DNA from: Grifola frondosa
Taxonomy: Eukaryota > Basidiomycota > Agaricomycetes > Polyporales > Grifolaceae
Assembly: GCA_001683735.1 (NCBI GenBank)
Contig: LUGG01000053.1
Span: forward strand, 39,256 to 103,255
Direction of reading: 5' to 3'
Length of the DNA stretch: 64,000 nt
Of the stretch, positions 1 to 64,000 are shown piece by piece (the stretch's first letter is position 1; the number at the start of each line of letters is the position of its first letter). Below the pieces are notes generated by a model. The model was not told where the DNA came from. It searched no databases and was given only the letters and a program-made list of their open reading frames with translations. A program made the translations under genes and the position numbers.

Positions 1-47
1 GGCCTCTGCAGTGACCTTTGCTCCCTGTAATTTGGATGAGTTGAATA
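1..47 (-). CDS. Partial exon of unrecognised minus-strand gene (copy A)
   Basis: Same sequence as 39624-39670, where an open minus-strand exon begins after a TTGCAG acceptor and continues past the repeat edge into 39623-39477. Here only the first 47 bases of the exon lie in the window. The product is not recognised; see the entry at 38880-39670. Confidence 0.4.
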
Positions 48-2625
48 CTGCAAGACAATCAACGTGTCCTACTTACCATAGGGTATAAGACATAAGTTCC
101 TTGGTTGGCAAAGTTGACCAAATCTTTTGTTATAAAACTTCTTGCAAAAGATTACTACAAAAGCAACACAGGCATTTCTAGCTCACATAAAATGTGAGTG
201 TCCAGATAGCTCCATCAATGCTCGAGATTGGATATGGGCTCACACCAAGTACACACGATCTGTCAGGATTGTGGGCTTATTAACGACTGCGGTGGCGAAT
301 ATCAATATCAATACCATTAGCTCATTAATGATGGATTGTGTGCACTTGAAGTCATCGCATGAAATGAAGCCAGTGCTCAAGTTATGTGCACTCGCCGACC
401 AAACTGAGGCGCAAGTGATTATTTAGGCAACTACCAAATGAGAAAGGTATCCGAAATGAGACGTTCCAAAATGTTAAGGTAAAGCTCAGTCTCGAAGTAC
501 TCGACTCGTATTATAATCTATCTACCTGTTAAGGTAAAGCTGATACAGAAGTTAGTCCGTGAACTAATGCTACAATTCATCTACTCACCTCAGTCTCGAA
601 GTACTCGACTGAGGTGTTTACAAGGTAAGTACGCGCGTCCAAGTGCGCTCTGTCACATCACGTGCGTCCTGTCACGCGTTCCGCGGTCTCCTCGCACAAC
701 ACAAAATCAGAACGGTATCCAAAATAAGAAATATCTGAAATGAGCAGTGTTTCAGACACCAAGCTTGACTATTATAGAAGATTTGCTCAACAGAGCTGGA
801 TATATTATTGTTTTCCATTCAGGCAAGTTTCTAATTGATATAAAAGAAATTATGATGAGACACCAGGAGCACTAGTCATACGACCTTTTTTTAATTATCA
901 GAATGGGAGAGACCCTGTTCTATTTTGGTATTCCATTCAATATATATCTTCATAAAAGTAAAGTAAGGTGCATGGTTTTTACTAACCCAGACAGGTTTGT
1001 TAATTAATATGGAGATAATAATATGCTATGAGAAGAGTGTAGAGAAGGGCTTGAGCATGCAGGCCGATGTTCTGACATACTTGGAGCATCATAACATCAG
1101 CAAGGGATTATTATAACTCTGATGACACTCAATGAGACTATACATTCAATTCAGACAGTAGGCAGTCTGATTCCGGTCATATCTTGATTCCCAACCGTGG
1201 GGCCTCATGATGCATGAACTGAAAGGCTGAAGTATTGCTTAAATCCCAGGCCCATGCCTAATGATTGTCTCGTTGCAATTTTTGTCTTTCACTACTTAAA
1301 TGGCCTCCACATTCCATAGAGTATAATTCATACAATGTCATTTTTCCCTATGACAGTTTCAGCCAAGCTTGGCAACACTACTTACAGCCAGCACATGGGT
1401 AGCAGTATCATATAAGTGAAGTTTATCAATGACTGTGATTTTCAATTTTTGAAGGATAATTGTTGGTGTTGTGATTACAGGGCAGTGTTTGTTTGCCATC
1501 CACAAGAGGTTTTTTGAAAAAATGGAAGAGTTTAAGTGACAGAATCAAAAATGGAGGACATAACATTACATTTATAGAGCAGGCAGAACAGTATCTACTA
1601 CACCATCATGGTGAACAGTTCTTCATTTTCTTTCTTTTATTAGTCACCTTCATTGAACACTTAACTTCCCTCTTCACTTTTTCTCTCAAATCCCAACTTT
1701 TTTTGATAGCCTGTCTGCGTAGGTCCCACCCCTTGTGCCTATCTTCATTTGGTTTTATGGGCAATGATTTTGTATCTGCCACATTTTTCGATAGCTTTCA
1801 TCAATACAAATTGTATTTAATATGAGATGATTGCTATAAACAAGTTATGATCTCACCTCTGCCCACTGCAGTGCATAGGGCGATGCTGGTGGTGACCGCT
1901 CATTAGTATCAAACATCCTAAAGCACAGTTGCTTAGTCTAAGATACACTGCTTGAAGGATTAGTACTACATACCGTTAAAGAAGAAACCAACAAAACAAA
2001 TGGTATGATATATGCAGTGGCTACTCTTTTTTTATTGTAAAATGAGAGGCAACCAAAACCCGGGAATTGAGCCACAATATGTAGAAAATGTACAAAGTGC
2101 ACAGACCATGTGAAGTGTCTATATATGTTTATTTGGTCATGCTCTTCTGATTTCGTCCATGTCTGATCTAAGCTTACAAATCATCGCTGCCTCCCAACTG
2201 CTGTATATATATTTGTTGAAACATTTTTCAATGGGGTACACTACACCACTACTGTCATGCATGACATCGACAGCTTATGGTGGCGAGTAAGTGTTAGATA
2301 TGAACGGTAACAATCCTGATGGTTGGAGATATGGTAGTAAGTCAATTTACCGTTATGTGGCGTGAATTTGGGAGTAAAAATAAGCATCAGCAGATGTGAT
2401 ACACACTTTGAATAACATGCAGGACAAGGTTTCGACCAATGACACGTAAGACCAAAATTCAATAAACAGCACAGAAGTGGACATATTCATGATATCACGA
2501 ATGACTTTGGTAATTACAACACCAATCGTTCATTGGACTAGTATAAACCTGTAATTTTTGAATACATACTCCAGCAAAGGTGTGATTTATTTTGGGGAGT
2601 ATAGAAAGTCACCGAGAGGTGTATG
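48..2625. other. Long stretch without a supported gene (copy A)
   Basis: About 2.6 kb of AT-rich sequence. Two open frames of 94 and 110 codons (142-426 and 1493-1825, plus strand) have low-complexity or unremarkable translations and no supporting signals. The stretch contains a hairpin at 588-614 flanked by short direct repeats. It also has a 40-bp motif at about 837-880 that recurs in diverged form at about 38655-38700. I see no RNA gene. Upstream exons of the minus-strand gene that crosses the left edge may lie at about 90-430, but I could not assemble them. Confidence 0.6.
588..614. repeat. Inverted repeat (hairpin) with flanking direct repeats
   Basis: CCTCAGTC (588-595) and GACTGAGG (607-614) are perfect inverted arms around a loop that is itself nearly palindromic. 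The sequence CAGTCTCGAAGTACTCGACT occurs here and again about 100 bp upstream, and TTAAGGTAAAGCT occurs twice nearby. This could be a remnant of a small element. The same arrangement exists in copy B about 39623 bp further on. Confidence 0.6.
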
Positions 2626-5600
2626 TCAGTTGTCATCATCATATCCATCGCTCGAACGTGAAGTCTGAGAGCTATCCTCATCGTCTCCTTCCCCACCTTC
2701 CCCACTCCAATATGATCGCTGATCATCCCCACTGTCTTCCGTCACAACATTGCGATCCTCTTGCCATTCCTCCTCTTCATCGTCATATACGTCCTGCACG
2801 ATATCTGCCTTCCTTCTCGAGCGCGGTGGTTTTCGCATATTCTTAGCTATGTTTGACCGTTTCTTGTTGAGGGCTCGCTTCTTCTTCCTTTCAGAGGCCA
2901 TGATAGTTCTTGCTGCATCCTGTGTAAGTCCCCGTGATACAAGAAGCTTCTTCATGAACTCCGTTCGAGGCTCAGTTACTCGTGCCCTGCTTGCACCAGG
3001 TTTAGAGCGTTTACCTGCACCCACACGCTGTAGTCGATAGAATTCTGGGTTAGTGATGACCTGAATCGATTCATCCCGTTTGCACCAGACGTAACCATGA
3101 TGGTTTGGCGTTCCCCTGCTTGCGACAGGTAGACACTGAGTGTTGGTAAAGATTTCTCGGAGATGAGAGCGAAGAGTCTCTCTGTCGTCATCACCCAAGC
3201 CGTGTAGGACCTGATGATACTGTCCGATATATCCGGCTGATGAGTAGAAGCTATTCCATTGTGATCCCTGATGAACTTCATGTTCGATGTCATGAAAGAA
3301 AATATCCATGCGAGATCTGAACGTCATTTCAGGTCTACCTCTGATGCCACCGTCCAGACCAGCATTGCAGGGTAGGAATTTGACGTTTGTAATTGAGACA
3401 TAGATGGTTTCCACAGTCCAAATGCCCATAGCCTCTTGCAAGGTATTTGGCGTGATGAGACGATCCCGCACTACCCATGTTTCACGAAGGAAAAGCCAGA
3501 GCTGTTCAGTAAATGTGACGAAAAGTCGTCCCGCTTGTAGAGAGACGTCCCAGATGGTATCGTAAACCCATGGACGGATGACTATCCATGGGGAGTGTTC
3601 TATCGCCCTCGAAAGCTCGGACCACATAGGAGCAGGTCCAAGAGGATACTCTACAGATGGACCCTCCATATCGGGCAGCTGCTTCAAAATACGAGCACTC
3701 CTTTTGCTGTGATATCCCATAGCTCTCATTACATCCACGTCATCGACTTCCTCAACCTCGGGAAGTGGATTCTCATCCGTGATGTCAAGGTCATGCAGGA
3801 ACATCATACCAAACCTCGACTTGATTGCACGAAAGCGTAACAGAGCAAGTGATTCCTTGACATGGGCCGGAAGAATCATGGGCGGGCTATCCACACAGCG
3901 GATTAGATGGGATATGATGCCTGTGATTAATCCATAATTCGTAGGAGGTGCTTTGTGGAGACGAATCTGAACTTGCCGAAGTTCTTCGATCCGTCTGGTG
4001 AGGAACGTGAATAATGAATCTGTACGAATCCACAGGATTGGATCGGATTTAAGAAACTGTTCCACCTGCCAATCTCTGTGTATGAGACTAAAGAATGGAT
4101 GGGCGAAAAGAAAACATACAAGTGTTTTGCAGTCTGTGAATATCTGCTTGAGGGCTGAACCTCCTATGCGATATTCGTCGGGTTCCATAATAGCGATGCC
4201 TTGCATCACCACTGAACAGCTTGACACGGCGTGCACATTCCGCATGGTATTGTTCATTGACATCATAAGCATCTCCATCCTGGGCAAAAAACGGGATATT
4301 GTCCTTTGTGCGAGTGACCTCGTAGACGAGGTTATATGCCGATCGAAAGAGGACATGAGTCCTCCGAGACCGTTCTTTAGACATCTCCGCCTGAATCCCG
4401 CCATATCGACCGAGTGTGTTTAAGTTATGCATGGTCCCAGAATTAAATCCTGCAGCACCGAAGGAGGCATCCAAAGCATCCAATCTCCACAGGCCTACCA
4501 CAGGCTTACGCAAAGTGCTTTTCTTCGGATTAAATGAGAAGGCGAGATCCACAAGGAGCTCTCCATTGGTGCGGTCCATCATGTAATCCAAATCCAGCTG
4601 TGGAAATTCTGTCCTGAGGCGTTCCCAGGGGTTTCTTCTATCGTCGATTGTATGAACGGACTGCTGCGTTTGCAACTTCAAGTTCTTTCCCTCGAGCACA
4701 AAGAAAAATGACCGGTAACGTCTGAGCGAGGCGTCACTGGACTCTGCCAATATGTCGAACATAGTAGACTGTATCCGCGCGAAGTTGTCGGCAGATATAG
4801 CAACCGTTTTGGGACGATAGTAGTTACCCTTTCGCTTATCCTTCGTCGCGGATTTTAGCTTGAATCTTCGACGTTATAGTCCACATATGGTAAGATGCTA
4901 TCCTCGGCATTAGACACTACTGCCGGTAGCACGACCTGATTCCAAAACAGGGCCTGGACTTCATAGGGCATTAGGGCCTCTCGTTTCCCGGTGAACTCAT
5001 CTCTGTGTATCATTCTGGGAAAGAATATGTTGATTGTGATGGGACCGGCACCGTCAACCAGTTTCGCGAATGTCGTGTGTGGAATTGCACTAAGGGGGAA
5101 TGACTGCTCGATCCACTCTCTTTGACCATTACGCCTATCGTCATCAGAGGGCGGAATGAGAATCTCGGCAGAGACATGATTGCTCTTTCGGATCGGTGGT
5201 ACTCTGTTCACTGTTGGACTCATAGCAACATGTGCACAAGTCCTAACCTTGACAAGTTTTGTGACCCAGATGAGGCTATCGATGTCGATAGACACATCTA
5301 TATCTGACGGAGACAAGCAAATGGCATCTCTTTCGGGATCCACTTCAATGTAGTCCCCTTCCTTTGTACGGCCACAGATGTAGAGCGCTCTGCTGGCTTC
5401 CGATCCAACCTCGCCGGCCATCCTCTGCATGTCCCCGATACCCAATGTTACGATGTCGGTAACTGCAATCATATCTGGCTCCCCGAAAATGCCCCTTTCT
5501 CTAAAGAGTGGTTCGGAACACTGCGAGAATCGGATGTAGGTTTTCGGTGAGTAGTCTGATGGAACTCCGACAGTGAGGATATGCTTTGACACCTCCATTG

Positions 5601-5929
5601 GATGTCCAAGATAAAATATGTGTGCGAAGCGCGCGAGGAGTCGGTAACCATAGTCCGCAAATACAGTCCAGCAGCTACGGTGGGTGAGCAGGTGGTATGG
5701 CTCGAATGTATGCATTAGGTTGGGACCTCCAAGCTCCAGACTGTTTGAATAAGGCAAGAAGTCCTCAGCAGTAGGACCATCATCATAATCATCAAAATTT
5801 GACGAGTGGCGTGGCCAGATGGGATGGTCAGGAAATGGAAGATCCACAGGAGATGTTGGTCTCGGAAACCTGCACATACTAAGCATGGACCAGTCTCCAA
5901 CATGCTTCAGCCGAATTCGACCAACCCGC
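2626..5929 (-). pseudogene. C-terminal part of Ulp1-type large gene, split by LTR insertion and frameshifted (copy A)
   Basis: Minus-strand coding sequence of about 1,100 codons that begins exactly at the left edge of the LTR element and is the continuation of 22565-20781. Removing the element joins the halves in frame (...PPSRR then VGRIRL...). I do not recognise the protein family. It has no obvious membrane segment. The last 120 residues are very basic (KKKRALNKK-like) and then acidic (DDEEEE, GEGGEGDDED), which suggests a nuclear or nucleic-acid-associated protein. Two frame breaks exist in this copy: a missing base near 4866 and a two-base loss near 4180. Copy B is intact at both places but broken elsewhere. 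Stop at 2626. The breaks could be consensus errors or real decay. Confidence 0.75.
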
Positions 5930-7666
5930 TGTCGTATTCTTCCGGCGATCGGTATGAAACAACACACTTTTCACCAAACAACCAAAAGGCTATCTGACTA
6001 GAGTAATATTTTGTTTTATAGTCGAGGGGTTATTTCCCGGATAGGACGGGTGCACCGAGCGTAACGGGGTTTCCTACTTTTCCGGATAGAGGCTCAGTCG
6101 AGTCCGGTTGCGCGAAGATACGCTATATCACAGGAGACTCTGAAGATGCTCTGTGAAGTATCCTACGGTACTTGGTTACTTACAGTATACCTGTGGGGAA
6201 CAAGAAAAAGACTAGGCTAGACTCAAATAGTCTGCCTCGTTAGTATGCTTCTAACTTCTTTTCAAAGTTACTGCCTTCTTGCAGTACTTTGACTTCAATA
6301 CTGATTCCGCTTGCTGATTAGGAATGCTCCTGGACTTCTTTCCAGAGACTTATACTCCGTAATCACTTACAAGACGGACTTCCCAAACCCAATACAAACA
6401 ACCAATTTCTCAAACTGACGGTGCGTACCTGATGTCCTTTATGACAGGATTGCCTCCACTGTCCTAACAAAAGTCTACCAATCTTCCTACTAACCTTGTG
6501 CTTCCAGAATCTCTTGCCTGGACAGTTGACAATTTAGGGAAGTGATATGCCCCTTTTGTGACAGGATTACTTCACTGTCCTAATAAAGGTCCAATATTTC
6601 CTGCCTGAACTTGTGCTTCCAGAATCTCTTGCCTGGACAGTTGACAATTCAGGAAATACTTTACAAACAGGTAAGCCTAGACCACACACTCAAGTGGGCC
6701 TCAAAGTTAGAGAAAGAAATTCTGATTCAAAGCTAAGGTTGGCTGAGGAACGAGAGCTTTGGGGGGGATCCAAGAGATGGATGATCAAAAGATGGATGGA
6801 TCAAAAGATGGATGATGGGGCCCCTCATTCGCTCCAGCTTATATACTCTACAGAATGTTTCTGGAAAGTTCTATTCTATGGCTGACTAATGCTCCTTCTG
6901 CTTACCAATCCACTCCAAATGCTTACCAATCCACTAAGTTTTCTGCTGACGAATTGCATTTGGAAGTTGCTGGAAGCTTCCTTGACCTGCTAGCACATTC
7001 TACACAGGTCTCTCTCCTTCTGGAGAATTCTCCCAGGTTCCATGAGTTCCTAGGGTGTTCTTCATGATTCTATGATACTCTGGAGTCTACTGAAATATTC
7101 TAGCAGATTCTCCAGGTTTCTGTATTCTTCCAGGACAATCTGGAAGGGGAATTTTCGATTAAAGTCTTCTTTTAAGACTATAATCTTCTGGGAAATTCCA
7201 GGACCTTCTGTCCTTCCAGGATATTCCAGGATATTCATCAGCAAGGGGCACACAAGTCTGCTCAACTAAGCAGAAATGACCACAGTACTCTTTGCTGACA
7301 CAATTCATTACAAGAGGTGAACTGAGCGAAGTGCAATATGTGATGGGAGATGAATGTGACAGATAAGGAAAGGGAAGAAAGGGGATAAGCCGTGATGTAT
7401 TATGACCTTGACCTTCTTGACTGTCCCTAGACTCCCTGCAACTGCTGCTGCCACAATCGAATGTCTCCTGGGAAAATGACCGTGTTTGATCAGAATGCAA
7501 CATAGTCATTATCCAGCTTCAATGCTCCTGTCATCCAGCGCCTGTCTGGGCTGCCCAATTCCATGCTATCGTTTCATTCCCTGCATGCTTTCACGTGTGT
7601 GGGTAGTGCAGACACTGGTCAATGAAATTGCCATGTCCGAGTACCAATCCAGATTGGTGCACGACA
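5930..7666 (-). repeat. 3' LTR of the retrotransposon (copy A)
   Basis: Directly repeated at 19041-20780. It carries a minus-strand TATATAAG box at 6838-6845, about 820 bp from the LTR start in element orientation, which fits a U3 promoter. It also holds an internal tandem duplication of about 110 bp (around 6443-6655, each half containing GACAGGATT...GACAGTTGACAATT) and short GATGGATGATCAAA-type repeats. The left six bases and right six bases are inverted (TGTCGT/ACGACA). The first 13 codons of a spurious fused frame with the neighbouring gene lie in its left edge. Confidence 0.93.
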
Positions 7667-7682
7667 TCCGCCCCACAGTTAC
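7667..7682 (-). other. Polypurine-tract-like sequence next to the 3' LTR (copy A)
   Basis: In element orientation the bases directly before the 3' LTR read TAACTGTGGGGCGGA and then TGTCGT. GGGGCGGA is a modest purine tract at the place expected for plus-strand priming. Thirteen bases of it (CGCCCCACAGTTA on the plus strand, 7670-7682) recur exactly at 11972-11984. Confidence 0.5.
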
Positions 7683-7854
7683 TCGACCGTCCCTGGTCGA
7701 TTTTCTTCTATCTTCTACTTCTTTGTGACGATTCCTTGTCCGGTGGCCTATTGGCTCATCGTTTACATCAGATTCACCATCATCTTGACTTTTGGAGTAT
7801 GCAGACTGAGTGCTGATCATGGGAGAGGGAAGAATGTGTACATCATCATGTGAC

Positions 7855-8370
7855 CTAGTTCTTCCATCCATGTTCTATGTAGATCAGCAGGAAATCGTCC
7901 ATCAGCCTCGCATCTCCTGCTCGTAGCATCTTCTTCGGCAACTGAACTATACCATCATCTGGCTTCAACATTCCTCTGCAATGAGCAATGTTCCAAATAA
8001 TCCATGCCTCTAACCACTCAAACATGGCCAACCTGGAATAGGGAATCCCAACTGCAACCTCCTGGCTGCCTGTATAATGCTCCACTGCGACAATGAGCTG
8101 GGTCTCCTGGAATTGAAGAGTACGGATGATTCGTCCAGTGAACTCGATGTTGGGTCCCATAAGACGAAGGGGGCTGGAAAAGTAGACTCGGGTGGGGTAA
8201 TCCTGGTCTGGATCGAGGGTGAGAATATGTTTGCGAGATTGTCGCTGCACTAGGTAGTGAGGGATTTGAGTGTCAGGTGTAAGAAAGTGTTTGCATGGTT
8301 GTGACAGAGGGAAACAGGAATGCCTGGGAACGACCGAGTAGTATTGTGCTTTATTTATAAGTATGAGCAC
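7855..8370 (-). CDS. Hypothetical protein in the 3' part of the retrotransposon (copy A)
   Basis: Open frame of about 170 codons on the element's sense strand, between the Gag-protease region and the 3' LTR. The C-terminal two thirds, about 120 residues, looks like a folded domain with alternating hydrophobic and charged stretches. I do not recognise it. The frame has no ATG near its 5' end (it opens with GTG), so an upstream spliced exon is likely, perhaps the basic 101-codon frame at 8660-8355. A CACGTG box and TATAAATAAAG sequence sit at about 8343-8377 just upstream on the same strand and could be a separate promoter. Copy B carries two compensating 1-base differences near the N-terminus and otherwise the same protein. 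Confidence 0.45.
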   Translation of the reverse strand: MLILINKAQYYSVVPRHSCFPLSQPCKHFLTPDTQIPHYLVQRQSRKHILTLDPDQDYPTRVYFSSPLRLMGPNIEFTGRIIRTLQFQETQLIVAVEHYTGSQEVAVGIPYSRLAMFEWLEAWIIWNIAHCRGMLKPDDGIVQLPKKMLRAGDARLMDDFLLIYIEHGWKN

Positions 8371-8660
8371 GTGATCATGTCCCTAGTTTGATGTCCCATG
8401 TCATGTGACTTGCTGATGACAGGATGTGCAAAATCGGTGTTATTTTGCCATGTCCAGGTACCAAACACTTTTGGTGTGTGACAACGTCGCATGTTCCGCA
8501 TCATGTCTTCCATAACTTCCTTCCTTGTCCTATTTTTCTTCGGCTGTCTTCTTCTTTCCCGTCTCTTCTCTATCTGACCCATTCTCTTCATCAGCAGTTT
8601 TATGAACTCCTTTCGTAAGACATCATCTGCTAGTATGCCTTCCAATGTGGTTGGGGTCAT
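8371..8660 (-). CDS. Possible basic exon upstream of the 7855-8370 frame (copy A)
   Basis: 101-codon frame whose N-terminal half is strongly basic and helical (KRMGQIEKRRERRRQPKKN). It runs into the next frame at about 8370. In copy B the frame is preserved over the basic part but shifted at both ends by single-base indels. Function unknown; it could be a nuclear localisation or nucleic-acid-binding segment of the same protein as 7855-8370. Confidence 0.3.
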
Positions 8661-8699
8661 ATTGAGGAAAGATAAGTGGGTGCTTGGTCCGATGGATGG

Positions 8700-11110
8700 A
8701 TTTCAGCTTATATATCCATCCAGGATGGATGACTAAGCTTTCCACAACCTTCCTGAACTTAACAGAGAGTACTACACATTTTCCCAGAATTTTCTGGTAC
8801 TTGCGAGTAGGCTCTCTGCTCTTCCAAGGTATTCCTCTACTGATCATAGGCCCGTAAATGGCCACTCCTCTCAATTTATCATTCTTGAAGCTTCAGGACT
8901 GATCCTAATAAATTTGTCGACCTGAATAACTCTAGAAACATCCTTCACATCACCGCAGAATGTGTTGTGGTCTTGCACAGCGAGTATCGAGTTTCTCGTT
9001 CTTCAGCCACTTCGAACAGCGCGGAAGTCACGTGATCGTGAACCGCGACGCGTCAATAGCCAAATCGGGCTTGACGCGTCAAGTACGTTCTCTGCTGGCA
9101 CTTTGAATACTGCTTCTTCAAACCTCTCTATCTCCCCGGCGCTTGACTCTCGTTCGTCTCGTATCTACCTCTCTGGGCGACGTTCTTTCTTCTGCAACTA
9201 CGGACGCGACGCAACTGCGTCCGCACTTCGACTTCGTCGTGGAAGACCGTCCCGGTGAGTACACGTATACCTTATTCTTATTGTTATTTTCTGCCGCGTG
9301 GTTTCTCTTTCACAGGTCTCTTCACCGCGTCGACAGCGGACCCTTCAGTGGGTCTGCCACGGGGACTCCTGCACGACGCCGCTGGGTTCTCTGCGTACCG
9401 GCCACTGTCCTGCTTTATTCCATTTCTCGCGGGTCCTTACTTCCTCGAATCCTCTTCCTGATGCTGTCTGTCATCACAGCACTTCATCTATACCTCTCTG
9501 GGTCGCGTCACCGCAGCCTGTCCGATACTTTTCTCTGGTTCGCGCTCGTCTGGACCTTGTCAACACGATGCCGCTATCCGCGCGGTCTCTCTGCCGCGCT
9601 GCGTCCTTCTCAGCTGCTTGTGACTCGATCTCTCTGTCTGATGAACCTTTTGACGACATCTGGCTGTGCGTCCCGCGTAGTGCGCGCGCTCTGCGCTCGC
9701 GTCTTGTCCACTGTCTACCTGCCTGCTTCTCTGTCTTCTTCTCTCCTCGTGTGCCTCTGCATCGAGCGCTCAACGCCGTCTCTGTGTCGGGGAGTTCTGG
9801 GATCGATCTCGCGTCTCGTGCCCTGTCGGCCATCTCCTGGCCATCCACCTCACTTCTAAGTAAGTCCAATCTCGTCGTGTTTCCTCAACTCATAGGCCGC
9901 GCTCGATCCCGACGCGTCACCGAATGGTGACACGTCGCGATCAGCGCTGGCACGTCTTCGTCCATACCGACGCGTCCTCTAACACTTCTCGTCCCTTCAG
10001 GAACGTTCTCGTGCGTGCGGGGCTGCCTACTATGCCTGCCTCCTCCTAACTGTGCCCTCGGGCGTGCCTCGCTCGTCGCGCCCCTCAAACCCGTGAGCCT
10101 TCTCGTTTCTTCTCGTAACATCTCATCAGCTGATCACGGTGCCGACGCGTCGCATGCGGACGCTCTGCTTTGTCGCTCGTTCTTCGGCATCCTGCGAGGC
10201 AGTGACGCGTCGCGTTCGGTGCAGACGCGTCCCTCGGACTACTAATGCGTTCTCCCTGCTTCTTCACAGATCCGGCTTCATCGTCTCATCGTCTCCGAGG
10301 TATGTCCACGCGTTGCCCTCCCGCACACATGTCGAGTAGTACTAATACCTCTTGCAGCGCTGGTACGTCTCGCAAGGGCTAGCATGATGGTACGGGAGCG
10401 CGTCGGTGAGTTCCTCGTCCCTTAAATACCTTTTCTCTATTTGCTGAATCCAAATAGATCCTTTCTCGAACCTCCGAGCAACATGTCGATCGGCCGATCG
10501 TGTTCTCGTGAGTACCACCTCAATCTCGTGACAGGGCTGACGCGTCGTTCAAGGGCTGACGCGTCGCGTCGCGTACGTTCTGGTACGCGCACGTCACAGC
10601 TTGCACGTAAGGTTATTCCGGTATGTTCTTCCTGTTTCTCGGTGATCGAGATCCTGCTGACCCCTTTTCTGTAAGTAGGGTCCTCTCCCATGACCTCGTG
10701 ACGAACGCGACGTGTCAGACGCGTCGCATCGCGAACGTTCCACTACGACGCGCGTCGCGTCTTCCGGTACATCCTCGCGGCCACGGGATCCTTCCATCCG
10801 CTTCTTCGTCCTTCGCACCCTTGGGCTGCACTGACCGCGCGCCCTCGATCATTTCTTAAGGTGCGTTTTCCATAACCTTCTCCTCATTTCGTGAACCATC
10901 TGACTCTTTCTCGTGCTGACGCGTCGCGTCTGGGACGCGTCATGCAGTCTCATGACATCGATCCTCTCGGGGAGGCTGTGTCCGCGCCCTCAGCTGACCG
11001 TCCTCGACGTTCCCCGAACCTTCCGTGTGTTCGGGCACATACGCGTCGGGTGCGCTCTCCCGTTTCTGTCTCTTTCTATACTGATCTGGTACCTTCTCGG
11101 ACGACGTTCG
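8700..11110 (+). other. GC-rich, pyrimidine-biased interior of the retrotransposon (copy A)
   Basis: The composition changes sharply from the AT-rich neighbourhood at about 8.95 kb to a C/T-rich plus strand. No frame has convincing protein similarity; the open frames here (up to 238 codons) are long because the composition is poor in stops. Several intron-like units lie on the plus strand, for example GTGAGTACACG (9256) to TTTCACAG (9316), and GTAAGT to CATAG around 9858-9897. Antisense or non-coding spliced transcripts are therefore conceivable. This is the part in which copies A and B differ most by indels. Confidence 0.5.
9047..11046. promoter_or_regulatory. Cluster of 14 ACGCGT (MluI cell-cycle box) motifs (copy A)
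   Basis: ACGCGT occurs 14 times in 2 kb. Twelve copies are the 8-bp palindrome GACGCGTC, starting at 9047, 9073, 9911, 9969, 10144, 10204, 10224, 10539, 10558, 10718, 10918 and 10934. The other two are at 10308 and 11041. About 0.5 would be expected by chance. ACGCGT is the known binding box of the fungal MBF (Mbp1/Res-Swi6) G1/S factor. The last box lies about 70 bp upstream of a TATA box at 11117. The count is seen directly; a cell-cycle role is inferred. Confidence 0.6.
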
Positions 11111-11116
11111 CGTGGC

Positions 11117-11124
11117 TATAAAAG
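11117..11124 (+). promoter_or_regulatory. TATA box TATAAAAG on the antisense strand (copy A)
   Basis: A canonical TATAAAAG in a GC-rich context, followed at 11128-11139 by the perfect 12-bp palindrome GCGAACGTTCGC. It points in the plus direction, opposite to the retrotransposon's genes, and precedes an ATG at 11242 by about 120 bp. The same box is kept in copy B at 50722-50729. Confidence 0.55.
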
Positions 11125-11241
11125 CTCGCGAACGTTCGCCGCCTCTGCAGCTTCTCATTTCCTTTCTTGATCTCCTAGCTCTCAGACGGCACGTACATTC
11201 GACTACGCGCTCGCCGCTGTGCTCAAGACATTCATACATGC

Positions 11242-11984
11242 ATGGGCAGCGCGCTCGACTGTCTCCTCGACCATGCACTGGGTCATGCGGGTACGCATCC
11301 TGCCTCCTCGTCACCTGTCGCACACCATCCTGATGCGCTCTTCGTCGTCGTCGGGGTGCTGGCTGGTCTGGGTGCGTATGTTCCCGCTTCTTCCTTCTGC
11401 TTCTGTTAATCTCCTCACTCATCAAGCACGGCGCATTGTCCCTCGAGTGCTGTGTGTTCAGCTTCTCGAGACGATCGCTTTGACGGTATGCGGTTTCCCG
11501 CGCTATCTTATGCTCGTCCGCGACCACGGCTACGTGTGCGACTCGATGTTGGTCACCGGTACGTGCGTCGCATTTCTTGGTCATTCTTCTCCCTTCTGTA
11601 CTGATCCCTGTCTTGGCGTACGGTCTGCAGATGTCCGCGCTCATTCTGCGCGGTCTGCAGCACTCGTCCCACTGTTCCCTTCCTTCGTCGTCGTCTCTAC
11701 TTGCTGGGCAAGCATTCGGCCTGCTCCACCTCGTCGCGTCACCACGCTTCGGGTCCTAGTGCGCTTTCCGCGTTCAACGACGCCCGAGTGGGTGCATCCG
11801 ATGCATAACCAGCTAAGTATCTTCTTCTTCCACCTGCCTACCATCTCGTAACTGATCCTTCCTGACAGTGCCCTACGCACTGTGCACTATCTGCCGTCGG
11901 GCATGCATACTGCATCCGCGGCACCTGCGACGTTCATCTCGTCGGCACGCCTACGTTGCCCACTGGCCTTCGCCCCACAGTTAG
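11242..11984 (+). CDS. Candidate four-exon antisense gene, about 187 codons (copy A)
   Basis: Proposed exons are 11242-11371, 11427-11558, 11631-11816 and 11869-11984, with introns of 55, 72 and 52 nt. Donors are GTGCGT, GTACGT and GTATCT. Acceptors are AAG, CAG and CAG, with CTCAC and CTGAT-type branch points. The phases match at every junction and no stop occurs until TAG at 11982-11984, which is followed at once by AATAAA. The predicted protein starts MGSALDCLLDHALGH, has a hydrophobic stretch ALFVVVGVLAGL and ends Cys/Arg/His-rich (CTICRRAC). No family is recognised. The region is poor in stop codons, so open frames are weak evidence. Copy B has three indels that break this model. Confidence 0.3.
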
Positions 11985-12003
11985 AATAAACGAACTGTTG
12001 GGG
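11972..12003. repeat. Stem-loop overlapping an internal copy of the polypurine-tract sequence (copy A)
   Basis: CCCCACAGTT (11973-11982) pairs with AACTGTTGGGG (11993-12003) with one bulged base. The left arm lies in CGCCCCACAGTTA (11972-11984), identical over 13 bases to the sequence abutting the 3' LTR at 7670-7682. It covers the stop codon of the candidate antisense gene, so it could be a transcript 3'-end hairpin or an internal priming site. Confidence 0.5.
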
Positions 12004-13117
12004 CACCTACTCAGTTCGTCTTCCTTCTTCGTTACTCTGCCTCCTGAATTTGCTGACTTAATTTCTCTCGAAATTAACAGCAATATTCATCTTCATTTTC
12101 CCGACGGCTGCTTATCTTTCCTTGTCCGTAGTTGTAACTTCGTATCGGGACTGTAGACTCTATTCCTGTATTCTCGGATAGTCTTCCCGGATGCAAACCA
12201 ACTGAAATCTTGCAATTCACCGTATGATATCAAGCCATCGTCTGCCTAATTCGTTCGTGGTATTTCTGCGAAACGACTCCTTCCATGTTGGCTTGGTCAA
12301 ATACCCATCTTCATCCGGCAGCCACTTCAGCAAATTGTCCTATTCCTTATTCAATACTTAAGTGACCATCCGATCGGAACTATCCTGATCGTGTCACTGC
12401 TCGCTTGCTTGTCATGACTTTTCGGCTCGATAAGTCAAATTAATGACTCGTCCATAATGCTTGCCACGTTAAACTTCGATTCCTTTGAAGGCTAGATCTC
12501 TTGGATGATCTCGAATCTCATATATCAAACCCCGCTCTTCAGGGTGCCTAGTTCCCTTGTTTTGGTGCTCATCATGCATCTCCAGAATTCTCGGTGTATC
12601 CTTGTCCTGCTATCCTAAATCGGTACTGGCCAACCTCCTCCCGATATTTCTTTATCCCTGAGTGCACACCGGAGACATGGTTCTTGACCTCATGTACACG
12701 TGTTCTGACTTCCTTACTAATCCTGTTCCATCCACAGACGGACTTCCAGCATCCCATGCCTCCTTGGCTATGTCCTGGTAAGATCCTCCAAATCTGTGCA
12801 ATGGCTAAACTTGCTAACTTCCTAAATCGTGTACTTCTTTGAGTGTCCCATGTTCGTCCCTGCCACTGGACCATATCGGTGGGTCCCAGATCCTTCTTCA
12901 TCTGCTATCTTGACACCGGAACACTCCGAATTTAAACTTTCCAAACTTCTTTTCTGATAGGCTTCTCGAGCGTCTATCGGACCGGTTTACATCATTGTCC
13001 TTGACGTGAGTATACATCAAAATAAATGATGTAAAGATGTCATCCAGAATTTCTTTTATAGCTGGGCACAAGCCTTGATCGCCGTTTAGTCTTCTTCTTT
13101 CCTTTCCATCACCACCA
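12004..13117. other. Interior segment with no assigned gene (copy A)
   Basis: A minus-strand frame of 109 codons (12901-12572, ATG start) and a short frame near 13140-12930 on the same strand have protein-like composition, for example CPAIKEILDDIF in copy B. They are fragmented differently in the two copies by single-base indels. I cannot connect them into one gene or recognise a domain. No RT, RNase H or integrase motif is seen. Just before the small antisense gene the plus strand has TTTTATAGC at about 13055, a weak TATA-like sequence. Confidence 0.4.
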
Positions 13118-13458
13118 ATGCCTATAGAGGTGGGACTTCCGATTACGCATTTCCCCCTTCCCGCATTATTAACCTGACTTGTTCCTAGTTGAACAGTACT
13201 GTTGGTTACCTAGATGAGACGGGAACGGTTACTGGGAAAGTGATCGAGGTGGAAATTGTGGATGTAAGCTTCTCTTCATATCTGCTGTGATCCTATCCGT
13301 GCTGAAATGTGCCGTAGGGTATGAAACGTGTTACCATCCAGGTTGATGGTAAACCAGTTCCCATGAAACTTCCGTAAGTCGAATTTCGCCCTTGAATAAA
13401 TACTGCTTATCCTTGCTTCCATAGTGCTGCAACGGTGTTTTCCGTCCGTCGCACGTGA
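13118..13458 (+). CDS. Small four-exon antisense gene, 58 codons (copy A)
   Basis: Exons are 13118-13129, 13189-13263, 13318-13373 and 13425-13458, with introns of 59, 54 and 51 nt. Donors are GTGGGA, GTAAGC and GTAAGT, and every acceptor is TAG. The phases join cleanly to a 58-residue protein that starts MPIE and ends SVRRT before TGA. Its composition is that of a compact beta-rich fold (alternating V/I/T with G turns: GKVIEVEIVDG, VTIQVDGKPVPMKL). It is convergent with the polyprotein gene, which stops at 13579, and has no recognised relative. The 177-nt reading frame is kept across three introns in ordinary AT-rich sequence, which makes chance unlikely. In copy B one base is missing at the end of exon 1. 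Confidence 0.6.
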
Positions 13459-13578
13459 GAATGATGTACCTAGAATTAGATAGATACATCATTGAACCTG
13501 ATCGATTGTCCATTTGCCTGATTTAACCTGTTCGAATTCTTTCCAAACACAATATCGCTTGAATTGGAGAGGAAGAAT

Positions 13579-16371
13579 TTAGGCCGAGTGGTCTGACTCG
13601 ATGTCAGACTGATTGTCTAGAGTGCGACACTCTATGGGTCCACAGTAATCTATGACTTCATACCATTTCCCATTCGGATATCGGTTATACCGTGCGTTCA
13701 CTTTCAGCTTGCGCTTCCGACGAGGTGCCATGACCGCATTGGATTTATCTGCCAGAGCCGGCTCATGATTATCTGATGCCTGAGAATCGGAGGGTAAGGG
13801 ATATGTATCCTCAAAATTTCCTTCCTGATTTTCATTCCTCAGAAACAATATTTTCGCTGTCTCAGGTAGGGGCCCTGACATTTCTTCAGGTATGTCTGGT
13901 TCGCTGTCTGAATCCCATATTTCTAGAGCTTCGTGACCACCTCTATCGGAATATCTGGTAAAAATCACTTTCTCAGGTGATCTATGCCTTTTCCGTGATG
14001 TGACTGCTGTCTTCGATTTTTCGGCCTTCAATGACTCCCTCTTTCTCCATATGTCCCATGCTGGATTATCGGCGAGTTTTCCAACCCGTTCGACCGGTAC
14101 ATCTTTATTCGTATGCCAGATGATGTCCGGTCCAGCATGATAGGCGTAATGTATTCATCTGCATATTCATTCCGAATACAAATCCCATATTTGTTGCTCA
14201 TCCTTATGGCAGTAGTGTGACAAGGAGCAACAGGGGGAGATCCTGGTGTAGTCACAGGTTCCAATATGTCCTCGTCAATTGGTACCCATAGCTGCTGTCC
14301 ATTGACAATCTCACATCGGTGAGTAGCTTCTGCGGGAATCTTCTGGATGATTTCGGTGCGTCCATATCGGAGAGTAAAGGCTGATCTTTAATTTGATCTT
14401 CCTTTTCCTTCAACTCTCTTTCCTTCCTTCCCTTTCCCTGGCCTTCCTTTCCTCAAGTCTCTGTGTCGCCAATTCTTTTTCCTTGGCTATCCTTGCTATG
14501 TCTGCCCTCATCCAATCCCATACTTTCTTTTCAATGAGTTTGCCTACCCGAGTGAGTGGTTCATTCTTATCCGAAACCCATGTTATGTCTGGATCCAGAT
14601 CGAGTGGAGTAATCCAATCGTCTGCAACTTCCCGGTCAACACATACTCCATGATCATCATCTAGCCTAATGGCTGTCGAATAACATTCCAAGCATGGTGG
14701 AGATCCTGGACCATTCATGGGTTTAAAGTTATTTTGATCCAGTGGTATCCAGATTCGCTGACCAAGGACCATGCCACATTTATGAGTGGCTTCAGCTGGG
14801 ATCCTTCGAACAATCTTTGGCACTTCGGGTTTTGAGATCTGAATATCTGCACATAATCCTTCATTCTTTTTCTCCAATTCTCTGGTTCCTGATTTTGGCA
14901 TATCAGTTTCTATAGTCTGAGTCTCAACTTCGACTGTAGAAGGTGGGGGCTTATCTGCCTCAGGCAAATAAATCATCTGAAATATGCCATGACCACTTTT
15001 CTCGACTCCATCAATGGATACTTTGACGTCACGTAACAAGAACAAGTCTTCTTGGATTCCTATATTTGTACTCCAATTATCTCTCATTATGAGATAATCA
15101 GATTCACAAGATGAGATGGAACCTAAGATAGGCTGAAGTGGTCCAGAGCATGACCATATTGGGCACAATATTTAAGCAACAAGTGCTCATACGAGGTGCG
15201 TGATATGTAATCGTGGATATTCACAGCCTGCTGATGACCTAGAGCATGATTATTCTTATAACATAGACCATCCCAGTGAACTGCATTCCAATTATTTGGA
15301 GATACTGGTTCAGTCGGAACCTCTGAGCTTTCTTGGATTTGAGATTCCTGATGATTCGGCAAATTCTGTACATTGCCTGCCTCCATTAAGGATTGTATAC
15401 CCTTTGAGTCGCTGAAATCTAGAACAGGTAAAGGATCCTTGCATTCCTTCATGGCTTGAATGCTGGCACATAATGGAGCCTTCTTTGATAGGGCTGCAGT
15501 TTGCGCCTCCATACTGGTAACAAGCATTCCAAAACTCTTCTTTCCATCTTCTGAGCTTATCTCCACATAGACTCCATCTGGGCTATTCCGTATGAGAAGG
15601 TTGTTGCGCCTTTGCCATGGCTGACCAAATAATGCTGGTACTGCCAAACCTTCGACAACATAAAGATCGGCATGGGTTACTACTGATCCAAGCGAAATTT
15701 GCACTGGCCATATTCCATAATATGACAGTGGCTTTCCAGATACATCTGATAACTTCATCGGAATTGCCTTCTCCTTGCTTCCTCCCAAGGTTTTCCAAAT
15801 ATCGGCTGAGATACAATCGAGTTGTGAACCTGTATCAATAAGGAATGGGATTACACAATCGTTAAGCCGCACTGGAACTGTAATGAGTGGGGGTAGGGTA
15901 GACATAAACCATTTCGCCATTTGATCTGGGAAGGTATGTGGCTTTGCAACTTCAGCTCGGAGCATCGTGATTAGTCCTGGTTGATCCATTTGAATGCAAC
16001 AATTCTCGAGATTGGTAGAAGAAGTTGGTAGCATCTTAACAATTGCTTGACCGTATACTCCTCCTTTCTTATCAAAGAATTGTACATCCCTTAACAAGAA
16101 GGTTCGCCCATATGGTCCTAGCTGATAATCCTGGAATTCAAGGCCACGTTCTGCCAAAAGCGTACATGGGCCTGATGATATTGGCTTCAGGTTATGGTTC
16201 TGAATCTTCAACTTCTGGGCTAGACTATTGTATAAGGCTTCATCCAGATCATTATCTGATGAATCATCCACATGGCTTGAGCTCGGAATTGTACTTCGTC
16301 TCTTTGAGTACAATTTAAATGCTTCCTTTGCCTATAGAGTTTCCATATCTTCTGCTTCATCAATATCGGCA
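13579..16371 (-). pseudogene. C-terminal part of the retrotransposon polyprotein with second retropepsin domain (copy A)
   Basis: Minus-strand frames 16313-15123, 15168-14410, 14264-14028 and 14031-13579 are pieces of one long chain; copy B holds 804 codons of it uninterrupted. The first part has a second aspartic protease: FLIDTGSQLDCIS (catalytic Asp of DTG) and, about 80 residues on, LFGQPWQRRNN, matching the retropepsin flap-to-C-terminal layout. After this come two repeated modules, each containing a Cys/His pattern and PGSPP, and a basic tail (APRRKRKLKV). In this copy the chain is cut by a TAG at 16334-16332 where copy B has CAG, and by small indels near 15150, 14400 and 14130. No RT motif follows. 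The repeated modules are unrecognised. Confidence 0.75.
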
Positions 16372-16851
16372 TTATTTCCTTCTGAAGACTCTGACGATGT
16401 AGAGTTCCACTTTGTCACTATCTGCATCATCAGGAAATTCTACCTCCTCTGTTGAGTCGGTGTCCTCCTCAGATGAGGTATCGCTGATATCTGCCAATTC
16501 GGGAAGGTCCAAATCATCCTCCTCAATTTCTTCAACCCTCGCATATGGCTCTGTCTTGTTCCATTCCTTCACAACTGTAGCATATACTGCTGAGTCTGCA
16601 GAGGTTGATGGGGAGACTAGTAACTCTGATTCCGGATATCCATTTTGGCCTCGGAATGTTAAATATGTTCCATCATCTCTTTCAGCAATTCCAACACCAT
16701 TATCCTGCTGCCAAGGTCTTCCTAATAGGCCATCAAATGGGGGATCAGATGCAACATATGCATTGATATTGGTCTCAATATGACCAATCTTTAGTGGTAT
16801 GTTCTCCACTAATCCCAGTAATTCGCCTCGGCCTCCATTTGCATCACTCAT
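16372..16851 (-). CDS. Retropepsin C-terminal half and acidic linker (copy A)
   Basis: Continues the first protease domain in a shifted frame: after MSDANGGRGELLG comes the retropepsin C-terminal signature DPPFDGLLGRPWQQDNG. The rest is a very acidic linker (EEIEEDDLDLPE, SSEEDTDSTEEVEF). It overlaps the previous frame by ATGA, and a one-base shift at an A-run near 16865 is needed to join them. Both copies share this shift. In copy B this segment has one further lost base, near 56361. Confidence 0.7.
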   Translation of the reverse strand: MSDANGGRGELLGLVENIPLKIGHIETNINAYVASDPPFDGLLGRPWQQDNGVGIAERDDGTYLTFRGQNGYPESELLVSPSTSADSAVYATVVKEWNKTEPYARVEEIEEDDLDLPELADISDTSSEEDTDSTEEVEFPDDADSDKVELYIVRVFRRK

Positions 16852-18014
16852 AGATATGCTTTCCTTTTATTCATCGGCAAATGAACTGTAGATTTCCAGA
16901 CCTTCTCACTGATAATATTCAGCTGAGAACCAGTGTCCACAATAAATGACACAGGTTTTCGGTTACATTCCATGAAAAGCCGAATCAGTGATCCACGGGT
17001 CGCAGTGACCAAATTCGAAGTCGGCGCTGGAATTACGTCTGTCTTCTTAACCCGAAGAATATTCTGCAACTGCTGAGCAACTTCCTTGGATACTCCAACA
17101 ACCTCTCCCACAGATAAGGTGAGTTGAGTGTTAAGTATCTTGTTAAGAACCGATGCAGGATCCACTTCTCTGCTGATCACAGAAGTACGTGCTGCTGATC
17201 GAGCATGTTCTGTCACTTGCTCCCTGTTAGGCCTATTATTGGACATAGCTGGGTCATCCAATATCTCCACATCATTGTCTGGATTGAAATTCCTCGTCTG
17301 TACATCAATTGGGGTTAATTTCTGCATTGGTACCTGAGGTACTGCAGAAATCTCGGGCCGACTTGTTGAAGCAAGGTGAGGTGGTGGACCCTTTTGCTGT
17401 GGCAACACCTCTCTTTGCTTTCCCTTATATCCTGTGCTTCCCTGATATCCATCTCTGATTTGATTGCGATAGGAACGAGTTTCCCGAGGGACCTTCTCTA
17501 CAGGGAAGACCAAAACGTCGGACTCGTCTTCCTCATCCATTTCTTCATCATCAGAGACCTCATCACATACAAGGTAATTCACCTCTGGGGCTATCCGCTT
17601 AATTGCCTGCATCCAATTCTCATCTGGGTTTCGAAAAACTGGTATACCATTCTTCACGGTAAACCTTCCTCGATAGTCCTTTAGGAGAAGACCCTTTGTC
17701 ATCATTTCCTGTAGGCGAGGACAGTTACCCATAATGTGACCAGATTCTCCACATCCAAAGCATCCTATTGAAGGTGGTCGAGATGAGAGAAAGCGATTTG
17801 GATCTGGCCTGCTGAACTGAGTCGGTGGAGGAGGTATGTCAACTCTATTAATTCGAGGTCGTGGTAGACATTCCGCAGCTAAAGGATTTAGCTGTGAAGC
17901 CTGAAGGTATAATAATCCATACTTCGGATCCTCCACGGACAAATTCTTCATTTGCATGATTAGTTTGTCCATTTCGTCCTTGAGCTTATTTGGGTTGGTC
18001 CTTTCATCACCTTT
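16848..18014 (-). CDS. Nucleocapsid zinc knuckle and first retropepsin N-terminal half (copy A)
   Basis: Open frame reached from gag by a one-base backward shift at about 18014; a first ATG lies at 17972. Residues near 75-90 form a CCHC zinc knuckle, CFGCGESGHIMGNC (C-x2-C-x4-H-x4-C), the RNA-binding nucleocapsid signature. A long linker with an acidic stretch (SDDEEMDEEDESD) follows, then FIVDTGSQLNIIS, a retropepsin active site. The frame ends just after it, and the rest of the protease is in the next frame (16851-16372). The same product is encoded in copy B at 57576-56452 without change. Confidence 0.85.
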   Translation of the reverse strand, partial: KGDERTNPNKLKDEMDKLIMQMKNLSVEDPKYGLLYLQASQLNPLAAECLPRPRINRVDIPPPPTQFSRPDPNRFLSSRPPSIGCFGCGESGHIMGNCPRLQEMMTKGLLLKDYRGRFTVKNGIPVFRNPDENWMQAIKRIAPEVNYLVCDEVSDDEEMDEEDESDVLVFPVEKVPRETRSYRNQIRDGYQGSTGYKGKQREVLPQQKGPPPHLASTSRPEISAVPQVPMQKLTPIDVQTRNFNPDNDVEILDDPAMSNNRPNREQVTEHARSAARTSVISREVDPASVLNKILNTQLTLSVGEVVGVSKEVAQQLQNILRVKKTDVIPAPTSNLVTATRGSLIRLFMECNRKPVSFIVDTGSQLNIISEKVWKSTVHLPMNKRKAYL

Positions 18015-18916
18015 CCCAAAGGTTTGCCCAATTTGCTAGACTCTCTCCGGGGTGTTCCATGACTAATAGGAACTTCATCTTCATCATCATCATCATCATC
18101 ATGTGCAGACCTTGCCTGGAATCGGACCTTCTTTCCACCTTTGGCTCTGGCTGCACGTCTCCTTGTATCTGCAATCCTTTCATTTCCATAGTCTTCATCA
18201 TCTGAATCATCATCGTCAACCAGATCATGATCATAGATGTCTTCAGATCCTAATCTCTCTGTATCAAATCTGTCAGATCCTAACAGATTCTCTGCAGCAT
18301 TTGAAATTGCTTCTGGCTCAAATGGTTGTGACATATCATGAAGTGGTTCTGTCAAAAGAATCCTAGCCTCCAGCTGCTTGCGGAACGGGGTGTAAATTCC
18401 AGTCCACAGGTAGTAGGCATAGTCGAAATCACTGATTTTCCTTTGCCCTTTCAACCATCCAGCAATGCGGATAAACTTCCTTAAGTATCTCCGCCAATCC
18501 TTCAGATCGTATATCTTTTCTCGCCTAAATTGGGCAACAAAGGCCTGAAGATCCTTCAAGCGGAACCTCTTTGACTCGAGGTCAGCATTGAAGTATATCT
18601 CGATATTCGCCTTTAATTGATCCCAATTTCCATTCCTGAAACTGGAGAAACCCTCAATAGTTTCTCGTACCGTACGAGAACAGTAATCTGTGACTGTTTC
18701 GCATTTCTCCTCTGCCGTAAGCCTGTGTAGCGTGGCCAACTTCTCAAAGTGGCGAAGGAAGGGCCTGACTTCTGCAGAATCTCCCTTAAAACGCTTAGGT
18801 GCAGTCTTGGTGCCTTCGACTGGCATGTCCATGACTGACCTGGTGTTTGAAATTGATGTGAACTGGCTATCCATCATAGGACTGCCTATATTCGAATTCT
18901 GGGTTCCGGTATACAT
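17960..18916 (-). CDS. Gag-like capsid protein of the LTR retrotransposon (copy A)
   Basis: The first ATG of the frame is at 18916 (MYTGTQNSNIG), giving 318 residues; the frame is open further up to 19000, but only with a TTG. The chain has a helical capsid-like region of about 200 residues (FLRHFEKLATLHRL, WDQLKANIEIYFNAD, LKDWRRYLRKFIRIAGWL) typical of Ty3/gypsy-type Gag. An acidic C-terminus follows, with a run of six Asp encoded by a CAT/ATC microsatellite at about 18075-18100. It stops at TAA 17962-17960 and overlaps the zinc-knuckle frame. A heptamer GGGAAAG (18017-18011) is in the correct phase for a -1 shift. Copy B is identical. Confidence 0.85.
   Translation of the reverse strand: MYTGTQNSNIGSPMMDSQFTSISNTRSVMDMPVEGTKTAPKRFKGDSAEVRPFLRHFEKLATLHRLTAEEKCETVTDYCSRTVRETIEGFSSFRNGNWDQLKANIEIYFNADLESKRFRLKDLQAFVAQFRREKIYDLKDWRRYLRKFIRIAGWLKGQRKISDFDYAYYLWTGIYTPFRKQLEARILLTEPLHDMSQPFEPEAISNAAENLLGSDRFDTERLGSEDIYDHDLVDDDDSDDEDYGNERIADTRRRAARAKGGKKVRFQARSAHDDDDDDEDEVPISHGTPRRESSKLGKPLGKVMKGPTQISSRTKWTN
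18011..18017 (-). promoter_or_regulatory. Candidate -1 ribosomal frameshift heptamer GGGAAAG (copy A)
   Basis: In the gag frame this is read as G GGA AAG, the X XXY YYZ pattern of eukaryotic -1 slippery sites. Slipping here moves ribosomes into the frame that reads NPNKLKDEMDKLIMQM and then the zinc knuckle. I see no strong stem-loop downstream. The alternative is a fixed one-base loss. Confidence 0.4.
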
Positions 18917-19014
18917 GACTCCTGAACACGTATAACCGTGGGTGTGATCACAGAGATATACCACTCGTGTGATGACGTATGCTTGACAACTTTTCTTCAA
19001 TAACTATCTTTCCT

Positions 19015-19032
19015 CCCTCGCGGTGGGCTCCA
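19015..19032 (-). other. Primer-binding-site-like sequence (copy A)
   Basis: Eight bases inside the 5' LTR the minus strand reads TGGAGCCCACCGCGAGGG. TGG complements the CCA end of a tRNA, and the rest would pair with an acceptor ending GGUGGGCU. The particular tRNA was not identified. Confidence 0.5.
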
Positions 19033-19040
19033 ACTCTTCT

Positions 19041-20780
19041 TGTCGTATTCTTCCGGCGATCGGTATGAAACAACACACTTTTCACCAAACAACCAAAAGG
19101 CTATCTGACTAGAGTAATATTTTGTTTTATAGTCGAGGGGTTATTTCCCGGATAGGACGGGTGCACCGAGCGTAACGGGGTTTCCTACTTTTCCGGATAG
19201 AGGCTCAGTCGAGTCCGGTTGCGCGAAGATACGCTATATCACAGGAGACTCTGAAGATGCTCTGTGAAGTATCCTACGGTACTTGGTTACTTACAGTATA
19301 CCTGTGGGGAACAAGAAAAAGACTAGGCTAGACTCAAATAGTCTGCCTCGTTAGTATGCTTCTAACTTCTTTTCAAAGTTACTGCCTTCTTGCAGTACTT
19401 TGACTTCAATACTGATTCCGCTTGCTGATTAGGAATGCTCCTGGACTTCTTTCCAGAGACTTATACTCCGTAATCACTTACAAGACGGACTTCCCAAACC
19501 CAATACAAACAACCAATTTCTCAAACTGACGGTGCGTACCTGATGTCCTTTATGACAGGATTGCCTCCACTGTCCTAACAAAAGTCTACCAATCTTCCTA
19601 CTAACCTTGTGCTTCCAGAATCTCTTGCCTGGACAGTTGACAATTTAGGGAAGTGATATGCCCCTTTTGTGACAGGATTACTTCACTGTCCTAATAAAGG
19701 TCCAATATTTCCTGCCTGAACTTGTGCTTCCAGAATCTCTTGCCTGGACAGTTGACAATTCAGGAAATACTTTACAAACAGGTAAGCCTAGACCACACAC
19801 TCAAGTGGGCCTCAAAGTTAGAGAAAGAAATTCTGATTCAAAGCTAAGGTTGGCTGAGGAACGAGAGCTTTGGGGGGGATCCAAGAGATGGATGATCAAA
19901 AGATGGATGGATCAAAAGATGGATGATGGGGCCCCTCATTCGCTCCAGCTTATATACTCTACAGAATGTTTCTGGAAAGTTCTATTCTATGGCTGACTAA
20001 TGCTCCTTCTGCTTACCAATCCACTCCAAATGCTTACCAATCCACTAAGTTTTCTGCTGACGAATTGCATTTGGAAGTTGCTGGAAGCTTCCTTGACCTG
20101 CTAGCACATTCTACACAGGTCTCTCTCCTTCTGGAGAATTCTCCCAGGTTCCATGAGTTCCTAGGGTGTTCTTCATGATTCTATGATACTCTGGAGTCTA
20201 CTGAAATATTCTAGCAGATTCTCCAGGTTTCTGTATTCTTCCAGGACAATCTGGAAGGGGAATTTTCGATTAAAGTCTTCTTTTAAGACTATAATCTTCT
20301 GGGAAATTCCAGGACCTTCTGTCCTTCCAGGATATTCCAGGATATTCATCAGCAAGGGGACACAAGTCTGCTCAACTAAGCAGAAATGACCACAGTACAT
20401 CTTTGCTGACACAATTCCAATTACAAGAGGTGAACTGAGCGAAGTGCAATATGTGATGGGAGATGAATGTGACAGATAAGGAAAGGGAAGAAAGGGGATA
20501 AGCCGTGATGTATTATGACCTTGACCTTCTTGACTGTCCCTAGACTCCCTGCAACTGCTGCTGCCACAATCGAATGTCTCCTGGGAAAATGACCATGTTT
20601 GATCAGAATGCAACATAGTCATTATCCAGCTTCAATGCTCCTGTCATCCAGCGCACTGTCTGGGCTGCCCAATTCCATGCTATCGTTTCATTCCCTGCAT
20701 GCTTTCACGTGTGTGGGTAGTGCAGACACTGGTCAATGAAATTGCCATGTCCGAGTACCAATCCAGATTGGTGCACGACA
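19041..20780 (-). repeat. 5' LTR of the retrotransposon (copy A)
   Basis: 1740-bp partner of 5930-7666. It contains the U3-type promoter box TATATAAG at 19949-19956 on the minus strand. Differences from the other LTR are confined to about 20340-20660 (CACACAAG versus ACACAAG, ACT versus ACATCT, a GT/AT change and a CA gain). Its right edge interrupts the Ulp1-type gene. Confidence 0.93.
19949..19956 (-). promoter_or_regulatory. Putative LTR promoter TATA box (copy A)
   Basis: TATATAAG on the minus strand within the 5' LTR, about 825 bp after the LTR start in element orientation and about 1.0 kb before the gag ATG. This places U3 before it and R/U5 after it. Confidence 0.45.
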
Positions 20781-22565
20781 CCGCCTGGATGGTGGTTCGA
20801 TAAGATCAGAATGTACATCAGCGCTCGTCCCTCGGCCGATCTGTAGCACAGCGGGAAGATGTCCACAGTCATGACCCTGTATCAATGGCTGACAACCTGC
20901 CTGCGCACGCACTCCCGAGTTAATGTTGTCCTGTAACTGGGAAGCGTTCGTCAGGGCATCAAATGCGGCTTTTGTGCTTCGACAGGAAACACAATTAGTG
21001 CTCGATAGTCGTATGTTCCTAAATATCATGGCATCCTCAGCATGGGTCTGGAGCGAATGGATTGCTTGAGTTATATCGTCCTCGATATTATATGTGGGAG
21101 CAGCAGTCGGTCGTTGATCATAGGAGGCCCATTCGACCGGTGCGCTTTCATGAAGATGCAGGAAGTCTTGGTATGCTGTGGAGAGAATGCGACATAGATC
21201 GAGATACATTTTCATCCGAATGAGATGTCCACAGATGATGCTGAGGTGCTCCATTGTACCATCATCATGCAACGTTATACCGTGGCGAAAGATGTGAAGC
21301 GCTGCCATTACTGCGTGAGGACCACAGTTGTAGCCATCCATCGCCCAAGGAACATTGAAAGCAGAAATATTCTCCTGCGTGCCAACATCCCATCCGTGTA
21401 GAAGACATAGATGATGGTAGTAGCGTGGCCCCTCCCACTCCTCCCATGGATCATATATCTGTTTATCGCTCGTACGACCAAGAACGTGAATGGTGTGATG
21501 CTCCATGTCCATCACGACCACGAAGTAATGATTCCGATGAAGAACGACAAATATGAGTGGTGTAATGTCGCAAGGGCCTGTGTCAGGAAGAAAATAGTTT
21601 CGACGGAAATTGTGAATGGAATATGCTTGATCATTGTAAGATTGTTCAGATTTCCAAGCTCCTGCGACGAAGGTGTCCACGTAACGTGCTTTTGATGTTG
21701 TGGAATTCATGAACCAGGCATGAAGGAGGTATAAATTGATGAGACTGAAGTCCAGCCATTGACGGTCGGCCAGTGTATCCAAACTTGCTAGCGCAGCCTG
21801 CCACAACCATGGGTTGGAAAGGCAGCGCCCTTTGTATATGATCGCAACAGTCAAGGAAAAGCAGGTGACTAGCGTGAATGTGTAAACTCAACTGGCTCTG
21901 TCCAAACGATCTCCAAGTGACAATTCCTCCGGTGAGTTAGAACGAGTACTATTGTGTGTTGGAAATGATGGTGATCGAATCACAGTTCTTGGCTGGGGCG
22001 GTATAAATGTCGCATCCATACTATTCTCTGAGTCATCTGTAGATTCATCTCTGTCGGAGCTATGTTCGCTGGATGACGACAGGGGATGTGACTTTGCATC
22101 CAAGAGATTGGTTAGAATTTCAGCCAGTTCGGCCACATTCTGATCGTCATCAATACGACTCCCACTGGTCTTGATCGCTTCCAGCATGTGCCAATCAGGT
22201 TCGTAACAGGGCAATGAGTCATCATCTCCTAAGGAGCTGGTTGTAGAATATATGGTTTTTGCTATTTGTTCTGTGGCTGGTTCAGTTCGCAACCGATTAT
22301 GTCTGGATAAGGGCTGGTACATACGATGACATGATGCGTCGGTCCATGTCGTCCTTGTCCCAGATAGAATGGGAGAGCTGTGATTGGATATATTAAGGTA
22401 ATGATCAAGGGTTGCGGCAAGGTCCTCGTGCGATGCGCTCGTCAATGGAGGTGACGGCGTTTCAGCCGTGGGTTTCAAATTCAGTAGGCGGTCGAACATG
22501 ATCTGGAGGTCGTCATTAGAATCGGTTGGGGAAGACATATGAGCAATAGGATCTGTAGATCGCAT
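20781..22565 (-). pseudogene. N-terminal part of large gene with Ulp1/C48-like protease domain, split by LTR (copy A)
   Basis: The start ATG is at 22565, with a TATAAA sequence at 22594-22589 about 25-30 bp upstream. The first 225 residues are Ser/Thr/Asp-rich and disordered (SSSSEHSSDRDESTDDSENS). An in-frame TGA (21890-21888) follows and the frame then reopens. Next comes a domain of about 240 residues resembling Ulp1-type cysteine proteases: NHYFVVVMDMEHHTIHV (His region) and, 70 residues later, MDGYNCGPHAV with the likely catalytic Cys. The Asp and Gln positions are less clear. Such proteases cleave SUMO-like conjugates and are known in fungal transposon genes, so a mobile-element origin is possible. 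The frame runs into LTR sequence at 20780; its true continuation is 5929-2626. Both copies carry the TGA. Confidence 0.75.
21888..21890 (-). other. In-frame TGA between disordered region and protease domain (copy A)
   Basis: The 225-codon N-terminal frame and the protease frame are in the same phase and separated by this single TGA plus 33 nt with no ATG. It may be a nonsense mutation, a boundary between two genes, or part of an unrecognised intron; no convincing GT-AG pair restores the frame. It is present in both copies. Confidence 0.6.
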
Positions 22566-22599
22566 CTGGGTTAGGCTGTAGGAAGTCGTTTATATGAAT

Positions 22600-23650
22600 G
22601 TATCGACGAACAGTGTCGATGTAAATTTTGTCTCCTTTTGCCTGGAGGCATTTTGTAAAGGTGCACGCAATCTCCAGCACATTGGGGTCTTTTATTTATC
22701 ATGTGTCTGTGGGTGAGATCAATGACATAAACTAAGAGCGCGTCATAGGGTCATGGCGTGGATTGGGTAACTTCAGACACGCACCAACCATATGATTGTA
22801 GCCGGCACACTGGATAATTCAAATACACGGTAGGTTAGTGACGATGCCGATCATAGTTTCACATTTTACCTAACGTACTTCGCACCATGCATCGCATTCA
22901 TGACACAGCACGTCTAACATTTTACAAATGTATACCTGTTGGTATCACATACATGACCTGCTTATCTTAGAATGAAAGGATGCTACTTGTCTCCTGTGCA
23001 TCAAACCAAAGACTGTCAGTTTGCTATAAGTTCACAGTTAACTAGAACACTACATTAAATCGCAATCGGAGGGATTGCCATCGAATTGAGAAACCTGGCG
23101 ATGGTCTTTGTCCTGTCATCACTCTGCAGCTATGCAGGGACAAATGTTGGCAAATATAACTAGAATTACTGAGGGAGAGCATACCTTCCTTTCATAAGCA
23201 TCAATCCTTGTACCCAAACATTGGCACGTTGTACCGTGTGTGTATTCCCATTATATCACATGCAACTGGTTCGCTGCCTCCATGCATTGAAATGAACAAT
23301 ATCATTGAATGGTGATAACTCATTAATCCATGGAGAGTCCCCTCATGGACATCTAGTAGATATTATGACCGCACGAAGCGTATCTGCCTTTTAAACCATG
23401 AATGCCACATATAGAAGTAAATTGATAATTATCGTATAGGTCGGGATTCGAACTCGAACCTTCCGACAACTGCAGCAAGGTCAGTAGATCGCGATCTCGA
23501 TCTACGATCATGTGTCAGCGGAGTTGGGAAGCACTTCCCCGCGGAATTGGACCTTTCCTTCTTTCGAACTTCCATCATCTCTGCGACCGGAAGTGCAACA
23601 TATTTTCCTGTGCTCGCTGCGCCCCTGATACAACCAGCGTCCCATAGTAA
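22600..23650. other. Upstream non-coding region (copy A)
   Basis: No supported gene. A perfect inverted repeat, GTAGATCG...CGATCTAC, lies at 23484-23505 next to a tRNA B-box-like sequence (GTTCGAATCCC on the minus strand, about 23440-23455). No A-box or cloverleaf is found, so it may be a SINE-like or tRNA-derived remnant. The rest is AT-rich. Confidence 0.5.
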
Positions 23651-23653
23651 TTA

Positions 23654-24320
23654 GGTATGTCCCCTCACCTCTTATTCACCGTCGCCCTGCACGCCGGAAA
23701 CGACTGCAGGTGCGACGTCGACGATACAATGTCCGCTGTGCGCTGGATACAACCACAGCGGACATTCTCCAGAGGTATGTCCCTTTCACCTCTTATTCAC
23801 CGTCGCCCTGCACGCCGGAAACGACTGCAGGTGCGACGTCGACGATACAATGTCCGCTGTGCGCTGGATACAACCACAGCAGACGTTCTCCAGAGGTATG
23901 TCCCTTTCACCCCTTATTCACCGTCGCCCTGCACGCCGGAAACGACTGCAGGTGCGACGTCGACGATACAATGTCCGCTGTGCGCTGGATACAACCACAG
24001 CGGACGTTCTCCAGAGGTATGTCCCTTTCACCTCTTATTCACCGTCGCCCTGCACGCCGGAAACGACTGCAGGTGCGATGTTGACCCTATGACGTCCGCT
24101 GTGCGCTGGATACAACCACAGCGGACGTTCTCCAGAGGTATGTCCCTTTCACCCCTTATTCACCGTCGCCCTGCACGCCGGAAACGACTGCAGGTGCGAT
24201 GTCGACGATACAATGTCCGCTGTGCGCTGGATACAACCACAGCGGACGTTCTCCAGAGGTATGTCCCCTCACCTCTTATTCACCGTCGCCCTGCATGCCG
24301 GAAACGACTGCAGGTGTGAC
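23654..24320 (+). repeat. 121-bp tandem array, about 5.5 units, each with a hairpin (copy A)
   Basis: Units start at GGTATGT at 23654, 23774, 23895, 24016, 24137 and 24258 (period 120-121 bp). Most units contain GTCCGCTGTG and CACAGCGGAC around a 12-13-nt loop, perfect 10-bp inverted arms; one unit has a single change in an arm. Frames through the array are open only because the unit is repeated; they are not genes. A more diverged unit continues at about 24929-25030 on the far side of an insertion. Confidence 0.9.
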
Positions 24321-24930
24321 CTAGTGTTGTGCCGGCCCGGCTTGGCCTGAAAGCCACGGCTTTGGCCCGGCTTCTCACGGCTTGGGCTTTTGCAAGGATG
24401 ATAGGCCGGGCCACAGGCTGTTGAAAGCCAAAGCCGGGGCTTGGTTTTGGCTCAAGCCCTGGCTTTTAGCACTGTAGGTATCTGCAGAGGATGGACATTA
24501 AAACATTCTATATTAGTAGTAGATTAATGTATATGTAGGAGTATCAACATTCCATGAGTAAAATCTTGCAGAAAATGAGAGAGCAGTCGTTCGAATTTCG
24601 AACCATCACTTTGATGCACATCCAAAACAGGAAGGTGAATCGGCAAATTGGGCACAACGGACAGAGTCTGCGAGATTATGCGATTTCTCGAGCGACATTT
24701 CACTATTAATATTGTAGTCCATATAAATCACAATAAAATATCCGAAATTTCATCACACCCAGTAACACCTTGAACGCCCCAGCTTGACGGCCTGGCTTTG
24801 GCCGGCCTGACACTTAAGCCGGGCCACAAACCGCCCTAAGCCATGTGCATGGCCCGGCTTGGCTTGGCCTATATCCGGCTCGGCTCGGCCGGCTTGCGGC
24901 CTGAGGCCGGGCCAAGCACGACACTATCTA
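24321..24930. mobile_element. MITE-like insertion with GC-rich inverted ends inside the tandem array
   Basis: About 605 bp that interrupts the array. Ends are TAGTGTTGTGCC at the left and GCACGACACTA at the right, imperfect inverted repeats followed by long GGCCCGGCTTGG-type arms that are inverted relative to each other; the centre is AT-rich with no coding frame. A TA duplication is compatible with the ends, but an 8-bp duplication is not seen, so the superfamily is open. Copy B contains only its first part because the window ends there. Confidence 0.7.
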
Positions 24931-25958
24931 TGACGTCCGCTGTGCACTGGATACAACCACAGTGGATGTTCTCCACAGGTATGTCACCCTCACCTCTTAT
25001 TCATCATTCCCCTGTACACCGGACATGATGCAGGTGTGATCTGTGCTGTTCACCAGGCACTGGACACAGTTGCTGGATATAAACATGTGTTGTGTGATTA
25101 TTACATGAGGACTTGTCCAATTGGCAATTCAGTTCTCATTGTGTGTGTATTATCAATGCAATGTATATGTTCATGTGGAAGTGACCACTCCACTATAACA
25201 CATCGTGTGCAGATTATTAATGGAGAAATTTTTTCATAAGCGACTTCTATCAGATGCCTACCACATACACAATGTGAGACCTTTGATCACACGCATCTCT
25301 GCCTTGAGAGGCATGTCTGGAGGCTGGAATCCTCTCAAACACCGAATTTGGGAACTGATATTATTTTCCTCCATAAATCAGCCCATTAGTATAGTATACA
25401 TTGTATGATTAAATATGCCCGGAATGCCAGACATGAGCAGCAGACAACATTAAAGTCCCGACATGAGAGCATCTCCATTGGCCATGAAATGTAAATGAAC
25501 TCCAATCATACTATCATCGTAACTAATCCCATTTATTATGAATAGATATGGTTTAGATACTTGAGGTCATCGCCTAGTCCTTCCATCAACCACTGCTTTC
25601 AATCAATTGCCTTGGACGAGAATGAGCCACCATTAACTCCTCAACAGCAACATTGATTGCCTAAGTCGTCGACCCAAGAGAAAAGCAAGAGAACAACCCA
25701 TGGGTGCCTTCCATATGGGCGCTTGTTTTGTCGCGCCGCCTGCAGCGGACCTCCCATGCAATGACCAATCTGTTGGCCGAGGCTAATAGCTGCACATGAC
25801 CTGATCTCAACGGATTCTTCCCATGAAACTGATATAAAGTGTTCGTTGACTGCAGATCGTTTATTCCCACGTGTAATATCTTTCCTCCAACTCCAATGTA
25901 CGATCCCACAGTCTCCTTTTGGTGTAGCGACGACAATCTACCAAAGCGGGAATTAAAG
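24929..25958. other. Diverged array unit and non-coding sequence
   Basis: The first 100 bp are a diverged unit of the 121-bp array (GTCCGCTGTGCACTGG...CACAGTGGA). The rest has no convincing gene on either strand. A 106-codon minus-strand frame at 25981-25661 overlaps the start of the plus-strand gene and is probably a shadow. Confidence 0.5.
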
Positions 25959-27153
25959 ATGGCATTGACGAGGAAGTACAAATCTGTTTTATTTGACCAA
26001 CACTTTTATCGCATAGTTTCCCTACATCCGCGAACAAAGAACGACACCACAGAATGTCAAGCCCCGGTTGATACCGCAGCAGGATTCCGTTTTTTGAACT
26101 ACTACATATCTGCCCTCCAGGATGCTATCAAACGCGACGTACTTTGTGCGATGGCAAAGGACGAGGAGGAAATCACTGTACTGACCATCATGGACGGTCT
26201 AAAGCGCAATCTCCTCAATCTCCACCGCGTGCGGGAGGCCTTTGTTGACGCAATGAAGTCCGATCCTCGTCAACCTGCCACTGCCCTCTCCAATTGGCTG
26301 CTGGAGGTTTATTATATCAATGAATCTGTCCCGCATATCGTCAAGAAGAACCTAAGCCTCATACATGGCAATGCATTCGAATTGGGTGCGCCACCAGTTA
26401 CTATTCACTTCATTATACATATTGACCAGATGAAGACTGGGCATCATGGGTGCTCGATGACGAGACGAAGAAAGCATCACGACTCGCCGTATTCGGTCCA
26501 GTGGGTGAAGATCGGTCATTGCCAAAGCACGAGGGATATGATAGCCCCATGTCCAGGCAATATACTGACACCTTGAGGGCATTCGTCGAGGAGGTTGTTA
26601 CTGGAAAAGAGGTGTACTCGGAGGCAGCGATTCCAGATGAAGTGGTACGAGTGCATCCACGATTTCATCTCCTCGTAAACTGATATGGAATTCGTAGAAC
26701 GATGTCCCAAAGGATGCACCAACGATGGTATGTCACATTTGTAAACATAGCAACACCTCTAACTATGGCTAGAGCATTGCAAAAGCGTCCGTTGAGAACG
26801 CGGGACAGAGTGAGAGGCACACGCACGACGAATGTGGTATGTATTCCTTACATTGTATATGTAATAAATGGAAACAGGTATCATAGAAATCAACGCAGCT
26901 TGTGGCGGATGTCGGGAATGATGAAGGGGCATCTGAGACAGATGAAGAATTGCGCCGAAAAGCGAAACGACAGCGTAAAGGAAAGGGAAAGGCACAACCA
27001 GCCATCGCTCCAACTGCAAATGTATGTCTCATTTCTGTCAGATGCGACCGTATTCTGATAATGAACGTGCAGCTTTCTGACAATCACCTTGACTCTGATC
27101 AAGACGAACAGGATGCTGCAATTTCCGTAAGCCCGACGGACCACAGTGTGTAG
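25959..27153 (+). pseudogene. Unrecognised multi-exon gene, frameshifted
   Basis: From ATG 25959 an open frame encodes about 155 residues of helical, protein-like sequence (LLNLHRVREAFVDAMKSD, ALSNWLLEVYYINES). Near 26430 the coding sense moves to another frame, which continues with DEDWASWVLDDETKKASRLAVFG to RVHPRFHLLVN at 26683. Short exons with good splice sites follow, including KRQRKGKGKAQP (a basic patch) and SDQDEQDAA; the last intron is 27020-27070 and the stop is near 27153. The layout is one I loosely associate with proteins carried by mushroom transposons, but I cannot name a family or function. The frame change may be a real lesion or a consensus error. Confidence 0.5.
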
Positions 27154-27567
27154 CCCGTATGTGGAGGTACGCAGTTGATGGTGTTATTCGTATGTATTCC
27201 ATGACTCGATGTTGTGTGCATCATTTCTAACTGCATCGCTGGTAAATTCAAAGATGATTCCGGTGACTTTGGAAAATTATCGACAGTTGAAATCAGCGAT
27301 TGTATTTATTTCTGTATGAATAAATGGTTTGGAACAACGCGCATGAAACACACTTGGTGGAACTTATGTATGGCAGTGCTGTGTATGTTTATGGTGCTGG
27401 GGAGAGATTCGAGCTAGCACCATGGTCAAAATGTATCGCGATGATATATGTCGATTTCATATATCACGATCCATACTGACATTCATATTACGTCGAAACG
27501 CAACCTGTGGTGAAGTCCATTTCACAATCACTATACTGCGACAAAAGATATGTCCAACGAATTTATG
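27154..27567. other. Intergenic sequence
   Basis: Nothing supported. AT-rich tail-to-tail spacer between the plus-strand gene ending near 27153 and the minus-strand BAH-PHD gene ending at 27568. Confidence 0.5.
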
Positions 27568-28960
27568 TCAGACATCTGAGCCGGTGAAGTGTTCTACAGA
27601 TTTAGATAATACTGTTGCATATAGGGCACACAAATATGAGGGGATGTCCAGCGAGATGAACTCGGCACATTTCTCTGCTGCATCCTCGTCCGTAACCTGC
27701 TCCATTGCCTCCTCGATGATCATCTCAGGCTGTCCTGGGACGCCAGCATCTGCATGATACTCCCGTATGCTCTGCACAACAATTTCGAAGCTCAGTGGGT
27801 ACCCAGCGCCGTCTAATCCACGCTGAATCGGCCATGAGAGCACACGTCCCCATATTTCACTGTAATCATCCTCAGAGCTATGACGCGCCGCCCAGAGAAA
27901 ATACGTCTGCTTGGTATCCTCAGGTATCTCTCCAAGTAATGAAGCGATACACCCCAAGTGGAACCACTTTGTGCACTGGGGGCACCAACGGAGGACATCC
28001 TGGTCAGGAGAATATTTCCCACCTTCCCCGCAGGCGCTGACACAGATATCCACATGTTTCTATAATGCATAATTAGTGCTAATCAGTCGTTGGGATGATC
28101 TCAACATACGTAGATCGACATCTCCGATTGCATTCCTAGTACTCGGAGTCCTCTCCAGTATACATCATCAGGACCTATGGGACGCAAGTCGACACGGTCC
28201 ATGTGGAATTTGACGATGTCCGACGTACCTGACATTATTGTTGTGTTATGAACATTCAATGTTATCTGCATGTGGAAGTGACTTACATTCAATACAAGTG
28301 CTGACGTGATAATCCGTGTGATCGGTCAGTACCAGTTCCCGACGTCCTAACATCGTAATGCCACTGGAGGACAGGGCCGGATTGCTGAGTGTTTTTCACA
28401 AGGTACCGAACATTACCCACAGATTATCAAGCAGTTTCCTCTGTTTCTTGGATAGCGTCGACTGACAGAAGTCCGAGTATCGATAGAACCATCGCGCCTT
28501 AATATAGGCCTGAAGTACGATCATGAATTGGCAAAATCGCAACTAGTGACAGATCAAACCCACCTTCCCATTGTCCGATGTGCGAATTTCATCGGCGATG
28601 ACGTGCCAGTAGTGGTCCCCATCGATTGTGACAGTCCTCCAATCCTGAGATGATTTATTGGACATGCTAATTGTCGGGCGTAACATTAAGCTGATTTAGT
28701 GGTTAATTCATCTGTCATCGTGAATACATTGTATGTCCACATACCACGATCCAATCGTGATAGTTGTATCCTCCTCATTCTCATCATCAGATGCTACTAT
28801 GAAGTGTGACATGATTGCTATCTATACAGGATAGCAGAGTATAGCACAACGTACTTGTCAAAGTCCTCACGGACGATAACTTCTTGAAAGCGGTGGCGGT
28901 TGTCATTCTGCTGATAGTTTGAGGGGTTGAGGATGCCGATCTCATACAATAGTTCTCATT
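27568..28960 (-). CDS. BAH-PHD chromatin-reader-like protein, multi-exon
   Basis: Proposed exons (minus) lie at about 28957-28855, 28796-28745, 28666-28564, 28509-28417, about 28355-28290, about 28235-28115 and 28059-27568. They read through a BAH-type domain: HYWHVIADEIRT, then IKARWFYRYSDF, then GRRELVLTDHTDYHV, then DIVKFH and PDDVYWRGLRV, in the usual order. A PHD-like zinc module follows, with Cys pairs in DICVSACGE and WCPQCTKWFHLGC, and then an acidic tail. BAH and PHD modules bind histone tails or nucleosomes, so a nuclear role is expected. Junctions have GT-AG borders. The first exon has no clear ATG, so either an upstream exon is missing or the 5' end is degraded. It lies in single-copy sequence among mobile-element genes. 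Confidence 0.65.
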
Positions 28961-29500
28961 ATATAATGGACCGGGCCGATGTCCATATTGTTTTCAATGC
29001 AGACAATTCAAAAGCTTTCTTTTTGTTTTTATCGTTATGTGTCATCGTTCTATATGACGTGATGGTGATACAATGTGTCGGCTACATCTACTGCACATAA
29101 TGTATTGTGGATACACTCATTGAATGTATCATTGTCGTCGTGGATCAATTATTGTTATTGTTCATGTGTTGTCACAGAATCGTTGACGATTGACAACAAT
29201 TAAAATGCGCTGGACGGAATTAAAATCATTACCAGATGTTTGCGGACAGTCATGGCGAGGTTGTGAAAACCGTGGCTAGCAATTCTATCAGTGGCTACCT
29301 CAGTAGTCTTTCATGGTGATTCGCAATATCATAGCACGTAATGGAGTATAACCAGTATCAACCGATCTCCATTTGATTATGTTCTCAATACCGACTGCAT
29401 CCAGGAGGTTTCATATATTAGACCGACGATGTTTGGAATAATTGTGAACTTAGGTAGTATCATCCAACATGAATATGACCTGAACAGGAATTTAATCTCG
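28961..29500. other. Intergenic, AT-rich
   Basis: No gene, RNA or repeat supported. It may contain the promoter and first exon of the BAH-PHD gene. Confidence 0.4.
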
Positions 29501-31227
29501 CTAACGTATCTTGCGTCGATCCAGGAATTGAACTAAAGTATCCGCCAATTCATCCATGATATACAGAGCCTCTGCAACGCCATATCCACTGAAAAATGAC
29601 GCAATCGGGCCACGGTCAATTTCGTTTACAAAATAGTCCAACCCACCAATCCCGTTGTGTATTACGGAGACGTCGATGCGTGCGAAAAGGTCCAGTGATG
29701 AATGATGGCCTGGCCCAGCGGTGACCATTTCCTTTGCGACCAAGGCCTTGAGAGTGACCTCTATGAAGTCATAGAGTCCTCGCTTGGCTACTTGGCGCAT
29801 GCGCATGGTGCCACCACCTCCATGTCGATCCAACAGAATGTCCGGATCTTCGTTGCGTTGAAGTGCATCACTGCAGTAGGATATTAATGGCAGAATATAT
29901 GGCCAACGTCGATTCACCCACTAAATCTCCTTCAAGGAATAGATGTCGCTGATATGTCGCCCGTGCAACAGATCATGAGACGGTTTTGTGCCCACGATGG
30001 AAATAATCTGGCCTCCGACCACAAACACCGCCATTCACCTATACTCTCCGATATTCAACATAATCCTGAACGAACCATCGTGGTGCCATTGGGTCCTGTG
30101 CTGCTGCCCGTGCCTCCTGGTTCACCTGGCGCCGTTCCTCTCTATTCAATGAGCGCGTGAAAAGTCTATGACGACTTGCATCGCTCATCTCCCTCTTTAG
30201 CACTGTATTCGGTGTGATTTTTATCTTCGGCGTATATGGAATAGTGCATGGACGCTGGGTGTGAGTAATAGAAGCCGCAATGTCATCCAGGTCCCGAATG
30301 ACATCCAGTTTTCGGCCAGCATGCCTCCCATCCCATATGTGCGGAACTATTGGGATATGCTTGGATAGTATTTCTAACCGGCGGAGAAATATATTGACGT
30401 CAGAGATCTTGTAATGTTCCTTGATACTGCAGTGGTGATCAGTTCCTACGTAGTGCTTAATGCAAATGACCTGCCTTAAATCGAGCGACAAATCTGCACC
30501 TCCCCATATCAGATCAAAATCATCGAATTTTGTGTTATAACCTAGGTCATTCGTCCGGTTGCCATTCTTGAGTAGTTTGAAGAACTCTGGGAATGTCATC
30601 GCCTGCACAGTAATTCGTGGATGTTGGAGGAATCGACTGTAGAGGATTATCTTTGCAAATGTGATCAGGATCGCGATGGAGGTTTCAATAATGTAACACT
30701 AAAAACCCACTTGATCATGTGCATGTACCCGTCTATGTCCTGCGGGTACGGGAGGGGTATCTTCCGGTTGAGTGAATGGATCATCGTAGACATATCCTCC
30801 CCCCACATGCTGTGGATAGAAAGGCGCAATATCACTCTCCAGAAGGTCCAGTGATGCCCAAGAGGCATTCCTGGGCTGGGATATGATTTCATTCTTGGAC
30901 CGTACTTGGGCTGGCTCTAGAACGAATAGAATTCGATATTTTATGTTGTCTAATGGTGGCGTTTTACCTGCTACTGCCGAAAATACAACATAATCTGAGC
31001 TCACCATTCTCCACCTCGGCAAGCCGTTTCTCTATCTGAACCAGCCGAGCATTGAGTGTAGCTATTCTTTGGTCCATGAGACTGGGCTGGCGATGGCTCT
31101 GAAGCACGATACGCCCACAGTATGCGGTATTTGAATTAGCTACATGGCGATTTCGGTCCGATATGGAAACAGGGAGTGATATGCTCGAATTGTGGCGGAT
31201 TGTTTGGTTGTGCCGCGCGGCATCCAC
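29501..31227 (-). pseudogene. Multi-exon gene, possibly ATP-grasp-like, probably damaged
   Basis: Minus-strand exons run from 31227. A coiled-coil-like segment (RIATLNARLVQIEKRLAEVENG) comes first, then an intron with GTGAGC/GCAG borders at about 31006-30973. Next come an exon to about 30715 (LDLLESDIAPFYPQH), an exon from 30602 (FPEFFKLLKNGNRTND) and a long section to about 30040, then 29917-29501. The end contains HHSSLDLFARIDVSV and LDYFVNEIDRG, an R-D-V...N-E arrangement reminiscent of ATP-grasp metal/ATP sites, preceded by VFVVGGQIISIVGTKP. Around 30040 the frame meets TAG or TGA in both candidate readings, so either a small intron is missed or the gene is broken. The ATP-grasp idea is an inference from motif spacing only. 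Confidence 0.4.
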
Positions 31228-31436
31228 CGAGACCCCGAAAATCCCCAGGTCCTAAGTCACTGAGCTTGAGCTCCCCTAAGTACTCGCATACCCTGTTCCC
31301 TTAGCTCCCGGTACCCAGCACCAGTCGTGTTGCGGGCGATGACCTGGCTTAAGCCGATCGTTATACGCCACGAGAAGCTGTTGCACCCTGCTCTCTAGAC
31401 TGCACTTTGCTCAGCATCCATTTAAAAATCCAAACA
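31228..31436. other. Intergenic spacer between divergent units
   Basis: Lies between the minus-strand gene starting at 31227 and plus-strand coding-like sequence after 31437. No element recognised. Confidence 0.4.
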
Positions 31437-32952
31437 TGAAGAGATTCATAATTTGTGAGTCATGGGCTCTGAATCCTCGCTTGCCGGGTCAACGACTTTA
31501 CACAGGAGCTCGGGCATGACATCTGCATTGAATGCCACAACTATGCATCTTTCCTGACATCCGCACACCTGCGTGCGGCGGAGGAGCACATGCAGATTCT
31601 CGACAGGCGGTGGGTGGAGAAGTGTGTTGCAGAGATGGACGACCACCCGGAGACGATGAAGCACGCGATACCTCCCCGCTCGCCCCTGAATGCTACGTAC
31701 GTCGTGCACCTCCCGTTACCCAGCTCGCCGGCGTCCACCCTCAACACTCTCTTCCCGTTTCTGTTGTTCCTCGAGAAGTTCATCCAACCCCTGTCCTGAC
31801 CGCCACTCATGTACGATCGCAGCTGGCGCCACCATCCTTACCTTCCAGGTCATCGGACGGGATGTCCGCACGCGTACGGTGGGAGTCCACATCAGGATTC
31901 CACCCCAGCTCTCTCCCACTGCCAAGCTCATCCCCCATGCCATTCTTTCCTTCTTCTGCATCTCCACAATCTGCGTACACTCGCATGCGTTCCACCTCGG
32001 CGACGTTCCTGCCTTCTTCCCCCACCTCATCATCATGTTCCTCATCACCCACAACCCTCACATCGAGCCCGACGGACTCCTCACAGCACCTGTTTCGCTG
32101 CACACGCACCTCACGAAGCTATTGATACTATACTATGCAGATGGGTGCACGGAGTCGTCCGCGCTCGCGCTGAGCATGCTCATGTCGCTCCGCACGCTGT
32201 CACTCCCAGAGGCGTACCTCACGCTGCAGGCGAGTACGGCGCATCCGACGCGGACGAGGTCAGAGTCGGAGGCAGACGTGTTGGGGTATGTCCCGGGCTT
32301 TAGCACAGGGCGTCCTCGGGCACAAACTATGCCGCCACAGCGTGGGTCGACTCCGGGGGACCACCAGGTGTGGTTTAATGATCCGGGAGTTATCCGAGCT
32401 GGGTGCTCGCATTCTTATACCTGGGCAATTTGTGAGTGCCTTTCCTCGTTTCACCTTTATAGCGCGCTCAGACAAGGTTTTTCAATTGTGGCAGGAACCA
32501 TGCCTCAAACGCGTTTATGCTGCACGCACTGGGGATCGCGCACGTTGTCTCGGGGGGCGAGTGCGCACTTGTGCCTCTGTCCAATGTCGATCCTTCTGCG
32601 CCGGCTTTCACGTCATGCACTGTGGGTCCACACTTTATTGCATTGTGCGCTCGCGGCGGCTGTCTGTGCTGATCCAGCCGAATATGCGGCTGTTGTACAA
32701 CCTCCTCCGATGGGAGATGAAGCTTGCAAGGAGCGCGCGGTTGATGACTCCGAACATCTTCGCCAGGTGCTGGCGCGCAGTCTGACTCGTCGATGCATAC
32801 CTAATTGTGCGCTCGCGGCGGCTGTCTGTGCTGATCCAGCCGAATATGCGGCTGTTGTACAACCTCCTCCGATGGGAGATGAAGCTTGCAAGGAGCGCGC
32901 GGTTGATGACTCCGAACATCTTCGCCAGGTGCTGGCGCGCAGTCTGAACTGA
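31437..32952 (+). pseudogene. Degraded coding-like region of unknown family
   Basis: Plus-strand segments look protein-like in different frames. After an intron-like GTGAGT...ACACAG (31456-31505) comes ELGHDICIECHN, then LRAAEEHMQILDRRWVEKC and PLNATYVVHLPLP. Later come RDVRTRTVGVHIRIPPQLSP and LALSMLMSLRTLSLPEAYLTL. After an intron (GTGAGTGCC...GTGGCAG, about 32433-32501) comes NHASNAFMLHALGIAHVVSG. Frame changes and stops between them mean no single intact product. The end is an exact duplication with 162-bp period. I do not recognise the family; the G+C is higher than in neighbouring sequence, so a captured host-gene fragment is possible. Confidence 0.4.
32642..32947 (+). repeat. Exact tandem duplication, 144 bp repeated at 162-bp period
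   Basis: 32642-32785 and 32804-32947 are identical, starting ATTGTGCGCTCGCGGCGGCT and ending CGCGCAGTCTGA, separated by 18 bp of unique sequence. The period is a multiple of three, so the plus-strand frame continues through both. Confidence 0.9.
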
Positions 32953-33285
32953 CCGTAGCTCACCAACGAGGTGCACCTGCTTAACGAGAAATACCTGCCG
33001 GCTTGAATGGGTCCACATTCTTTCTTGTGTTGTGTGTTAGACGGTGCGGTGAACTCTCTGCATCTCCATTTTCCCCTTGCATCCCACGGTGTGATGCCGC
33101 ACTGCCTTTGCCGTCGCAAAATGTACATTCCTGTCGACTCACTCTCTTCATATGGATGGCTGTATAATATGTGTAGCATGTTCTCCTCATATCTGTCTCA
33201 TTCTCTTCGCATCAAGGCAGTTCTGTTCTCAAGACATGAATTGATTTCAGCCAAGTACTACGATTTTCGTAATGACCTCTACTCC
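32953..33285. other. Intergenic
   Basis: No supported feature. It lies between the degraded plus-strand region and the 3' end of the minus-strand alpha-kinase gene. Confidence 0.4.
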
Positions 33286-36045
33286 TTATGCTGCCGTCGT
33301 AGCAATTGACATCGGTTTGCTCCCCAACCCGGACTTGGAGGTCGATGCGATAGCGGTGGCGCGAGCTTTCAGCCTGCTGTGAGTACTAGGTGCAACGAAC
33401 TTCGGGAGGTCAAAGAATATGCAAAACTTGCTGCAATTATGGTCTGATTCGAATTTTCGGTGAGCTTCAGGTAGGTTTCCTGAGGCAAACACATGGCCAA
33501 CTCGTCTATTTACCAGGGGTCAGCATCAGTTTGATTTCGCGAGAAAGGAGCGTACGGAATTGTGACAATCTGAGGATCACTGAGAATACTGTGGCCACCT
33601 AGTAGAAGAAATTTAGTTATCAAAGTGATGCTAAGCCCGCCGATCACTTAGTTCGCACCTTGATAATCCGTAACGAACGCAAGCTTGCCGGTAGTGACAT
33701 ATTGAACATGCTGCGTGAATGATAGGAATTGAGCACGATGATTCTGAGTTGCGTCATCGAAATGCAAGGGATCCGGCGAATCATTATTGATATATTTCTT
33801 GAAAATGCCCTCGGTGTTGGTATCAATGACCTCCTCCAGCAAATACACAGACTGTTCCCCTCCTTGCTCTACAGCGAGCGTGGCTTCAACGAAACGCAGT
33901 TTGGGAATCGGCTCGATGCCTGCTGGGACTGGCAACTGTGTGATGTCACGAGTCTCCATCTCCTTCTCGACGAAAGCGTAGGCAAGGTCAAGAAGTGCGC
34001 GAGCCCAAACCAGACATTGAACCTCAGTAATGAGATTCTTCGCCTGCTTACGTCCATCATGGGGGATGCGCTGGTTCTTCGAAACATAGAATGTTTGCTT
34101 GGCACAGAGGCGAAGGGTCGGCAAGTCAAGGGCAGAATCAGGTGGTCGAAAGAGCACCCGATCTGACGTTCCGAAAACCGCTTTCTTGAATGACCCGTGT
34201 TTAACATCTTGATAGGTCTCGAGGGAAATTGTGGCTAGCAATGCGGGGGAAAAATATTCGCGGAAGTCCTCTTTGACTTCACAGAGTTCATCAAAGCTGG
34301 TGACATGGAGGACTGGATGTACGAGGACGTTGAAGGAATTTGTAGTGACTGAAATAATGTTTTAGCCTTCACGCCGTGTCTAACATTTGATAACGTACAA
34401 AGAGAAGCTAACGCTCGTGCTGTCGGAATGTTCTGCGCACGTAAAGCGGCTTCCAAGGCATTCTGATCTGGAGAATCTGACATTGCGGACAAGTGCATTT
34501 TCTTTGACGGGTATGAGGCATTGAGCTAAGAGCATATTAAGCAGAAAATTGAGCACTGAGAAGCTTGCTACGTACACTGTTATTACTATGTTTGCTACTC
34601 TCCCCAGGGACTGACATCGAAGTAGGCGGAATAGTAAGATTCAACTTATGAAGATCAGACTAAAGTCAACACAGCGGGCATATGAACAGAAAATTAAGTC
34701 AGAACATACATTTTCATCGTTAATGCTACCACTGGACTTCGCGGATGTACTTTGAGCACTGGCGACCCGGCGTTTTTCCGTGAACTTTGCCGATACTACG
34801 GATGACCTCTATGAAAGATAAGGTGACAATGCGTCAAAAACAGAATATTGAACTTTGACCAGGGTGAACATACCTCATTCTCTTGCCTTCCGTAAGCTGC
34901 ATCTCGCTCTATCTCCGCCGCTGCCAGCTTTGTAGCATAAACATCATACTCACGCCAGAGCGCATTGGGCATGTGTAGCTGGATATGAGTTCCTTTGCCA
35001 CGCTGAAACACCTTCACACCTTTTGCATCCTTCTTCCAAAACTCTTCCTCCAGAACGTCTCGGTCAGGCTGCTTTGGAGTGATATAAGCCCAGCCCTTAT
35101 CTCGCAGAATCAAATCATCTTCATGAAGAGGAAAGCCATCAGAAAACCGAGCCCAGGCATCTTTGATAGTATTGAATGCGATTGTCTTAAGTTCTCGAGC
35201 ACCAACATGAACGGAGACTCCCTTGATAGTGTCGGTGACATCCTATAAAATAACTAAGAATGCATGACAGTATATCTAGCAGCGTACGCACCCCTATAAG
35301 CTGCTGAGTCGTTTTTCTCGGCGGCATCAACATCAAGGAGATCTTGAGTTTGATGGTTTTCTCTGTGTCACTGGAATTCGAGGCTGAGGCGTAAGCTCTC
35401 TGAGCCATCTGCTGGCGTTGATCCTGATACAAAAGATGGTTGACCGTGTATCCAACATAGCCAGCAGGTTCCCGATAAGAAGCAACAGGAAGTGGGGGAG
35501 GAAGCATGGCTCTTCTAGTAGATTGTGACCCCGTCCCAGGCAACCGTATCACTGGACCACCAGATGGCAGCACTGCGGCAGTGCCGACCGCCTGAATTGG
35601 GACAGTCCTATCTATTCACGGACATGATGTAAATATTTGCAAATATGTCAATATTTACTTGGAAAGCTTACCCCTCGCTGCGCTTGTGCAATCTGTTTGC
35701 GAACTTGAGTTTCGTGAACATTATTGTCTCTTGAAATGGTTGTAGGCTGCGGGCGGCTGACCGATGGCGGTTCGTCTAGATATGGTTATGTTAACTACAT
35801 TTTTGGGTGAATGTGAGAGTACCTCGACGCCGAGTGCCTTGTTTGTCCATATAGTGGTTGTAGCACCTTGAGCACACGTATCGACCTTCCTCGTTGCCAT
35901 CATTACAGTGTATATACTCCAATTTTGTCAACGGAGGATATCTTCGGACAGGACAGTTTGGACGCTCGCAGATGACTGGTTTGTTAGGATCCAGCTCAGA
36001 GAAATCAGCAGCATAAGCACCGCTAGTTGGAGTCTCCGAAGACAT
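33286..36045 (-). CDS. Alpha-type protein kinase (MHCK/EF2K family), multi-exon
   Basis: Atypical serine/threonine kinase of the alpha-kinase family, expanded in mushrooms. The start is taken as ATG 36045 (MSSETPTSG); an in-frame ATG at 36183 is possible. The N-terminal exon (to about 35823) has paired Cys motifs (CERPNCPVRRYP, YVCSRCYNHY), a likely zinc-binding module. A Pro/Gln-rich linker follows, and then a middle region whose frame carries RGKGTHIQLHMP. The kinase domain lies at about 34230-33390: VEATLAVEQ, VYLLEEVID, FKKYINN, FLSFTQHVQYVTTGKLAFVTDYQG. After introns come HSILSDPQIVT and FASGNLPEAHRKFESDHNCSKFC, the catalytic/nucleotide segment and the Cys/His zinc site of alpha-kinases. 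Stop at 33288-33286. About ten introns are implied. It appears intact, but exon edges in the middle are approximate. It is in single-copy sequence. Confidence 0.8.
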
Positions 36046-36422
36046 AGTCAAGAGCCTGAAGAAGATATCAATCTTCGAAAAAGATTGAATCGCACCAGTT
36101 TGACGGCTGATTTTATTTATAAGTATTTGTTGGTGGTGCTCGACAGGGAGCACTCTGCTAAGCCACAAGCCATCAACCGGCACTGTGACATTATAATTTG
36201 ATCATTAGACTATATAATAACAATATAAAAGTTGAAGATTTACCATAATTCGGACTGAGATTCAGTTACTAGGCTGTCGCTTCTGAAATTGAATAATTAA
36301 TGAGCATGAATCTCGAAACGGGCCATGGCTCAAAGTCCGTGGCTGACCGTCTGCTCATTCCACGCTATCAGCATCTGTGCAATCAGCATTTGCACTATCA
36401 GCATTTGCCATTGTTCACCTAT
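36046..36422. other. Intergenic between divergent alpha-kinase and integrase genes
   Basis: Promoter-sized spacer. It contains a short four-fold repeat of TATCAGCAT(T/C)TG-like units at about 36366-36410. No other feature seen. Confidence 0.4.
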
Positions 36423-37524
36423 ATGCCCAACCAGTATAAGCCCTTAGGTATTATCTGACACAAGTATATCTGACAATGACTTACCGTACAATCATACAAT
36501 TTGATTGCAGCTCGATGAAGAACTTCGTCCTTGGGTTGAATACTACTGGGATCTTGGCTTTAATGACAAACAGATTGTCGTCATGTTGTAGATCATATTG
36601 ATATGACGAAATATGGCTTAAGGCATGTCTTTCATTGATACAAAAAGTTTCTTAACTTACCGCTGATGTTTGCAGTGTGCCCTCCCTTCGGAAATTGCGC
36701 TCGAAAGGAATCTCGAGGGTACCCGTCAGCAAAAGCACACAACCGAAACCATACACACGGTGGTCCAGGAGGTTCGTAGGAGATTTCCGAATATGGGGGA
36801 GACAAATGGTGGTACATCTGAGACAGCACTATCAGATGCGAGTACCCGAGTGAGTGATACTAGTCCAATATTGTAAATAATTATTGAACGTGCGAACCGA
36901 TATCTTCACATGCGTAGACAGCTTCTCTTCACCTATTTCAAGTTAGTAGAACCCGAGGCAGTGGAAAGTCGCAAAGCCAAGCGCTTCAAGAGAAAGCTGT
37001 TCTGGACAGCCGGAGTTAACGACATGTGGTGCATGGACCAGCATGACAAGTGGAGGCGATTCGGACTATTCTTGCACCTCGGATATGAACCGGGTGCCGG
37101 ACGGACATTGTGGTTGAAAATATGGTGGACCAATCGTCACTCTAGTCTGGTTACGAGTTACTACCTTGAAGCTGCACGAGCTACTGGTGGCAAGTGGCAT
37201 TCTCGGCCTAAGATAATTTCGATAACTCTTACTCACATGGTGGAAACCATAGGCATCCCTCTCGTTACCCAAAGTGACCCTGGTACAGAAAATTTCGGTG
37301 TTGCAAATTGTCACACGGAGATCCGCCACCGGCTTGATCCATCGTTGGCAGATACCCTTCAACATCGCTGGATGCGACATAAAAGTAATATTAAACCCGA
37401 AATCATGTGGTCCCAATTGCGCCGTAAATGGAGTCCAGGGTTTGAGAATATCTTGGAACACGGTCGTCTCAACGGGTTATATGACCCAGCCAATCCTCTG
37501 GAAAAGTATGTTCATCATTTATAA
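36423..37524 (+). pseudogene. Integrase-core (DDE-type) transposase-like gene, damaged
   Basis: The long exon 36910-37524 contains a retroviral-integrase-like core of the kind found as single genes in mushroom genomes: NDMWCMDQHDKWRRFGLFLHL (first acidic residues), LWLKIWWTN, IPLVTQSDPGTENFG (second Asp in the usual QSDPGTE context), then HTEIRHRLDPSLADTLQHRWMRHKSN. Upstream exons include RPWVEYYWDLGFNDKQIVVML near 36512-36590 (after a GATTGCAG acceptor), where TAG appears and the protein-like sequence (DHIDMTKYGL) continues in a shifted frame. A further exon, about 36675-36850, carries RRRFPNMGETNGG. A possible first exon begins at ATG 36423. The frameshift suggests inactivation, or a base error in the assembly. 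No terminal inverted repeats were found. Confidence 0.65.
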
Positions 37525-37888
37525 AGGCATTCGGGATGCTCACAATACATAGACTTGTCTTTCTTTGGCTTGCAATTCCTTGGCTGCAAGCAGAGCTCGA
37601 TGCATACATGAAACAGTTTGTAACCTTCTGATATATATATTATATATAATATGAGTTTGCCAATCATCCTGAAAATTGGTAGATTATGTGGCACACCTAT
37701 GGAAAATGCCATTCCCAAGATATCTAAGTGTTTGGCGGTCTCAAAGTCTCTTGGTGTGCTTTACAAGATGGTGAAAGTGAGATCACAATAAAAATTCAAG
37801 GCCACCCCATACATTCATGCAAATGCATCCAATATCTTTATATAGTGCTCTTAATGTGTCATACAAAGTTTGGTGTAATTCTGATAAG
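37525..37888. other. AT-rich sequence without a gene
   Basis: Contains a short TATATATAT run at about 37631-37650. Nothing else supported. Confidence 0.4.
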
Positions 37889-38530
37889 AATTCGAATTTA
37901 TATTGTGAAAATAATGTTTGGTCATGAGGAGAACATGGGGCATAAATTGGGATACATGCTCTACCATCTCAATTTTTCTTCACATGATGTCTATACATGC
38001 AGAGAGGATAGGCATTCAGTTTGAAATGATTCTGACAAGGTTCAGAATTTAGTTGAGGAAATGATGTTTTGTCATGGGGAGAACATGGGGTATAAATTAC
38101 AATATGTTTCCAATGACTTTGATTGTGTTTCCTAGCTATGTACATGGACATGAAGAAGATATGTATCCAGTTTTGAGTCATTTGAATGGGTTTTCAAATT
38201 TATGTGGAGAAATAGTGTTGACCAGGGGGGAGAAGATTGCTTACAAATTAGAATACCTATCCAACTGACTGCATTATACATTTTAACTGTTCTTATGTCC
38301 TCTAAAGATATGGATGTGCAGTTTGAAAGTATTTTGACCAAGTTTCAGAATTTATACTGAGGAGAAGATGAATGATGTTTGGTCATGAAGACAACCTGAG
38401 TCATAAATTAGAATGTGTGTTCAACTGACTCTATTATCCCTTGCAATTATGTTAACATACCTGAATCAGATGGACATGCAGTTGCTAGCAATTTGAACAA
38501 GGTTCAAAATTTATATTGAGGAAATAGTAT
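37889..38530 (+). repeat. Degenerate tandem repeat, unit about 150 bp, four to five units
   Basis: The motif (C/T)AGAATTTA-TTGAGGAAATAATG, usually followed by TTTGGTCATGGGGAGAAC and ATAAATT, recurs at about 37893, 38042, 38194, 38345 and 38503. Each occurrence is preceded by a diverged TGCAGTTTGAAATGATTTGAC(A)AGG-like block. Spacings are 148-160 bp. Divergence between units is high, so the array is old. The last unit is truncated. Confidence 0.7.
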
Positions 38531-38879
38531 TCCTGTATCTGGAGCGCTAATGGTATCAACCAGTGGAGCGACCTTGTAGCATTAAATTTCATGTGCATTC
38601 TGTCTGTGTATTATGCCATATTATTTATGTGATGTTCAAGCATACAGATCAAGTTCTGAATCAATATAAAAGAAATAGTAATGAGGCACCGGGAGCACTG
38701 ACTTTAATAATCGATATCACATCATGAAAGACTTTATTGTTTGATTGCATTGAACATACTAGCAGATACCCATGTCATGCCATGGTAGGGGGATTTCAAA
38801 TTGTGTGAAGTTATCCATTGATACATATAATCAATATCAAAATATAATATGTCGGATTCAAACAATATTAGAAAATGGA
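38531..38879. other. AT-rich spacer with a dispersed motif
   Basis: The block at about 38655-38700 (AATATAAAAGAAATAGTAATGAGGCACCGGGAGCACT) is a diverged copy of the block at about 837-880 and its counterpart at about 40460-40503. No gene is supported. Confidence 0.5.
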
Positions 38880-39670
38880 CTAATTATGACAGTCGGTATC
38901 AATTAGACTTTGAGACCGGTCAGCTAGTTCACTGATTGTGAAGGGTGGAGCTTTCAGCTTCATTTCCTCACTTTCAATGTCCCCACTGATGCTGGGAGCT
39001 TCGAAGCTAATTCTTGCTCGCTTCTTGCTCGCTTCTTGCCTTTGTCCTGTAGGGGACTCCAGTATGACTTCTATCTGCAATATCATCAAACCATCATGTT
39101 CAACCCGATGATCGGGAGGAAGAGTGGCGGGATCTGCATGCAAATAAGAAGTGAACAGGTGAAATAAGCTTACTTGCCACCAAAGACATGAACACCTGAC
39201 ATTGAGCTTCCAAAAAATATGATGTCCTCTATTATCGATGCGAATGACTGCGGTGTCATTTAACCGCCATGAGCATGCCCTCAGCATATCTGATTGATGC
39301 CTCTGTGCATGGAAATGGCTTGAATTTTTTCAAAGCACTTGGAATCCAGAATACGAACTTCAACATGTAGATTTTCATTCCCTGCAAAGTGTTCCGGAGT
39401 GACGACACATACTGATAGGCCACGACATCGACAGTCGAAGCAGTGATATTTATGCTCGAACAGCATCCCAATATGCTCAGAAGGGGTTAGTGGTGTGAGT
39501 CAAGTCCATCAGATTGAAGAAGCTGTTATGATTTGTTAAGTTAGAGCCTTCATGTTGGGTCACCCAGCTGATATTGCCAACGATATCATAACCATTATGC
39601 GACATTGTCTGTGAATATAGATCGGCCTCTGCAGTGACCTTTGCTCCCTGTAATTTGGATGAGTTGAATA
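38880..39670 (-). CDS. Unrecognised multi-exon protein, reads across the copy B boundary
   Basis: Minus-strand exons are: 39670 to about 39480 (VTAEADLYSQTMSHNGYDIVGNISW, open), then about 39468-39285 (EHKYHCFDCRCRGLSVCV, ENLHVEVRILDSKCFEKIQ), then about 39290-39175 (RACSWRLNDTAVIRIDNRGHHIFWKLNVRC). An intron (GTAAGC...TGCATGCAG) and a last exon with a basic patch (QEASKKRARISFE) follow, ending at 38880. The Cys-rich CFDCRCRG segment and beta-rich exons could be an OB-fold or zinc module, but I do not recognise a family. The 5' part of the gene lies inside copy B beyond 39720. The first exon is open across 39623/39624. Confidence 0.45.
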
Positions 39671-42246
39671 CTGCAAGACAATCAACGTGTCCTACTTACC
39701 ATAGGGTATAAGACATAAGTTCCTTGGTTGGCAAAGTTGACCAAATCTTTTGTTATAAAACTTCTTGCAAAAGATTACTACAAAAGCAACACAGGCATTT
39801 CTAGCTCACATAAAATGTGAGTGTCCAGATAGCTCCATCAATGCTCGAGATTGGATATGGGCTCACACCAAGTACACACGATCTGTCAGGATTGTGGGCT
39901 TATTAACGACTGCGGTGGCGAATATCAATATCAATACCATTAGCTCATTAATGATGGATTGTGTGCACTTGAAGTCATCGCATGAAATGAAGCCAGTGCT
40001 CAAGTTATGTGCACTCGCCGACCAAACTGAGGCGCAAGTGATTATTTAGGCAACTACCAAATGAGAAAGGTATCCGAAATGAGACGTTCCAAAATGTTAA
40101 GGTAAAGCTCAGTCTCGAAGTACTCGACTCGTATTATAATCTATCTACCTGTTAAGGTAAAGCTGATACAGAAGTTAGTCCGTGAACTAATGCTACAATT
40201 CATCTACTCACCTCAGTCTCGAAGTACTCGACTGAGGTGTTTACAAGGTAAGTACGCGCGTCCAAGTGCGCTCTGTCACATCACGTGCGTCCTGTCACGC
40301 GTTCCGCGGTCTCCTCGCACAACACAAAATCAGAACGGTATCCAAAATAAGAAATATCTGAAATGAGCAGTGTTTCAGACACCAAGCTTGACTATTATAG
40401 AAGATTTGCTCAACAGAGCTGGATATATTATTGTTTTCCATTCAGGCAAGTTTCTAATTGATATAAAAGAAATTATGATGAGACACCAGGAGCACTAGTC
40501 ATACGACCTTTTTTTAATTATCAGAATGGGAGAGACCCTGTTCTATTTTGGTATTCCATTCAATATATATCTTCATAAAAGTAAAGTAAGGTGCATGGTT
40601 TTTACTAACCCAGACAGGTTTGTTAATTAATATGGAGATAATAATATGCTATGAGAAGAGTGTAGAGAAGGGCTTGAGCATGCAGGCCGATGTTCTGACA
40701 TACAGGAGCATCATAACATCAGCAAGGGATTATTATAACTCTGATGACACTCAATGAGACTATACATTCAATTCAGACAGTAGGCAGTCTGATTCCGGTC
40801 ATATCTTGATTCCCAACCGTGGGGCCTCATGATGCATGAACTGAAAGGCTGAAGTATTGCTTAAATCCCAGGCCCATGCCTAATGATTGTCTCGTTGCAA
40901 TTTTTGTCTTTCACTACTTAAATGGCCTCCACATTCCATAGAGTATAATTCATACAATGTCATTTTTCCCTATGACAGTTTCAGCCAAGCTTGGCAACAC
41001 TACTTACAGCCAGCACATGGGTAGCAGTATCATATAAGTGAAGTTTATCAATGACTGTGATTTTCAATTTTTGAAGGATAATTGTTGGTGTTGTGATTAC
41101 AGGGCAGTGTTTGTTTGCCATCCACAAGAGGTTTTTTGAAAAAATGGAAGAGTTTAAGTGACAGAATCAAAAATGGAGGACATAACATTACATTTATAGA
41201 GCAGGCAGAACAGTATCTACTACACCATCATGGTGAACAGTTCTTCATTTTCTTTCTTTTATTAGTCACCTTCATTGAACACTTAACTTCCCTCTTCACT
41301 TTTTCTCTCAAATCCCAACTTTTTTTGATAGCCTGTCTGCGTAGGTCCCACCCCTTGTGCCTATCTTCATTTGGTTTTATGGGCAATGATTTTGTATCTG
41401 CCACATTTTTCGATAGCTTTCATCAATACAAATTGTATTTAATATGAGATGATTGCTATAAACAAGTTATGATCTCACCTCTGCCCACTGCAGTGCATAG
41501 GGCGATGCTGGTGGTGACCGCTCATTAGTATCAAACATCCTAAAGCACAGTTGCTTAGTCTAAGATACACTGCTTGAAGGATTAGTACTACATACCGTTA
41601 AAGAAGAAACCAACAAAACAAATGGTATGATATATGCAGTGGCTACTCTTTTTTTATTGTAAAATGAGAGGCAACCAAAACCCGGGAATTGAGCCACAAT
41701 ATGTAGAAAATGTACAAAGTGCACAGACCATTGAAGTGTCTATATATGTTTATTTGGTCATGCTCTTCTGATTTCGTCCATGTCTGATCTAAGCTTACAA
41801 ATCATCGCTGCCTCCCAACTGCTGTATATATATTTGTTGAAACATTTTTCAATGGGGTACACTACACCACTACTGTCATGCATGACATCGACAGCTTATG
41901 GTGGCGAGTAAGTGTTAGATATGAACGGTAACAATCCTGATGGTTGGAGATATGGTAGTAAGTCAATTTACCGTTATTGTGGCGTGAATTTGGGAGTAAA
42001 AATAAGCATCAGCAGATGTGATACACACTTTGAATAACATGCAGGACAAGGTTTCGACCAATGACACGTAAGACCAAAATTCATAAACAGCACAGAAGTG
42101 GACATATTCATGATATCACGAATGACTTTGGTAATTACAACACCAATCGTTCATTGGACTAGTATAAACCTGTAATTTTTGAATACATACTCCAGCAAAG
42201 GTGTGATTTATTTTGGGGAGTATAGAAAGTCACCGAGAGGTGTATG
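39671..42246. other. Long stretch without a supported gene (copy B)
   Basis: Counterpart of 48-2625, with the same hairpin at about 40211-40237 and the same motif at about 40460. It may hold 5' exons of the minus-strand gene ending at 38880 (for example FCKKFYNKRFGQLC just before a GTAAGT donor at about 39700). A few 1-3 base indels separate it from copy A, for example loss of TTGG near 40702. Confidence 0.5.
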
Positions 42247-45200
42247 TCAGTTGTCATCATCATATCCATCGCTCGAACGTGAAGTCTGAGAGCTATCCTC
42301 ATCGTCTCCTTCCCCACCTTCCCCACTCCAATATGATCGCTGATCATCCCCACTGTCTTCCGTCACAACATTGCGATCCTCTTGCCATTCCTCCTCTTCA
42401 TCGTCATATACGTCCTGCACGATATCTGCCTTCCTTCTCGAGCGCGGTGGTTTTCGCATATTCTTAGCTATGTTTGACCGTTTCTTGTTGAGGGCTCGCT
42501 TCTTCTTCCTTTCAGAGGCCATGATAGTTCTTGCTGCATCCTGTGTAAGTCCCCGTGATACAAGAAGCTTCTTCATGAACTCCGTTCGAGGCTCAGTTAC
42601 TCGTGCCCTGCTTGCACCAGGTTTAGAGCGTTTACCTGCACCCACACGCTGTAGTCGATAGAATTCTGGGTTAGTGATGACCTGAATCGATTCATCCCGT
42701 TTGCACCAGACGTAACCATGATGGTTTGGCGTTCCCCTGCTTGCGACAGGTAGACACTGAGTGTTGGTAAAGATTTCTCGGAGATGAGAGCGAAGAGTCT
42801 CTCTGTCGTCATCACCCAAGCCGTGTAGGACCTGATGATACTGTCCGATATATCCGGCTGATGAGTAGAAGCTATTCCATTGTGATCCCTGATGAACTTC
42901 ATGTTCGATGTCATGAAAGAAAATATCCATGCGAGATCTGAACGTCATTTCAGGTCTACCTCTGATGCCACCGTCCAGACCAGCATTGCAGGGTAGGAAT
43001 TTGACGTTTGTAATTGAGACATAGATGGTTTCCACAGTCCAAATGCCCATAGCCTCTTGCAAGGTATTTGGCGTGATGAGACGATCCCGCACTACCCATG
43101 TTTCACGAAGGAAAAGCCAGAGCTGTTCAGTAAATGTGACGAAAAGTCGTCCCGCTTGTAGAGAGACGTCCCAGATGGTATCGTAAACCCATGGACGGAT
43201 GACTATCCATGGGGAGTGTTCTATCGCCCTCGAAAGCTCGGACCACATAGGAGCAGGTCCAAGAGGATACTCTACAGATGGACCCTCCATATCGGGCAGC
43301 TGCTTCAAAATACGAGCACTCCTTTTGCTGTGATATCCCATAGCTCTCATTACATCCACGTCATCGACTTCCTCAACCTCGGGAAGTGGATTCTCATCCG
43401 TGATGTCAAGGTCATGCAGGAACATCATACCAAACCTCGACTTGATTGCACGAAAGCGTAACAGAGCAAGTGATTCCTTGACATGGGCCGGAAGAATCAT
43501 GGGCGGGCTATCCACACAGCGGATTAGATGGGATATGATGCCTGTGATTAATCCATAATTCGTAGGAGGTGCTTTGTGGAGACGAATCTGAACTTGCCGA
43601 AGTTCTTCGATCCGTCTGGTGAGGAACGTGAATAATGAATCTGTACGAATCCACAGGATTGGATCGGATTTAAGAAACTGTTCCACCTGCCAATCTCTGT
43701 GTATGAGACTAAAGAATGGATGGGCGAAAAGAAAACATACAAGTGTTTTGCAGTCTGTGAATATCTGCTTGAGGCTGAACCTCCTATGCGATATTCGTCG
43801 TGGGTTCCATAATAGCGATGCCTTGCATCACCACTGAACAGCTTGACACGGCGTGCACATTCCGCATGGTATTGTTCATTGACATCATAAGCATCTCCAT
43901 CCTGGGCAAAAAACGGGATATTGTCCTTTGTGCGAGTGACCTCGTAGACGAGGTTATATGCCGATCGAAAGAGGACATGAGTCCTCCGAGACCGTTCTTT
44001 AGACATCTCCGCCTGAATCCCGCCATATCGACCGAGTGTGTTTAAGTTATGCATGGTCCCAGAATTAAATCCTGCAGCACCGAAGGAGGCATCCAAAGCA
44101 TCCAATCTCCACAGGCCTACCACAGGCTTACGCAAAGTGCTTTTCTTCGGATTAAATGAGAAGGCGAGATCCACAAGGAGCTCTCCATTGGTGCGGTACA
44201 TCATGTAATCCAAATCCAGCTGTGGAAATTCTGTCCTGAGGCGTTCCCAGGGGTTTCTTCTATCGTCGATTGTATGAACGGACTGCTGCGTTTGCAACTT
44301 CAAGTTCTTTCCCTCGAGCACAAAGAAAAATGACCGGTAACGTCTGAGCGAGGCGTCACTGGACTCTGCCAATATGTCGAACATAGTAGACTGTATCCGC
44401 GCGAAGTTGTCGGCAGATATAGCAACCGTTTTGGGACGATAGTAGTTACCCTTTCGCTTATCCTTCGTCGCGGATTTTAGCTTGAACTCTTCGACGTTAT
44501 AGTCCACATATGGTAAGATGCTATCCTCGGCATTAGACACTACTGCCGGTAGCACGACCTGATTCCAAAACAGGGCCTGGACTTCATAGGGCATTAGGGC
44601 CTCTCGTTTCCCGGTGAACTCATCTCTGTGTATCATTCTGGGAAAGAATATGTTGATTGTGATGGGACCGGCACCGTCAACCAGTTTCGCGAATGTCGTG
44701 TGTGGAATTGCACTAAGGGGGAATGACTGCTCGATCCACTCTCTTTGACCATTACGCCTATCGTCATCAGAGGGCGGAATGAGAATCTCGGCAGAGACAT
44801 GATTGCTCTTTCGGATCGGTGGTACTCTGTTCACTGTTGGACTCATAGCAACATGTGCACAAGTCCTAACCTTGACAAGTTTTGTGACCCAGATGAGGCT
44901 ATCGATGTCGATAGACACATCTATATCTGACGGAGACAAGCAAATGGCATCTCTTTCGGGATCCACTTCAATGTAGTCCCCTTCCTTTGTACGGCCACAG
45001 ATGTAGAGCGCTCTGCTGGCTTCCGATCCAACCTCGCCGGCCATCCTCTGCATGTCCCCGATACCCAATGTTACGATGTCGGTAACTGCAATCATATCTG
45101 GTCCCCGAAAATGCCCCTTTCTCTAAAGAGTGGTTCGGAACACTGCGAGAATCGGATGTAGGTTTTCGGTGAGTAGTCTGATGGAACTCCGACAGTGAGG

Positions 45201-45551
45201 ATATGCTTTGACACCTCCATTGGATGTCCAAGATAAAATATGTGTGCGAAGCGCGCGAGGAGTCGGTAACCATAGTCCGCAAATACAGTCCAGCAGCTAC
45301 GGTGGGTGAGCAGGTGGTATGGCTCGAATGTATGCATTAGGTTGGGACCTCCAAGCTCCAGACTGTTTGAATAAGGCAAGAAGTCCTCAGCAGTAGGACC
45401 ATCATCATAATCATCAAAATTTGACGAGTGGCGTGGCCAGATGGGATGGTCAGGAAATGGAAGATCCACAGGAGATGTTGGTCTCGGAAACCTGCACATA
45501 CTAAGCATGGACCAGTCTCCAACATGCTTCAGCCGAATTCGACCAACCCGC
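42247..45551 (-). pseudogene. C-terminal part of Ulp1-type large gene (copy B)
   Basis: Same gene fragment as 2626-5929. Here the reading frame is intact at the two places broken in copy A, giving a 515-codon frame (45095-43548). It is broken instead at about 45103 (one base lost in a C-run) and at about 43773 (one G lost). One substitution gives Tyr where copy A has Asp (MMYRTN versus MMDRTN). The complementary positions of the lesions suggest one functional ancestral frame and either consensus errors or very recent decay. Confidence 0.75.
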
Positions 45552-47280
45552 TGTCGTATTCTTCCGGCGATCGGTATGAAACAACACACTTTTCACCAAA
45601 CAACCAAAAGGCTATCTGACTAGAGTAATATTTTGTTTTATAGTCGAGGGGTTATTTCCCGGATAGGACGGGTGCACCGAGCGTAACGGGGTTTCCTACT
45701 TTTCCGGATAGAGGCTCAGTCGAGTCCGGTTGCGCGAAGATACGCTATATCACAGGAGACTCTGAAGATGCTCTGTGAAGTATCCTACGGTACTTGGTTA
45801 CTTACAGTATACCTGTGGGGAACAAGAAAAAGACTAGGCTAGACTCAAATAGTCTGCCTCGTTAGTATGCTTCTAACTTCTTTTCAAAGTTACTGCCTTC
45901 TTGCAGTACTTTGACTTCAATACTGATTCCGCTTGCTGATTAGGAATGCTCCTGGTTCTTTCCAGAGACTTATACTCCGTAATCACTTACAAGACGGACT
46001 TCCCAAACCCAATACAAACAACCAATTTCTCAAACTGACGGTGCGTACCTGATGTCCTTTATGACAGGATTGCCTCCACTGTCCTAACAAAAGTCTACCA
46101 ATCTTCCTACTAACCTTGTGCTTCCAGAATCTCTTGCCTGGACAGTTGACAATTTAGGGAAGTGATATGCCCCTTTTGTGACAGGATTACTTCACTGTCC
46201 TAATAAAGGTCCAATATTTCCTGCCTGAACTTGTGCTTCCAGAATCTCTTGCCTGGACAGTTGACAATTCAGGAAATACTTTACAAACAGGTAAGCCTAG
46301 ACCACACACTCAAGTGGGCCTCAAAGTTAGAGAAAGAAATTCTGATTCAAAGCTAAGGTTGGCTGAGGAACGAGAGCTTTGGGGGGGATCCAAGAGATGG
46401 ATGATCAAAGATGGATGGATCAAAAGATGGATGATGGGGCCCCTCATTCGCTCCAGCTTATATACTCTACAGAATGTTTCTGGAAAGTTCTATTCTATGG
46501 CTGACTAATGCTCCTTCTGCTTACCAATCCACTCCAAATGCTTACCAATCCACTAAGTTTTCTGCTGACGAATTGCATTTGGAAGTTGCTGGAAGCTTCC
46601 TTGACCTGCTAGCACATTCTACACAGGTCTCTTCCTTCTGGAGAATTCTCCCAGGTTCCATGAGTTCCTAGGGTGTTCTTCATGATTCTATGATACTCTG
46701 GAGTCTACTGAAATATTCTAGCAGATTCTCCAGGTTTCTGTATTCTTCCAGGACAATCTGGAAGGGGAATTTTCGATTAAAGTCTTCTTTTAAGACTATA
46801 ATCTTCTGGGAAATTCCAGGACCTTCTGTCCTTCCAGGATATTCCAGGATATTCATCAGCAAGGGGCACAAGTCTGCTCAACTAAGCAGAAATGACCACA
46901 GTACATCTTTGCTGACACAATTCAATTACAAGAGGTGAACTGAGCAAGTGCAATATGTGATGGGAGATGAATGTGACAGATAAGGAAAGGGAAGAAAGGG
47001 GATAAGCCGTGATGTATTATGACCTTGACCTTCTTGACTGTCCCTAGACTCCCTGCAACTGCTGCTGCCACAATCGAATGTCTCCTGGGAAAATGACCGT
47101 GTTTGATCGAATGCACATAGTCATTATCCAGCTTCAATGCTCCTGTCATCCAGCGCACTGTCTGGGCTGCCCAATTCCATGCTATCGTTCATTCCCTGCA
47201 TGCTTTCACTGTGTGGGTAGTGCAGACACTGGTCAATGAAATTGCCATGTCCGAGTACCAATCCAGATTGGTGCACGACA
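45552..47280 (-). repeat. 3' LTR (copy B)
   Basis: 1729 bp, eight shorter than its counterpart in copy A because of scattered single-base losses (for example near 45955, 46410, 46631 and 47190). Ends TGTCGT...ACGACA are kept. The neighbouring polypurine-like sequence is also kept. Confidence 0.92.
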
Positions 47281-47467
47281 TCCGCCCCACAGTTACTCGA
47301 CCGTCCCTGGTCGTTCTTTTCTATCTTCTACTTCTTTGTGACGATTCCTTGTCCGGTGGCCTATTGGCTCATCGTTTACATCAGATTCACCATCATCTTG
47401 ACTTTTGGAGTATGCAGACTGAGTGCTGATCATGGGAGAGGGAAGAATGTGTACATCATCATGTGAC

Positions 47468-47983
47468 CTAGTTCTTCCATCCATGTTCTATGTAGATCAG
47501 CAGGAAATCGTCCATCAGCCTCGCATCTCCTGCTCGTAGCATCTTCTTCGGCAACTGAACTATACCATCATCTGGCTTCAACATTCCTCTGCAATGAGCA
47601 ATGTTCCAAATAATCCATGCCTCTAACCACTCAAACATGGCCAACCTGGAATAGGGAATCCCAACTGCAACCTCCTGGCTGCCTGTATAATGCTCCACTG
47701 CGACAATGAGCTGGGTCTCCTGGAATTGAAGAGTACGGATGATTCGTCCAGTGAACTCGATGTTGGGTCCCATAAGACGAAGGGGGCTGGAAAAGTAGAC
47801 TCGGGTGGGGTAATCCTGGTCTGGATCGAGGGTGAGAATATGTTTGCGAGATTGTCGCTGCACTAGGTAGTGAGGGATTTGAGTGTCAGGGTGTAAGAAA
47901 GTGTTTGCATGGTTGTGACAGAGGGAAACAGGAATGCCTGGGAACGACGAGTAGTATTGTGCTTTATTTATAAGTATGAGCAC
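47468..47983 (-). CDS. Hypothetical protein in the 3' part of the retrotransposon (copy B)
   Basis: Counterpart of 7855-8370. One base fewer and one base more than copy A near the N-terminus change about 30 residues (here PGIPVSLCHNHANTFLHPD), after which the two are identical. The copy B version of this stretch looks more like natural protein. No recognised domain and no ATG at the 5' end. Confidence 0.45.
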   Translation of the reverse strand: MLILINKAQYYSSFPGIPVSLCHNHANTFLHPDTQIPHYLVQRQSRKHILTLDPDQDYPTRVYFSSPLRLMGPNIEFTGRIIRTLQFQETQLIVAVEHYTGSQEVAVGIPYSRLAMFEWLEAWIIWNIAHCRGMLKPDDGIVQLPKKMLRAGDARLMDDFLLIYIEHGWKN

Positions 47984-48657
47984 GTGATCATGTCCCTAGT
48001 TTGATGTCCCATGTCATGTGACTTGCTGATGACAGGATGTGCAAAATCGGTGTTATTTTGCCATGTCCAGGTACCAAACACTTTTGGTGGTGACAACGTC
48101 GCATGTTCCGCATCATGTCTTCCATAACTTCCTTCCTTGTCCTATTTTTCTTCGGCTGTCTTCTTCTTTCCCGTCTCTTCTCTATCTGACCCATTCTCTT
48201 CATCAGCAGTTTTATGAACTCCTTTCTAAGACATCATCTGCTAGTATGCCTTCCAATGTGGTTGGGGTCATATTGAGGAAAGATAAGTGGGTGCTTGGTC
48301 GATGGATGGATTTCAGCTTATATATCCATCCAGGATGGATGACTAAGCTTTCCACAACCTTCCTGAACTTAACAGAGAGTACTACACATTTTCCCAGAAT
48401 TTTCTGGTACTTGCAGAGTAGGCTCTCTGCTCTTCCAAGGTATTCCTCTACTGATCATAGGCCCGTAAATGGCCACTCCTCTCAATTTATCATTCTTGAA
48501 GCTTCAGGACTGATCCTAATAAATTTGTCGACCTGAATAACTCTAGAAACATCCTTCACATCACCGCAGAATGTGTTGTGGTCTTGCACAGCGAGTATCG
48601 AGTTTCTCGTTCTTCAGCCACTTCGAACAGCGCGGAAGTCACGTGATCGTGAACCGC

Positions 48658-50652
48658 GACGCGTCAATAGCCAAATCGGGCTTGACGCGTCAAGTACGTT
48701 CTCTGCTGGCACTTTGAATACTGCTTCTTCAAACCTCTCTATCTCCCCGGCGCTTGATCTCGTTCGTCTCGTATCTACCTCTTGGGCGACGTTCTTCTTC
48801 TGCAACTACGGGACGCGCAACTGCGTCCGCACTTCGACTTCGTCGTGGAAGACCGTCCCGGTGAGTACACGTATACCTTATTCTTATTGTTATTTTCTGC
48901 CGCGTGGTTTCTCTTTCACAGGTCTCTTCACCGCGTCGACAGCGGACCCTTCAGTGGGTCTGCCACGGGACTCCTGCACGACGCCGCTGGGTTCTCTGCG
49001 TACCGGCCACTGTCCTGCTTTATTCCATTTCTCGCGGGTCCTTACTTCCTCGAATCCTCTTCCTGATGCTGTCTGTCATCACAGCACTTCATCTATACCT
49101 CTCTGGGTCGCGTCACCGCAGCCTGTCCGATACTTTTCTCTGGTTCGCGCTCGTCTGGACCTTGTCAACACGATGCCGCTATCCGCGCGGTCTCTCTGCC
49201 CGCGCTGCGTCCTTCTCAGCTGCTTGTGACTCGATCTCTCTGTCTGATGAACCTTTTGACGACATCTGGCTGTGCGTCCCGCGTAGTGCGCGCGCTCTGC
49301 GCTCGCGTTTGTCCACTGTACTCCTGCCTGCTTCTCCTGTCTTTCTCTTCCTCGTGTGCCTCTGCCATCGAGCGCTCAACGCCGTCTTGTGTCGGGGAGT
49401 TCTGGGATCGATCTCGCGTCTCGTGCCCTGTCGGCCATCTCCTGGCCATCCACCTCACTTCTAAGTAAGTCCAATCTCGTCGTGTTTCCTCAACTCATAG
49501 GCCGCGCTCGATCCCGACGCGTCACCCGAAATGGTGACACGTCGCGATCAGCGCTGGCACGTCTTCGTCCATACCGACGCGTCCTAACACTTCTCGTCCC
49601 TTCAGGAACGTCTCGTGCGTGCGGGGCTTGCCTACGTATGCCTGCCCCTCTCCTCTGTGCCCTCGGGCCGTGCTCGCTCGTCGGCACCCTCAAACCCGTG
49701 AGCCTTCTCTTTCTTCTCGTAACATCTCATCAGCTGATCACGGTGCCGACGCGTCGCATGCGGACGCATCTGCTTTGTTGCGTCGTTCTTCGGCCATCCT
49801 GCGAGGCAGTGACGCGTCGCGTTCGGTGCGACGCGTCCCCTCGGACTACTAATGCGTTCTCCGCTGTTCTTCACAGATCCGGCTTCATCGTCTCATCGTC
49901 TCCGAGGTATGTCCACGCGTTGCCCTCCCGCACACGTCGAGTAGTACTAATACCTCTTGCAGCGCTGGTACGTCTCGCAAGGGCTAGCATGATGGTACGG
50001 GAGCGCGTCGGTGAGTTCCTCGTCCCTTAAATACCTTTTCTCTATTTGCTGAATCCAAATAGATCCTTTCTCGAACCTCCGAGCAACATGTCGATCGGCC
50101 GATCGTGTTCTCGTGAGTACCACCTCAATCTCGTGACAGGGCTGACGCGTCGTTCAAGGGCTGACGCGTCGCGTCGCGTACGTTCTGGTACGCGCACGTC
50201 ACAGCTTGCACGTAAGGTTATTCCGGTATGTTCTTCCTGTTTCTCGGTGATCGAGATCCTGCTGACCCCTTTTCTGTAAGTAGGGTCCTCTCCCATGACC
50301 TCGTGACGAACGCGACGTGTCAGACGCGTCGCATCGCGAACGTTCCACTACGACGCGCGTCGCGTCTTCCGGTACATCCTCGCGGCCACGGGATCTTTCC
50401 ATCCGCTTCTTCGTCCTTCGCACCCTTGGGCTGCACTGACCGCGCGCCCTCGATCATTTCTTAAGGTGCGTTTTCCATAACCTTCTCCTCATTTCGTGAA
50501 CCATCTGACTCTTTCTCGTGCTGACGCGTCGCGTCTGGGACGCGTCATGCAGTCTCATGACATCGATCCTCTCGGGGAGGCTGTGTCCGCGCCCTCAGCT
50601 GACCGTCCTCGACGTTCCCCGAACCTTCTCGTGTGTTCGGGCACATACGCGT
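48658..50652. promoter_or_regulatory. Cluster of ACGCGT boxes (copy B)
   Basis: Counterpart of 9047-11046. The GACGCGTC palindromes and the final ACGCGT at 50647-50652 are conserved despite many indels around them, and they again precede a TATAAAAG box at 50722-50729. Confidence 0.55.
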
Positions 50653-50847
50653 CGGGTGCGCTTCCCGTTTCTGTCTCTTTCTATACTGATCTGGTACCTT
50701 CTCGGACGACGTTCGCGTGGCTATAAAAGCTCGCGAACGTTCGCCCACCTCTGCAGCTTCTCATTTCCTTTCTTGATCTCCTAGCTCTCGGACGGCACGT
50801 ACATTCGACACGCGCTCGCCGCTGTGGCTCAAGACATTCATACATGC

Positions 50848-51592
50848 ATGGGCAGCGCGCTCGACTGTCTCCTCGACCATGCACTGGGTCATCATGCGGG
50901 TACGCATCCTGCCTCCTCGTCACCTGTCGCACACCATCCATGATGCGCTCTTCGTCGTCGTGGGGTGCTGGCTGGTCTGGGTGCGTATGTTCCCGCTTCT
51001 TCCTTCTGCTTCTGTTAATCTCCTCACTCATCAAGCACGGCGCATTGTCCCTCGAGTGCTGTGTGTTCAGCTTCTCGAGACGATCGCTTTGACGGTATGC
51101 GGTTTCCCGCCGCTATCTTATGCTCGTCCGCGACCACGGCTACGTGTGCGACTCGATGTTGGTCACCGGTACGTGCGTCGCATTTCTTGGTCATTCTTCT
51201 CCCTTCTGTACTGATCCCTGTCTTGGCGTACGGTCTGCAGATGTCCGCGCTCATTCTGCGCGGTCTGCAGCACTCGTCCCACTGTTCCCTTCCTTCGTCG
51301 TCGTCTCTACTTGCTGGGCAAGCATTCGGCCTGCTCCACCTCGTCGCGTCACCACGCTTCGGGTCCTAGTGCGCTTTCCGCGTTCAACGACGCCCGAGTG
51401 GGTGCATCCGATGCATAACCAGCTAAGTATCTTCTTCTTCCACCTGCCTACCATCTCGTAACTGATCCTTCCTGACAGTGCCCTACGCACTGTGCACTAT
51501 CTGCCGTCGGGCATGCATACTGCATCCGCGGCACCTGCGACGTTCATCTCGTCGGCACGCCTACGTTGCCCAACTGGCCTTCGCCCCACAGT
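50848..51592 (+). pseudogene. Counterpart of the candidate antisense gene, reading frame broken (copy B)
   Basis: It has the same ATG context (MGSALDCLLDHALGHH), TATA box and splice sites as 11242-11984. However, a single A gained near 50940, a C lost near 50962, a C gained near 51110 and an A gained near 51572 disrupt the four-exon frame. Either the gene model is wrong or one copy carries errors. Confidence 0.3.
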
Positions 51593-52721
51593 TAGAATAA
51601 ACGAACTGTTGGGGCACCTACTCAGTTCGTCTTCCTTCTTCGTTACTCTGCCTCCTGAATTTGCTGACTTAATTTCTCTCGAAATTAACAGCAATATTCA
51701 TCTTCATTTTCCCGACGGTGCTTATCTTTCCTTGTCCGTAGTTGTAACTTCGTATCGGGACTGTAGACTCTATTCCTGTATTCTCGGATAGTCTTCCCGG
51801 ATGCAAACCAACTGAAATCTTGCAATTCACCGTTATATCAAGCCATCGTCTGCCTAATTCGTTCGTGGTATTTCTGCGAAACGACTCCTTCCATGTTGGC
51901 TTGGTCAAATACCCATCTTCATCCGGCAGCCACTTCAGCAAATTGTCCTATTCCTATTCAATACTTAAGTGACCATCCGATCGGAACTATCCTGATCGTG
52001 TCACTGTCGTTGCTTGTTCCATGACTTTTCGGCTCGATAAGTCAAATTAATGACTCGTCCATAATGCTTGCCACGTTAAACTTCGATTCCTTTGAAGGCT
52101 AGATCTCTGGATGATCTCGAATCTCATATATCAAACCCCGCTCTTCAGGGTGCCTAGTTCCCTTGTTTTGGTGCTCATCATGCATCTCCAGAATTCTCGG
52201 TGTATCCTTGTCCTGCTATCCTAAATCGGTACTGGCCAACCTCCTCCCGATATTTCTTTATCCCTGAGTGCCACCGGAGACATGGTTCTTGACCTCATGT
52301 ACACGTGTTCTGACTTCCTTACTAATCCTGTTCCATCCACAGACGGACTTCCAGCATCCCATGCCTCCTTGGCTATGTCCTGGTAAGATCCTCCAAATCT
52401 GTGCAATGGCTAAACTTGCTAACTTCCTAAATCGTGTACTTCTTTGAGTGTCCCATGTTCGTCCCTGCCACTGGATCCATATCGGTGGGTCCCAGATCCT
52501 TCTTCATCTGATCTTGACACCGGAACACTCCGAATTTAAACTTTCCAAACTTCTTTTCTGATAGGCTTCTCGAGCGTCTATCGGACCGGTTTACATCATT
52601 GTCCTTGACGTGAGTATACATCAAAATAAATGATGTAAAGATGTCATCCAGAATTTCTTTTATAGCTGGGCACAAGCCTTGATCGCCGTTTAGTCTTCTT
52701 CTTTCCTTTCCATCACCACCA

Positions 52722-53061
52722 ATGCCTATAGGGTGGGACTTCCGATTACGCATTTCCCCCTTCCCGCATTATTAACCTGACTTGTTCCTAGTTGAACAGT
52801 ACTGTTGGTTACCTAGATGAGACGGGAACGGTTACTGGGAAAGTGATCGAGGTGGAAATTGTGGATGTAAGCTTCTCTTCATATCTGCTGTGATCCTATC
52901 CGTGCTGAAATGTGCCGTAGGGTATGAAACGTGTTACCATCCAGGTTGATGGTAAACCAGTTCCCATGAAACTTCCGTAAGTCGAATTTCGCCCTTGAAT
53001 AAATACTGCTTATCCTTGCTTCCATAGTGCTGCAACGGTGTTTTCCGTCCGTCGCACGTGA
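52722..53061 (+). pseudogene. Small antisense gene with a one-base loss at exon 1 (copy B)
   Basis: Exons 2-4 are identical to 13189-13458 (stop TGA 53059-53061). Exon 1 reads ATGCCTATAGG before the donor GTGGGA, one base shorter than in copy A, which breaks the phase. Confidence 0.5.
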
Positions 53062-53181
53062 GAATGATGTACCTAGAATTAGATAGATACATCATTGAAC
53101 CTGATCGATTGTCCATTTGCCTGATTTAACCTGTTCGAATTCTTTCCAAACACAATATCGCTTGAATTGGAGAGGAAGAAT

Positions 53182-56100
53182 TTAGGCCGAGTGGTCTGAC
53201 TCGATGTCAGACTGATTGTCTAGAGTGCGACACTCTATGGGTCCACAGTAATCTATGACTTCATACCATTTCCCATTCGGATATCGGTTATACCGTGCGT
53301 TCACTTTCAGCTTGCGCTTCCGACGAGGTGCCATGACCGCATTGGATTTATCTGCCAGAGCCGGCTCATGATTATCTGATGCCTGAGAATCGGAGGGTAA
53401 GGGATATGTATCCTCAAAATTTCCTTCCTGATTTTCATTCCTCAGAAACAATATTTTCGCTGTCTCAGGTAGGGGCCCTGACATTTCTTCAGGTATGTCT
53501 GGTTCGCTGTCTGAATCCCATATTTCTAGAGCTTCGTGACCACCTCTATCGGAATATCTGGTAAAAATCACTTTCTCAGGTGATCTATGCCTTTTCCGTG
53601 ATGTGACTGCTGTCTTCGATTTTTCGGCCTTCAATGACTCCCTCTTTCTCCATATGTCCCATGCTGGATTATCGGCGAGTTTTCCAACCCGTTCGACCGG
53701 TACATCTTTATTCGTATGCCAGATGATGTCCGGGTCCAGCATGATAGGCGTAATGTATTCATCTGCATATTCATTCCGAATACAAATCCCATATTTGTTG
53801 CTCATCCTTATGGCAGTAGTGTGACAAGGAGCAACAGGGGGAGATCCTGGTGTAGTCACAGGTTCCAATATGTCCTCGTCAATTGGTACCCATAGCTGCT
53901 GTCCATTGACAATCTCACATCGGTGAGTAGCTTCTGCGGGAATCTTCTGGATTGATTTCGGTGCGTCCATATCGGAGAGTAAAGGCTGATCTTTAATTTG
54001 ATCTTCCTTTTCCTTCAACTCTCTTTCCTTCAATTCCCTTTCCCTGGCCTTCCTTTCCTCAAGTCTCTGTGTCGCCAATTCTTTTTCCTTGGCTATCCTT
54101 GCTATGTCTGCCCTCATCCAATCCCATACTTTCTTTTCAATGAGTTTGCCTACCCGAGTGAGTGGTTCATTCTTATCCGAAACCCATGTTATGTCTGGAT
54201 CCAGATCGAGTGGAGTAATCCAATCGTCTGCAACTTCCCGGTCAACACATACTCCATGATCATCATCTAGCCTAATGGCTGTCGAATAACATTCCAAGCA
54301 TGGTGGAGATCCTGGACCATTCATGGGTTTAAAGTTATTTTGATCCAGTGGTATCCAGATTCGCTGACCAAGGACCATGCCACATTTATGAGTGGCTTCA
54401 GCTGGGATCCTTCGAACAATCTTTGGCACTTCGGGTTTTGAGATCTGAATATCTGCACATAATCCTTCATTCTTTTTCTCCAATTCTCTGGTTCCTGATT
54501 TTGGCATATCAGTTTCTATAGTCTGAGTCTCAACTTCGACTGTAGAAGGTGGGGGCTTATCTGCCTCAGGCAAATAAATCATCTGAAATATGCCATGACC
54601 ACTTTTCTCGACTCCATCAATGGATACTTTGACGTCACGTAACAAGAACAAGTCTTCTTGGATTCCTATATTTGTACTCCAATTATCTCTCATTATGAGA
54701 TAATCAGATTCACAAGATGAGATGGAACCTAAGATAGGCTGAAGTGGTCCACGAGCATGACCATATTGGGCACAATATTTAAGCAACAAGTGCTCATACG
54801 AGGTGCGTGATATGTAATCGTGGATATTCACAGCCTGCTGATGACCTAGAGCATGATTATTCTTATAACATAGACCATCCCAGTGAACTGCATTCCAATT
54901 ATTTGGAGATACTGGTTCAGTCGGAACCTCTGAGCTTTCTTGGATTTGAGATTCCTGATGATTCGGCAAATTCTGTACATTGCCTGCCTCCATTAAGGAT
55001 TGTATACCCTTTGAGTCGCTGAAATCTAGAACAGGTAAAGGATCCTTGCATTCCTTCATGGCTTGAATGCTGGCACATAATGGAGCCTTCTTTGATAGGG
55101 CTGCAGTTTGCGCCTCCATACTGGTAACAAGCATTCCAAAACTCTTCTTTCCATCTTCTGAGCTTATCTCCACATAGACTCCATCTGGGCTATTCCGTAT
55201 GAGAAGGTTGTTGCGCCTTTGCCATGGCTGACCAAATAATGCTGGTACTGCCAAACCTTCGACAACATAAAGATCGGCATGGGTTACTACTGATCCAAGC
55301 GAAATTTGCACTGGCCATATTCCATAATATGACAGTGGCTTTCCAGATACATCTGATAACTTCATCGGAATTGCCTTCTCCTTGCTTCCTCCCAAGGTTT
55401 TCCAAATATCGGCTGAGATACAATCGAGTTGTGAACCTGTATCAATAAGGAATGGGATTACACAATCGTTAAGCCGCACTGGAACTGTAATGAGTGGGGG
55501 TAGGGTAGACATAAACCATTTCGCCATTTGATCTGGGAAGGTATGTGGCTTTGCAACTTCAGCTCGGAGCATCGTGATTAGTCCTGGTTGATCCATTTGA
55601 ATGCAACAATTCTCGAGATTGGTAGAGAAGTTGGTAGCATCTTAACAATTGCTTGACCGTATACTCCTCCTTTCTTATCAAAGAATTGTACATCCCTTAA
55701 CAAGAAGGTTCGCCCATATGGTCCTAGCTGATAATCCTGAAATTCAAGGCCACGTTCTGCCAAAAGCGTACATGGGCCTGATGATATTGGCTTCAGGTTA
55801 TGGTTCTGAATCTTCAACTTCTGGGCTAGACTATTGTATAAGGCTTCATCCAGATCATTATCTGATGAATCATCCACATGGCTTGAGCTCGGAATTGTAC
55901 TTCGTCTCTTTGAGTACAATTTAAATGCTTCCTTTGCCTGTAGAGTTTCCATATCTTCTGCTTCATCAATATCGGCATTATTTCCTTCTGAAGATTCTGA
56001 CGATGTAGAGTTCGCTTTGTCACTATCTGCATCATCAGGAAATTCTACCTCCTCTGTTGAGTCGGTGTCCTCCTCAGATGAGGTATCGCTGATATCTGCC

Positions 56101-56450
56101 AATTCGGGAAGGTCCAAATCATCCTCCTCAATTTCTTCAACCCTCGCATATGGCTCTGTCTTGTTCCATTCCTTCACAACTGTAGCATATACTGCTGAGT
56201 CTGCAGAGGTTGATGGGGAGACTAGTAACTCTGATTCCGGATATCCATTTTGGCCTCGGAATGTTAAATATGTTCCATCATCTCTTTCAGCAATTCCAAC
56301 ACCATTATCCTGCTGCCAAGGTCTTCCTAATAGGCCATCAAATGGGGGATCAGATGCAACATAGCATTGATATTGGTCTCAATATGACCAATCTTTAGTG
56401 GTATGTTCTCCACTAATCCCAGTAATTCGCCTCGGCCTCCATTTGCATCA
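53182..56450 (-). pseudogene. Retrotransposon polyprotein C-terminal region, second retropepsin (copy B)
   Basis: The frame 55596-53182 is open for 804 codons and covers the second DTG protease (FLIDTGSQLDCIS), both repeated modules with PGSPP, and the basic tail. Upstream, 56177-55578 is open through the acidic linker, including ETLQAKEAF where copy A has a stop. One base is missing near 55627 (TAGAGAAG versus TAGAAGAAG) and another near 56361. This copy therefore shows how the pieces in copy A connect. Confidence 0.75.
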
Positions 56451-56451
56451 C

Positions 56452-57618
56452 TCATAGATATGCTTTCCTTTTATTCATCGGCAAATGAACTGTAGATTTC
56501 CAGACCTTCTCACTGATAATATTCAGCTGAGAACCAGTGTCCACAATAAATGACACAGGTTTTCGGTTACATTCCATGAAAAGCCGAATCAGTGATCCAC
56601 GGGTCGCAGTGACCAAATTCGAAGTCGGCGCTGGAATTACGTCTGTCTTCTTAACCCGAAGAATATTCTGCAACTGCTGAGCAACTTCCTTGGATACTCC
56701 AACAACCTCTCCCACAGATAAGGTGAGTTGAGTGTTAAGTATCTTGTTAAGAACCGATGCAGGATCCACTTCTCTGCTGATCACAGAAGTACGTGCTGCT
56801 GATCGAGCATGTTCTGTCACTTGCTCCCTGTTAGGCCTATTATTGGACATAGCTGGGTCATCCAATATCTCCACATCATTGTCTGGATTGAAATTCCTCG
56901 TCTGTACATCAATTGGGGTTAATTTCTGCATTGGTACCTGAGGTACTGCAGAAATCTCGGGCCGACTTGTTGAAGCAAGGTGAGGTGGTGGACCCTTTTG
57001 CTGTGGCAACACCTCTCTTTGCTTTCCCTTATATCCTGTGCTTCCCTGATATCCATCTCTGATTTGATTGCGATAGGAACGAGTTTCCCGAGGGACCTTC
57101 TCTACAGGGAAGACCAAAACGTCGGACTCGTCTTCCTCATCCATTTCTTCATCATCAGAGACCTCATCACATACAAGGTAATTCACCTCTGGGGCTATCC
57201 GCTTAATTGCCTGCATCCAATTCTCATCTGGGTTTCGAAAAACTGGTATACCATTCTTCACGGTAAACCTTCCTCGATAGTCCTTTAGGAGAAGACCCTT
57301 TGTCATCATTTCCTGTAGGCGAGGACAGTTACCCATAATGTGACCAGATTCTCCACATCCAAAGCATCCTATTGAAGGTGGTCGAGATGAGAGAAAGCGA
57401 TTTGGATCTGGCCTGCTGAACTGAGTCGGTGGAGGAGGTATGTCAACTCTATTAATTCGAGGTCGTGGTAGACATTCCGCAGCTAAAGGATTTAGCTGTG
57501 AAGCCTGAAGGTATAATAATCCATACTTCGGATCCTCCACGGACAAATTCTTCATTTGCATGATTAGTTTGTCCATTTCGTCCTTGAGCTTATTTGGGTT
57601 GGTCCTTTCATCACCTTT
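56452..57618 (-). CDS. Nucleocapsid zinc knuckle and first retropepsin half (copy B)
   Basis: Identical product to copy A (16848-18014), including CFGCGESGHIMGNC and FIVDTGSQLNIIS. The first ATG is at 57576; the frame is reached from gag by the same GGGAAAG heptamer at 57621-57615. Confidence 0.85.
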   Translation of the reverse strand, partial: KGDERTNPNKLKDEMDKLIMQMKNLSVEDPKYGLLYLQASQLNPLAAECLPRPRINRVDIPPPPTQFSRPDPNRFLSSRPPSIGCFGCGESGHIMGNCPRLQEMMTKGLLLKDYRGRFTVKNGIPVFRNPDENWMQAIKRIAPEVNYLVCDEVSDDEEMDEEDESDVLVFPVEKVPRETRSYRNQIRDGYQGSTGYKGKQREVLPQQKGPPPHLASTSRPEISAVPQVPMQKLTPIDVQTRNFNPDNDVEILDDPAMSNNRPNREQVTEHARSAARTSVISREVDPASVLNKILNTQLTLSVGEVVGVSKEVAQQLQNILRVKKTDVIPAPTSNLVTATRGSLIRLFMECNRKPVSFIVDTGSQLNIISEKVWKSTVHLPMNKRKAYL

Positions 57619-58520
57619 CCCAAAGGTTTGCCCAATTTGCTAGACTCTCTCCGGGGTGTTCCATGACTAATAGGAACTTCATCTTCATCATCATCATCAT
57701 CATCATGTGCAGACCTTGCCTGGAATCGGACCTTCTTTCCACCTTTGGCTCTGGCTGCACGTCTCCTTGTATCTGCAATCCTTTCATTTCCATAGTCTTC
57801 ATCATCTGAATCATCATCGTCAACCAGATCATGATCATAGATGTCTTCAGATCCTAATCTCTCTGTATCAAATCTGTCAGATCCTAACAGATTCTCTGCA
57901 GCATTTGAAATTGCTTCTGGCTCAAATGGTTGTGACATATCATGAAGTGGTTCTGTCAAAAGAATCCTAGCCTCCAGCTGCTTGCGGAACGGGGTGTAAA
58001 TTCCAGTCCACAGGTAGTAGGCATAGTCGAAATCACTGATTTTCCTTTGCCCTTTCAACCATCCAGCAATGCGGATAAACTTCCTTAAGTATCTCCGCCA
58101 ATCCTTCAGATCGTATATCTTTTCTCGCCTAAATTGGGCAACAAAGGCCTGAAGATCCTTCAAGCGGAACCTCTTTGACTCGAGGTCAGCATTGAAGTAT
58201 ATCTCGATATTCGCCTTTAATTGATCCCAATTTCCATTCCTGAAACTGGAGAAACCCTCAATAGTTTCTCGTACCGTACGAGAACAGTAATCTGTGACTG
58301 TTTCGCATTTCTCCTCTGCCGTAAGCCTGTGTAGCGTGGCCAACTTCTCAAAGTGGCGAAGGAAGGGCCTGACTTCTGCAGAATCTCCCTTAAAACGCTT
58401 AGGTGCAGTCTTGGTGCCTTCGACTGGCATGTCCATGACTGACCTGGTGTTTGAAATTGATGTGAACTGGCTATCCATCATAGGACTGCCTATATTCGAA
58501 TTCTGGGTTCCGGTATACAT
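57564..58520 (-). CDS. Gag-like capsid protein of the LTR retrotransposon (copy B)
   Basis: 318 residues from ATG 58520, identical to the copy A protein. Followed by the overlapping zinc-knuckle frame. Confidence 0.85.
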   Translation of the reverse strand: MYTGTQNSNIGSPMMDSQFTSISNTRSVMDMPVEGTKTAPKRFKGDSAEVRPFLRHFEKLATLHRLTAEEKCETVTDYCSRTVRETIEGFSSFRNGNWDQLKANIEIYFNADLESKRFRLKDLQAFVAQFRREKIYDLKDWRRYLRKFIRIAGWLKGQRKISDFDYAYYLWTGIYTPFRKQLEARILLTEPLHDMSQPFEPEAISNAAENLLGSDRFDTERLGSEDIYDHDLVDDDDSDDEDYGNERIADTRRRAARAKGGKKVRFQARSAHDDDDDDEDEVPISHGTPRRESSKLGKPLGKVMKGPTQISSRTKWTN

Positions 58521-58644
58521 GACTCCTGAACACGTATAACCGTGGGTGTGATCACAGAGATATACCACTCGTGTGATGACGTATGCTTGACAACTTTTCT
58601 TCAATAACTATCTTTCCTCCCTCGCGGTGGGCTCCAACTCTTCT

Positions 58645-60384
58645 TGTCGTATTCTTCCGGCGATCGGTATGAAACAACACACTTTTCACCAAACAACCAA
58701 AAGGCTATCTGACTAGAGTAATATTTTGTTTTATAGTCGAGGGGTTATTTCCCGGATAGGACGGGTGCACCGAGCGTAACGGGGTTTCCTACTTTTCCGG
58801 ATAGAGGCTCAGTCGAGTCCGGTTGCGCGAAGATACGCTATATCACAGGAGACTCTGAAGATGCTCTGTGAAGTATCCTACGGTACTTGGTTACTTACAG
58901 TATACCTGTGGGGAACAAGAAAAAGACTAGGCTAGACTCAAATAGTCTGCCTCGTTAGTATGCTTCTAACTTCTTTTCAAAGTTACTGCCTTCTTGCAGT
59001 ACTTTGACTTCAATACTGATTCCGCTTGCTGATTAGGAATGCTCCTGGACTTCTTTCCAGAGACTTATACTCCGTAATCACTTACAAGACGGACTTCCCA
59101 AACCCAATACAAACAACCAATTTCTCAAACTGACGGTGCGTACCTGATGTCCTTTATGACAGGATTGCCTCCACTGTCCTAACAAAAGTCTACCAATCTT
59201 CCTACTAACCTTGTGCTTCCAGAATCTCTTGCCTGGACAGTTGACAATTTAGGGAAGTGATATGCCCCTTTTGTGACAGGATTACTTCACTGTCCTAATA
59301 AAGGTCCAATATTTCCTGCCTGAACTTGTGCTTCCAGAATCTCTTGCCTGGACAGTTGACAATTCAGGAAATACTTTACAAACAGGTAAGCCTAGACCAC
59401 ACACTCAAGTGGGCCTCAAAGTTAGAGAAAGAAATTCTGATTCAAAGCTAAGGTTGGCTGAGGAACGAGAGCTTTGGGGGGGATCCAAGAGATGGATGAT
59501 CAAAAGATGGATGGATCAAAAGATGGATGATGGGGCCCCTCATTCGCTCCAGCTTATATACTCTACAGAATGTTTCTGGAAAGTTCTATTCTATGGCTGA
59601 CTAATGCTCCTTCTGCTTACCAATCCACTCCAAATGCTTACCAATCCACTAAGTTTTCTGCTGACGAATTGCATTTGGAAGTTGCTGGAAGCTTCCTTGA
59701 CCTGCTAGCACATTCTACACAGGTCTCTCTCCTTCTGGAGAATTCTCCCAGGTTCCATGAGTTCCTAGGGTGTTCTTCATGATTCTATGATACTCTGGAG
59801 TCTACTGAAATATTCTAGCAGATTCTCCAGGTTTCTGTATTCTTCCAGGACAATCTGGAAGGGGAATTTTCGATTAAAGTCTTCTTTTAAGACTATAATC
59901 TTCTGGGAAATTCCAGGACCTTCTGTCCTTCCAGGATATTCCAGGATATTCATCAGCAAGGGGACACAAGTCTGCTCAACTAAGCAGAAATGACCACAGT
60001 ACATCTTTGCTGACACAATTCCAATTACAAGAGGTGAACTGAGCGAAGTGCAATATGTGATGGGAGATGAATGTGACAGATAAGGAAAGGGAAGAAAGGG
60101 GATAAGCCGTGATGTATTATGACCTTGACCTTCTTGACTGTCCCTAGACTCCCTGCAACTGCTGCTGCCACAATCGAATGTCTCCTGGGAAAATGACCAT
60201 GTTTGATCAGAATGCAACATAGTCATTATCCAGCTTCAATGCTCCTGTCATCCAGCGCACTGTCTGGGCTGCCCAATTCCATGCTATCGTTTCATTCCCT
60301 GCATGCTTTCACGTGTGTGGGTAGTGCAGACACTGGTCAATGAAATTGCCATGTCCGAGTACCAATCCAGATTGGTGCACGACA
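58645..60384 (-). repeat. 5' LTR (copy B)
   Basis: 1740 bp, the same length as 19041-20780, and I saw no difference from it on reading. A primer-binding-like TGG site follows at 58636-58619 on the minus strand. Confidence 0.93.
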
Positions 60385-62169
60385 CCGCCTGGATGGTGGT
60401 TCGATAAGATCAGAATGTACATCAGCGCTCGTCCCTCGGCCGATCTGTAGCACAGCGGGAAGATGTCCACAGTCATGACCCTGTATCAATGGCTGACAAC
60501 CTGCCTGCGCACGCACTCCCGAGTTAATGTTGTCCTGTAACTGGGAAGCGTTCGTCAGGGCATCAAATGCGGCTTTTGTGCTTCGACAGGAAACACAATT
60601 AGTGCTCGATAGTCGTATGTTCCTAAATATCATGGCATCCTCAGCATGGGTCTGGAGCGAATGGATTGCTTGAGTTATATCGTCCTCGATATTATATGTG
60701 GGAGCAGCAGTCGGTCGTTGATCATAGGAGGCCCATTCGACCGGTGCGCTTTCATGAAGATGCAGGAAGTCTTGGTATGCTGTGGAGAGAATGCGACATA
60801 GATCGAGATACATTTTCATCCGAATGAGATGTCCACAGATGATGCTGAGGTGCTCCATTGTACCATCATCATGCAACGTTATACCGTGGCGAAAGATGTG
60901 AAGCGCTGCCATTACTGCGTGAGGACCACAGTTGTAGCCATCCATCGCCCAAGGAACATTGAAAGCAGAAATATTCTCCTGCGTGCCAACATCCCATCCG
61001 TGTAGAAGACATAGATGATGGTAGTAGCGTGGCCCCTCCCACTCCTCCCATGGATCATATATCTGTTTATCGCTCGTACGACCAAGAACGTGAATGGTGT
61101 GATGCTCCATGTCCATCACGACCACGAAGTAATGATTCCGATGAAGAACGACAAATATGAGTGGTGTAATGTCGCAAGGGCCTGTGTCAGGAAGAAAATA
61201 GTTTCGACGGAAATTGTGAATGGAATATGCTTGATCATTGTAAGATTGTTCAGATTTCCAAGCTCCTGCGACGAAGGTGTCCACGTAACGTGCTTTTGAT
61301 GTTGTGGAATTCATGAACCAGGCATGAAGGAGGTATAAATTGATGAGACTGAAGTCCAGCCATTGACGGTCGGCCAGTGTATCCAAACTTGCTAGCGCAG
61401 CCTGCCACAACCATGGGTTGGAAAGGCAGCGCCCTTTGTATATGATCGCAACAGTCAAGGAAAAGCAGGTGACTAGCGTGAATGTGTAAACTCAACTGGC
61501 TCTGTCCAAACGATCTCCAAGTGACAATTCCTCCGGTGAGTTAGAACGAGTACTATTGTGTGTTGGAAATGATGGTGATCGAATCACAGTTCTTGGCTGG
61601 GGCGGTATAAATGTCGCATCCATACTATTCTCTGAGTCATCTGTAGATTCATCTCTGTCGGAGCTATGTTCGCTGGATGACGACAGGGGATGTGACTTTG
61701 CATCCAAGAGATTGGTTAGAATTTCAGCCAGTTCGGCCACATTCTGATCGTCATCAATACGACTCCCACTGGTCTTGATCGCTTCCAGCATGTGCCAATC
61801 AGGTTCGTAACAGGGCAATGAGTCATCATCTCCTAAGGAGCTGGTTGTAGAATATATGGTTTTTGCTATTTGTTCTGTGGCTGGTTCAGTTCGCAACCGA
61901 TTATGTCTGGATAAGGGCTGGTACATACGATGACATGATGCGTCGGTCCATGTCGTCCTTGTCCCAGATAGAATGGGAGAGCTGTGATTGGATATATTAA
62001 GGTAATGATCAAGGGTTGCGGCAAGGTCCTCGTGCGATGCGCTCGTCAATGGAGGTGACGGCGTTTCAGCCGTGGGTTTCAAATTCAGTAGGCGGTCGAA
62101 CATGATCTGGAGGTCGTCATTAGAATCGGTTGGGGAAGACATATGAGCAATAGGATCTGTAGATCGCAT
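60385..62169 (-). pseudogene. N-terminal part of large gene with Ulp1/C48-like protease domain (copy B)
   Basis: Identical to 20781-22565: disordered Ser/Asp-rich N-terminus, in-frame TGA at 61494-61492, then the protease-like domain with MDGYNCGPHAV, cut by the LTR at 60384. Its natural continuation is 45551-42247. Confidence 0.75.
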
Positions 62170-62203
62170 CTGGGTTAGGCTGTAGGAAGTCGTTTATATG
62201 AAT

Positions 62204-63254
62204 GTATCGACGAACAGTGTCGATGTAAATTTTGTCTCCTTTTGCCTGGAGGCATTTTGTAAAGGTGCACGCAATCTCCAGCACATTGGGGTCTTTTATT
62301 TATCATGTGTCTGTGGGTGAGATCAATGACATAAACTAAGAGCGCGTCATAGGGTCATGGCGTGGATTGGGTAACTTCAGACACGCACCAACCATATGAT
62401 TGTAGCCGGCACACTGGATAATTCAAATACACGGTAGGTTAGTGACGATGCCGATCATAGTTTCACATTTTACCTAACGTACTTCGCACCATGCATCGCA
62501 TTCATGACACAGCACGTCTAACATTTTACAAATGTATACCTGTTGGTATCACATACATGACCTGCTTATCTTAGAATGAAAGGATGCTACTTGTCTCCTG
62601 TGCATCAAACCAAAGACTGTCAGTTTGCTATAAGTTCACAGTTAACTAGAACACTACATTAAATCGCAATCGGAGGGATTGCCATCGAATTGAGAAACCT
62701 GGCGATGGTCTTTGTCCTGTCATCACTCTGCAGCTATGCAGGGACAAATGTTGGCAAATATAACTAGAATTACTGAGGGAGAGCATACCTTCCTTTCATA
62801 AGCATCAATCCTTGTACCCAAACATTGGCACGTTGTACCGTGTGTGTATTCCCATTATATCACATGCAACTGGTTCGCTGCCTCCATGCATTGAAATGAA
62901 CAATATCATTGAATGGTGATAACTCATTAATCCATGGAGAGTCCCCTCATGGACATCTAGTAGATATTATGACCGCACGAAGCGTATCTGCCTTTTAAAC
63001 CATGAATGCCACATATAGAAGTAAATTGATAATTATCGTATAGGTCGGGATTCGAACTCGAACCTTCCGACAACTGCAGCAAGGTCAGTAGATCGCGATC
63101 TCGATCTACGATCATGTGTCAGCGGAGTTGGGAAGCACTTCCCCGCGGAATTGGACCTTTCCTTCTTTCGAACTTCCATCATCTCTGCGACCGGAAGTGC
63201 AACATATTTTCCTGTGCTCGCTGCGCCCCTGATACAACCAGCGTCCCATAGTAA
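62204..63254. other. Upstream non-coding region (copy B)
   Basis: Counterpart of 22600-23650; no gene supported. Confidence 0.5.
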
Positions 63255-63257
63255 TTA

Positions 63258-63924
63258 GGTATGTCCCCTCACCTCTTATTCACCGTCGCCCTGCACGCCG
63301 GAAACGACTGCAGGTGCGACGTCGACGATACAATGTCCGCTGTGCGCTGGATACAACCACAGCGGACATTCTCCAGAGGTATGTCCCTTTCACCTCTTAT
63401 TCACCGTCGCCCTGCACGCCGGAAACGACTGCAGGTGCGACGTCGACGATACAATGTCCGCTGTGCGCTGGATACAACCACAGCAGACGTTCTCCAGAGG
63501 TATGTCCCTTTCACCCCTTATTCACCGTCGCCCTGCACGCCGGAAACGACTGCAGGTGCGACGTCGACGATACAATGTCCGCTGTGCGCTGGATACAACC
63601 ACAGCGGACGTTCTCCAGAGGTATGTCCCTTTCACCTCTTATTCACCGTCGCCCTGCACGCCGGAAACGACTGCAGGTGCGATGTTGACCCTATGACGTC
63701 CGCTGTGCGCTGGATACAACCACAGCGGACGTTCTCCAGAGGTATGTCCCTTTCACCCCTTATTCACCGTCGCCCTGCACGCCGGAAACGACTGCAGGTG
63801 CGATGTCGACGATACAATGTCCGCTGTGCGCTGGATACAACCACAGCGGACGTTCTCCAGAGGTATGTCCCCTCACCTCTTATTCACCGTCGCCCTGCAT
63901 GCCGGAAACGACTGCAGGTGTGAC
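63258..63924 (+). repeat. 121-bp tandem array (copy B)
   Basis: Same number and order of units as 23654-24320, including the same variant units (TGTTGACCCTATGACG and CACAGCAGAC). Exact retention of array length argues that the two copies are extremely recent or are the same locus. Confidence 0.9.
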
Positions 63925-64000
63925 CTAGTGTTGTGCCGGCCCGGCTTGGCCTGAAAGCCACGGCTTTGGCCCGGCTTCTCACGGCTTGGGCTTTTGCAAG
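63925..64000. mobile_element. Left end of the MITE-like insertion (copy B, cut by window)
   Basis: Identical to the first 76 bases of 24321-24930; the remainder is outside the window. Confidence 0.7.

What the first reader, a model, noticed from the sequence alone, without database searches (positions are those of the whole stretch)
13118..13458. Hidden 58-codon, four-exon gene antisense inside the retrotransposon
Four short exons with standard splice sites join in phase to a compact beta-rich protein (MPIE...SVRRT) in ordinary AT-rich sequence. None of its exons is long enough to be seen as a plain open frame. A spliced, antisense gene cannot be carried through a standard retroviral-type cycle without some constraint against splicing of genomic RNA, and being antisense would protect its introns. 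It may be a cargo or regulatory gene of the element.
Basis: partly seen in the sequence, partly recalled or inferred. Interest (0 to 1): 0.8.

Follow-up and report, generated by a model that had tools for sequence, protein, structure and literature searches.

The report
Spliced antisense gene inside mushroom retrotransposon
A family of jumping genes in a mushroom genome (most likely maitake) carries, on its opposite strand, a tiny gene broken up by three introns that has been kept by selection while the DNA around it diverged; what its protein does is not known.

Summary
At 13118-13458 (+) four exons (12, 75, 56, 34 nt) join through three GT-AG introns (phases 0, 0, 2) into a 58-codon frame, antisense to gag-protease of a 14.9-kb LTR element (5930-20780, minus strand). 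It is not chance: the same gene, with the same intron positions, lies at the same place and strand in four more subfamilies of this genome (F2, F3, F3b, F4). F3/F4 show no blastn similarity to the window here. Exon differences fall mainly at third codon positions (7/10/33 and 12/6/23); dN/dS is about 0.10 and 0.20 (NG86); gaps are 0 in exons, 10 and 12 columns in introns. A TATA-like box lies 58-62 bp before the ATG in four of five subfamilies. Two copies are already annotated in Grifola frondosa. RT-bearing relatives place it between protease and reverse transcriptase; no RT was found for the window's subfamily. Only 13 of 25 copies checked are strictly intact. Function is unproven; a low-confidence model resembles an SH3/Tudor-like barrel. 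Best reading: a self-promoted accessory protein gene of the element. Antisense accessory genes are known; an intron-rich one in this position is a new variant.

The parts
13118..13129 (+). exon 1 (coding, MPIE); ATG start
   Evidence: M, P and E of this exon invariant in the five subfamilies aligned
13130..13188 (+). intron 1, 59 nt, GTGGGA...TCCTAG, phase 0
13189..13263 (+). exon 2 (25 codons)
   Evidence: 81-84% aa identical in the 7 F2 copies
13264..13317 (+). intron 2, 54 nt, GTAAGC...CCGTAG, phase 0
13318..13373 (+). exon 3
13374..13424 (+). intron 3, 51 nt, GTAAGT...CCATAG, phase 2
13425..13458 (+). exon 4 with stop TGA
   Evidence: stop at the same place in F2 (TAG)
13056..13060 (+). 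TATA-like box TTATA, 62 bp before the ATG (inferred promoter)
   Evidence: at -61, -58, -59 in F2, F3, F3b and -79 in F4
12521..13055 (.). upstream stretch, part of 12521-13378 that is about 70% alike between F1 and F2; probable antisense promoter and/or sense-RNA element
5930..7666 (-). 3' LTR of the host element (element reads on minus strand)
19041..20780 (-). 5' LTR of the host element
   Evidence: flank repeat CCGC at 5926-5929 and 20781-20784
16851..19003 (-). gag region (two overlapping open pieces; DUF4100, first retropepsin-like DTGS at 16926-16937)
13579..16866 (-). rest of the gag-protease region (several open pieces; second retropepsin-like DTGS at 15825-15836); its last stop lies 120 bp from the antisense gene's stop, tail to tail
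8358..8702 (-). remnant of the stretch that precedes RT in F2 (75% aa over 59 residues); no RT, RNase H or integrase found beyond it
52722..53061 (+). second copy of the gene in the duplicated block; 1-bp deletion in exon 1

Best explanation
It is a genuine protein-coding accessory gene of a lineage of large Ty3-type LTR retrotransposons. SHOWN by comparison: four exons, three introns with fixed positions and phases, purifying selection on a 58-59 residue product, fixed location and antisense orientation just beyond gag-protease. INFERRED: RNA polymerase II starts at the element's own TATA-containing internal promoter (about 13056), runs against the sense genome, and the transcript is spliced and translated. 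Because the introns read CT...AC in the sense genomic RNA, they cannot be spliced out there and survive reverse transcription; the protein can therefore be made only from integrated DNA, never from the genomic RNA. INFERRED, weaker: the product is a small SH3/Tudor-like beta-barrel acting as a nuclear accessory or regulatory factor of the element (expression, copy-number control or nuclear steps of the cycle), as proposed for antisense genes of plant LTR elements.
For: Same gene in F2 (7 copies), F3 (7), F3b (3) and F4 (2) besides F1 (9). Third-position excess; NG86 dN/dS 0.18/1.80 (F1-F2) and 0.16/0.80 (F3-F3b; YN00 0.20/0.61); residue differences below all 20,000 random placements in each pair; exon gaps 0 against 10 and 12 gap columns in introns. 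Constraint like that on gag (F1-F2 dN/dS 0.15/1.02). Splice positions and phases 0/0/2 in the four subfamilies with all exons resolved, 24 of 24 splice-site bases kept in the two pairs of reference copies (references chosen among fitting copies). TATATAAT box unchanged in the four F3/F3b sequences aligned. Product identity to F1 follows gag identity (72% and 40-50% against 76% and 49-53%). The G. frondosa protein A0H81_13446 uses exactly exons 2-4 as spliced here for F3b. Tudor-like top fold matches.
Confidence: 0.85

Rival explanations
1. The gene is longer: further upstream exons join exon 2 and the MPIE exon is only one of two alternative first exons.
For: The annotated A0H81_13446 joins upstream exons to exon 2; a donor-like GTAAGT/GTGAGT lies upstream of the TATA box in F1, F2, F3 and F3b.
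Against: The annotated upstream ATG is TTA in F3; read by eye, the upstream exon's residues change freely between F3 and F3b; the MP..E exon and the TATA box are the conserved features.
Confidence: 0.1
2. A host gene fragment captured in antisense and carried as passenger, without use to the element.
For: Gene transduction is one proposed origin of additional ORFs in LTR elements (PMC7264820, passages).
Against: Kept with purifying selection in subfamilies whose DNA no longer aligns here. The F1 protein matched only F1 and F2 element copies in this genome at E<=10, and no relative outside this fungus turned up in the protein database; both searches have limited reach: one search missed the F3 and F4 copies.
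Confidence: 0.06
3. The antisense RNA, not the protein, is the functional product (double-stranded RNA or interference with sense transcription).
For: Such roles are discussed for antisense transcripts of other retrotransposons (PMC7264820, passages); upstream DNA is strongly conserved between F3 and F3b.
Against: Codon-position pattern, gapless exons and kept start, stop and splice sites show selection on a protein. Both could act.
Confidence: 0.05
4. The conservation reflects coding or RNA structure on the sense strand and the spliced gene is a mirror image of it.
For: One sense-strand frame of the exons shows as few residue differences (15 against 16 in F1-F2; 17 against 15 in F3-F3b).
Against: Every sense frame over the gene has at least one stop in each of the five reference copies, that mirror frame has stops in both members of both pairs even with introns removed, and exon phases and splice sites make sense only in the antisense direction.
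Confidence: 0.03

Closest known systems
Antisense additional ORFs of plant Ty3/gypsy elements (maize Grande gene23, rice RIRE2, Silene/other Retand with TRP28, PvRetro13)
   Same: Extra gene antisense to gag-pol, in most copies of a family, conserved like other element proteins; Grande gene23 has its own promoter and a nuclear product (PMC7264820, passages and sections 5 and 7; PMC11963269, passages).
   Different: Those lie between pol and the 3' LTR, and the word 'intron' does not occur in either text (counts). Here the gene lies between protease and RT, has three introns and a 58-residue product with no Pfam match over cut-off.
brtn, antisense gene of Boty-like elements in Botrytis cinerea (Zhao et al. 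2011, Virology; not read, seen only as cited in PMC7264820 and PMC8365987)
   Same: Fungal LTR element with an additional antisense gene.
   [quoted passage not shown] Its sequence was not compared here.
HBZ-type antisense genes of retroviruses (HTLV)
   Same: Antisense gene read from the integrated copy; a spliced HBZ form is recalled, from no call.
   Different: Promoter in the 3' LTR (PMC7264820, passage); no homology was tested and none is claimed.
SH3-like barrels: tandem Tudor domain of 53BP1, SETDB1 Tudor, MRG15 chromo barrel
   Different: Not significant by Foldseek (best E 0.53); 15% identity; whether an aromatic cage is present was not examined by any search.

Membership tests
Ty3/gypsy (Metaviridae) LTR retrotransposon | LTRs with TG...CA ends and short target-site duplication | tested here: met
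   Window element, (4-bp CCGC)
Ty3/gypsy (Metaviridae) LTR retrotransposon | Gag with retropepsin | tested here: met
   Asp_protease_2 E 7e-7 in the window element; in F2 also zf-CCHC
Ty3/gypsy (Metaviridae) LTR retrotransposon | pol order RT - RNase H - integrase | tested here: met
   In one RT-bearing relative, the F2 copy on C17
Ty3/gypsy (Metaviridae) LTR retrotransposon | pol present in the window's own subfamily F1 | tested here: not met
   No RVT_1 match near any of the 9 F1 copies among the 101 listed; about 0.8 kb between the remnant and the LTR. F1 looks non-autonomous
Antisense additional gene of LTR retrotransposons (aORF class) | Reading frame antisense to gag-pol inside the element | tested here: met
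   (open only after splicing)
Antisense additional gene of LTR retrotransposons (aORF class) | Present in most copies of a family with conservation like that of element proteins | tested here: met
   9 of 10 testable F1 gag copies, 12 of 14 further loci; dN/dS like gag
Antisense additional gene, aORF-3R subtype | Located between pol and the 3' LTR | tested here: not met
   Between protease and RT: by sequence in F2 on C17, by coordinates in other F2, F3 and F3b copies
Antisense additional gene, aORF-3R subtype | Transcribed from its own promoter | not testable with these tools
   Only a conserved TATA-like box
Boty brtn | Sequence homology to brtn | not tested
   brtn sequence not held
Tudor domain / SH3-like barrel | Significant fold or profile match | tested here: inconclusive

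The most novel reading that the evidence does not exclude
A whole lineage of large basidiomycete Ty3-type retrotransposons carries as a standard part an intron-rich antisense gene, placed between protease and RT, whose tiny Tudor-like barrel protein can be made only from the integrated DNA copy. It would give the element a proviral-stage-specific chromatin factor, with the introns acting as a lock against its translation from genomic RNA.
Probability: 0.2. Interest if true: 0.75.

Novelty: new variant of a known kind. Interest (0 to 1): 0.62.

Why it matters
Multi-intron genes are not expected to persist in elements that replicate through a spliceable RNA. Here one has persisted across diverged subfamilies, which makes the rule 'antisense placement protects introns' directly testable and shows that additional genes of LTR elements can be far smaller and better hidden than ORF scans see. 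Annotation can pass the copies off as anonymous host genes, as with A0H81_13446 and A0H81_05904, which are named only 'hypothetical protein'.

Tried and rejected
Homologue of the F1 product by single sequence: none; the profile of five subfamilies found only two G. frondosa proteins. Both searches need shared five-residue words, so distant relatives may be missed. Pfam: only sub-cut-off hits (DUF348, Cu_amine_oxidN1, FeoA, a MORC2 chromo-like model), taken as noise. PDB sequence search: best E 0.85 and 0.19. Gag against the phage collection: no match, as expected.

A second antisense gene at 8666-8854 (+) was considered because it aligned better than its sense partner to F2. A sense remnant of the stretch before RT, 75% over 59 residues, lies right beside it at 8358-8702, so I dropped the idea without excluding it.

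The upstream first exon of A0H81_13446 was rejected as the ancestral start. The acceptor of intron 3 in F4 stayed ambiguous, so F4 was used for exons 1-3 only. L055 and L059 gave no gene in the 1.9-2.2 kb searched; nested insertion or absence was not resolved. L060-L062 carry the gene but were not put through the intactness check. In one search the junction letters of L037, L039 and L053 depend on gap placement; they were counted as not intact. YN00 failed for F1-F2, so only NG86 is quoted for that pair.

Full report
THE OBSERVATION. The window is G000:C44:39256-103255 of a 39.06-Mb, 64-contig assembly. On the + strand at 13118-13458, four exons of 12, 75, 56 and 34 nt are separated by introns of 59, 54 and 51 nt, all GT-AG, in phases 0, 0 and 2, and give a 58-codon frame from ATG to TGA. 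Without splicing every antisense frame over the span has 6-8 stops and every sense frame 2-6.

THE HOST ELEMENT. LTRs lie at 5930-7666 and 19041-20780 (TG...CA, 99.6% alike) with CCGC on both flanks. The coding pieces on the minus strand carry DUF4100 and retropepsin, with two DTGS motifs, at 16926-16937 and 15825-15836. The gene is therefore antisense, downstream of gag-protease in the element's own direction, and the two meet tail to tail, 120 bp apart. None of the 9 F1 copies has an RVT_1 match within reach among the 101 matches listed. A remnant of the stretch that precedes RT in F2 remains at 8358-8702 (75% over 59 residues). The window's subfamily (F1) thus looks like a recent non-autonomous form; its nine gene-bearing copies are 98-100% alike over 13000-13600. 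Bases 1-24396 of the window recur at 39624-64000 (99.5%), so the window holds two F1 copies, the second with a 1-bp deletion in exon 1.

WHICH ORGANISM. 11 of the 12 gag relatives found carry names, all of polypore fungi (Trametes, Cubamyces, Pilatotrama, Grifola, Dichomitus). One, from Grifola frondosa, sits on a contig of 732700 bases, the length of contig C18 here, and the two relatives of the antisense product sit on G. frondosa contigs of 497975 and 2010026 bases, the lengths of C25 and C6. I take the genome to be G. frondosa; this is inference from lengths and names.

CONSERVATION. Seven copies of a second subfamily (F2, 73% DNA identity over the matched stretch) carry the same four exons with the stop at the same place. 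I then sampled 14 further gag-guided loci from the 109 gag matches. 12 of 14 carry the gene on the expected strand: seven F3, three F3b and two F4. The two without it in the stretch taken are L055 and L059; the latter belongs to a gag only 30% alike. Of the 12 places with gag 94% or more alike to the window's, nine have the gene, two (C39, C37) end where it would lie, and one (C12:1408701) has no match. Between the window's region (12001-14600), or its F2 counterpart, and six F3/F4 loci (L048-L053), blastn found no DNA match at E 0.01, while the products of all five subfamilies still share M1, P2, E4, V9, GK, E26, DG, V34, I36 and LP.

SELECTION. F1-F2: 50 differences fall 7/10/33 on codon positions 1/2/3; 16 residues differ where random placement gives 29.5 on average, and none of 20,000 trials reached 16; NG86 dN 0.18, dS 1.80 (near saturation). 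F3-F3b: 12/6/23, 15 residues against 25.2, none of 20,000; NG86 dN 0.16, dS 0.80; YN00 0.20 and 0.61. Exons hold no gap in either pair; introns hold 10 and 12 gap columns and are less alike (0.60 and 0.66 against 0.71 and 0.77); the 60 bp upstream are 0.62 and 0.86 alike. Splice-site bases are kept 12 of 12 in F1-F2 and 12 of 12 in F3-F3b, in reference copies that I chose because they fit. Gag (DUF4100 piece) in F1-F2 gives dN 0.15, dS 1.02, so the antisense gene is constrained about as strongly as gag. One sense frame of the joined exons differs at only 15 (F1-F2) and 17 (F3-F3b) residues, as expected for the mirror frame, but holds stops in both members of each pair; in F3-F3b another sense frame is open but differs at 24 residues.

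STATE OF COPIES. With a strict rule (ATG, three GT-AG, exact length, stop) 6 of 9 F1, 3 of 7 F2, 2 of 6 F3, 1 of 1 F3b and, on three exons, 1 of 2 F4 copies are intact, 13 of 25. Many defects are one-base gaps; whether they are real or assembly errors cannot be told here.

EXPRESSION SIGNALS. A TATA-like box stands at -62, -61, -58 and -59 before the ATG in F1, F2, F3 and F3b, and at -79 in F4; TATATAAT is unchanged in the four F3/F3b sequences aligned. The annotated G. frondosa protein A0H81_13446 contains exons 2-4 exactly as I spliced them for F3b from C28 (its own copy on C25 was not fetched), but begins at an upstream ATG that is TTA in F3. A0H81_05904, read by eye against L052, is a distorted model of the C6 copy. 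The annotations show that gene finders place spliced genes here; whether reads support them is not known to me.

PLACE IN THE ELEMENT. In F2 on C17 the order is gag-protease, antisense gene, about 5 kb whose two largest open pieces gave no Pfam match over cut-off, RT-RNase H, integrase, LTR (the LTR by likeness to the window's). From coordinates, an RT match lies on the sense strand beyond the gene in 6 of 7 F2 copies (one under the family's cut-off), 4 of 7 F3, 1 of 3 F3b, 0 of 2 F4 and 0 of 9 F1.

MECHANISM. Shown: a conserved spliced antisense coding gene. Inferred: a promoter of its own; translation only from transcripts of the integrated copy; introns retained because sense genomic RNA shows them as CT...AC; a nuclear accessory role. 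Comparison: antisense additional genes are known in plant Ty3-type elements and in Boty (PMC7264820, passages and sections 5 and 7; PMC11963269 and PMC8365987, passages). Those are listed between pol and 3' LTR; the word 'intron' does not occur in the text of PMC7264820 or PMC11963269. PMC5408684 (passages) reports a sense dUTPase domain between protease and RT in rotifer and basidiomycete elements, so that interval has taken extra genes before. In the searches made (listings from a library of open-licence papers only) I saw no account of an intron-bearing antisense gene in a fungal LTR element. Hence a new variant of a known kind.

Noticed in passing
15825-15836 and 16926-16937 (-): Two separate retropepsin-like DTGS motifs in one gag-protease region, in F1 and in the F2 copy L037, and also readable in the G. 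frondosa and Pilatotrama proteins P0007 and P0010; a tandem protease looks unusual.
   Followed up: partly
L037/L054 (C17:975.7-981 kb): In F2 about 5 kb separates the antisense gene from RT (two open pieces of 268 and 154 aa gave no Pfam match over cut-off); how pol is expressed so far from gag-protease is unexplained.
   Followed up: no
1-24396 and 39624-64000: A 24.4-kb block, retrotransposon included, is duplicated at 99.5% identity within one contig.
   Followed up: no
23653-24320 and 63257-63924: Tandem array of about 120-bp units inside the duplicated block.
   Followed up: no
L057, L050, L060, L062 upstream of the gene: About 500 bp before the antisense gene looks, by eye, more alike between F3 and F3b than the gene itself; promoter or sense-RNA signal.
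   Followed up: partly
8484-9054: F1-F2 conserved stretch ends in GTCACGTGA (E-box-like) and a shared GC-rich block, possibly a promoter before pol.
   Followed up: no
42247-45592 (-) and 31690-32952 (+): Long open frames; the two that were scanned, 42247-43827 and 31690-32952, gave no Pfam match; the latter holds an exact 144-bp repeat.
   Followed up: no
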